From Bryoerythrophyllum caledonicum (lineage: Eukaryota > Streptophyta > Bryopsida > Pottiales > Pottiaceae), in assembly GCA_963971425.1 (NCBI GenBank), contig OZ020526.1, forward strand, positions 19,063,173 to 19,127,172: 64,000 bases of DNA, in the 5' to 3' direction. Made by a program: the position numbers and the translations under genes. The notes below the pieces were generated by a model. That model worked only from the letters and a program-made list of their open reading frames with translations. It was not told where the DNA came from and did no database searches. Positions 1 to 64,000 of the stretch are shown here, piece by piece (position 1 is the stretch's first letter; every line of letters begins with the position of its first letter).

Positions 1-441
1 CTATTACTACTCACATGATAATCGATTCAACCATGTAACTCGTACTGTTCGTTGGTTACTGCAGGTCCTCTCATTAGTACTTATGTCCTACTGAATTGGA
101 GCTGATTTATGTCATTTTTAGTGGCCAGGCATAAAATTAAATGCAGTAGCATATGTCATGGAAGTATGAGCAAATATTTGGTCACGAAGTACTGCTAAGT
201 TTTTATTATTTTCTAGCTCTAGCCGATGTTTTTTAAATGAATTTATCAAGTAAGGAAGGTCCTACAGGCAGGCCATATGGTATCTTCTGTTATGTGAATA
301 TATCTTCTCGGCAAGCAGAAGGTCTACTTTGCTTATGTATTTTGACTATACAGAGCAGACTTCCGTAGATTTGAGAAGCGAGCAACTGTAGATATTATTG
401 TTGGATGCTTCACTGAGGGCTTACGTTGATTGTGGATACAG
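1..441 (+). other. Region upstream of the first recognised SEC3 exon
   Basis: I see no exon I can defend here. The frame used by the first recognised SEC3 exon is closed at 414-416, so the exon must begin after that, probably at the CAG ending at 441. The N-terminal exon or exons of SEC3 are either in this stretch and too short to recognise, or upstream of the window. Confidence 0.4.
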
Positions 442-3400
442 TAAAGACTTCATCATTGAGAGAGATCAAGAAAGTACGACTGCAAGTGGCGACGGACTCT
501 GCCGCTGGTCTCAAGGTATATCTTCGATCATATTATGGTTATTATCTGGTAACGAATGTAAATCTTCCCGAACGTGAAGAATTCATGCAGCCAATCAGTT
601 ATGACTTTGATAAATTACGGTCTTTGTCTCTCATGTGTCATTCTGACACACATTTTTTGGTGCCCCTGCAGATTGAGAAAGTTCATAATCTGAGCCATTT
701 AACCAAAATCGAAGGAGTTCTTGACGATAAGAGTGGACGTACCTTTACTCTGGTCTGATGGACTATGCTTTATTCAGTTTTCGTTTCAGCATTATTTTAC
801 ATCATCATCATATTTTTACATTATTTTTTGCATTATATTCAATCCTTGGAGACCTGCTGAAAGCTAAGTTTCTAAAGTTGTGATACTGACATGTCTTTCC
901 CATACAGACTTTTGATCTGTTAAAGAAGCACGCAGTTGGGCCTTCTCCACAATGGACAATGCGTAGTTTAGATGACCGGTAAGGACGTACCATGATTTTT
1001 GCAAGATCTATGTCCTTCCAAATTCATGGACGTTTTTCAGTCTCGAATATGTCATCTTGAAAATGATATATTAAATGGGGTTGCGTGTTTTCTCTACAGA
1101 GACTAAGTTTGCTTGGGTGTGTTCTCTTGCAGGAACCTTCTACTGATTTCGATTTTCAAATTCTGTAAGAATTACCATGGTCGCCCTCCAAAAATTGTCG
1201 GCATCGACGTTGTGGAACTGCAATTGTGGGCGCAGGTGATTTTTTGCGGATATGAAGTTCGCATATCTTATATTTTTCTTACAGTACAGCTTGAAATCAA
1301 TCCTCTGTCGTGCTCTGAACATGTCAGGGTAGCATACCATGAATTGCTAGGCAAGAGTCCACAACACTAGTTTAACCTTGAATCTGGTGAATGCTCTGAA
1401 ATGCAGAAATACACAAAGGGAACTCCTGCAGAAGCACCATCAAAGGCGGATGCAAAAGTGCGAGTAGCTTCTGTCGTCAAGGAAGAAGAGCTTGTTGATG
1501 ATGAAGATGAAGAGGCTGAGACAGTGGAAACTGCAAGAGTGGACGACTATGAAATTGTCTCCAAAGACGAGGAAGAGGATATGGATGCTCTTCTGGGCAT
1601 GTGCGTTCTACCCTCGTGCACAGAATTGGCTACAACTCGTCTCATATTGATGTAGAAAAAGTGCTAAGGTGTCGTTTGGTTATCGAACAAGATCCTCTTG
1701 AACAATTTCTTTTTTTCTTACTGTAGCCAAAGGAAAATGGTGGTGTTGGCAGGTACGTACTGGGGATTGATGAAGCGGATGCTTTCTCAGAACGTTTGGA
1801 AAAGGAACTAACTGCGTTAGACACTGCCAACGTCCATGCAATTCTGGAAAACGGGCCTCTTGTTGACGAGGTCGGCATGTCGTCCAGCTCATGTCTAAGT
1901 GACCATTGTCTATGTTCATACCATATTGAGCTGATTTGTGATCCAAGCCACCTGCACCGGAAGTTATGTTCCTACTTGTTGGGGCATTCTCTTGCATAGT
2001 TTTTACCCATTTTCAAGGATGTGAAGCCTCATCACCCACTGCCCTATGGACAAGGAATCTGCGTCTCATTAGGCCTCTGGAGTGTGGTATTCTGATGTAG
2101 TATGTTGATTTTATCTGTGCAGGTAACCGAACAGTTAGACATCACCATGGGACGTATTGAGGACATGGAGGAGTGGCTTGGTGCTATCAATGTAAAATTG
2201 CGGTACATGCGTGAAGACATTACATCGGTGCGATTTTGACTTGCATCTTTCACATCCATGTGTTACGTTGGGGCATGGGATATGGACAATGCTTTGTAAG
2301 TGTAACACCAATGTCAGTCCTCAGCTCATGTAGAAGACCATGATCACACGGACACTATGTACGTGACAGACTCTGCAGGCTAACCCAGTCGTGTGTATTG
2401 AGGTCTTCTAAAGGCGGTACATCTCTGGTGTGTCTCGTCAGATTGAATCAAGAAACAATTCTCTGGAAACACAAGCTCATAACAGTAGTTCTCTTCTTAA
2501 CGAGCTGCACCACATTTCTGACCGGTTCCGTGTGCCTCCCGAGGTAAGTCTATTGGTGTTGCTCTACATAATGGTATGTGCAATTCGTGTCTTGTAATCA
2601 AGAAGTAAATCGCACCAGCAATCGTCTTGGAGGACTTCTCTATAAGCACTGTATGGAGTGTCATCAATAGCAGCACGACTTGTTAGTAGGCATAATGTTA
2701 GGCACCCAGTAAGTATTTCAGATTGTCTTGTGGCACCGGCTTGTTTGCGTTTTCTAATGCTACTCTATAGGCGGCGTATATCTATCATGTTGACTAGGCT
2801 GTCATTTTTGGGTTCAACAGTACGTAGCAACGCTTACGGTTGGCACATTTGAGGAAGCAAAAGTTGCTCAGAACGTAGAAGCTTGTGAATGGTTGGCTTC
2901 TGCTCTGCATGACCTCGAACCACCTTTTCTAGAAGCCGGCTATATCTCTATGCGTGCCGTAAGTTTCACAACCTTTCTCGACCATTCTTCAGTGGCTCAA
3001 AAACATCCTCTTAATGAAATTTCTTGAAAATATTCCATTTTATGCAATATTATGTATTCTCTCAAATCTCACGTGATCACCTAATCCACAACACAAGGGG
3101 CCCAGAACGCGTTCACATATGTGAAAGTCGCAAAATTCGCATATATGAAAGGCGTTCACATATGTGAAAACAGCCGACACATGTAACGCGTTCAACAATA
3201 TGCGAATATTGCGACTTTCACATATGTGAACGCGTTCTGGGCCCCTTGTGCATATTCCTGCTTTCTTTCACATCTGCCTAAAATGGTGCAGATGGATGTG
3301 TTGAACTGATAGACCCGCTTGCCTTCAATTTTTACAGATAAGGGAAAAACGCAGTGAGCTTGAAAATCTCAAGGGGGTGTTCTTGAAACGTGCTACCAGC

Positions 3401-6400
3401 TTTCTTGGTGATTATTTCTCTACTGTCGTCGAATCAATGCTCAATGATAAAGCTTCGTTCTCTCAGGCATGTAATCTGGACACTGTTTGTCATTCTAATT
3501 TTTCATCGAAGATTTGCAATGAAACTAGTCTTCAATTTTTAAGCGTATATTGTTCGATTACGATGATTGCTCATTCGAGGATGAAAACTACTGGAAAATA
3601 TCTTATGATGCCATCCTTGGTAATGTTACAAAGAATGGGTATTTACAGAAGGGACAGCTGAGAAAGCCAGATCATGCGGACCTGCGTTTTAAATGCCGAA
3701 CATACGCGAGAATGATCCAGCACATGAAGGTTTTGAACTCTTTTCCATGAATAAATCTCTTTGCCAGTGACATCTTCTTTTTGAATTTGCGGTTAAAAAT
3801 GTACTCGAAACAAGAAGGCAAACAACCTGTGTTTTTTTCGATTATTTTCAACGCCATGGGAGAGTAAAACTTTCAGGCAATAATCATCAAAATTGGGTGT
3901 TGTCAGGCCTTGGATAAGAACTCCTTACAACCTCTGCGAAAATCGTTCTGTCTTTCTCTCAACCTGTTGCTGCGACGAGAGGTACTTCTTATATATGTGC
4001 TATCTATCTATACTTTTCACAAGACTTTCGACACCGCAAGGTGTTCCAATGAGTAGAGTCTGCATGCCTTGCCATTTTATTAGAACAGTGTCCGTTTCTT
4101 TTTCTTTTTCTGGAAACAGCAGTGCATCGATGTTAATCTCATATGTGAAATCCTTCATTGGGTTTGAAGCACGCATCAACGCACAGGTTCATACATTCTG
4201 TCGAAGAATATACTCATGGCTAACTTTTGGCTGCACGTTTATTGCTGTAAATGACAATCCTCCTTGATTCAGTACTACATTTAGTTTAAAAATTTCGAAG
4301 ACCTCAAACTGTGTCGTTCAATGCAGGCACGTGAATTTGCCAAGGAACTGCAGAGCAGCACTGTCGTGAAACAGACTATTTCAGCAACCCTAGACAGGCT
4401 TGACAGCGGAAAAATCCTAAAATCTCCTATAGCATCCCCTAGTGGCAACTCCACTGTATCTGAAGCCTACGCTAGCATGCTTCGTACCTTTATTCCATAC
4501 CTGGTTGACGAGGTAAATGTGTTCTTCTAAATTTCCGTTTGCGAATGGCGTGCTAAGCTTGTCAAACCAAGTAATTTTAAAACTGATCCGATGGTTGTCG
4601 CAATGGTCTGACATATTATTTTATTTTGTTTCACTATTATCACTAATAATATTATCATTATCAGCATTATTATTATTATTGATTTTTCTTCATAGATTTT
4701 AATTTCTTGATTGGGCGCTTCTTTTGCAGAGCTCGTTCTTCGCTTCGTTCATGTGCTTTGAGGTCCAGCCTTTGACCCCTCAAGCGGAGCCAGATGACGA
4801 CGCTGATAATATTGAAGAAGAAACTAGAGCAGTGGATGCGGATATCACCCCAGCCACGCGTAAGGAATTGCTGCCTCATGTGCACTCTCTTGAAGATGTT
4901 TCTATGTCTTTGCATTCGGATGATGGTTTCTAGATTATTTCGAAGATGACCTTCAGTTGTTGAAAAATCCTTGAGTTATCCTTACTTTTAGAAAGATCTC
5001 ATGCTATTTTTTGTTGGTGCAGCAAATCAACATGCCATTGAGTCACAGGCTTTGAAAGAAGCGCTTCAAGAGCTCCTAGATGGTATACAGGTACGACCGA
5101 GTACAAATCAGCTTCTATTCAATCAACATCTTCTTTAAAGAGCCGCTTACTAAGTGGATTGGTTATTACCTTGTACCATATTATTTCTGAATTGAGTCTT
5201 TCAAAAGCTTGCACCTGTTTTGGTATTGCTTCAACACGCAGATTCTTGGATCTATGTACCTTATATTTACATGAAATTGCAATTAATGGAAGCACCAACA
5301 CTAGGGGTCATCGCAGTCTGAAATCTAATGGTAGAGTACGGGTGGGATTGCAGGAGGACTTCTACAGTGTTACTGACTGGGCACACAGGTTGGATCCCTG
5401 GAGCTGTATGTCAATGCAAGGGATCACGGAGAAATATCTGTCTCGTAACAAAGCTGATGCTGCTTGGTTTGTCCACCGCTTGCTTGACGATCTTCAAGTT
5501 CGCATTTCCTCTCATTTTAATCAGGTATTAATTCAAGTCTTGCTACTTGAAACTGCTGCTTTCTTCAAATTTTGGTCAAAACATGATCTTTTTAATAGTT
5601 TTCATTCGTGCACTTTGCCGTCACAGTTGTGCTGTTTGAGTGGTTTCATGCACATATCGTTGTTTCTTACCATCTGAAACAATTTAAATCTACCTCAGGA
5701 CATTGTTCAGTGTTAACAGAGCTGACATGATAATGACTATTACTTATCAAATATGAACATGCAGCCTTGAAAGTTATCTGAAAACATATTGTAAGTTAAA
5801 GATTGGTTAATGATTACACAGGTCGTTGTTGAAACGAGTAAGCAATTTGAAAGGGCCGACAGAAGTCAGGCGGGAGTTCTCTTTTCCATTGTCAAGTAAG
5901 TCATCCACGTTTTAAATCAAATGTTGATTGTAAAGATATCCTGAAACTGCCGATTTACCATGAATGAGGCGATATTGCGTTAACAGTTTGTGGCTTTCCA
6001 TCTAACGAGGATTAAAAGAGTTCACAACTGAGCCAATGTCTGGGTAAACATACTGTGCAAACCGGCCCACAGTTTACATTTCTGACAAAAGAGAGAAAAT
6101 ACTGATCATATTTGAGAATAACCCATGACTCAAAATTAAAGAGCTAATTGTGCAGGTTTGCTAATTTGACGACACTGATAGAATCTCAGATTGTGGGACA
6201 AAATTCCAGAGACAATATCGATGCTGCCTACGAAAAATTGGTAAGAATTCGCTCTCTCGAAGGTTGATGCAGTATGAGGTACTTGCAATTGACATAATAC
6301 AACAAATCGTATCAATGCTTGTGACACGATAATTAAGCATCGGAACTTCTTCCGAAACAAGATTCACGCTGTTAGATACCCTTTTCAAAATCTGTAGTGA

Positions 6401-8331
6401 ACGAATCTGTTTATTTTGCACGAGTAGAAATTATACAGTGGATGTTTCAACATACTAAATAGCTTTTCAAGGATCACGAACCCTTAGATTTAAACTCTAG
6501 GAAGATTAGTACAGATGATGAAGACAAGTGACTCAGAAGTGACAAAATCTACTGGTGAATCTCTTTTGTGATGGTGAACCAGGCTGGAACTATATTCGCA
6601 GTCATTGAGAATGTTGCCAGAAACGATCCAAAAAATGCGGAAATTTTTGCGCTAGATAACTATGCTGCGTTTCAAGACAGGTAATCACACTATCCTTTTT
6701 GTTTCTCCAGTGTGTTTCTCTTCTCTGTATGTGATCACCCTTAAGCTGTATTCGAAAGCTTTTAAGAGGGACGAAACCTCTTGAACTCACTTCATTGAGC
6801 TTTTGGTCACGACTATGCAGGACGTACGAGCTTGCAGCCGTCACACCTTCTTTGGAAAAGTTCTACAATGAAGCTGCAGATGCGTATGCGCAAGCATGCC
6901 AACAATATGCCCAGACCATGATCAATTATGTGCGTATATTCACCTCCACTTTGCAGTTTGATATGCAATCCAATAAAATCACTACTTCCACCAAGAAGAA
7001 TGAAATTTCCTTTTCATAGTCAATCTTTTTCAGTCATGTGATATAGGCTTTGGTGGCTAGCAGTATTATAGGAATTCCGTGCCAAACTTTATCTTTTCAA
7101 TTAGCTATTTATTTACAGCAGTTGATCAGTTCTCTAGATAAAGGATCTCAGGGTCACATCTTTCATACTGTATCCAATGACCTAAGTCACAGTGCACAAC
7201 GAGAATCTTACGAGGTGGGTTTTCTTGTTGTGTTCCAAGAATTTGATATTACTTACATCAAGCTTTATACGTGGTTTGTTTCATATGTGCAGCAATTTGA
7301 GAGGTTATTTTTATTTGTGCAAAAGGTGGAAAACTTGCTTCTGTCGGTTGAACCAGAAAAGGTCTGTCATCACCGTTCTATGCTATCTCTTTATACCGGT
7401 TTTCATGAATTGCAGAAGATGACACGTCTCACAATATAAAACAGAGATTATATTGCTGCACACAGAGGTTGTAATAAAGAACACAACTTCAGGAAGCATC
7501 CTTTCTCTGAGTCTAAAATTCTTGGACAACATAAAGAACTTAAGTTATTAGTACGACGTTGAATAGCAACGACCTCTTCGCTTCTTTTTCCAAGTGACAG
7601 AGAAGTACATCTGATTATTCTTGTGATGCGCTCTGCAAAATGGTCAGGTCTCATCGTACCCTGGATACACGAAAACAGATCTCCGAAAGACACTGAGGGC
7701 GAGCCTTTCTGGAGTAAGCCTCTGCATGAGGAACAAAACTGTTGCTCACCATATCTTAGTTCGAAACTATTTTTGCATTTCTGTTGAATCGAGTGGAGAA
7801 TCACAAAATGTAAATGGTTGATCTCTCCAAAATGATTTTGTGTTTCTAACGAGGTTGGACAGCAACGTCAGTCCTGATATGAGGAAACCGTGGGTTGTGC
7901 AGGTGGAGAAATCTCTACAAACCACGTATAAGCGGATGCAGAAATCCATTCAACGTCCAGATGTCCTCTCCACCATATGGAATCAACACTTCAAGGTACG
8001 AAAGTAGTCCACAGCATTATTTTCAATTTATCGATGCCCTTAACCAAGATCGTACAGGAATCATATTCTGTTGTTGTGAGAGTAAGACACAAGTCTATTT
8101 AAAGTTTAGAGAATATTGATCAACCTACTTCCAGTATTCTTCCTAGTAATTCAACAATGCGAATCTGGAGTTTATTAGTATGGAATAAGTGATCCATTGG
8201 AACCGCAGGCTACATTCCTTGACAAATACAAGGCACTGGAGGAGATCCTTGTAAAATGCTACAAAGACGAAACGTTAAATAATCCAGCTGCAGATATGAA
8301 GATTATTCTCGACAAATTGTACAGCGCATAG
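442..8331 (+). CDS. SEC3: Exocyst complex component SEC3 (5' end incomplete)
   Basis: SEC3 is a subunit of the exocyst, the octameric complex that tethers secretory vesicles to the plasma membrane. Exons read by eye: 442-548, 672-752, 908-978, 1133-1235, 1407-1600, 1753-1870, 2123-2227, 2442-2543, 2821-2958, 3338-3466, 3649-3729, 3907-3981, 4327-4512, 4730-4925, 5023-5090, 5354-5524, 5822-5895, 6156-6240, 6583-6680, 6821-6929, 7119-7214, 7293-7361, 7601-7642 (weak), 7903-7995, 8209-8331. Frames stay open across every junction and give about 900 residues, against 888 remembered for Arabidopsis SEC3A. Signature stretches include [85 protein letters not shown] and [13 protein letters not shown]. 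An acidic linker lies at 1490-1590. The intron after 3466 uses a GC donor. Exon 7119-7214 has no counterpart in the Arabidopsis protein as I recall it. The stop is TAG at 8329-8331. Confidence 0.93.
3092..3250. mobile_element. MITE, near-perfect palindrome, in a SEC3 intron
   Basis: This 159-bp element in the intron 2959-3337 begins CACAAGGGGCCCAGAACGCG and ends with the exact complement. The two arms match for 42 bp without a mismatch, then differ once and match for about 10 more. Internal copies of TTCACATATGTGAA make smaller hairpins. No target duplication is visible, so the superfamily is not assigned. A diverged relative lies at 26009-26173. Confidence 0.8.
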
Positions 8332-9019
8332 GATGCCGGTGTGGAAATATGAGGCCCTACTCATGACTTGCAGCACCTTGGAGTATCAGTTCAGCTGAAT
8401 GTTAGGCATGGAGGCAGTAGATATAAATATAAGTACTGTGCATATATGTTAGAATTCTCGATTGCTGAGACTACTAGTATGTGACCATTGAGATAATAGG
8501 TGGCTATTAACGAATTTCCTGTCAATGGCATAAGTCGTGTACTTGTTAATTTACGGAAGGCCCATGCTTGGGTGGGGACAGGCTCTCTCTGATGCAACCC
8601 ACAGCAGCATCGAGTGTCATCCCATAAGGTGAACCCTGTAACACCAACTATGCTCCTAGGAACAGAGGAGACGTAACTTGAATAAGTTTTGAAACATGTT
8701 TGTATACAATCATGTAAACAAAAGTTGAAAAATCATCATGAGACATGCACAAATGTTAACTTCAGCTATGGTGTGTCAATGTGACAATATAGAAGGGGAT
8801 CTAACAACCGGAGAACGCACACACGAGCAGTTGCAAAATATGACACAATAAGACAGTGTAAAAGCTCTATGATACACTTTTGGATCACTAACTGAGACCC
8901 GTGATCGTGCTGGGTCGACAAAACTTACTTCTCTTGGACCATCTAAACTGCAAACCGTCAACAAAACCATTATGCATACTTATGGTTCTTGTTGGAGGAA
9001 TGTACCTTTACAACACAGG
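8332..9019. other. Spacer between convergent SEC3 and PRKRIP1 genes
   Basis: This is the tail-to-tail spacer of two converging genes and should hold both 3' untranslated regions. I see no coding region, repeat or RNA gene in it. Confidence 0.5.
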
Positions 9020-10059
9020 TCATGCAGCGCCGCCTGCCACAAGTTGCGTGGTGGGCGCTCCTAATCTCTCCTGCTCTTTCGACAGCTCGTCGTCGTCGTC
9101 ATCCTCCGAGTCACCGCTCCCATCTGATTTCTCTCCATCGTTGAGGTTGCTAGTCAAGGGAGGTGGTGGAGGAGGTCCATCAAGGGATTCGGCGGCGGGT
9201 GCAGGACCAAGCCTGGACTTCTTCAGCTTCTTCTTGCCCTTCTTCTTCTGCCGTAGAGCCCGCTTCTTTGCTGTTCGCTCCTCCGCTTCCCGCACCCGCT
9301 CCTCCCGCCGCTGCAGAAACTCCCGTTCTGATTTTCTCTTCTGGTAGTCCACTTCCATGCGCGCTAGCCGGTCTTGCTCTCTCCTTCGCATTTGTCGATA
9401 CTGCTCACACAAAAAACAGAGGACGACTCTGAAGAATTCTGCACCTCGAGGAAATTTTAAGGAGCCTCGGAGGTTCCCCAGAGGTAGAAATTCACTACGC
9501 TGATTCTTTCCGCTACTGGAATCCAATTAAAAAGCACGGACTCCATTCCTATAAAATACTGCGATTGCATTCCTTAATTTGCAAATTCGACTTTCACGCA
9601 CAATAACGCCTTAAACCTAAATATTCCGCATTGCTATTTCGAAGCACGCTCATTTTCGAAAATCACACAGACAGAAAACACAGTGCAACTGCGACTGCAA
9701 CTTACATTGCCCGGATATTGACCGCTAACAACATCAAGGCGCGAAATATGTACGAAAAACAATCGAAACGTAACCTGATAGAAATAAAAACAAAAGCAAA
9801 GCCACCGCACCTGATGAAAATCGCCGGAACCCGACCCGGCGGAGCTTCCGGACGTGTTACTGATGCGCACGGGCACCTGCTCGCTGATCCGTCGCAGCTT
9901 CACCTCCAAATCCTCATCCTCGAGCGGCTTGATCGCGCCGTCTCCGCCCTTGTACTCCACAATCGCCCCGCCTCCCCCCGCTACCATCGCCCCCGCGCCA
10001 GCGCCATTCCCTCCCGCGTCCGGCAGCGCCACAATCTGCATACTCCCATCCTTTGGCAT
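9020..10059 (-). CDS. PRKRIP1: PRKR-interacting protein 1 homologue (spliceosomal protein)
   Basis: The homologue in animals is a small nuclear protein found in spliceosome C-type complexes. Two exons are read on the minus strand: 10059-9811 (start ATG at 10059, MPKDGSMQIVALPD) and 9400-9020 (TGA at 9022-9020). Both are in phase 0 with GT donor and AG acceptor, giving about 209 residues. The diagnostic core spans the junction: SSAGSGSGDFHQ followed by YRQMRRREQDRLARME and then a long basic helix (EERTAKKRALRQKKKGKKK). This matches the human [22 protein letters not shown] region as I remember it. The N-terminus is glycine- and alanine-rich and the C-terminus ends in a Pro run and an acidic SGDSEDDDDDE tract. 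It converges with SEC3. Confidence 0.9.
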
Positions 10060-10224
10060 CGCCTCCAAAAACCTCAACAAACTGAAACAAACTACCGAGC
10101 TAGCTACGTAGCAGCAGAAGGAGGTGTGAGGAGAGGTGGAGACACAGGGGTTTAGTGGCGTAGTCCGGGGAGGCGACGAGCCATAGTGGAGTTTCAATGC
10201 ACGCGAGAAGGTTCTGTGAAAAGC

Positions 10225-10282
10225 TCCGTGCGTGTGTGCGAGAGAGAGTGTGTGTGTGTGTGTGTGTGCGTGCGTGAGTGTG
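10225..10282. repeat. GT-rich microsatellite upstream of PRKRIP1
   Basis: A GA-rich stretch runs into a (GT)n tract with GC and GA interruptions. It lies about 170 bp upstream of the PRKRIP1 start codon, so it falls in the 5' untranslated region or promoter. Confidence 0.8.
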
Positions 10283-10385
10283 GTGTAAGCTATGGCGATG
10301 AGCATCTGCAAAGCTCTCTGTCTCTCTCACTCTCCTCGGAGTCGTCTCTCACGTTTGCTGTCAATTAGGGTTTCGTCATATAGCT

Positions 10386-10486
10386 CTATTCACACCGCGA
10401 GTCCATGGATCCGTTCACACTGGAGGTCTCATGGCTGCGTTCACACCGCGAGTCCTCTGGAGTCCGTTCACACTGCGGGTCCCGTG
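10386..10486. repeat. Degenerate direct repeat upstream of PRKRIP1
   Basis: The motif CGTTCACACCGCGAGTCC and close variants occur four times in about 100 bp (near 10388, 10411, 10439 and 10467). They could be promoter elements or simple duplication, and the sequence does not say which. Confidence 0.6.
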
Positions 10487-10602
10487 ATGCACACTCTCCA
10501 TCTCTTCTCTCGTGCTTGATTAAAAACATGTTTGTGAAAATATCATCTATGACATTTTCAAATACCAAGTGATGTTTTCACAATATGCTATGCTAAAGTA
10601 TA

Positions 10603-10794
10603 GGGTGAGGCCCTGTCGGGAGGGCCTCACCCGGCGTAACGCCCGATTGGGTTTTGTGAATTTTTTTTTTGAATTTTTTTTTTAATCTACCCGGGCAAAA
10701 AGCTGTGAGATCCTATAACGCCCTGTTCTCGCGCACGTTCCAGGTTATAACGTGCGCCGGATTGAATGGGCAAAAAACCCAATCGGGCGTTACG
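10603..10794. repeat. Small foldback: 12-bp hairpin plus 21-bp inverted repeat
   Basis: A perfect 12-bp stem (10603-10614 with 10621-10632, GGGTGAGGCCCT) with a 6-base loop is followed by perfect 21-bp arms at 10635-10655 and 10774-10794 (core GTAACGCCCGATTGGG). The arms enclose about 118 bp that contains more TAACG-type motifs. This looks like a short MITE or foldback. No target duplication was found. Confidence 0.7.
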
Positions 10795-11624
10795 TATATT
10801 TTAAAAAGAATTATGGTCCTCTGGAGGTTTAGTTCTGTTTAACTTGGATCCTACAATACAAATCGCAAAGCAACCGCCATCAACATCCTTAAAAACATGG
10901 ATGTAAACTTGCACTCAATAGGACGTTACATAGAAAAAATAAATCTACTAAAAATGTTGGTAATTAACATAAAAATTCCATAAATTTACAAAGTCCATGG
11001 CATTACATAGATTCATCTTAAATCAACCTAAGGTATAGAATATCTAAAGGCAAGGTATCAATAAGTAAGGTAGCAACATCCATTCATGCCCACTATCCAT
11101 TCACAACAAAAATCCCTTACTCTAAAACTTAAAAATATATGTATTGGTGCCAATAACTTAATTCTATCATCTACAAAAGAGTTGTATATAATCTACAAGA
11201 GGTTTACATATTTAATTGTTTGTGTGTTATTTGTAACTAGTATATTACATCTATGTAAGTTGTTCCCAAGGGGTAATGTAAATCTAGGTAAGTTAAGTAA
11301 AATTTGTTAACATCAAACATAAAAGTAAAAGTTAAGTCCCTGTCCTCCTCCTTGGAAATATCTCCCACTTATCTCTCTCAACTCAGTCCCCGTCCACTAT
11401 CTACCACTTGTCACCACCAAACTTACCCTCAATTCTTTTATTAAATAGATAGATTACATACAATCTCTTTAAAGTGTAACATGTCATCCACATTGAAAAT
11501 ATCTTGAAAATCCCTAGTTAATTATTGAACTAGTCTATTGTCCTCAAATTGGATTCAAAAACATCTTTCCATCTTCACTCCACATAAAAAGCTCGTTTAA
11601 AGTAGCAACTGATCTATAATGCTA
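10795..11624. other. AT-rich intergenic DNA
   Basis: I see nothing assignable here: no open frame with recognisable content and no repeat with clear ends. Confidence 0.5.
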
Positions 11625-12301
11625 CACTAATGATGTTCATTAGTGTTCGCAACACTATTTACGAACTTAAACTCAAAATGTCAATTATCCTACTAATGTA
11701 ACAACATTAAATGTCAATTTTAAACACTAATTGTCAATTTCTGTAATTTTTTCCCTTATTACATTTTAACATATTGACATTTAGTGTTGGTTATGTAACA
11801 ATGTCATATGCCACATTTCATTGCAAGTCACCCAAATCTCGCCACATGTCGAAAGCAAGCCTTCCATGTTGGGCTGATTTTTTGAAGGTTGGATTTTCAA
11901 ATGATGATTTCGGGGGCTATTTTTGTCCAACTTGAGAGTTTCTGGTGCCTACCTAAACTGATTTGAAAAGACGCTTCCAATGGAACCTTACCCATCTTCA
12001 AATTCGTCTTAAATTAAAAGTTACAGCGAATCTTTTTCGGCAGATTTCTTGAGTTTTGGTTGAAAGTTTGAGGAGGCATATCTTTATCAATTTCGCACCA
12101 ATTATATAAAGTGAAGTGACCAGCTTATGTGTTTTTCAAGGAGATTCCATCCATATATGTGATGCAAAAGTTATAAGCAATTTTGTTAGGCTGATTTTTT
12201 GACATTAAACACTAAATGTAAACAAATTGACATTTAGTGATAGTCAGGTCATAGGGATAGTTACACTAGTGGTGCCATAACACTAATGAACATCATTAGT
12301 G
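11625..12301. mobile_element. Non-autonomous TA-flanked inverted-repeat element (Tc1/mariner-like)
   Basis: The 677-bp element is flanked by TA on both sides (11623-11624 and 12302-12303). Both ends start CACTAATGATGTTCATTAGT and match for 23 bp. That terminal repeat is itself an imperfect palindrome, so each end alone can form a hairpin. The interior has no coding capacity and repeats the motif GACATTTAGTG several times. TA duplication suggests mobilisation by a Tc1/mariner transposase, which is inference. Confidence 0.75.
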
Positions 12302-13209
12302 TAGTGAGCACCGGTTCATTCACAGAGGTCACGTTCCTTCACATTCAAGCGAAAGTTACAGGTGAAACAATTAATATTAAATGTTGGTTAATAATTGTCT
12401 TAAACTGTAACCATGGTTAGTTACATGCTTTTAACTCATGAAAGTGTCCAGTTGATGCGTTTTCCTTCTCGAAACTCCGCCATTCTCTCAACCGAAAAAT
12501 CAATAGTGCTCATTTTGCTGCAATGAATTGTCCTATTCCACTTACTGCAGTCAATTTCACGTGTGCATGCACGCATGCAGATCACGTGCCCTGGTGATTT
12601 CACGGTTTCAAGATCGTGTCCACGCCGCCAGCTTCTTTTGCGAAACTATGAGATTTGAAGCAGCGCCTATCTTTGGTGGATTCCCAGGTCAATGATTTTT
12701 CAGCCGGTTTCAAGTTGTTGCAAGGTGCTCACTGAATATTATAGTACTGTGCGCAAAAAGATTATGAGCAAGAGACTGGAGCAATTGACAAGATGGTTTG
12801 TATGTACAAATCATTGGACGACTTTCGGCAACTTTCGGCAGCTTTCGGCAGCTTTCGGCAGCTGCTGCAAATAATATTTGCTTTCACTAATTGACCTCAG
12901 AAAATTCACCTTGAGAGTATTCATGATGAGAATTTGGTGCATGTTTGTACTCGGGAGGTTGACAAAGAGACATTTCACTGATTTGAATGGAGTAAATGCA
13001 AGGCGTATGATGTCTGGAGTAGAAGGAGCTGTTAACGAGAGGATGATATCTGCTGGTTTCAGCTGACTGCAAAACTTGAAAAATCAGTGGGCGTGTAGTA
13101 CAACCGAAGTTGACGACGAGAGGTTCGGTTTCCCAATTGGAACGTAGCTCCCTCTGTATCGATGTCATGCAGAGAAGATATTGTTGACTGATACAGCAAA
13201 TAAGCGGCG
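12302..13209. other. Spacer and presumed promoter of the ten-exon gene
   Basis: No convincing gene is seen. A short tandem array of the decamer GCTTTCGGCA (about four to five copies) lies at 12821-12863. The sequence just upstream of 13210 is presumably the 5' untranslated region of the next gene. Confidence 0.5.
12821..12863. repeat. 10-bp tandem repeat
   Basis: Four to five copies of GCTTTCGGCA, the first ones with AC in place of GC. Confidence 0.8.
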
Positions 13210-18749
<5,540 letters not shown>

Positions 18750-19639
18750 TGGACCATGAGTTGTTGATGAACTTGTGAATGGCATTGTTGATATTTCAAT
18801 GATATCCATCTTTAAGAAGTAGTCTTGGAGCCGTTTTGGTGAAACATAGTCACAATCCTCTAGAAAATTTACTAACCTTGAATACAAGAAGAAGTAATGG
18901 TTTAATAGATTCTACAGATGATTTATTGTGGTAGGGCCCTTATCTTTCTTCTCTCTTTTCTAATTTGGTACCATAATGTTTGCGGTTTTTGCATTCTAGA
19001 AAAAATTAAAAAAATAAATGGATGCAACCACTCTATGATTAAACTACCAGCAGACTAAGTAAGTTGTCATACATCAGGTCGTGTAGGGTGGTTAAGTCCG
19101 GCACAAACATCTAGAGGCCACCACATTAACCTACCAAAGCCTACACAAACCGGGTATACCAAGGCCCGGAACTTTGAATGTGAACGTGTACAAACACCAT
19201 TATTACATACATGACATACATGACCTAGAGGGCGTAGCAAAAATATGGGATAATTTCCAATGCCTGTAGGTTGCAACAGACAACCGTAGTGGTGAATTTT
19301 TTTATATGAAGTAAAGATGTGTCAAATTTAAGCTTTATATGTGAAATAGTCGCATTAACATTCCACATTTAAGTGGCCACAAAGATGTGAACCATCTTTA
19401 GCATGTGTAAATCTCATGAATGTTTGAAATGTTGAAGCAATGTAAAGTGCACATTCCAACAAACATTGAATTTAAAAATATTGATATCAATTTAAAAGCT
19501 TTCAATTTTATACTCCAAAACCGTTACCAATTCCACATCCAAAAATCTGTTACCAACTCTTAGAATAAATAATATTCTAATATACTTGATCCATGTAGAC
19601 TTAATAATCCAAAACTTCTAAGCATTAAGTATTGCCCAA
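18750..19639. other. Intergenic DNA
   Basis: This is the 3' flank of the ten-exon gene and AT-rich spacer. I see no gene or bounded repeat here. Confidence 0.5.
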
Positions 19640-20600
19640 TGGAAGACATGGTAGCGGATGTGTTGATGAAGGCACTTGCAAACGAGCGGCATCAAAGGTT
19701 AGCATAGGCAATGAGAAGGTAATTGCTTGTAAAGTAGAAGTGTTGGAGTTTAGAGTTGCTTGTAGTTGTTATGATGTAGTAAATAGTCTTGTAACACTGT
19801 AGAAATCAAAGGGGCAATAAAAAGGGAGAAAATGGAGAGAGGTGTAAGGACCTTCGTGGGTACATGCATTTAGCATAGTCAAAGAGCTTAGGACTAGCCC
19901 ACGTGTCTTTATTTGGTCAGCAACGACACCCGGATGGTTGAATAAGATTCAACCGCCATGTGTCCCCTGTGTTGGTTGGCAAGGACACTTTGGTGGAAGC
20001 ATGAGGTTGGACCACTAAGTTTCCAATGTGTTAGCAATGAGTTGTTATCATGTGGTACTATAAGTGAAGGCCTTCAAAAGAAGGCAACATCTCACCTCAA
20101 GCATTTGTGATTTTTTGTAATACCATATGTGTTTGCATTTGCATGTGTAATCATTATTCTACTTTTATTGCAAGAGTGGCATATTTGAGTGATTGGGATG
20201 TATACTTGTACACCAAAGCCTAAGGGATTGTGTTAAGTGATGGAGTGCTTAATTATTCTCTAGGGCGTACAAGGGGTTGCTATGATATATTGATGTTCAA
20301 TAGAGGTAAAGAAATAAAGCAAATGAAATACACAAAGGTAGTATAAACAACACTTAAAATGAGATATTGCCTTCTTTTAAAGGTCTTTTCTTATGGTACC
20401 ACTTAGTGGCGTCTCAAGCTTAGAGCTTTATAGATGGTGACCACATTGTCAACCATTCAAATCCGCTAAATGTTGAAGCACAAGTCCAAAATGCACAATT
20501 ACTGGGTAGGAATAGGAAATGAATAGTTGAGTTGCAAGTTTGCAAGTGATTCCAATAGTAGCCAATTCAAAAAATGTCTTGAACGCTTAATGATTTGACA
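19640..20600 (+). mobile_element. Ty1/copia LTR retrotransposon fossil
   Basis: A short block near 19640-19710 resembles the C-terminal end of a copia RNase H region (words such as EDMVADVL and KALANERHQRL). It is followed by what looks like a 3' LTR starting near 19742 with TGTTGG. A segment at about 20285-20560 resembles part of the same LTR in inverted orientation. The rest of the element is absent, so this is an old broken remnant. Confidence 0.6.
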
Positions 20601-21049
20601 TATGCATATGATTTCCAAAAAGATGGGTCCTAGTTGACCCACCAAGAATAGAGGGAATGATTGGAGTGCACCATTGTACCTTTAGAGCATAGAAGGACTA
20701 TCAATGGAGATGATAAGGACCATGGTCTGTATCCAAATGATAGAGAACAAGATAGATGTCTTTACTTATCTTTTACACATGGTAAAATAACAATTGTCCC
20801 TTTTACTTTTGTAAATACAAAGAGGAACTTCATTTTTTTTGGAATTTTTTTATAATGTAAAAGTAAAATTAAATTAAAAGTCATACATGATTTTACTTTC
20901 TATTTGGAAACTAAGTATATATAGACGTAGTAGTTAATGTTTACAACCACTTTTGTTATGTTGCAAAATATATTTATATTTTAATCTATTTGGTATATAA
21001 GGATTCATTTCTAAATCTAATAAGGTAAATATTTTTGCAATTAAAAACA

Positions 21050-21790
21050 ATGGATCAAGGTCCAAATGCCCCTAATTGGCTTAAAAATTTTGTTCTAAGC
21101 AAATATTTTTCATGTAAAAGTGAGATTAGTGACCCTTGTCCATGTGGGAGAAACGATTGTAGAAAGTATTTTTGTATTATGTGTAATATAGGAAACTTGT
21201 GTCAAAAAATGCATATGCAAGGTACCCTTTGCAATAATGGGAAGTGCGATGGAACCAAGCTCTTACAAGTGCGTAAAGTCACACATCGACCTGCAATACG
21301 TTTGGATGACATAGAAAGACATTGTGATCCATTTCTTTTTGAAGACATCCAAACTTATCTTTTCAATGGCTACAAGAACATAATATTGCAATCAAAAGAT
21401 ACTGTGGATCTTCAAGGAGGTGTGTCACAATGTGCAAATCCTACTGGAGACATCAATCAAGATTGTTGCACAATATGCAGAAGATCTATTAAAACATCTA
21501 GTGGGTCGTTAGCTAGATATTGTTCCTTGCTTTGTAGATTGAGTTTGATAGATGAATTTAAAGGAATAAGGGAATCCTTCAAGGAAGATTCATCGTCAAA
21601 TTACACATTGAAGGAAAAAGCCAAAGATGTGCCAAGACAAAAGAAGAAGCAACTTCATGTACAAACAACTAATGAAAGTGAGGCCGCTAGAACTCTAGTG
21701 ATGATAAAAAGATTTAGGCTTAGTCAAGAAGAATATGATAATTTGTGGGAAAAGGTGAAGCTTTCATTTCCTCCTGATACAAAAAGATAA
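21050..21790 (+). CDS. PLATZ zinc-binding transcription factor
   Basis: PLATZ proteins are plant-specific nuclear regulators that bind zinc and AT-rich DNA. The single open frame encodes 246 residues from ATG at 21050 (MDQGPNAPNWLKNF). Family features in order are: NWLKNFVLSKYFSCK near residues 9-23; a Cys/His-rich cluster (CPCGRNDCRKYFCIMC, then NLCQKMHMQGTLC); LLQVRKVTHRPAIRLDDIE; the DIQTYLFNGYKNIIL segment; and a second Cys cluster CCTICRR with ARYCSLLCRLSLIDE. The C-terminus is basic, then ends in a hydrophilic tail. PLATZ genes usually contain introns and this copy has none, so a retrocopy origin is possible. The frame is intact. It sits between a copia fossil and a CACTA element. Confidence 0.88.
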   Translation: MDQGPNAPNWLKNFVLSKYFSCKSEISDPCPCGRNDCRKYFCIMCNIGNLCQKMHMQGTLCNNGKCDGTKLLQVRKVTHRPAIRLDDIERHCDPFLFEDIQTYLFNGYKNIILQSKDTVDLQGGVSQCANPTGDINQDCCTICRRSIKTSSGSLARYCSLLCRLSLIDEFKGIRESFKEDSSSNYTLKEKAKDVPRQKKKQLHVQTTNESEAARTLVMIKRFRLSQEEYDNLWEKVKLSFPPDTKR

Positions 21791-22441
21791 ATTGAATTCT
21801 TTTTGTAATATGAAGAAAATGTGATAGATTATAGAAATGATTTATATAAAAAGGACTTTTGAAGTTTTCACCATTCATGGCCTTAGCACTCCACTCACAC
21901 CTTCATATATGCCATCTTCAATTGTGACGGCAATATATTCAAATGGCTCAAATCAACTCCTTCCATGCACTATGTTCACAAATGGACATTATTCACACCC
22001 AAAACAACCTCTAGAAGACCTATATCCTTCGAAGCTCCAAAGAATATCAAACCATGCACATCAACCACTCACATCAACCTCGTAGATCTAGTTGTACGTG
22101 AATGTACCTCAATCACTCAAATCAACCCCTTCTTAGCTCCATTGAGCAACCATGCATTGAAATCACTATAATCCGTGATAATCACTAAAAATTCAGAACT
22201 TGTGTGCTTCAAAAAGAAATCTTGAACCTATTCAAGCCAAATCGGGCCGTTTGAATCTCAAGTGTAGAATTTAAAATCAACCACTATACTCAAGCCTTTC
22301 TAGACTCTAATTATTGACATTCAAGAGAGGTAGGAAGGTGGTTGCAAAAGCAAATGGAACAAACAAGGTACAAAAAACAATGTTTGGAGTAAGTTCTTGC
22401 CTTCAATTCAAGCCCTTCACTCAAATTTCCATTCAGGAACC
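21791..22441. other. 3' flank of PLATZ
   Basis: AT-rich spacer up to the CACTA element. No gene recognised. Confidence 0.5.
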
Positions 22442-23135
22442 TTTCACTATAAGAAACCCGTGTTTTTTGTCACGTCCTGAATCATGTCCCAGGAGACATG
22501 TAGACATCCGAATTTACATCCTTCTGACGTACCAACGCGTGTAACACGCTATAACGCGTGGGGACATCACCAAAAACGCGAGGACATCCCCGCGACAGGG
22601 ACGATTTTCGGAGATTTTGGGAGGCTGGAAATGGTGCCAACTGGGCGCCACATAGACGACACCTAAGCAGCAGGATGATGGGCAGTGCTACATGGCCGGG
22701 AATTTCATCCGATCTAATGGTGACGTGGAATCTGACGTGGCGTTTGACCTGGACCCGGGAAAGAGTGACGTGGCAGGCCACGTCAACAGATATTTGCGTG
22801 GTTTTTTTTTCAGATTCGTGTTTGCGGGGACGTCATTGGTAACATGGCTGTGTTTTTTAAGACGTCCCGAGTTGATGTGGAGATGTCCTGTTCGACGTCT
22901 ACGCCAACGCTACCTGGATTCTGATGCTGATTTCGTTGAACATCGCCATGCCCTAGAGGACGTGGCGATGGACATGATCGCGTCCTCCAATACGTTGCCG
23001 ACCCATTGTCATCGGCAATGAGGGTGTCATCGTAGACGTCTCAAAGAACTTATGCGTGTCTGACGTGACATCCCCTGATGCATGGTATTGCTGACGCTGT
23101 GTATGTGATGGTGTTTTGGAGGGACATCGAGAGAT

Positions 23136-23314
23136 GTTGTACAAGACATGAATACGTTGTACAAGACATGAGTATGTTGTACAAGACATGAGTACAAGAC
23201 ATGAATACGTTGTACAAGACATGAGTATGTTGTACAAGACATGAGTACAAGACATGAATACGTTGTACAAGACATGAGTATGTTGTACAAGACATGAGTA
23301 CAAGACATGAATAC
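23136..23314. repeat. Higher-order tandem repeat (20-bp and 33-bp units in a 53-bp period)
   Basis: After one unit GTTGTACAAGACATGAATAC, a pair made of a 20-bp unit (ending GAGTAT) and a 33-bp unit (with an extra ACAAGACATG) repeats three times exactly. The array lies within the CACTA element. Confidence 0.95.
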
Positions 23315-23662
23315 CTCATCATACATGTAACATGTACATTCATCCAAATTCATGCTTACTGGCCTACTTGCAAATGTGGTAATATGATATACACGCAATT
23401 TAAAATATGAATGCCTTCCATTTTATAGTCATTACATAGACGAATACAGCCTACACTGTACTCAAAATTGAACATCGCTAAAGTGTCACAACATCGTAGC
23501 CTAAAACATTGCCGTATTTGTGAACATGTCCAGGAATGTCTCCATAGACACGGGGATGTTTCAAAAGACGTCCCTGCGTTTCCTAAGTACTGCGGCATAC
23601 GTCTTCTACAACATGGTCACGTCTATATGTCGCTTACAGCACATTGCATGTCCAACACTGCA

Positions 23663-23816
23663 CCTCTAACCTCTACACTCAAAACTCTAACCTCTACACT
23701 CTAAACTCTAACCTCTACACTCAAAACTCTAACCTCTACACTCTAAACTCTAACATTCTAACTTGTAAACTCAATCTACACTCTAAAACTCCAACCTCTA
23801 CATTCTAAACTCTAAC
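23663..23816. repeat. Degenerate tandem repeat, about 21-bp unit
   Basis: Alternating CTCTACACTCAAAACTCTAAC and CTCTACACTCTAAACTCTAA units, decaying to the right. It lies within the CACTA element. Confidence 0.85.
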
Positions 23817-25011
23817 TACTTGGAGAAATGAAGGCCAAAGTGAGCTTTGTGCAACCTCAAATTCTACTTAAAGGTCTCATGATCTAACTATGGCTACAGC
23901 AGCTAACCCTAGCCGCCTCATGACCTAACTATGGCTGCAGCAGCTAACCCTCGCCGCCTCTATTCATCCAATGAACTTGACGAAATTCATCCTACTTGAT
24001 GGTTATGTTTTGCAAGACACGATGATGTTTTCCAGGACATGTCAATGTTTTGCCAAACACTGCTGATGTTTTCAGAGACGTCTTTGTGGGATGTCCTCAA
24101 AGATATGTAGACGTTACTCGAGACATCTTCAATTGGATGTCACAAGTGACGTGAACCTATACACAGAATGACGTGTCACCTTATCCGACATGGAATTGTG
24201 TTTGCCATGTAGATGAAGTGCTGTACACTATAAAATATATAATATGTCCACATGGGTAAGCCACCAAGGACTTTACAAAATCACCCTAAATTCCTTATAA
24301 TTCTGGTTTTGGTAGAAAAGTGGTTTTTTGAATATTATATTAATTAATAATTAATAAATATTATTTAATACTTCAATATAGAGTACTGAATTTAATATGT
24401 CCGCTTTAATTACAGAATAATCAATTTTTATAAAATATTATTATAATATTAATTAATATTTTGTATTTTTAATATTTAAAATTTTATTTTATTTTGGAAA
24501 CCATTTTGATACGAAGTGGACAAATCAAAAATTTCAATGGATCAAAGTTAATAAATATAATCAGAATATTCTTCAATTTTATATACTTTATTTTTTTTAT
24601 CTAAAAAAAAATAATAATTTTGTTTGATAAGGCTCGTGCCCTTTTTTTTCTCCTCTTGTAGACCGCTGCCCGTTTCGCTGTTTTTTTAACGTTGGGCTGC
24701 TTTCTACCTTGTACAGCAGTAACTTCGACATTCTTACCCCAGGTGAAATGCTTGTCCGCTGCCAGCGTGGCAGTTTTGCGTCACCCAAGATGTCCTCGAT
24801 GACGTCCTCGGAGACGGGCGCGTTGTTGGAGACATCGTCGCGTCTCCTATTTCGCACGCGCGTTTCGGGACCCTCCCACCTCCACTATTCATTATTGACG
24901 CGTGGACATCCTCACGTTCACGGGGACATTACTGGCTAGCTCCAAGACATCAAAAAAACACGCTGACATGATTAAGGACATAACAAAAAACACGGGTTTC
25001 TTGTAGTGTTT

Positions 25012-25854
25012 GAGCCAACTTCCAAAGTAACTTCAAAGCCGTACCATGGTAGCCCAAGCCTACTCCACTTGAAATCTCCAATCACTTCTAGTGTCCTGGG
25101 CTTGGGCTACATTAAGTGTGAATCATCTCTTTTAAGTTTAAAAGCTATTTAGTGTGGCTGTACAATACTTATGTAAATTTTCAATGTCTACAACCCTTTA
25201 ACACTATAAGTTCTAGAAAAGCAATTAAACAAGCAAACATATTGTTGGCCTCCTCCAAAGTCATTCGAGGCTTGGGCTTTCCAACGTACAAATGCTCGTA
25301 GTGGTACCGAAGTGAATCCTTGTCATCAATCACAGGCCCGACACCGCCTCAAAGGTCAGAGAAGCCACTTTTGGGTTGCAACATGATGTTTTTGATGTAT
25401 TTGACATGTAAGGTGTAAGAATTGACATATACGATAGTTACAAAAGTTTGTATTCGTGTTGAGCCCAATCCAATGACACATGATCAACTTAATTTAGATC
25501 ATTATTGCACCTACTACATGCTTGAGAAGTTGCAAAATGGTCACATATTCTACATGTATGGTGTCATATTTGAGCATTATAAGGTTCAAATATTAAAATG
25601 ACCTCAAAATGAAAGATGTTGGTTGAAGAATCTTGAATCCAAAGGTGTATGTGTTGCTAAATTTTGATACATTGTTTGCATGTTAAAGGTAAAATACGTG
25701 ATTGTATATATGGTCCCCCACTAACCTTTAATCCTTAAACGTTAGAAGGTGGCCACAATATTCTACATGCATAATGTTGTATTTAAACATGATAAGGTTG
25801 AGATATTGAAATGACCACCAAATGAAAGATGTTAGTTGAAGAATTTTCTATGCG
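25012..25854. repeat. Spacer with a dispersed repeat seen twice
   Basis: Two similar blocks at about 25545-25645 and 25745-25850 share words such as AAATGAAAGATGTT and AGTTGAAGAAT. A related block is at 46440-46580. No gene is seen. Confidence 0.5.
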
Positions 25855-25867
25855 AGCTAGTTCTTCA

Positions 25868-26214
25868 TATGCACTTCGAGATGCGCACCGTGCGGTTCCA
25901 AGAAAGGTTGGTCCCACCGCGCTTCGTGACTCAGATGGCGGCCTTGGAGTTAGAGTCGATCCAGACGACGGCTCGCGGGCTCATCGTGCTGAATCCGCCG
26001 TGCCTCATACACAAGGGACCCATGAGGCATTCATACATGCAAAAGTTGCGACTTTTCCATATGTGAAAAGCATTCACAAATGTAAAAGTCGGTTGTTTTC
26101 ACTAAATCTATGAACACTTTTCACTTATGCAAAAGTCGCAATTTTTGCATATGTGAATGCCTCTTGGGCCCCTTGCGGTTGTGTGCTGAGAGCACCGTGA
26201 TCTCTAGCTCCTTG
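25868..26214 (-). pseudogene. SRC2-like C2-domain gene remnant
   Basis: SRC2-type proteins carry one N-terminal C2 domain and act in membrane and stress responses in plants. Read on the minus strand, ELEITVLSAHNR (26214-26177) is the usual opening of the domain. After a MITE insertion (26173-26009) the frame resumes as MRHGGFSTMSPRAVVWID, then KRGGTNLSWNRTVRISK. The residues match the family pattern MSPYAVVW...KGGTNPTWN. Two TGA stops (after NSKAAI and after SKCI) interrupt it. The upstream side ends at the TA where Tc1 element 1 starts. This is a dead host gene. Confidence 0.7.
26009..26173. mobile_element. MITE related to the SEC3 intron element
   Basis: The ends read CACAAGGGACCCATGAGGC and, inverted, CGCAAGGGGCCCAAGAGGC. 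The interior has TTTCACNNATGTGAA-type hairpins and GTCGCAA words as in 3092-3250. The arms are much more diverged than in that copy, so this one is older. It splits the C2 domain pseudogene. Confidence 0.75.
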
Positions 26215-26740
26215 TACAGTGGGGTACAGTTTGCTTACGAATTCTGGCCCTCAACTCCTTGAGCTTCGTTTCCTGCAGCAGTATGATATGGCCCATAACT
26301 CACAGATTCCAGCACTTCTAATCATGAAATTTGGTGGGCACGTTGCTCAAAATATTCCAAATATGGGGAGATTAAATATTTGCATGATGGCATGAAGCAT
26401 TAATGACAAAGATAAGAATTCCACCTCCATCCACCAAATGGCTCAAAAACAATGCATATAAAATTGCACATAGCATGAAATTGGACATCACACACCACCA
26501 ATTTTTTTGGCGGCTAACATTCATCACCAAGCCACCTTATCTTTCCCACATTGCATTCAAGAAGTAATGAACTCTAGATTTTTCAAGAGAGCACTTTCTC
26601 AAAGGGGGGTTGCTTACAGTCGATGACTCTCCAAGGCTGTGAGCATATCGATTGTGAGCAGGCAGTGTATCCATGAAGTGAGCATCGATGATCTGTGCAA
26701 CATGAAGTTTGAATTGACGAAGTAAGTAGCCATGAAGTGA

Positions 26741-26950
26741 ACAGCTTGTGAGCATATCGTGAGCAGCTTGTGAGCATATCGTGAGCAGCTTGTGAGCATA
26801 TCATGAGCAGCTTGTGAGCATATCGTGAGCAGCTTGTGAGCATATCGTGAGCAGCTTGTGAGCATATCGTGAGCAGCTTGTGAGCATATCGTGAGCATAT
26901 TGTGAGCATATCGTGAGCATATCGTGAGCATATTGTGAGCATATCGTGAG
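26741..26950. repeat. 22-bp and 11-bp tandem array inside Tc1 element 1
   Basis: About seven copies of AGCAGCTTGTGAGCATATCG-type 22-mers turn into about six copies of the 11-mer AGCATATCGTG. The array lies between the left terminal repeat and the transposase start. Confidence 0.95.
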
Positions 26951-27097
26951 TTCCTCATTTTTTTGTCTGGTGTTATAACAGGTGGGCAGCCAGTATCACT
27001 TTCACTTAGAGTGGTTGTTGGATTGGCTTCATATCTGTGAACCGATGCATCCTTTCTAAACTTGAGTTGTATTGAGCAGCGTTTCCATCAAAGTGTG

Positions 27098-28111
27098 ATG
27101 CGGACACGCACACTTACAAATGTGGAGCGGGCACTTATTATTGAACTACGTCGAGGTGGCATGAGGCCATCTGATATTGCAAAAGATTTGAGCATGCCTC
27201 GCTCCACAGTTTCAACGGTTCTCACTAAATGGAAGATATCTGGTTGCATGAAAACTCAAAGTGGAGGACACAACTCTTGCAAATTATCAGATCGTGCGCT
27301 ACGCAACTTAGCTCAAGACATTCAACAAGATCGACGCCAACATCTCACTAGTCTTGCTGCAAAATATCAGGTGCATCACAACACCATGCGAAAATATATT
27401 CGGAATCTGGGCTTTGGAAATTGCATTGCTTCAAAGAAGCCATACCTCAATCTAGTGCAGAAAGCAACTAGGTTAGCATTTGCTCGCAAATATAAGCATT
27501 GGACAGAACAAGATTGGTACAAGGTCATTTGGACAGATGAATCGTCATTTGAACTTGGAAAGAATTCTCGTCAAATTCGAGTATGACGCAAACCTTACGA
27601 AAAGTATATGACAGAATGTTTGGCGCCTACCTTCAAATCTGGAAGGACATCTGTGATGACGTGGGGTGCGTTTACAGGTTTTGACAAATGCCCATTAGTC
27701 ATTATGCCTCAAGGAGAAAGAACTGCTGCACATTTTGTGAAAAATGTGTATGAAAGCACTTTGAACGGGTTTTATTTCATGCACGATAATCCTCATGACC
27801 TCACTCTCATGGAAGATGGAGCTCCTGTTCATCGAAGTAAGTTGGCAGAGAATTGGAGACTAGCTTATGGCATGAAGAAGTTGAAGTGGCCTTCAAACTC
27901 ACCTGATCTAAATCCAATTGAGAACATTTGGAAGATACTCAAAGATTGGCTTCGTTACCATAGCATGCCACAAAATAAGCAAGAATTGATAGAATGCATT
28001 CAGAAAGTATGGGATGAGGTTCCTTTAGAGCAATTGAAATGCCTCATTTCAACTATGCCCAATCGTATTAAAGCAGTGATCTCAGCTAGAGGTGGAAGCA
28101 CTAGGTGGTAG
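27098..28111 (+). pseudogene. Tc1/mariner transposase (DD34E) of element 1, one nonsense codon
   Basis: The frame runs from ATG at 27098 to TAG at 28109-28111 and is interrupted once by TGA at 27584-27586. At that position the element 2 protein has Trp (HVWR against RV-stop-R), so TGG to TGA is the likely change. It has paired N-terminal helix-turn-helix segments (TNVERALIIELRRGGM, MPRSTVSTVLTKW). The catalytic residues are Asp in IWTDESSFE, Asp in MEDGAPVH and Glu in SPDLNPIENIW. The spacing between the second Asp and Glu is 34 residues. It ends in STRW. Confidence 0.9.
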
Positions 28112-28327
28112 ATAGTGTATAAGGAAAATACAAATGCTTATTCATTTTTCAAGTTTTTATGTATATACTTTGTGTAATATTGAAGTAGACTTCACTAGCA
28201 TTCCAACGCAATTTGAAATTCCAAAATCCGTCAATTTTTGAGCAAGTTATTGCATTCCAAAGTTTCCCAGTTTTTTCACTGTCCTGTACTGCGGCCAGAA
28301 TTCGTAAGCAAACTGTACCCCACTGTA

Positions 28328-31300
28328 CAGTAGGGTGACATTCAAATTGGCGTTTGGGCAATTCCAGGGATGGTGTCCCACACTGCTGCCAACTTTGACG
28401 CCCTCCACAGGGCTGAAAAATTGTTCTTTTACCCTGAAATTTTGGGAACAACATCACCTCTATGTTAAAAACATGCATACCAAATTTCAAGTCCAGAGGA
28501 CTTGTAAAACAAAAGATATTAAAAATTAACCACCATGGGGTAGCTGTGAGAAAAGTTTCTCAACCGCCAACTTTGACACCATCCCAAGGATTGAGGAAAT
28601 TTTTTTTGCCCATGGAATTTTTGGAGTGAGAACACCTTTATGTTGATTACATGTGTGGAAATTTTCAAGTCCAAAAAATGCACAAAAAAAATCACATCCC
28701 AAATCTACCAACATGTGTAATTGTGAGAAAAAAAGGGAAAAACCATTTTACTACTTCCAACTTTGACACCCTCCCTACGATTGAGGGTTTGTTATTTCAA
28801 CATGAAATTTTTGACACATGGTAACCTTTATGTTGAAAACATGTGGGAAAATTTTCAAGGCCAAAAAATGTATTCAAAAGAAGATATTCAAAATCTACTA
28901 ACATGGGGGTTAGTTGTGAGAAAAGTTTCACAGCTGCCCACTTTGACACCCTCCCAAGAATTCAAAAAAATTTATTTGTCCATGAAATTTTGGGTATGAA
29001 GTCACCTTCACGTCAAATACAAGTGTGGAAAATTTCAAAATCCAAAAGATTTACACAAAAAAACATATACCAAGTCTACCAACATGTATTGTTGTGACAA
29101 ACAAAGGGGAAAGTTTACCACTACTTCCAACTTCAACACCCTTCCTAGGATTGAGTTTTTGTTGATACATAATGAAATTTTGGCCACAAGATCATCTCTA
29201 TATTGGTAACATATGAGATAGATTTCAAAGCCAAAAGATGTATATACAAAAAAAATTTATTCCATATCTACCAACGTGTATGTCCTCCATTAGCATCAAT
29301 CACCGCTTGTAACCTTGAGGGCATAGAATGACATAGTTGAAGGAGCTTTGTACCACTAACCAAATTCCACTCTTTTTCAAGAACTACCTTCATCACTTCT
29401 AAGTTTCTAGGGCATTCCTTGCCATGTTGCACAACATCTTTTAGCATCCTCCAGACATCCTCAATTGGATTGAGATCGGGAGAGTTTGCAGGCCAATTGA
29501 GCTTTTCGAGTTGGTGGGTTTGTCTCCATTCTTCACATGTTTTGCTACGATGAACAGGTGCACCATCTTCCATCAGCACTCCTTTTGGAAGTCTACTCAA
29601 GAAATGAATCAATTCGCCATCGTAGACCACTTCAACAAAATCTTTAGCAGAACGTTGAGTTTTTGGCATAAAGACAAGTTGTGACTTTTGTCCTCCAGCA
29701 AATGCACCCCAAATCATCAAAGATGTCCGTCCACTTTTAAAAGTAGGAACTATACAACTTGATGAATAACGCTCATATGCACTTCTCCAAACATGAATTT
29801 GCCGAGAACTTTTTCCAATCTCAAAAGCAGATTCATCTGTCCAAACAATATGCTCCCACTCTTTTGGACTCCATCCATGGTACTTCTGAGCAAAAGCTAA
29901 CCGTTGAGACATGTGATGGGATGTCAAGAAAGGTTTTTTGACTGCAATTCGACTAAAAATACCACTTTTATGTAATATCCTTTGAATAGTACGTCTACAC
30001 ACTTGAGTACGGCACATATTAGTAATCTCTGAGACCGAGGAACGACGATGAGTTTTTGCATAACGCACAATATTATTCACATCTCTCTCACTAAGTTTTT
30101 TAGCGTGACTTCCACCGCAAGGTTTGCGCTTATAAGTTCCATCTTCTTTAAACGTTTTTACTAACCTCTGAATTGTTCTAACAGAAACTCCAGTAATGGC
30201 TGCAATTTGAACTCCTGTATTTCCTCCCTCACTCAAACCTGTAATGCGAGCACGGATTTCATCTGAAATTGCCATTATAGACTATTTTTTATGATGTTGA
30301 TACAATACTAAATGCTCTTCAATAAGTAATCAATATAACACTCAACCTATGGCAATTGGATTATATAATTCTGTAAACACAAAGGACTCAGCTTATGGCA
30401 TGTGCACTAAATAAATCAATCAACAACATAACACTCACATTGGCATGTACATTAGGTGATAACCATAGCATGTGCATTAGATGATAACCATGGCATGTGC
30501 ATCAATTGAGTGAACCAAAAAATACTCTTGGACATACTCATGCCACATGTGATTCGTCAACACTCAGTAAACTAGTCAACAACACTCAACAAAAAAAAAT
30601 ATATATCCACTCAATAAATCAGCCCATATGTGATATGCCCACTCAATGGATCAGCCCATATGTGATTTGTCTACTCAATCAGTCAACAACACTCAACCCA
30701 TATCTAATATGTCCACTCAATACCATCTCAACATTCACTCTCAATACCATCTCAACATTCACTCTATTACAAATCACATGACAAAATACACACAACATTT
30801 CCTTTACATAGTGCTCAACAGATATTTGGAGGAGAAAACTCGTCATACGTGCATAATGCACACCAAACCTTATGACAAGTGGATTCTTCTACACAAAACA
30901 ACTCTGCAATTCTACATGTAGATTTCATTGATCTTTTCAAGATGCATTTATGTTTGGTAGCTTAGTCACATGAATAAAATCAATGAAGAGTACGAGGTGT
31001 CAAAGATAATTTGACATTCTCAATATGCCCCTTCAATATAGTTTCTCATTGTTACAAACATTGGTAGATATGGAATAATTTTTTTTTGTATATACATCTT
31101 TTGGCTTTGAAATCTATCTCATATGTTACCAATATAGAGATGATCTTGTGGCCAAAATTTCATTATGTATCAACAAAAACTCAATCCTAGGAAGGGTGTT
31201 GAAGTTGGAAGTAGTGGTAAACTTTCCCCTTTGTTTGTCACAACAATACATGTTGGTAGACTTGGTATATGTTTTTTTGTGTAAATCTTTTGGATTTTGA

Positions 31301-32006
31301 AATTTTCCACACTTGTATTTGACGTGAAGGTGACTTCATACCCAAAATTTCATGGACAAATAAATTTTTTTGAATTCTTGGGAGGGTGTCAAAGTGGGCA
31401 GCTGTGAAACTTTTCTCACAACTAACCCCCATGTTAGTAGATTTTGAATATCTTCTTTTGAATACATTTTTTGGCCTTGAAAATTTTCCCACATGTTTTC
31501 AACATAAAGGTTACCATGTGTCAAAAATTTCATGTTGAAATAACAAACCCTTAATCGTAGGGAGGGTGTCAAAGTTGGAAGTAGTAAAATGGTTTTTCCC
31601 TTTTTTCTCACAATTACACATGTTGGTAGATTTGGGATGTGATTTTTTTTGTGCATTTTTTGGACTTGAAAATTTCCACACATGTAATCAACATAATGGT
31701 GTTCTCACTCCAAAAATTCCATGGGCAAAAAAAATTTCCTCAATCCTTGGGATGGTGTCAAAGTTGGCGGTTGAGAAACTTTTCTCACAGCTACCCCATG
31801 GTGGTTAATTTTTAATATCTTTTGTTTTATAAGTCCTCTGGACTTGAAATTTGATATACATGTTTTTAACACAGAGATGATGGTGTTCCCAAAATTTCAG
31901 GGTAAAAGAACAATTTTTCAGCCCTGTGGAGGGCGTCAAAGTTGGCAGCAGTGTGGGACACCATCCCTGGAATTGCCCAAACGCCAATTTGAATGTCACC
32001 CTACTA
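28328..32006 (-). mobile_element. Tc1/mariner element 2 with about 947-bp inverted repeats
   Basis: The 3679-bp element is flanked by TA (28326-28327 and 32007-32008). The left arm is 28328-29274 and the right arm 31061-32006, with very high identity by eye. Each arm contains five modules of about 180-190 bp. Each module carries a CCAACTTTGACNCCCTCC-like word (near 28387, 28565, 28757, 28936 and 29118 in the left arm), followed by ATGTTNAAAACATG and CTACCAACATG words. The single gene between the arms looks intact. Near-identical arms and an intact gene suggest recent activity. Confidence 0.92.
29268..30275 (-). CDS. Tc1/mariner transposase (DD34E), apparently intact
   Basis: The 335-residue protein starts at ATG 30275 (MAISDEIRARITGL). 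Residues about 5-45 and 80-104 form two helix-turn-helix segments (GVQIAAITGVSVRTIQRLV and SEITNMCRTQVCRRTIQRI), the paired-like DNA-binding region. The catalytic triad is Asp147 (WTDESAFE), Asp237 (MEDGAPVH) and Glu272 (SPDLNPIEDVW), 34 residues apart, so it belongs to the DD34E class. The protein ends GGHTRW and its stop codon lies inside the inner end of the left inverted repeat. It would cut and paste copies with ends starting CAGTAGGGTGACATTC at TA sites. It is of a type common in fungi and animals and unusual in plants. Confidence 0.93.
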   Translation of the reverse strand: MAISDEIRARITGLSEGGNTGVQIAAITGVSVRTIQRLVKTFKEDGTYKRKPCGGSHAKKLSERDVNNIVRYAKTHRRSSVSEITNMCRTQVCRRTIQRILHKSGIFSRIAVKKPFLTSHHMSQRLAFAQKYHGWSPKEWEHIVWTDESAFEIGKSSRQIHVWRSAYERYSSSCIVPTFKSGRTSLMIWGAFAGGQKSQLVFMPKTQRSAKDFVEVVYDGELIHFLSRLPKGVLMEDGAPVHRSKTCEEWRQTHQLEKLNWPANSPDLNPIEDVWRMLKDVVQHGKECPRNLEVMKVVLEKEWNLVSGTKLLQLCHSMPSRLQAVIDANGGHTRW

Positions 32007-32008
32007 TA

Positions 32009-32050
32009 CATCACCAATCTATTTCAACACCTAAAAACTGCACCTCACTA
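32009..32050. other. Short flank between element 2 and MITE copy B
   Basis: About 40 bp of host sequence. By position it would have been next to the C2-domain remnant before elements 1 and 2 inserted. Confidence 0.4.
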
Positions 32051-32267
32051 CACTGATTTTGATGTTTAGTGTCATGGGTAGTAAATGACTTGTAAATGCT
32101 GTAAGTTTTTACTTTTGATATAAATTTTTAGTAGGAGCACAACAACCTATACTACTCAAAGAGAGGGATCATAGTGGACATGGTCGGTAAAAATATTCAT
32201 CAAGAGTGAACACTTATAGCATTTACAAGTCATTTACTGCCCATGACACTAAACATCAAAATCAGTG
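32051..32267. mobile_element. TA-flanked MITE, copy B
   Basis: Same family as 15134-15351, with the interior in reverse orientation. The left flank is TA (32049-32050) and the right flank is TC, so one side of the target duplication has changed. The ends begin CACTGATTTTGATGTTT. Confidence 0.85.
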
Positions 32268-32887
32268 TCCTCTGATTGATTTCCACCTCACACTTCTCAG
32301 AGAGTTGCAGGCTCTGGATCTGCATCTTAGCAAGGAACTCCCTCACTTTACAGAAATTGCCCTGAGTCCCATCAATTACTGCAATTCCTCTGCACTTCAC
32401 AGAGTATTCTTTAATGACTTGGGTCTCTAGAAAGACAGGTTTGCTGATTCTATAATTGACACTGGTGTGCTTTGTGAGCTGGGAGAAGAGAGATCATGAA
32501 GTGGGAGGTATTCAGCACAAATTATTCTCTCAACCTTCACCTCCCCCACAAGTGATTCCTCAGACCTCAAAGCCTTGGATCTCTTGTGCTGCCATCTTCG
32601 GCTGAGAATTTGCTTACTGAGGGCCTCTTTACGTTGCAAATCCAAAGGCGAGAAGTCACAAGTTGAAGCAGAATTTCTTGAATGCTGTGATTAGTCAAAA
32701 TTGAGAAGCCCCTCAAATTTGGCTTCACGCTGAAAAAAATCAGCTTGAAAGGAGGAGGGATGAGAAAATGATGTGACAAGCACTTTTTTCCTACATTTTG
32801 CCTCGATTTTGTGTCCCGATCCACCTCTTTTAAGGTAGGCCTGACGAAAAATGCGTGAAGCCGTTATGAAATAGCTTTGAAAAAATA

Positions 32888-32920
<33 letters not shown>

Positions 32921-32956
32921 CTAAAGGATGAAGATACAGGTTGCCATATTTAAATA
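32268..32956 (-). other. Spacer with possible degraded coding fragments
   Basis: On the minus strand, 32645-32430 reads LQRKEALSKQILSRRWQHKR and onward. In another frame, 32440-32270 reads VFLETQVIKEYSVKCRGIAV and onward. The residue mix looks protein-like, but I recognise no family and the frame breaks between them. A (TA)n tract lies at 32890-32918. Confidence 0.3.
32890..32918. repeat. (TA)n microsatellite
   Basis: About 29 bp of pure TA. Confidence 0.95.
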
Positions 32957-32958
32957 TA

Positions 32959-34602
32959 CAGTGACTCACAAAAGTTATGGGCCACCCTCTATGAACGTGA
33001 AAATTAGAAAATATCTTCTAAACTAATGAAAATTAATAGGTAAGATTAGTCATAGAGACCACATTTGCTGTGAGGAACATGTGGTTACAATTTTATAAAA
33101 AAAAAATTACATTGAAATGAGAAATTAAAAGAACTGTGCAACAACCATGGCCAAGAACTTTTGTTGATTTGATATGAAATCATGAAAACACAAACTAAAC
33201 TTGATCAAAGTGTATGCAATGAACTTGAAAGCTAGTAAATAGCGGTTGGTACATCATCTACAAGTCTACCAACGTGTGTATCCACCCTTAGCTGCATGAA
33301 GATCAACCACCCTTGTTGGCATTGTGCGAATGAGCTTCTCTATATATTCCACTTCAATGTTCTGCCAAACGACTTGGATCTTCTCCCACAAGTCATCTTT
33401 GCATGTTGGCAAAGCGCCAGACAACCTTAAGCGTCTATCTACTTCATTCCACAAGTGCTCGATGGGATTTAAATCAGGAGATTGTGGTGGCCACTCCTAC
33501 ACGGAAAAATCCTGCCTTTCCAACTATCGTTGCACAAGACCAGATGTGTGCTTTGGATTATTATCATGCTGGAAGATCACTTGTGCTTCATCAAGATCTT
33601 GTCTCCCAATGATATCCAGCAATTGCGAATCCAAAATGTCAAGATAAACTTGCAAATTTATGATGCCATCAATGTGGTAGAGATTTCCAACACCTGTCCA
33701 ACTCATGCATCCCCATACCATAATGCTACCACCACCATGTTTAACCATAGGCTGTTCATGACAATCACGAAGAGGCTCTGTAGGATTTTTCCAACACCAC
33801 TGACGGCCATCTGAACCAAAAACATTGAACTTTGATTCATCTGACCAAATGACATGGCTCCAATCTTCTACTTCACATTCCTTTGAAGCCTTTGCCCGTC
33901 GTAAACGCTTTTGTCTATGTTTTTTTGTCAACAATGGTTTCTTCTTCTTCACTCTAGATCCAAGCCCTTGCCGCCGGAAACATCGACGGACAGTCTCGTT
34001 ACACAAACGAAGACCCTGAGCTCGCAACTTTCGACCTACAACTACTGCATTTCCTGATTTTGGCTCATTCAACATCCTCACAGCAAGTCTCTCATCACGT
34101 ATGCTCAGAAGACGTGGTCTTCCTGATCGTGGACGGTCGTGCACCCGTCCATCTTCTTTGTATCGAGCTAGAATGCCCCCAACTATGCTACAAGGAACGT
34201 GAAGATGACCTGCTATGAAATGTTGAGAGAATCCTTGCTCACTCAAAGCTATAACTTGTGAACGCTTATAAAAACTAGTTTTCATCATCTTGACCACTCA
34301 AAGTTGTGAAGGCCTGCAACATATGACCTGTAAAAGCTCTCAAAGATCTCTATGCACATAGAAAACACAAGTGAAGCATGAAGCCACTGGAATCAATATA
34401 TGTAGTTGGCCACCTTCAAGATTCATTGAACCCCTCCTACAAAAATGCAACACTTGTATCACCCATAGGAAGCTAGTTGCTACTGCAGCACATGATGATG
34501 ATTCAGCATGCCAAATTTGGAGTGAAGATTCATCGTTCTGAATTTTCAGTTCCATGCCAAGTGGCTTCATGCTCACTCGCCAGGAACTTTTGTGAGTCAC
34601 TG
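32959..34602 (-). mobile_element. Tc1/mariner element 3
   Basis: The 1644-bp element is flanked by TA (32957-32958 and 34603-34604). The ends match CAGTGACTCACAAAAGTT, close to the canonical Tc1 terminus. Its transposase is more diverged from those of elements 1 and 2 than they are from each other. Confidence 0.92.
33266..34297 (-). pseudogene. Tc1 transposase of element 3, two nonsense codons
   Basis: The minus-strand frame runs from about 34285 (MVKMMKTSFYKRSQVIAL) to TAG at 33266-33268 (GGYTRW end). Two in-frame stops lie between 33524 and 33480, after SGLVQR and before EWPPQSPD. Helix-turn-helix segments are followed by a GRPR-type hook (RPRSGRPRLL). The catalytic residues are Asp in IWSDESKFN, Asp in FQHDNNPKHT and Glu in SPDLNPIEHLW. 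Counting through the stops, the second Asp and Glu are 34 residues apart. This is the classical Tc1/Sleeping Beauty-like group. Confidence 0.9.
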
Positions 34603-34604
34603 TA

Positions 34605-35525
34605 TGTTAAAAAATGATTTGATCCACTTGATGGCCTCTTCTCGCTTTATACTACTTCCAAAGGTCATGGCTACCAAAGGCCATCCTTTGGATTTGAAGC
34701 GAGGGACCTTCACTGGGCTTTTGGAGTTTTGGCCTCTCACCTTGGTTTGCAACATAAAAATGCTATTAGTGATAATGATTTCTCTTATTGATAGCATAAA
34801 CATCATAGTCATCAAAAAGACTAATCTACAACATATATTATATAAAGTATAGCATATAAATTTCTTCTACATATCCTTTGCAATTATCATGCATACTATT
34901 TTCATAACTCGAGTTTTGATATTTACTACTCAATATTCTCAATTATTTGCCAATTTTCATCGTTATGGCTTCAATGTACATTGCAATATATTCCATTATG
35001 TGAACCTTGGCCAAATCAAGAATGTGGATTTTGCTTGCAAAGAGGAGAAAATGTGCTTCCTTTTCAAGTCATTTGTCATTGGTTTTCTCTAAATACACCT
35101 CATCCGATACCAAGGTATATTTTGATGATCAATAGTATTTCTTGTATATTTGTACCATCAACTAATAAGGTATTATAATATGATAGAAACAATATATAGG
35201 CTAGAAAGTTTGAAACAATGTATAGGCTAAAAAGTTAGTAGCTTTCAAACTTTGGTGCTTTTAAATGATACCACCTACAACCTCTTTTGAAGGAGAAAAA
35301 ACTATTCAAATTTGACATGGTTACCCCCAACTTTTTGAGAGTATTTATAATTTTGAAAAGCATCCAAAATCATACAAAAAAATTCCCGAATTTTGGAATT
35401 TCATGTCATGATTTAACAAATGTCATTCAGAAAATAAACCTATTCCTCAAAACTCCACCACCTCCAACCTTAAACCACCGCCCCACTTCTCCACTTCCAA
35501 TTGCCACCTAGAAACCTACTATAGC
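34605..35525. other. Intergenic DNA
   Basis: The first 160 bp read on the minus strand as an open stretch (KVPRFKSKGWPLVAMTFG and onward) of no recognised family that ends at the element 3 insertion site. The rest is AT-rich with no feature that I can support. Confidence 0.4.
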
Positions 35526-35527
35526 TA

Positions 35528-35724
35528 CACCAAACACTGAATACAGTGTGGATTTTATAATTGACATAGTTACCCACACTAATTTGCATCAAGCACACGC
35601 ATGTCAAAATCTGATTGGCTATTCGTTTTCAAGCAAGTGTGTACCAGTCGCCAATTGGATGTAAATTCCTAATTAGTGCAGAAACTCAAACTACTCTCGT
35701 CCACACTAAATACAGTGTTTGGTG
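35528..35724. mobile_element. TA-flanked MITE (197 bp)
   Basis: TA lies on both sides (35526-35527 and 35725-35726). The ends read CACCAAACACTGAATACAGT and CACCAAACACTGTATTTAGT, followed by GTGGA in both. The interior has no coding capacity. Confidence 0.8.
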
Positions 35725-35726
35725 TA

Positions 35727-36609
35727 CCAAATCTCACATTAAACACCTCAGGAGCACTTAACTTCTCACAACCATCCTCTCCTGCCTCAATCTATCTCTT
35801 CCCAACCTTTGAATTTCATGTGAGGTAAGATGTTACTTCCCTGATTATTTGTAAAAAAGAGAATCATCAGAAATTTAAAGGGGATTGTTTGCAAAAACAA
35901 AAAAAATATGCCTCTAATATCTAATTATTTTGTATTACCAAAAAAATCATCTTTTGTGACACAAGACTTGTTACCGTACATGATTAACGCTGCTACAAGG
36001 CTTCACTCACTTCATGGTCCATGAATCACGACGGTAGGAGCCATGATTATGACCTATAATCTCCTCTCACATCATAACGTTCATGAGGAGGCCCAGGTTC
36101 TCTCGAGCCTGAAGTGCCGCAGTCCATATCCTTCCATAGCCATAGCCAGCAGCTCCAGATGAAGCTCAGACTGCCCTCACGTTGTGTGCAGCATCCTAAT
36201 ATATTTCGTCGAATGGATTATGATTCGTAACAGGGCGCCCTCTGTCGATGATCTCGACCATAATCTTAAACTTTCTCTCCGGCAAATTCTATGAGGTAAA
36301 CGTTGTTTTTTGTCAGTCATTCTGATCAGGTACACACCAAAGGTGACTGATCTCTGTTTGCAAATGTTCATATGAGATTGCTGCATCTCAAGGTTGATGC
36401 TTTTTGTGTTTTAATTAGCTAGTTATTATCCAGGAGATAAGATTATTATGTGCCATCAAACGCGACTAATCTTTGTGTGTGTTTATCTTGCAGCTGGATT
36501 ATTGCACCTGCTGCTTGGATTTGCATCCCGGGTGACATTGCATAGGTCATGTAAGGTGAATACTTGTTCGTAAAGAGTGAGGATTGCAGCAGCTTGGGTT
36601 GAAAGAGCG
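35727..36609. other. Upstream region of the HSPA12-like gene
   Basis: Presumed promoter and 5' untranslated region. No clear coding region, and I did not find a heat-shock element cluster that I would defend. Confidence 0.4.
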
Positions 36610-38769
36610 ATGGCATGCGATCCAAGCACATCCCGAGCGCTAGTGACAGTGGGGTTGGATTTCGGCACAACGTTCAGCGGGTACGCGTACTGCCACAAAG
36701 ACATCGACCCCGAGAAGGTCTTCATGTTCTACGAATGGCCGCAGCAAGCGAGCGGCGGCGGCCAACCCTACTGCAAGACGCAGACGTCCCTCTTCTACGG
36801 TTCGGATGAGGCAGGCCAACTTCGCTACCAGAGCTTCGGGTGGCCGGCGTCGGTGGACTTCAACAAAGCGAACGCCGGACACTTGCTGAAGAGGTTCAAG
36901 CTCAACCTGGCACCCAATCACAAGAGCGCCGCACCTCCTCTCCCACCAGGGCTCACCGCGGAGATCGTCATCACAGACTACCTCCGCGAGATCTCCGTCT
37001 CCATCATGCGTGAGCTTCGGAACCGGTACGGTGAGCAGATGAGTATGAGAGGGGTGAAGTGGTGCTTGACAGTGCCCGCGCTCTGGGACGACGGCGCCAA
37101 GCAGCTCATGAAAGAATACGCAGAGAAAGCCGGCCTGGTGGCGACGAAGAATTCATCTCATGGGAGTCCGCATCCGCTGGAGATTGTGCTGGAGCCCGAT
37201 GCGGCCGCGGTGTACTGCTTGAGCAAGAGCATGAAGCATCTCGGGAAAGTCACAGCCGACGATATCTTCCTGACCGTCGACATCGGTGGCGGAACGGTCG
37301 ACATCGTGGTGCACCAGAAAATCTCGAGTGGAAACAAGCATCAGGTACCCACCTCATGAGAATGTGTTGTTGCAGTTGATCAGGCACCTAAACAATTCAA
37401 CGTGGTTTCAGCGAGGTGTGTCTTGCATTTGGATGAGGTGACAATGAGTTTTTTGCAGTTGAAGGAGGTGATTCCGAGCACGGGTGGCGTGTGTGGCGGC
37501 GCGGACGTGGACGACAACTTCCTGACGCACCTGGGGACACGCATCGGCTGCCTGCGAGCGTTTCTAGACCAGAATCCGCTCCTGGAGCTGTCCATACGGC
37601 GCTGGTGGGGCGAGATTAAGAGCACGTTCGACGGGGCGACGTCCGCGACGTACCTCGTGCCGGCGCGGCTCTACAAGGCATGGGCGCATCACGACCGCCG
37701 CCACGCCTCGGACGAGGTGGAGATCACGGCGTCCGAGCTCCGGGACCGCGTGTTCGACCTGGTGGTGGATAAGATCGTCGCGCTGATCGCCGGCGCGATC
37801 GCCAAAGTGAAGCGGCCCGTGACGGCGATCATGGTCGTCGGCGGGTTCGCCGCGTCGCCGTACCTCATGGCGCGCCTGCGCACCGCGTTCCCTGGTGAGT
37901 CCATCGTGAGTCCGCCGGACCCCGGCAGCGCGGTGTGCCAAGGCGCGGCGATGGTGGGCTCCCACCTCGGCCACACGATCGTGTCGCGCGTGATGCGGAA
38001 GACGTACGGCGTGAAGATGACGAGAGAGTTCCTGCGCGGTGATCCGCAGCGGCTGCGGTTCAAGGACGAGGAGGGAGCGCCGCTCTGTGCGAGCGCGTTC
38101 CAGCCGTTCATAAGAGCCGGCGAGTCCGTTCTGGTGGACGCCCCCGTGACCATGGAGGACCTCTCGCCCTGCAACAAATCGGACCGCGAGATGCAGATCG
38201 TACTGTTCAGCACGTCGCGCAAGAACAGCGTGAAGTACACCACGCATCCCAGCGTGAGAGAGGAGTCCAAGTTTGTGCTGGACATCTCCAAGGGGATGCA
38301 CGTCGCGGACCGCAAGGTGAAGCTGACCATGTTCTTCGGCGGGACGCGGATCCGGATGGAGGCGTCCGGTGTGAACTTCGAGGCCGAAGGCGCGGTGGAG
38401 CTCGATATCGACCCGTCGGCGTTCTGGGAGTCTCCTGGAGTCGATCAAGGTTGCCGTCCTGAGCAGACCACTCACAAACGTCAAAGATCATCACATCATG
38501 TAACATACTAGTCTCCTTTCAGATCCATGCTCGACGTGTAATTTGACAAGAGATGTTACTGAAATCGCTTTCTTAATTTGCAGGTCAAGCTGAAGCCTGA
38601 GGATCAGGATAATGGACAGCCGAGCGTGGCAGCTTTCACGAGGGCGAAGTGCAGACCCACATTGCCTCTGGCTGATCAAAAAAATGTGGACATAGCTGAC
38701 CGTCCAGCTTCAGGTGAAGATCTGACTAAACTTGGAGCTCCCACAAAACTAAAACTGGAAAGCCGGTGA
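36610..38769 (+). CDS. HSPA12-like Hsp70 family ATPase
   Basis: HSPA12 proteins are divergent Hsp70 relatives with the actin/Hsp70 ATPase fold. The start is ATG at 36610 (MACDPSTSRALVTVGLDFG). Exon 1 is 36610-37344 and exon 2 starts at 37459. Motifs are phosphate-1 GLDFGTTFSGYAY at residues 15-27, phosphate-2 TVDIGGGTVDIVV at about 222-234, the subfamily word GGVCGGADVDDNF, and the adenosine motif MVVGGFAASPYL at about 370-381. The 3' end is uncertain. A donor after 38439 joins in frame to an exon 38584-38769 (VKLKPEDQDNGQPS, ending TKLKLESR). The donor after 38449 would stop at 38600, and read-through stops at 38511. The total is about 570-635 residues. The gene is GC-rich and converges with the kinase genes. 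Confidence 0.88.
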
Positions 38770-38985
38770 ATTTTCCTGACATAAGTATGAAGTTTTAGAC
38801 TTGGCACTCTCAAGGAGTAAAGTGTGATTGTAAGTCCACCGCCTGCTTCATGAAGTTGGGGAGTAGAGAAGGGAATTGTCTAAAAACATGTCACTTTCAT
38901 CAATGTATTCATATCATGTGGGAAAGTCTAGCTCCTCACCCCTTCCTGTACACGTTTGGACCGTATTTTATTACGAACGGCTGTT

Positions 38986-40310
38986 TCAATGTACTTCTTC
39001 CTTGTACTTGAGGCTCCACAGTTCTTTCCGGATTTCTTCAAAGGAAGATGTAATCGTGTGGTATTTGGGGCTCACGAGAATGTTGTCCGGGGACAGCCTT
39101 CGGTGCAGCACTCCGCGCTCGTGCAGACAGATCATGGCCTCCGCGATCTGGAGCAGTATGTCGATGGCGACAAGGAGCGGGAACGGAGGCGTGTACACGC
39201 GAGAGTTGCGCTCGATCAGGCGCTGCAGGTCGTCCTGCATGGCCTCCATGAAAACCAGCATCTCGTCTCGGCTGTGCGCATACCCGATCAAGTGCACCAC
39301 ATTGGGATGCTGCACCCTCGCCAGCGTCTCCACTTCAGTGCACAGCCGCGCACGGGATCTCGTGCTCCTGATCGAGGTCGACTTCGTCACCACAGCCGCG
39401 TCGCCAAACATCCACAACTGCCCCAACCGCGTTGTACTACCACTGTTGCTGCGAAGCCCCCGGTCAAGTACTTTTCCATCACCACCCAGTTCATCGCAGG
39501 TCAAAATAGGGTCTATCCAGTAAGAAACTTCATGCGACCCAAAATCAAGTGAATTCGACTGCAGGCTCAACCTCTTCTTCAGAAACGGTGCAATGTCCTC
39601 AAAGAGCGGCGAATCTCCAGATTTCTCTTCATTGAGGCGTGCAAGTAAATTTCTGCGGTCCTGTGCCAATCTATCAGCATCCGCTTCCGGGGCGTCAAAT
39701 TCTAGGAACTCATGACCCTTGAGTTCACAGTCAGTATCGAATGATCTTCTCACCAGAGTGAGCCTGCATCTGGCCTTGCACCACTGCATCCGCAGATTGC
39801 TGGATGTGACGAGAAGCTGAGGGCTTGTCTTGGGCCGGCGCGACTCGGCGACGTCCATGACGTGATGGATCACGTACAGGTTCCAGTGTAGCTCCCACAA
39901 GCGACGTCCAAACCAGGAACTGTAACACGATGTGCAAGAACTCGGAGCTTGGGGTGCGGTGATTGCGAGGGCCGCCATTCTCCAGTTACCGCCCCTGCAA
40001 CAGCTCCGCAGGAGCTCCTGAGCAGCGAACGTGGAGCACATGAGCCTGTCCAAAGGGCCGATGAACCGCTGCAGCTTGCACGACCGGAACAGCTAGCAAA
40101 TCGCAGGGCGAAATGCGCTCGTACAGGGACTTCACCTTCCGCACGCCCTCTGAATATTCTCGCACCAGGTAGTCGCACTACACATGGCAGACCTCGACTT
40201 CTAGCAGAGTAATCCGCTCTTTCATGGCGGTGCATATGTCGTGTGCCGTCTCCAGGCTGTGCGAAATGATCTCCGTGGTAGCCCCAAACCGCAACTTCTC
40301 CTGAAAAACG
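38986..40310 (-). pseudogene. MLKL-like helical domain plus pseudokinase, damaged
   Basis: Read on the minus strand, an N-terminal helical region starts near 40310 (EKLRFGATTEIISHSLETAH, MKERITLLEVEVCHV). It meets TAG at 40180-40178 and a frame change near 40090. It resumes as FAAQELLRSCCRGGNWRMAA and runs on through a kinase-like part. The kinase half has VVTK, EVETLARVQHPNVVHLIGYA, LLQIAEAMICLHERG, and HRRLSPDNIL where active kinases have HRDL. The catalytic Asp is therefore Arg, and no glycine loop or DFG is found. The coding sequence ends at a GTGAGC donor-like site near 39075 and I found no further exon. The helical part resembles the HeLo-like domain of plant MLKL proteins, which drive membrane-linked cell death. 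That assignment is inference. Confidence 0.55.
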
Positions 40311-40324
40311 AGCAATATGATAGA

Positions 40325-41320
40325 TCACAGAAACTTTTCTTCAAGTTGGACACGAAACAGGTACTGAATTCCCTGGGCAATCTGCAGCATCATGTCTACC
40401 GCCGCATCGATCGTGAACGGCATGGCACTGCTCTTTTGACGCTCTTGTCCTGCATTTTCGATGTAATCTAGCAGGCTCATCGGCATGAGCTCCATCACGA
40501 GGGAGGTGTGGGGATGCGCGGAGTCATCGTCGCAGTAGGACAGCAGCTTCACGATGCGGGGGTGGTTGAGCGCGACTATGGCGCCGACCTCCTTCAGAAA
40601 CCCCGCCTGTGGCACTCCCTTGGTGAACTCCTTCTGGGCGCACCTCAGCCCCAGCCACTCCACTTCCGACACCACCACGCCAATGGCACCGGATCCGATG
40701 CTCTTCACAACGTGATGCTTCCGGCTCACCCTGTAAAAACCCGGAAGTGCATGGTGGTCGTGATGAAGTGGTTTGCTCGACAGTACCACCCTGCTTTCCT
40801 CGCGCTTCCGGAGATAATCAGTCAAGAGTCTCTCCGTCTCCGACATAGCCTGGTCATCGGCTTCATTAAGCCTCACCATCAAATGCTGGGCATCCGCTCG
40901 GAAGTCCTCGTCCGCGACGTCATCCCGGACGGCGATGCTGAGAAAACTCGACAGCCTGCGTATTCCAGAGGCTGGGGACAGAGCCTCGGTAAGTTTGTGA
41001 AACGATTCCACACAGAGCTGGAGCTGCAGGGAGAGCTCCTGGAACGCCTGCCGGTTGTCGCCGTAGAAGATGGCGGCCTCCAGCCAGGACTCCTCACAGC
41101 TGCACTTACGCAGAATTGCATCTGCTCGGAGCACAATAATATAGAACTCTTTGTAGAGAGGGAAGTATCTCTGTTCGAAGCTGGCAACACTGCCCGGTTC
41201 GAAGACGCGGTGGTACACGGCGCTGAGGCTCTGCCACAGACGCGTGCACTGCACCTTGTTCAGAAGTGGCGAGTCTGCGGAGTTCAGGATCAAATTCCGA
41301 GGAAACAGATGTAGCTGCAA
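40325..41320 (-). pseudogene. MLKL-like helical domain plus N-lobe of a kinase, truncated
   Basis: The open frame encodes about 330 residues. It begins with a helical region (YKEFYIIVLRADAILRKCS, ESWLEAAIFYGDN, LQLCVESFHKLTEAL) whose Cys-Trp pattern is like plant MLKL/HeLo domains. It continues into a kinase N-lobe: glycine loop IGSGAIGVVVSEVEW, a Lys in CAQKEF, VALNHPRIVKLLSYC, and the hinge LVMELMPMSLLDYI. It stops within helix E (QIAQGIQYL), with no HRD or DFG, and the next gene's helical domain follows within about 20 bp. The first codon is not ATG, so a 5' exon is missing or the copy is dead. Loss of the C-lobe by recombination between tandem copies is the simplest reading. Confidence 0.55.
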
Positions 41321-41399
41321 AACTTGAACATGGTACCTGATAAGTGCGCCCGTCGGTAGGACAAGTTCGCACGTCTGTCCATGACCGCCGAAACATCAC

Positions 41400-42283
41400 C
41401 CGTGTTTCACGATGGTTTCAAGCTAGAATCGCTGCCTATTGCCAAGATATCGAACCTGGTGGCAAGGTGCTCCCTCGTCAAGAATTCAGCTTCCAGAGCA
41501 TCAGGACCCTTTGACTTTCAGGCTGAAAAACCGTGGACATTTTCGGAAAATCAGTCCGACGTACTGATGAACATGTTCATCTAACAAACGAACCTGTTTC
41601 CCATGACAAGCATGTACCTCATGTAAAGGTTTCAAAAGTAGGTTTCGCATGTGGTTTGTAGGTTGGAAAAGGTTTGGGCTTTGTGAAAAAAAAACATTGT
41701 TGTAGGCGACTTTTGAGGCAATAGATGAGGCAATTAGACCCTGCGCGAGTGCTCACACACCATAACTGAATAGCCACCATGTTCCAGAAGGAATGCTGGA
41801 CCAGAAGATTATTCTTAACTTCTGAACTTTATATAGTTGTAGATTAATCTTGAGTTGAAGTGGCCTAGTAAACCGTCGAAGGGTCTCGGTTCCTGAAAGA
41901 GAATTCAGAGCATCATGAAATCAGGAGTACTAACAGGCGGCTTACAGATAACCTGCCGTGAGACAACCCCTGTGGTCCTTAAACTTAACTAGTTATCACA
42001 AATAAACACGGCATATCGTGCAAACGTGTTGAAGGCAACAAAATCACTAGAAATAAGAGCACAAGGAGTCCATACATGTAAGTCCAGATATACTCAAGCT
42101 GTTCTCATAATTTGAAACCCCTCACAGGATGGCAAGCACAAGGCAATCATTGAGAAGCCCAACTCCCTGCCATTCACTAAAACTGATCCTGCTGCGCAAT
42201 GGTACAGCCCTCATACTTCATCTCTAACAGTGAAGATGGTGTCCCAAAGAAAGACCTTCATCCCGATCACACGTTAGGTGCGT
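41400..42283. other. Spacer upstream of kinases and downstream of RPS27 copy 1
   Basis: On the minus strand, 41490-41400 has a short protein-like stretch (DALEAEFLTREHLATRFDIL) that may be a lost 5' exon of the kinase gene. Homology to the second RPS27 segment starts near 42044. Otherwise nothing is seen. Confidence 0.35.
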
Positions 42284-43186
<903 letters not shown>

Positions 43187-43300
43187 TTAGGGTTTCGTAG
43201 AGGGAGAGGCCCTCCCGGGCCGGGCCTCATGCGATGAGAGGGTCCCACAAAGGAGGGTACCTCTCATGGCATGAGGCTTGGCCACAAGGGCCTCTTCTTA

Positions 43301-43736
43301 GAGCATCTCCACCCGTGACGCCAACCCGGTCCACGCCAAGCCGAAGACGCAAACGTGGAGTAGGCGCCCGTTAGGAGTGAAGAAGAAAATCTCACATGGC
43401 GAACGGGAAATAGCAACAATGAATGTTGCGGTGGGAATATGGATGTCATAGTGGGAACGTGAACGTTGCAAAGTGATTAGAGAATGTTGCAGCGTAAACG
43501 TGGAATAGTGTTGATGCCACTTATGGTTGTCCACGCGTCGTCATCTCATGGGCTAGCGCAAACGGATAATAGTGCAGTAGGGATAGCATAAATCTAATAT
43601 ATGGTGCTTTTATTGGCAGACGCGGCCAACCCGGTGGATCGGGACGTCGGCCTGGGCCCTGTGGTGCAAACTTTTTCCTCCGTAGTATGCCATCCCTGGA
43701 TATCTACCGGGGCCCCATGCCCCAGTGGAGATGCTC
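43301..43736. mobile_element. MITE with GAGCATCTCCA ends
   Basis: 436 bp with ends GAGCATCTCCACCC and GAGCATCTCCACTG, flanked by TA (43299-43300 and 43737-43738), or TTA/TAA if a 3-bp target is assumed. GAGCATCTCCA termini are common in plant MITEs. It lies upstream of RPS27 copy 1 and is absent from copy 2, so it inserted after the duplication. Confidence 0.75.
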
Positions 43737-44200
43737 TAATAGCCTCTTTTTGTGGGATAATTGTCATGAGGAAAGGCGTTTGTCTTGCTCGGAAGGGGTC
43801 TCTTTGTGGGGAAACCTGAGTTGTGCTCCAGAGTGCATTTTGCTCAGAGAGCATTGTTCATTTGAACAGGCCGACCTTCAGAGCCGTTAGGCCGGGCCGA
43901 GCCACCCGATCTACGCCTTGAGGCCCGTCCTTCCCACCGTGAAATCCATCCGACGTGGCGATGGGCGGTTTAGGGGGAAATGCGATGGTCAGTGAATCTC
44001 TGAATGTAGGATTTTTGTTGATTTGTTCATTTGGTTGCTTACTAGGTAGGACAATCCAAAACCGACCGGCGACCCAATACCGTCCTATAAGCCATAATCT
44101 TAACTTTCGGAAAGTTTGTCTAATGGGATAGATTTTGGTGTTTAAAATTACCTTCTATTGGTAGTTAAAATTGTAAATATTAGATGGTGTATTGCTTATC

Positions 44201-46844
44201 AATCAAGAATATTTCTCCAAAAAAATCATATTTTAAAAGGAAGAGGTTCAATCATGCACTATGTTGATAGCTTCACATTGACATGTAATATGTAAAGTAA
44301 ATAATTTTAAATGCTTTGTAACGATTTTCAACTAATGCCTACTAAATTGTATGTAAAGATGTTTTGAAACATATATAAATCAAAATAAAAATCGCATACA
44401 TGATTATGAGAGGTCAACAATCAGATCAAAGTGGAAAGTCTCTTGAAGAAAATTCTCATCAAGGATTTAGAACAAAATTGTAATGTATCTCAAGTACTCT
44501 TTGAATGAGGAATAATTGGACTAACTATAGTTTGGATGTACCTATAAAATACCTTAATTCCTAAATGCCTAAGAGTTTTTTTGGAGGACTTGTAAAGTTC
44601 TCCAAGGTGACTCTTGGAAATTTAAGGGTTGAAACAATATTCACACTCAATCTAACATACATAGAGGATATCCTTGGAATGGCGTGGTTTTAACTTAGAA
44701 CCAGTTTTTTGACATAAATGCCAATCAATGGACTCTTTGTATGTGTAGTAAATTACCAAAGAGTAGTAGGAAAATTCATGTAACAATATAGAATTAGGCC
44801 ATATATTGATTTTAAGTTCATTTATGTAACAATTAGGAAACATAGGAAATTTTACATCAAAAATTTGTCATGTGTTAATAATTAGAAATAAAAAAACATG
44901 GAAGAAATTGCATTCTTCATGATCTCAGTTTATCAATAGAAGAAAAATATTATTTTGTTGATAACATAAAGAACTATAGCCTTTAAAGGAGGGCAATGAT
45001 AATAAAGTGTTTTCCTGGTCCACCACTGCACTTTATTTATACTACTAGTACAAATATGAAAAAATGATTTAGACTATATATCAATTATACTCTTGAAGAC
45101 CAAAGGTCATACGGTGAGCTTTAATAAATCTTGAGCGCGTTTCCATGGTTGCAATTTATATTTCCATTTCTTAAAATTTTGTATAAAGATGCAAGAAGAT
45201 AAGAGCTACTTTGGGATATGATTTTGATTCAAGTTATGTCATCTAAATATTGCAAGTTTTGTCATCTAAATTTACCCCTAAATTTCCAAGAGTCTCCTCG
45301 GGGGACTCTTGAAGGTTTGGGTAGGTTCCTATTGTGTCAATTTAAACAACATTCTTTAAACATTTTATTGTAAATGGATATAACCAAAACCTTAATGCTA
45401 GTACAATTTTTTTTTAAATCAAACATTCAATGCCAAAGTTATGCCACCTTAAACCAAAACTTCATGAGAGGGAGCACGTCAAGCTACTCTATAAACTTTT
45501 GCTAGGAAAGCTTATCAAATGTGAAATTTTCAATATTAGCAAGTGACATTATTTCCTTTCTTAAGGTCAAAAAGATTTTTGTCTTTAGTGAGAAACAACA
45601 TGTGAACCTTTAAAGGACCAAGTGTCCCTTGGGAAGACAGTTTTCATTTTGGGTAGCTTTCTTTAGTTTGAAAAAAAATCTTCTTTATTAGAAACTTTTA
45701 TTGTAGATTTTCCCTGATAAGAGTTCTATGGAGATACCTTTATTATTATTTTTGGATTCATGGTTTGAAAGTTAGTACCACTCAAGGTTTAAAATGGGGA
45801 CTCTAGACAGCTCTAAAATTTTGTTAGAAGTCTCTATTGACATTGAGATTTTCCATACATGTAGAGAATACTACCTTCTTTGAACAGGTCAAAAAATTTA
45901 TTTTCTTTAGTATAAAAAACCTTTTAACTGAAGTCCAACATTTTTACACATTTAGGGCAAGCAAAGGAAAAAACTTCATATTTTCTACAAAAAAACCTAG
46001 AGATCTTCATATTTTCACTTTTTATTTATTCTACGACAATATGTGGTGTAAATCTTCTTATTGACTGTTTTGGATTCGCATTCAAAAACATATCAAAATC
46101 TGAAATAAAAAAACAGTGATTGACAAATTTTGAACCTCCATTGTGGGAGTGAAAGAGTGGCAGCTTTGCATTGTGTAAAAATTTAATCCCATTGAAAACT
46201 TAGTGTGTTGACTTAATAAACTTTAGATGGAGAAAACCATTTAATTCACTCCAACTCTTGTAACAATCCAATCCATGCACTCAATAAAACTTCATATGGA
46301 AGAAGATCTTTATTCTTGTCATTTTATATTTGGACAAAGAACAATAGTTTGAAGTTTACACCTCAAAAGCGTAGTCATGGTCCTTCACGGGTTGAAACTT
46401 AACCCTTATAGAAAGAAAGACCCGTTGATCGACACAATTCTGCATGTATGGTGATCTATTTGAACACTATAAATCTCATATGCAGAAATAACCTCCAAAT
46501 GAAAGATGTTAGTTGAAGAATCTTCAATCCAAGGTGCAAGTCTTACTAATCTTCAATACATTTATCTTGTATACCATAAAGTACCCTCCGTGTCGATATA
46601 TACGAATTCCGACTAACGTGTGAGGCAAAGTCTCTTGAACATCGAAAGTACCTAAACTTCGCAAGCTTATTCATCTCACAATTCATGAGTTAACCCCTCT
46701 GCCCCAGAAAATCTGAATAAACTCTCGCACAACAACTCGAAAACTAACATTCAGGCAATTTAGACCCTCAATGACTGTTTACTCATCACGTCTAAGTTGC
46801 CACGACAGAACTTTGAATCTTTACAATGATTGATAATAATAGCA
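44201..46844. other. AT-rich spacer with dispersed repeats between RPS27 copies
   Basis: No gene is seen. Blocks near 45290-45390 and 45560-46080 resemble 52840-53420 in the same orientation, so the segmental duplication or a repeat family extends here. A block at 46440-46580 resembles 25545-25645. Confidence 0.5.
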
Positions 46845-47086
46845 ATCACTAGAAATAAGAGCACAAGGAGTCCATACATGTAAGTCCAGATATACTCAAG
46901 CTGTTCTCATAATTTGAAACCCCTCACAGGATGGCAAGCACGGAGGCAATCATTGAGACGCCCGAGTCCCTGCCATTCACTAAAACTGATCCTGCTGCGC
47001 AATGGTACAGCCCTCATACTTCATCCCTATCAGTGAAGCTGGTGTCCCAAAGATAGAGCTTCATCCCGATCACACGTTAGGTGCGT

Positions 47087-47939
<853 letters not shown>

Positions 47940-48668
47940 TTAGGGTTTTGGGGCTCAGGCCGGGCCGGGCCACCCGGTCTGCGCTCCCGGGCCCGTCTTC
48001 CGAATCGTGAGATTCATCCGACGTGGCGATGCGCGGTTTAACGGGAAATCCGATGGTGTGCGAATCTCTGAATCTAGGATTCTGCTTCTTTTCTTTTTTT
48101 TTTTCCTTGGTTTGGAGTGTAAGGGGGTCTTTACACTAGTGACCAAGGGCCGTGGCCAAGGGAAATTCTGCACTATGATTGGAGGATAAAAGCCGGCCGG
48201 TCCAAGTACACTTTACACTAGCCATAAAAGGAGGAAGTGACCAAGACTAAAAATGGATGAGAAAATGACATAGAATCCTACATGTCCAGAAATGGATAAG
48301 GTTTTGTGGTCACCCGGATAATGCAGAGAGACCACCAAAAGAGGTTCTCCAGCCGCAAAATCCGGGTGACCAAGATCTGACAAGCCCAGGAACCAATAGA
48401 ATTTTTTTTTTAATAATTTTTTAAAACATTTTTTGCCTTTGTTTTTTTTTGCTCAACTGTTTTTACTGTTGCAGGGCGGCTACATGTCCTTCCAAGGTGA
48501 AAAGAAACCGTTAAGTCTTTAAGATCCCATAAACCGTTAACTTTTGAATCCTTCCACAACAAACCTGTCTCTCTCTTCTCCAATTCTCTCATGTGTCCTG
48601 TTTTTACTACATCCATGATTTTTTTTTCTTGCATTGTCTGTGTGTGTTTGTAGTGCAATTTGTTCACA

Positions 48669-50110
48669 ATGGAGGGATATGATCCGGACAATGAGTACTC
48701 TCAATCTCAAGTAGGACAGGAATGGTCTCAGAATTCTTAGTGGATGACTAGATTCCCTGTGCCAAATTTTTCAAAAAAACCGCAACTACAATTTGCACAT
48801 GGACCGAATATGTTTACTTCAGGTCAAAGTGTGTTTCAAGGGTATCCTACACCTTCGTATAGAAGACTTCCATACAGTGAGGACATAGAGATAGGAAACA
48901 TAGGACAAGAAACCGAAATTTTACAGGGGGCGAGATTGTAGAAGTGAAAAGAGAAGAAGCTGCAGCAAAGGGTGTGCGAGTTGTAGCAAAGAAGAAGACA
49001 AGAACAACTTCAACAAAAGAGAAAGCTACGAAGAAGGAAAAAAAGACAGTAATTGAGTTAGGATCAGATGAAGAAGAGGAAGCTGCAGGTGTGAAGTGGA
49101 AGGATATTGAAGTGGAGACTCTCATGGCCATCCGAGGTGAAATGGAAGAGGATTTCTCCAAGACAGCAAACAAGCAAGGTATGAATGTCTATACATCAAG
49201 CTAATTTTTTTTTAACTTCGGTAGGAGATTTTGAGCAAAAAAACTTGTTGTGGCCTTGCTGCGGCCTTGTTGAGGCCATGTTGTGGCCTTTGAAGGCCTT
49301 TGAAGGCCTTGGCCTTAGCTGTAGCCCCATGCCCCCCTACCACCCAAAATGCGTGGGCGGCCGCTGCCGTGGAGGCTTCGGTGTCCCGAATTTTGCCGCC
49401 GAGCCTCGCACGCGAGAGGATTTGAACCTCGGTCTTCACCGAGCAAAGAGTTCCCAACACCTTCCACCACCATCTCCTCCTACTTTCTTGGTGTCCACAA
49501 TCTCCTCCTTCTCTTTATGCTAAATAGAGCCACAACATGTGCTGTCCACTTTTTTCAGGAGCTAATTTGATGGCCTTGGAGCATTTTTTTGACATTTTCT
49601 TGGTGGTATCTCTCTACTACCATAGGGATGAACACATGGATCAAGTTACAAGCTCGGATGGTCGCGGGAATTAGAGGATTGAACCGCACATGGCTTTCTT
49701 GCAAGAAGAAGTACAAGGCCATTTTGAAGGATTACAGAAATGATAAGAGGTCAAACGAGATTTCAGGCGCGGATAGGAAACAAGACTGTAGGTGGTTTGT
49801 TGAGATGGACATATGGAACAGCACTCGTGGAAGTGTAGAAAATGCGATCCGAGCAAGTGCAACAGAAGGACATGAGGACCTCGACAATCCATCTACACCA
49901 AGTACATCACCTTCTTCACCGCTATCATCACAAATTACTTCTTCAGCACCAAAATCTGAAGAGAAAAGGAAGACTAACCAAGAAAAAATGCATGCATTGC
50001 TGGAACAGGTAATTAGCAATTCCAATACTCTCATTTCCTCATTTCAACAATCAACGGATTTGTTGAAGAACATGGATAAAAATTTTGCAACCTTGCTAGA
50101 GAAATTCTAA
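48669..50110 (+). pseudogene. Harbinger Myb/SANT-like accessory protein, damaged
   Basis: The second Harbinger protein binds DNA and helps the nuclease into the nucleus. The ATG at 48669 opens MEGYDPDNEYSQSQ and meets TAG at 48738-48740. The frame continues (MTRFPVPNFSKKPQL) to 48941. A basic and acidic stretch (KKTRTTSTKEKATKKEKK, ELGSDEEEEAAGVKW) follows to a GT donor near 49180. The conserved SANT-like part is in the last exon from about 49626 (NTWIKLQARMVAGIRGLNR, TWLSCKKKYKAILKDYRND). It ends in a coiled-coil-like tail and a stop at 50108-50110. The long intron holds a tRNA-like insertion. One nonsense codon is certain. Confidence 0.7.
49410..49475 (-). other. tRNA-like pol III promoter, possible SINE head
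   Basis: On the minus strand an A box-like TGGTGGAAGG (49469-49460) is followed 31 bases later by a perfect B box GGTTCAAATCC (49428-49418). The B box sits in a good T-arm stem (GAGG/CCTC). The anticodon stem is poor, so I do not call a functional tRNA. Its position in the intron of the Harbinger accessory gene suggests a tRNA-derived SINE insertion running to about 49204. Confidence 0.5.
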
Positions 50111-50118
50111 CTACTGTA

Positions 50119-51561
50119 CTAGTTAGAATCTGAATCAGTATCAGAATGGACACTAGGATTGTATTCACGAAGTTTGGCTTCCCACAGGCTTGTAGCCAAA
50201 ACTTCATGCATGTTTATTGCTTCCCGAAGCAAATTTGTGGCCTTCTCATCTTCTGCAATCAAAAAAACTTCATTTTCTTCATCAAATACATCTTCAACTA
50301 CTGAATTTTGTCTACATTGAATTCTGCTCCTCACTTCTTCAATTGCAGCTCGTGCACCACGCACTTTTGATCCTTCCCTAGCTTCGCCATTTGCAATTTT
50401 TTGGGCCAATTAACTCTCTGCTTCTTCAATCCAGGTTTTGTCAAAAGCATCCTTCATAGTAATGCACAAATTGTGCAATACTATACAAGTACAAACTACA
50501 TCAGGAACCATATGTAAAGGAATATCGCATTGTTTCATTATGATTCTCCACCTCCCTTTCAATATGCCGAATGCTCGTTCAATACACATTCGTGTTGAAG
50601 ACTGGATAAAATTCCAGTTTGCACGACATCGAGATAGTCCATCTTTTTGCCTTTTGAATGGGCAGTACATCCACGGCCTAACCGGGTAGGCTGCATCACC
50701 GATCAATTTATATGGCATATATTTTCCTTCCATGAATGCTTTCTCTACTTTTGTCACTTGAAAAACAGACCAATCGTGAAGACTACCAGCCCACCCGAAT
50801 TCAAAATCCCAAAACTTGCAATTCACGTCAACAATTTCCTGTAAAATTGCTGAATGGAATGATTTCCAATAGTAGTAATCTTCCCCGCCAATTACATGAG
50901 CTAAAACAGGAATATGTGAACCATCATTTGCACCCACTATGTAAGGAATTCCATGTAAGGCTTCGAATTGAGATGCCAAAACTCTAAACTGCGATTCACT
51001 AGGAAATTGGACTAAAACCCTTAATAAGTGTTTTCTAACAACCTTACAAAATTCCCTTACTATGCAAGAAGCTGTACATTCAGCAATTCCATATACCTTT
51101 CGTACAAGCAACAACCCATTTCAGTATCCAATCTGCACAAAAAAATCGCAATCCTAGTTTCAACAGAAATAGCAGCCCTCATACGTGTATCCTTTTTTTT
51201 TCAGAAATGGATCCAATTTTTCACAAAGAAATCTGAATGTACCATGGCTAATCCGAGTTCTTTGCTTAAACATCTTCTCTGTGAAAGAACTCAACAAGAA
51301 ACGATCCGTAAATCCAACTTGTCGTGCATGACTCCAAATACTACGCTCCTTACGTCCCATGCTCTCCCACAAAATGCTGAAAATGGCAAATTTCTCCCAT
51401 TCTCCTTGCAAAATCAGAGATTGCATATTTACAACATGTTGTACTACCATATACAAGCACATATACAATCTCAACGCCAATACAAGGTCCCTCTTCCTCT
51501 CCTCCATTACAACCCTACTTGCTGAAATTCCAGTACAAGGTGAGAAGATGAGTGAAAACAA
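50119..51561 (-). pseudogene. PIF/Harbinger DDE transposase, damaged
   Basis: The nuclease of the element shows its DDE residues in GANDGSHIPV (Asp), LIGDAAYPVRP (Asp) and RMCIERAFGILKGRW (Glu) within 51114-50410. The N-terminal part is at 51561-51160 (RTRISHGTFRFLCEKLDPFL). The frame is lost near an A-rich tract at about 51195 and again near 51120. TAA at 50412-50410 separates a further 96-residue open tail (LAQKIANGEAREGS) in the same frame. The tail is acidic and may be part of the original C-terminus. Confidence 0.85.
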
Positions 51562-51831
51562 GAGAAGAGAGGAAAGGGAGAAGAAGGGAGAAGAAGAGAG
51601 AAGAAGACCTAGAAGAGGAGTGCAAAAGAAATGTAAGTTATCAAATCTACTCTTTTCAAAAATACATTAAAAAATTCAGCCCACCTAGCCGGCCGGTCCA
51701 AGTTCACTTTACACTGTTGTTGGTGACCAATGGATGGGAAAGTTGGCTCTTGGTCATGGCTCTTGACCAAGGGCCGTGACCAAGAGAATTATCCATCCCG
51801 GCTCTTGGTCACTAGTGTAAAGACCCCCTAA

Positions 51832-53456
51832 GGTAGGACAACCAAAAGCTGACCCAATATCGCTCCTTTCTATATCCTTTCTAGATGTTTTAGGGAAGAA
51901 TGTCCCATGCTTTGATATTATTCATGCATTGACCAATGTGTTTATAAGTGATGTGATGACCCGCTATTATTTCCTCTTTGAAACTCATGAGGGGTTTAGA
52001 AAAGAGCAGTATCGGCGGGTTGCTGGTTGGTTTTGGTTGTCTATCTTAAGCTTATAAAGTTAGATTTTATCCATGACCTAAAATTTTGAGAAGTTTGTTT
52101 GATGAAATAAGTTTCGGTGTTTGAAGTTACGATGTATTGGTAGTTGGACCGTAGATATTGAAGGGTATATTGTTTAGAATTTTGCTTTGAAAAAAATCAT
52201 ATTTGAACCGTTTGAGGGCAAGTGGCCCATAAATGGTCACTTGTGGAAAAATTGCAAATTAGTGACCATTTATGGGCCTTCATCCCTCAATAACTAAGAG
52301 CCTCATGGGAACATGATTTTTCTATAAATTGGACATTCAATGAAAAATCAATGCCATCCAAAGTCTTTTTTTGCAAGGTGGGCATTATGGGCAGTTATAT
52401 CAAACCGTTCAAAAGAATTGAACTATCTTATAGAAAATACCAACACAATGTTAACCTTCTTTGAGATTTTACAAAAATAGATTTTAGAGTATACAAGTTT
52501 TTTTTTCTAAAGAAGTCGAAGTTTTCAGGTATCCTACAAAAAAAACTTTCAACCTCCCACATAAATAGATGAAGAACTTTGAGATTTTTCTCATTTGTAT
52601 TTTATTTCTTTCTACCCTTAAAAATATATTGATCCTTCTATTTACCATTTTCATTATGATTTTATATGAAATTGAGATTGCAAAATAATGCATGTTGTTG
52701 AAGATTGGACCATTTCTTGTTGGAAGGTTGTTTTGAACATGCCAAAGACCTATTATACACCAAAATTTTGATTTCAATATAACTTCATATTTTGATAATA
52801 TAATTTCATATTGAAGAAGGTTCTATGCTAACCTCTAAATAACCAAGAGTTCCCTTAGGGGACTCTTGAAGCTTTGCTTAGGCTCCTACTATGCCAATTA
52901 ATAACATTATTCTTTGAATTTTTCAATGTAGATGGACATTACTTAAAGTTTTGTGTGAGTCCAATTTATTTCAAAACCCGACATCTAATGAAAAAGTTAC
53001 AAGGTTTTGAAGTCCAAGTGGGTAGAGTGGGCACTTCGGGCAACTCCAAACAAATTTGCTAGGACACTCTATTGAATGTGAGATTTTCAATACTAGCAAA
53101 TGATATTATTTCCTTTCGAGTTGTCAAAAAAATCTCTTGTCTTTAGTGAAAAATAACATATAAATCCAAGTCAAACATTTTCATACATTGTCACACATTG
53201 TCGCACATTGTCAGGCAAGGTACCAAAATATCATCATCCTTTCCACATAAAATTTAGAGATCTTTGTATTTTTCACTTTTTATTATTCCCACGGCATTAT
53301 GTGGTGTACACCTTCTTATTGACCATTTGGATTCTCATTCTAAAACATATTAATTTTATAAAAAATATAACGTGAATTTGACAAATTTTGAACTTGCACT
53401 TCTTACACAATTTTTTTGAATACGCAACCCCCTTTCTTTACCTCAGAAAATTGGTG
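51832..53456. other. AT-rich spacer continuing the segmental duplication
   Basis: From 51832 to about 52190 this is the upstream flank of RPS27 copy 2, continuing after the Harbinger element and matching 44047-44200. Blocks at 52840-53420 match 45290-46080. No gene is seen. Confidence 0.5.
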
Positions 53457-54265
53457 TACAGTACCCTCACACAAGTATACGTACTTTTTGCTTTTGTACG
53501 TTTCCACACTACACTATTGCCAACTTTGGCACCGTCTTGAGGGCTAAAAATTTGTCAATTTACTATGAATTTTTTGGCACAAGATCACTTCTATGTTGAA
53601 AACATGTTTGCCAAATTTCAAGGCCGGAAAATTTATACTAAAAAAGATATCCAAGATTTACCAACAATATGGGGTAGGTGTAAGAAAAGTTTCACAGCTG
53701 CCAACTTTGACATCCTTCCAAGGATTGAAAGATTTTTTTTTGCCCATGTAATGTTTAGCATGGGACAACCTCTATATTGATTATATGTGGGAAAAATTTC
53801 TAGTCCAAAAGATCCACAGAATTGAAACTACATCAAAAGCTAGCAACATGTGTAGTTGTGAGAAACATTTCACTCCTAGCTGACTTTGACACACTCTCAA
53901 GGATTGGATTTTTTGGTATTTTTCCATTAAATTTTTGACATGAGACTATCTCTATGTTGATCACAGGCGTGCCAAATTTGAAGGCCAAAATATCTACATA
54001 TCAAAAGATTTTTGAAATCTACCAACATGTATAGTTGTGAGAATCAATTCACTCTTGCTGGCTTTGACGCCCTCCTAAGGATTCAATTTTTTATTTTTTC
54101 CCATGATATTTTGGAAAAAAGACCATGTCTATGTTGGGTTTACATGCGCTTAATTTCAAGTCCAAAAGACTCACAAAAGAAAAGAAACAAATCTAAATCT
54201 ACCAACATGTGTAGTTGTGAGAAACAATCAGCGAAACCATTTCACAATTGTCAACTTTGGTCGTT

Positions 54266-54391
54266 CCTAGGTGATCTTCCCTAGTGATCTTCCCTAGTGA
54301 TCTTCCCTAGTGATCTTCCCTAGTGATCTTCCCTAGTGATCTTCTCTATTGATCTTCCCTAGTGATCTTCCCTAGTGATATTTCCTAGGTC
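54266..54391. repeat. 13-bp tandem repeat
   Basis: About nine copies of CCCTAGTGATCTT with a few substitutions, inside the element at 53459-54737. Confidence 0.93.
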
Positions 54392-54418
54392 GGAAAAATT
54401 GTTAATTGACCATGAAAT

Positions 54419-54640
54419 GTTTGGCACAAGATCACCTTCATGTTGATAACATGTTACAAGGTAAATTATCAACATGTTACAAGGTAAGATAACATGTTTT
54501 GGCATGAAGGTAAGTTGGCATGAAGGTAAGTTGGCACAAGATCACCTTCATGTTGATAACATGTTTGGCACAAGATCACCTTCATGTTGATAACATGTTT
54601 GGCACAAGATCACCTTCATGTTGGCATGAAGGTAAGTTGG
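54419..54640. repeat. 33-34-bp tandem and interspersed repeat
   Basis: Four copies of a unit beginning GGCACAAGATCACCTTCATG, mixed with shorter GGCATGAAGGTAAGTT units. The array lies inside the same element. Confidence 0.9.
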
Positions 54641-55386
54641 CAATTTTTCAGCCCTCAGGAAGGTGCCAAAGTTGGCAGCAGTGTGGCGTGGAAACGTACA
54701 AAATCAAAAAAGTATGTATACTTGTGTGAGGGTACTGTACAAGGAAATAATATCATACTTTACATGATGGTAGTAAATTAAAACCTTTAACACGCAATTA
54801 AGCAATTATGCACTTAGCCAAGTGCACTGGTTGGTGGTAGAAAGCCGCAAGTTATTTGCTCATAACTTTTTTTTAAATCAAAATTTGGCAAAATTTTAGT
54901 ATGTTTTTTGTCAAAAAATTTTGGTGTTTGTCGTATCATACATTGGCATCTTTATGTTCATATCAGTAATATATTTTTTACATTCGCTACCTTTTTTTAG
55001 AAAATATATGATTTCTACTGTAGTTTGCAAATCCTGCTACAAAATTATGATCATGTGCCTAAAGAGATTATAAATGTGTTATGAGTTATTATAGGATTTT
55101 AGAGTACTGCACTACAAACACAATGTGTAAGAGATACAAAAATATATATGCAAATTCCTAAGACAGTGTAAAGTACCTCACTGTATTTTATAATGCAAAA
55201 ACATACATAATCAAGCAATTCCACACTATTGCTGAGGAATTCTAAAATCAAACATATCATATGGACCACCCAATACATAAATATATACCACCAACCGAAC
55301 GATAGACACATCTCAAACTGCATAATACTAACGTACTTGCCACCTAAACTGCGTGCATGCTCTACTATAGTATATCGCTCCACGGC

Positions 55387-58300
55387 TCACAGCTCATCTG
55401 CTGGCGGGACGACTCCCTCCACGTGTCCAATGGCGCTACCTACCATAGCGGATAGTTCATGATCCTCCACTGGACGATCTCCGACATCTTCGATGCCAAT
55501 GGACGCACACTCAACAAATCGGTAATTGCTAGGAACACCCTCCCACGTATGCCTTACCCTGTCATCATTATAGAAAAAGCCATCCTTTGCATTGAAGGAC
55601 ATCTCTCGCTCTGATGAGAAGGCCCCCTGAAATGCAATGATGTCCTCGGATACGCTAGATCTTGGAACGGGAGGCAAACCTGGTCCGATATCACTCTGAG
55701 TACCTCCGAACGTCTCTTGTGTCTCCGATACAGGCTCTGATTGAGAAGGCATCGAAGGCTGTCGAATCCTCCTCTACACCGAAAAAAATTCACATGAATC
55801 CAATCCTTCTTCCTCCATCTCCAACCTAGGACCATCAAATGTACGCCCCCGTCCTGCCCCTGCCGCCAAACTAACATCACTACACCTGTATCTTGCATCC
55901 TCTCTGTAGGTGTTGCAGACGTCGCCCCTGAAGTATCTCCCACCGTCCGCTGCGTTGATGGAATTCTCTCTCCATCCTCATCGGCGTCTGAATCACTGCC
56001 AGATGAGAAATCTTCAGTGGTACCTGAACGTGGCAATCTCTCATGTAAACCACCTCCATCCTCATTGTCCTCTTCATTCCTCACTCCACCAACAGCATCT
56101 TCGGTCTCAGGTACGATGTTGCAACCAGTACTTGTTCCACCAGTCCTGACCAACAGTTGTCCTTGGAAATTGTCGGACAACTCATTGTACAGGAATGAAA
56201 CTCTGTCTGTACAATCGTCATTGATGAAAACCTCAGATCCCTGGAAATCTCCTTCAAGGATCGTGGGAATGGCCGTAGATATGTTACACGCCACTAAACC
56301 CAAACCACGGGGCAAGTATGAGCCCACTAGTCTTGCAAGCTCTGATGGAGATCTCCCAAGTGAATCAACTTCAGAGGGTTGGCGTGCCTCAGTCCAGTGA
56401 TCCAAGAATACAAGTGGAAGTGGAACGTCTCCAGAAACATAGTTCGGGCCAGGAGATGTACTCACAGGGTGCTGCATACAAATCACAACATCGCCAATCG
56501 GTTGTACTACTTGCTCCAGACGCCCATTCTCTGTAAAATCAAGAGCATAGGGATTAACCGAGTTGGGATCAAAAGCCCAACATCCACGTCGCATAGTACA
56601 TCCCTCTGGAAGCTTCACCTTTGTGAAAAACTCCTCATTGGCATACACAGCCGCTGGTAACAAGAAGATGACGTTCCATCGTTCAATATTTGCCATCCAT
56701 AATGTCAGCTGTGCAAAAGCTGCGGATAACTGGGCGTCTCCCCAATGACCATCTCCATGCCTCCCACCGCCACGTCGACAATCAATCACCCACAAACATG
56801 GTTTTCCCAACTCTATGTAGTCGGTGCGGAATAATCCTCTTCTACACCGAACCGGAAGAAGATTCTCTGTGTCGCTCTACCCTGGCTTCTTGACTTACAT
56901 CTGCCATTCCCAATTAGCAGTAGCCAATTCTCCCACATCCACGGACATTCCAATGTATCCACGTCCCCCTGCTGCAATGTCACCATAATGAAACCTGATG
57001 GAATGGGGGATGAGGTAGCCTATGTCTTCCAGTTTAGACACCTTCCCCTGCACAGGAGCACTCCAAGCTTTTTTCGTGGCAGCATTCAAAAGCTTCCCTA
57101 AGGTATCAAGTTGTGCACTACTCCTCGGAAAATACTTCGCTACACGCATACGAAAGAACTCCTCCATAGAATCAGGTGTACTTTCCTTGTTCTCCACCAT
57201 CAACCAACGGATCGAATTCATCACAACTTCTCGTCTCTGATATCGGTCAACCACACCGGCAATCGTACGAGGATGTGAATTCTTGTCTTTTACACCGTCA
57301 AAGTAATATGCTTGAGAAGGTCTTACTCCATCCCCCCTCACCGGCTTCGCTGCAGCAGACTTTGCCAACCGAAGATAATATGGATTCGGAACCCTACTTA
57401 GAGGCCTCAACCAATTCTGCGTCATCTCCTTTCTTGTTGGTCGTACGTCCACATTTGGATCCAGCTCTTTCTTCCTCGCCATGTCCTTCCACTTGTCCTC
57501 TTCCTCCTTGTTGTAAAAGAGAATGTCGTCTTCGTAGTCCTTGCATACTTGAATGATAACTTCGAAGCAGTCATTGCTCGGATTCCATGCATGATTGGTC
57601 AGATCCTCCATGTTTTTGGCCAATTTCTTCACCGTGACATCTCCATCCCCCTGAGGCAACTTATGCACTGCACTTGCCGCACTCACCAAAGCAACAGCCC
57701 TACGTGCATCGTCCGCACGTAGTGTGCTATCAGGCCTCCCGTATAGATCCCAAATCTGACGGATCTTCCTCAAATCCTCCTCTATGGTAGAATATGAATG
57801 TCTCTGGAACTCCGCCACGTTGATCCGCACAGACTTCTCAATGTAAAAGCGACGATCATCATACACCACAAAAGAGGCCTCCCGCCGCTCAAACGTGTCC
57901 AGATACTCGTTTAAAGGCATAGTACTGCTGCTGTGCAAACTGTCCACTGCTGCTGTGCAAACTTACAAGCTGCTACTATGTGTTGCCCATCCACCGGTTC
58001 CCAAATGATATGATCTTGAAGCCAAGAATATTGGGATCCCATCGCACCCTGTGCAGAAGCACTCCCGTGTGCAATGAACATGCGCTCAAACTCTCGTGCG
58101 GTACCTACCAACGAAAATGGCAGCTCTTCCTACTCAACGACACCATCATCGGTGGTAGTATGCACGATGTATCTGATCGGTCGATGTACCAATCTACTCA
58201 CCCGAGTCGCGGATTCTGGGTCTTGTAAACGGTTGAATACTTCTATGACCCTCTTCTGTGATAAAACTCGGTGGTTGGTTTCCGGATTCTCTACAGAGAC

Positions 58301-59392
58301 AATGCGGTCCATGTGTGCCTTAAACACAAAATTCCCCCACACTGATCCTTTCGCAATCTCCTCTATTGTAGGCACTGGTGCTTTTAAATTCATAGGAGTT
58401 GGAACATCCTGTGGTATCTCCGCATTGTCTTCAAAATCCTCTAGTATATTGTCTGGAAGGTTGTGAAAATCTTCTTCCTCCGGCGCCATGGCTGACAAAT
58501 CAGCTGAATCTCCTGGTGTAGATGTAGGGGCCCTATGATGACCATCAGGCGTCCTGAGCCCCGACCTAGGAACCCTGCCACCCGATCTAGGAACCCTGCC
58601 ACCCGATCTTGCACTTCTCCCATTTAACCTCCTCCCATTTGGATCCAAACTTGATGGGCCTTCTCTTGAACCAGAAGCTACATCATTGTCAACACGCCGT
58701 GGCCTCTTCGTAGGACGTCTACTCGTTAATGGAGGATTCGGTAATGTTTGTACCTTAGAAGTTGTGGTGGGATGTTGGCCTCCACTTTCCCTCGCCCCCT
58801 CTAGTGGTCGCTAATCCAGTTGCAACGGCTCAGCAAGAATTCGATAAACTTCTGATTCTTTTGGTTCCGCTGGTGGGGCTTGAGTTGTCGCACGTGATGG
58901 GTCCCTCTGCCGAAATGCTTCATATCTAATATGTTCCTCCATAATCTTCTTAGCCTTCAGCACCATCTCCGGTGATAACGCTAAATAGGCTAAGACGTTG
59001 TTGTGTCTAGCAGTACGTACCGCAAGACAGATGTTCAACCAAAACGTCTGCAATGATTTGAGGAATTTCACCTAACCTGGATTTTGAAGAAGATTCAAAG
59101 GGACAGGTGCAAGAAGCAACTTTTTTGAAAGAGAAGTCTTTACTTCCGATTGACCTGGACCCACTACACAAGTAACGTATACCATATCATCACGTCGAAG
59201 AGTGATTGCCTGGATTTTGCCAAAACTTTTCCCCAACGCCGATGTACGCTTCCCAAGCTCAAAGGGATAATCCGTCACCCATATGAAGGCGCTTGACTCA
59301 TCTACTTCCGCGATCCACCAGCCGTGGCTCTCCCAAATTCTATCAATATTTGGTGGTGCCATAACGCAACACTCAAAAAAACTGTATATCAT
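55387..59392 (-). pseudogene. Long coding region of the 9-kb element, with ParB-like and methyltransferase-like parts
   Basis: Several open stretches in minus orientation run one after another and appear to be one gene, broken at several places. The first begins MAPPNIDRIWESHGWWIAEV. A Pro/Arg-rich linker follows near 58.7-58.5 kb. The stretch at 58111-57911 has HIIWEPVDGQHIVAACKFA, whose DGQH word is like that of ParB/DndB-type folds. The stretch 57947-56895 is mostly helical and charged. The stretch from 56810 has LWVIDCRRGGGRHGDGHWGD, LVACNISTAIPTIL and GSEVFINDDCTDRVSFL, whose order could be that of an N4/N6 DNA methyltransferase. The acidic end has no known match. All domain names here are guesses from short motifs. 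Confidence 0.4.
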
Positions 59393-59419
59393 TACAAAAC
59401 GATAGTCACTATTAGTATG

Positions 59420-60450
59420 GAATAAGAATTTTTTTGAACATGCAACACCCCTTGTCTACCTCTAAAAACTTTTGCACTACAGAAGATTTAATTCCAACAC
59501 CATTGTGTTAAGTATGTTGTTAGTTCTTTGGTGAAATAGCATATTAATCCAAGTCAATTATTTTCATACATTGTCACACATTTTCGGCCAAGGTACCAAA
59601 AAAACTTCTACCTTTCCACAAAAATCTTTGAGATCTTCGTATGATTCATTTTTTATTTTTCCTACGGCATTATGTGATGTAAATCTTCTTATTGACCATT
59701 TGGATTCTCATTTAAAACAATATCGAGTTCACAAAAAAATATAACTTGAATTGCGAATTTTTTGAATTTGCTACACCCCTTGTCTACCTCTAAAAACATT
59801 TGCACTACACAAGATCTAAATCCAATACCATCGTGTTAAGCATGTTGTTAGTTCTTTGGTGAAATAGCATATTAATCCAAGTCAATTATTTTCACACATT
59901 GTCACACATTTTTGGCCACCGTACTCAAAAAACTTCTACCTTTCTACATAAATCTTTGAGATCTTCGTATGATTCACTTTTGATTTTTCCTACGGCATTA
60001 TGTAATGTAAACCTTCGTATTGACCATTTGGATTCTCATTTCAAACGATATCAAGTTCACAAAAAAACATAACGTGAATTGAGAATTTTTGAACCCCCAC
60101 TCATTGCACATTTTTTTTTAATATGCTACACCCCTTTTCTAACTCTAAAAATTGGTATATACCAAATTAACATCATGCTTAACATTATGGTAATTAATTG
60201 AGACCTTTTATAGTGCAAAAATGTGACACCAATTGAAATCAAAGTCTGCTGATCCAGAAAACGCAGGGAAGAAAATGAGCCTTTTCTTTACTTTAAACAT
60301 TATAATCTTTCAATCCGTGCAGTAAAACTTTATGAAATTTTTATAGTGTATAACTTAATAAGTCATTATTGAGATCCTACGGTTCAAAGTACCAAAAAAA
60401 ACTTCATTTTTCTTCCATGCTAATTGCACTAAAACTAGCATTTTTAACGA
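59420..60450. repeat. Dispersed AT-rich repeat in tandem
   Basis: Two to three similar blocks (starting near 59430, 59750 and 60090) share CTACACCCCTT-like and CCTTTCNACATAAATCTTTG words with 16000-16950, 45560-46080 and 53090-53420. No coding region. Confidence 0.55.
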
Positions 60451-60670
60451 TTTTTGGTTGAGATATTCTCCACATCATTTATGGACCAAGGAACTCGGGG
60501 TATCAATATCAAGGGTATCACCACCAGGGTATGACCTACTGTGCACCGTAACCGGTTTTCAACTTAGGGTTTGAGTCAGGGTATCAACTTAGGGTTTTGA
60601 GTTTGGGTTTCGGAAGTTAGGGTATCAACAACGGATATCAATCCATCGCACTTTGGGTAGTCCTAGGAGG

Positions 60671-60688
60671 GGTGTGCGCGCGCACACC
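60671..60688. other. 18-bp alternating purine-pyrimidine palindrome
   Basis: GGTGTGCGCGCGCACACC is a perfect palindrome with a CG-alternating centre, able in principle to form Z-DNA or a hairpin. A close relative GTATGCGCGCGCACAC is at about 61124. Confidence 0.7.
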
Positions 60689-61221
60689 TCTCGTAGAAGT
60701 TGTGAGGGGAGGCTGTGAGTGTGAGAGAGAGGGTTTGGAGGAGAGAGAGGCTTGTGGGATTGTGAGAGAGGAAGTTGTGAGGGCGGAGAGTGAGGAGAGA
60801 AGAGTTGTGAGGGAGAGAGGAATGGAGTGGAGGTGTGAGGGTAGCCGCAAGAGAGTAGCAGCAACATTGTGGAGGTAGAGTAGCCTGCGGAAGCTTCGCC
60901 TCGCCGCGCCTGCGGGCGGCTGCGCGCAGCGATGGATGTCGCGTCTGTGACGCAGCTAGGGCTGCCTGGGTCGCAGCGAGGGCTTGGTTTCTTGGTTCAA
61001 AAATCCTAAATCTTAAAGGTAACCCTTAACTCAGAAAGCTCATCCTCACCATCGTCAAGAGGTGGCACGCGACGGGAAGGCCAGGTCGTTTTTGGATTGA
61101 TGGAGGAGCACCAGCAGTTGGGGGTATGCGCGCGCACACCCCCAGTCTACGGTTACTCCATGAGGTGTCGTGCGAACTCCATGGGAACGGAGGCTACTAG
61201 AGTTGCGGCAGCTAGAGTTTT

Positions 61222-61382
61222 GGGGCGGCGGCTAGGTCTTGGCTGTGGCGGCTAGGGTTTGGTTGTGGCGGCTAGGGTTTAGGTGTGGCGGCTAGGGTTT
61301 GGGTGTGGCGGCTAGGGTTTGGGTGTGGCGGCTAGGGTTTGGATGTGGCGGCTAGGATTTGGGTGTGGTAGCTAGGGTTTAA
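61222..61382. repeat. 20-bp minisatellite with a telomere-like core
   Basis: About eight copies of GGTGTGGCGGCTAGGGTTT with single substitutions. Each copy contains TAGGGTTT, the core of the plant telomere repeat, but the repeat unit is not telomeric. It lies between the two coding regions of the 9-kb element. Confidence 0.93.
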
Positions 61383-62501
61383 GGTACTGCGTTGTGCCAT
61401 ACTGAGGATTTAGTGCCATACTGATAGCTACTCTCTTGACTTCAATTCTGTGTGGTTTTGGTGTAATAATTTCAGCTGATCGAAGGTTGAACTCACGAGT
61501 TGTTGACTGCTACATGTATATTCATTCAACTTTGTTGAATTTGCAATTTTGTACGTACTCAAGTTGGTGTCCTCATTTGTGTACTCACCTAACACTATCG
61601 TAGTTCTAACTGAACTTCAATCACCATGAACCTAACCCTGGAGTTCCCTCATATTCAAAATTGAAACAAACTCAAAAGCTTACCAAATTTGCTAAAATCA
61701 CCTCAATGTGCAAATTTTCTCCAATCTATATAGTACACAAAGTTGACAGGAATTAGTGAATGCAGTAAAAATCACATGGCCTAGAGGTTTTGATTTGAAG
61801 AGAGCTCACCTTAGAAACTGGGAAGAGAAATGACCTCTAGATTTGCATAGAAACCTTACATCCATGTTGGATCCTTGTGCCTCAAGTTTACTAGTCAAAA
61901 TTTGACTTTTGAACTTTGGACTTTTTGCTTTGTTTCTCCTTATGTTCCCACTTTTTACATATAATATTAAAATTTCGGGCTCTATGTAATATGAAGATAC
62001 TTAGTTTTTATCACATAGTTTATCATATAAATTTTATGCATGTATTGCAGGTAAAGTGGGAAGGGTTGAAAAACATGTTCAACAACGACGGAATGGTGTT
62101 TTAATGTTAAACGACATCAAGTATCAGTGGGTGTACTGCTAACACCTGCAACGTATCTTGAGGTAAATATTTATTTCTATACAATTTTAAGATTGATTGT
62201 TGATTGATCTTCTATACTATGTTGTTTGTAGAATAACCTTTATGTGGTTGTGCAAACTCTTTCTTTCATTAGCAATTGTAACAAGTTTCAATGGTGTCAA
62301 TAATAGCAAGTAGACAACATGGTTCATTTTCTTCCCTAGGTTCAGTGGATTCCCTTCGTTTCAGTTCACTTGGATTCAAAAGATTGCATCACACATGATC
62401 TAGATTCATTATCATCATGTCAGAAATGATATAAGTTCCATTTTACACCAATGTTTAGGGATGCAGAAGACATTTAGCATATTTAACCCCTAAAGGATCA
62501 A

Positions 62502-63235
62502 GTGTCAAAAATTGGCTTTTTGAATCGTGCATCTTTGGATGTAATGGATGGTGCAAGTGAAGAAAATCGCGAGGTAAATGTCGTAGAGCAGGTAGTGGCC
62601 ATGCTTCCAAATGCCGAGGCTCAAGGATACTTTGGGCTTCGTAGAGGAAGACCCTCTAATCAAGCAGTGCGTAGGGCACAACAAACAGAGCGCAACTATG
62701 TTGAGGAACGCGCCGAAGAAGGAACAGTGTATGAAGGTAATCACGACCCATTTCCACCATTTAATCCACAATCTGATATCCGTTGTGGACAGTTTGTAGC
62801 CTTGAGTGTTGATCAAGCAGAGATAGAAGGCGGTGTACCATTCTATGTAGGGAAAGTGATTGAGGAAGGAAAAAATCAATGGAGACTTAAGATTAAGGTT
62901 TGTTGGTATTGGCCCATCATCCAAAGGGGGGTTGGTGATGGACATGGGTCTTTTGCACAACGGTATGCAAATTGCATGGACTCAATCTGGGAGCCTTCTG
63001 GAGAGAGCCATAGTTGGGTAGAGAAGATGCATGCATTTTTTCATGGATAGACTCTCCGGAAAGAACCATGTCAGGGGCCAGCGGGTGGAGAAAGAGCAAT
63101 GTATTTGGAGTGCAGGTTGAAAGCAGGATTCGCATTCTTCAATCGGCAAAGGCTCATATACTACAATATATTGCAATGCAAACTGAAGCTATCGATGACG
63201 ACCGTTTGCAAGCAGCCTTAAATTCTATGGAGTAG
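62502..63235 (+). CDS. Second coding region of the 9-kb element, unrecognised
   Basis: The open frame to 63050 holds MDGASEENREVNVVEQ (ATG near 62541) and a basic stretch GLRRGRPSNQAVRRAQ. A conserved-looking block follows: CGQFVALSVDQAEIEGGVPF, YVGKVIEEG, KVCWYWP and MDSIWEPSGESHSWVEK. A small beta-rich reader-type domain (BAH or Tudor-like) is possible but I cannot show it. Another frame from 63047 to 63235 (WRKSNVFGVQVESRIRILQS to LNSME) looks like the continuation, so there is a splice or a frame change near 63050. Short upstream exons may lie at about 62051-62161 after a TTGCAG acceptor. I do not recognise the family. Confidence 0.45.
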
Positions 63236-63811
63236 ATAGTGTGCCTTTTTGAGAGTATAGTAGTTGTGTATGGTAATTGATATATAGAGTATGTGTAAGA
63301 GTAGTATATGCTAAGGGTGATTTAAGACATTATGTCATTAACCCTTTAGAGTAAAGTTGTGTTTAATATTGGTGCTAAGTCCAATTGTAGAAGCATCTAT
63401 ATAACGTTTCCACCATTGTATACATTATGTTCTACGTAGAATATCTTTTCATCAACTGCCAACCGTTGCATAAAGTATGTTTTTTTGAAATTACGCCTGT
63501 TTGTATACTACAATCCTTCAAATCTATCTTTGAAATATTGTGAAACTATATTAAATACACATTTATCTAGTATTAACGAGGGGCCACCACAAATTAGTTG
63601 AAAATGCCAAAAAATCGCTTCCAATATGAACAACCATGATTGTACGTAATATTGTTGCAGAAGCTCAATTTTTTTTCCTTTGGAAAACATTTTTTTAAAT
63701 TTTTTTTTTTTGAATTTTTGAATTTTGCCACTTTTGTTTGCAATGGCCGCCGTTGTACCCAAGTGCACTTTTAAATGGCCAAGTGCATAATTGCTTAATT
63801 GCGTGTTCTTT

Positions 63812-64000
63812 GTGTAGTGCAAAATTGGAGAAGAAGAAGAACTTTGGTCCCCGAAGGAAACCGGTGTGAATATAGTGTTTGTTCATTCTCTTCACTAAGC
63901 CAATGGCCACTGGACATAGGTTAGTGTAATAGAACTACTTCCCTTTTGAAGATAAACACTTTTCTACACTAACCTTCATTAAGTGCTTCCCTTCATTAAG
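63812..64000. other. Right flank of the 9-kb element
   Basis: Short flank up to the window end with no feature I can support. Confidence 0.5.

Follow-up and report, generated by a model that had tools for sequence, protein, structure and literature searches.

An internally deleted copy of an abundant two-gene terminal-inverted-repeat transposon, probably of the Sola type, in the moss Bryoerythrophyllum caledonicum

The element at 54789-63807 of the window (the whole 64,000-nucleotide stretch of Bryoerythrophyllum caledonicum DNA analyzed here, to which all coordinates given without a contig name refer) is 9,019 bp long. It derives by internal deletion from an abundant two-gene transposon with terminal inverted repeats (TIRs) and is no longer self-sufficient. 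The family to which it belongs is large, and it includes full copies with sharp ends, 4-bp target duplications and two long open reading frames (ORFs) of low dN/dS. Taking the parts together, we consider it highly probable that the window carries a deleted two-gene TIR transposon in which ORF B would encode a DDD transposase and ORF A an accessory protein, and that would lie in or beside the Sola superfamily.

The left TIR (54789-54820, plus strand) opens with AACACGCAATTAAGCAATTATGCACTT and was identified by repeat comparison and by its count in the genome; the right TIR (63776-63807, minus strand) was identified by repeat comparison. The two are complementary at 31 of 32 bases (97%), and the outermost 27 bases are identical at both ends of the element. 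No other site in the window matches these 27 bases at up to three mismatches, and 100 shuffles of the window gave no match. The target site duplication CTTT can be read directly from the sequence on the left (54785-54788) and on the right (63808-63811). A preliminary description of this DNA had noted inverted ends of about 32 bp lying 9 kb apart with the same four flanking bases, and both observations stand, the agreement of the ends being far beyond chance.

Between the ends lie the remains of two genes. A TBLASTN search with intact ORF A located the ORF A remnant in three frames at 55390-59434 (minus strand), where it is 92-96% identical to the 1,344-aa ORF of an intact copy and contains internal stops. 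It is followed by a non-coding spacer (59435-62498, delimited by repeats and TBLASTN), which is associated with a 300-bp direct repeat (59430-59729 and 59758-60057) and a 20-bp tandem array (61181-61400). The ORF B remnant, in two frames at 62499-63232 (plus strand), was found by TBLASTN with intact ORF B, the intact protein being characterized with Pfam. It corresponds to residues 832-1076, the last ~245 residues, of a 1,076-aa DUF7869 protein. Where the spacer meets this remnant, the sequence for the ~830 N-terminal residues is gone, and the DUF7869 domain (residues 544-726 of intact ORF B) is absent from the window copy. Because of this loss, the window copy has no recognizable transposase: Pfam returned three matches below the cut-off, none of them to a transposase. 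The earlier view of two coding regions pointing apart is therefore right as to their orientation, but both are remnants with broken frames. Likewise, the statement that they match no known transposase holds for the window copy but not for the family, whose intact copies carry DUF7869, which we read as a transposase domain.

The rest of the window contains other mobile elements and host-like genes. A Tc1/mariner-type transposase ORF (29268-30281, minus strand; Pfam HTH_Tnp_Tc3_2 and DDE_3) sits between inverted repeats of ~1 kb (28324-29277 and 31058-32010) that are 97-99% complementary, which makes 28324-32010 a Tc1-like element whose inverted repeats are very long. A Tc1/mariner-like fragment with HTH_Tnp_Tc3_2 is located at 33524-34297. 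The transposase at 50410-51120 (Pfam DDE_Tnp_4, E 8e-24) is one that we take to be Harbinger-like. A direct repeat of ~1 kb (42141-43148 and 46944-47901), its pieces 96% identical and 4.75-4.8 kb apart, is possibly an LTR element or a local duplication. Host-like genes include those for a DUF1168 protein (9020-10326), a PLATZ protein (21029-21790), an HSP70-like protein (36574-38511) and, within 38986-41395, a protein kinase ORF, together with a further ORF (40325-41395) that has the look of a kinase. A long GA/CT microsatellite at 14180-14650 produces spurious long Arg-Glu or Ser-Leu ORFs on both strands.

The 27-bp end is found at 1,660 sites in the 437-Mb genome at one mismatch or fewer (815 forward and 845 reverse), and its reversed-sequence control at none. 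Among the matches listed (100 of the 1,660 sites, all on contigs C1 and C2), 26 neighboring pairs of ends face each other within 25 kb and three neighboring pairs have other orientations. Shuffling of the strands gave a mean of 7.3 facing pairs and a maximum of 16. Eleven of the facing pairs span 2.2-7.1 kb, 13 span 9.9-14.4 kb and two are longer; the two size groups fit short deleted copies alongside full ones. The boundaries of the element are sharp. For the window copy and 20 others, fetched from the 40 best matches to the left end, those with long open ORF A frames being preferred, mean identity is 98.8% over the inner 120 bp of the left end and 28.5% (maximum 45%) over the 60 bp outside it.

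Target duplications were compared in 25 main-family copies, namely the window copy, L025, 10 full copies, three flank pairs and 10 short pairs. The 4-bp duplication is exact in 19 of them, where chance would yield an exact match at ~0.005 per copy. The remaining six comprise four that match at three of the four bases, one with a 5-bp repeat and one without a duplication. We found no point in favor of the idea that the ends in the window arose by chance or are parts of two repeats that have nothing to do with each other. It is refuted by paired copies with their own duplications, and the empty shuffles and reversed control, the excess of facing pairs and the sharp boundaries all tell against it, so that we regard its probability as negligible. 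The element is indeed mobile, bounded by TIRs and flanked by a duplicated 4-bp target, and the checks listed in the preliminary description favor this reading: other paired ends exist, most have duplications of their own, the flanks beyond the ends are unrelated, and an empty site (below) could be identified.

The sites of insertion share a weak pattern. In the 19 copies with exact duplications, C or T immediately precedes the duplication in 18, and T occupies the second position past it in 16. AY is found before the duplication in 10 copies, RT after it in 13 and both in five, where the background for each dinucleotide class is near 0.14. The resulting preference, AY-NNNN-RT, is palindromic and loose. 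One filled site can be set beside its empty form: the L034/L035 copy, flanked by CATT, splits a copy of the repeat TTTACCATTGTGTTGAGCATGATG, an uninterrupted copy of which occurs at window position 16335, and CATT is single in the empty repeat and double in the filled one. The 24-bp TTTACCATTGTGTTGAGCATGATG has 2,669 occurrences in the genome at two mismatches or fewer. A form with four mismatches is also present inside the spacer of the window element, at 60171. The search for empty sites suggested earlier has thus yielded one in a paralogous repeat of this genome, not one from a related strain.

Ten full copies measure 12,651-13,923 bp. ORF A (minus strand) sits close to the left end, and ORF B (plus strand) stops ~0.6 kb short of the right end; the spacer between them varies in length. 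Nine were completed with ORF B already known to be open, and the tenth (C9) via a match to the right end. ORF A is a single open frame of 1,341-1,371 aa in six of the ten and ORF B one of 1,066-1,077 aa in nine of the ten; as open frames guided the choice of copies, these counts are not genome-wide fractions. Nine of the 20 fetched copies, for which long frames were likewise preferred, have an ORF A frame of at least 1,341 aa. With pairs counted where dS exceeds 0.02, the ratio dN/dS is 0.31 for ORF A (13 of 15 pairs) and 0.23 for ORF B (31 of 36 pairs), calculated as summed dN over summed dS from pairs that are non-independent, picked for open frames and without a pseudogene control. Both ORFs look to be under purifying selection, and the low dN/dS of ORF A indicates that it is probably not debris. 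A domain search and a search for PDB relatives found none for ORF A, and structure prediction gave no usable model. The dS of the C6a-C7 pair is 0.031 in ORF A vs. 0.112 in ORF B, and that of the C7-C4 pair is 0.023 vs. 0.0145. These seemingly unlike histories of ORF A and ORF B suggest that halves have been exchanged between the full copies C6a, C7, C4 and C14b.

Intact ORF B matches Pfam DUF7869 over residues 544-726 with an E-value of 1.9e-50 and 171.5 bits, vs. a curated cut-off of 26. Five Asp residues (D522, D525, D604, D644 and D646) are invariant in all 16 aligned copies, nine from the main family and seven others. The Glu of the GHTHED motif is replaced by Ser in one of these copies, so the third acid is probably an Asp. 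The predicted secondary structure of ORF B follows the RNase H order. When a low-confidence fold model was submitted to Foldseek, the top match was the Mos1 transposase (E 4e-3), followed mostly by Argonautes and terminase nucleases. Since DUF7869 is accompanied by invariant Asp residues in an RNase H-like order, ORF B is likely to be the transposase of the element. The domain scores above its cut-off at 150 places in the genome, out of 3,610 first-look candidates.

Copies such as L051, with an ORF B core of 62% identity, form a second lineage of these elements. They end in AACATGGAATTCGCTAAATATGCACTTGGCCA, the first 29 bases of which have 66 + 72 sites in the genome at two mismatches or fewer (control, none). 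The TIRs are ~180-200 bp long. The 4-bp duplication is exact in seven of 10 pairs, with one pair matching at three of the four bases and two being palindromes. The long palindromes are the end pairs L099/L100 (C3:28589690-28601110) and L101/L102 (C7:2638751-2654750), in which a stretch of 501 bp, 300 bp of it lying outside the element, matches the inverted opposite end at 99.8-100%; these are either inverted duplications or assembly fold-backs. The main family and the second lineage have in common an AAC tip and, further in, TGCACTTGGCCA, of which the left end of the main family carries a one-base variant. We infer that TGCACTTGGCCA is a candidate binding site for the transposase.

The roles of the two proteins could also be swapped, with ORF A as the transposase and ORF B as the accessory protein. 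ORF A is the longer of the two, its dN/dS is low as well, and it adjoins the better conserved end (left 96-100% vs. right 90-98%, in matches to the window copy with the window excluded). However, neither a domain nor a PDB relative was found in ORF A, and it is ORF B that carries the invariant acids and follows the RNase H order. Moreover, a second-lineage element (C3:18225463-18242778) has ORF B and no ORF A match in the first 4 kb inside its left end, the place that ORF A occupies in main-family elements. We think such a swap improbable, and ORF B is taken below as the likely transposase.

The closest agreement is with Sola. According to a review, Sola elements have a DDD transposase, 4-bp duplications and TIRs of 11-1124 bp, measure mostly 2-9 kb with some >15 kb, and occur in the moss Physcomitrella and also in bacteria (PMC10741241). 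Another review lists Sola1 from Physcomitrella (PMC9033089), and an AT-rich 4-bp target duplication is given for Sola2 in a further paper (PMC3627910). The elements described here likewise have a 4-bp duplication (exact in 19/25 main-family and 7/10 second-lineage copies), TIRs within the published range (32 bp for the window copy and ~180-200 bp for second-lineage copies), a size in the published range (12.65-13.92 kb in the 10 full copies) and a moss host. With respect to the DDD feature, the Asp residues of ORF B are in the right order in 16/16 copies, while the fold model is of low confidence. A possible difference from Sola is the second ORF of ~1,340 aa. The element probably works like a Sola-type DDD transposon and belongs there, as judged by described features and not by sequence. 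As the duplication, TIRs and size agree, the Asp triad agrees within the limits of its test, and the likeness is one of description, we file it as a probable, not a proven, Sola member. The preliminary description put the element forward as a candidate for an undescribed mobile system, whereas its 4-bp duplications, Asp-type triad and occurrence in a moss all fit the published Sola superfamily.

Other superfamilies were compared and rejected. In IS481EU, some families have a 4-bp duplication and a DDD/E transposase, with a single gene, TNT..AYA or TGT..ACA termini and duplications also of ~15 and 25 bp (PMC10045372). Here the termini are AAC..GTT, there are two genes, and no repeat of at least 12 bp at 80% was found in 35 copies (35 testable to 17 bp, 15 to 27 bp). 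Dada resembles our element in being large (4.7-11 kb) with a large transposase (a DDE protein of ~1,400 aa in one example), and has a 6-7 bp duplication, insertion in small RNA genes and a DxxH motif (PMC3706591). It was rejected on the 4-bp duplication at differing sites and the putative DDD triad found here. Kolobok and piggyBac elements duplicate TTAA, which is present in none of the 26 exact duplications. PIF/Harbinger and Tc1/mariner elements have Pfam transposase domains of their own. Their duplications (3 bp and TA, respectively) differ from the 4 bp found here, and ORF B matches DUF7869 alone.

It is possible, if tentative, that DUF7869 elements form their own DDD superfamily, a two-protein system apart from Sola and all named ones. 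DUF7869 is the sole Pfam match of ORF B, with no named transposase family; no NCBIfam family matched it and PHROGs gave a single match at E 0.3. The word DUF7869 was absent from a literature collection of 5.39 million papers. Viral and prokaryotic collections yielded no relative by the pattern GHTHxD[IV]DQxF; Sola, by contrast, is reported to occur in bacteria too (PMC10741241). However, Sola itself may lack a named model in Pfam, so that little can be read into the missing match, and the pattern scans accept one motif only, with prokaryotes covered by a single scan. The duplication length, Asp residues, size and moss occurrence are those published for Sola. We find it doubtful that DUF7869 marks a DDD superfamily separate from Sola whose elements would depend on a pair of large proteins, the DUF7869 transposase with its partner ORF A. 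If true, ORF A would be a helper with no known counterpart in other DDE systems.

Under the preferred reading of a Sola-type element with ORF B as its transposase, ORF B would be a transposase of the DDD type, its RNase H-like core formed by D522, D604 and D644 or D646 of P0003. It would bind the ends of the element via TGCACTTGGCCA, excise the element by cut and paste, and insert it where an AT-rich target, loosely of the form AY-NNNN-RT, has been cut with a 4-bp stagger. ORF A may be an accessory protein that helps transposition within the same element. Deleted copies, such as the one in the window, would be mobilized in trans.

The element is a real transposon copy, ordinary in kind, and probably a further member of the already known Sola-type transposons. 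It provides a likely transposase function for DUF7869, a Pfam domain still filed as of unknown function. The domain is plentiful in this genome, and there is now a defined element with intact copies on which its function can be studied. A partner protein of ~1,340 aa without a recognized domain, ORF A, has also been brought to light. When genomes are annotated, ORFs of this kind should be treated as belonging to transposons and masked, and left out of the count of host genes.
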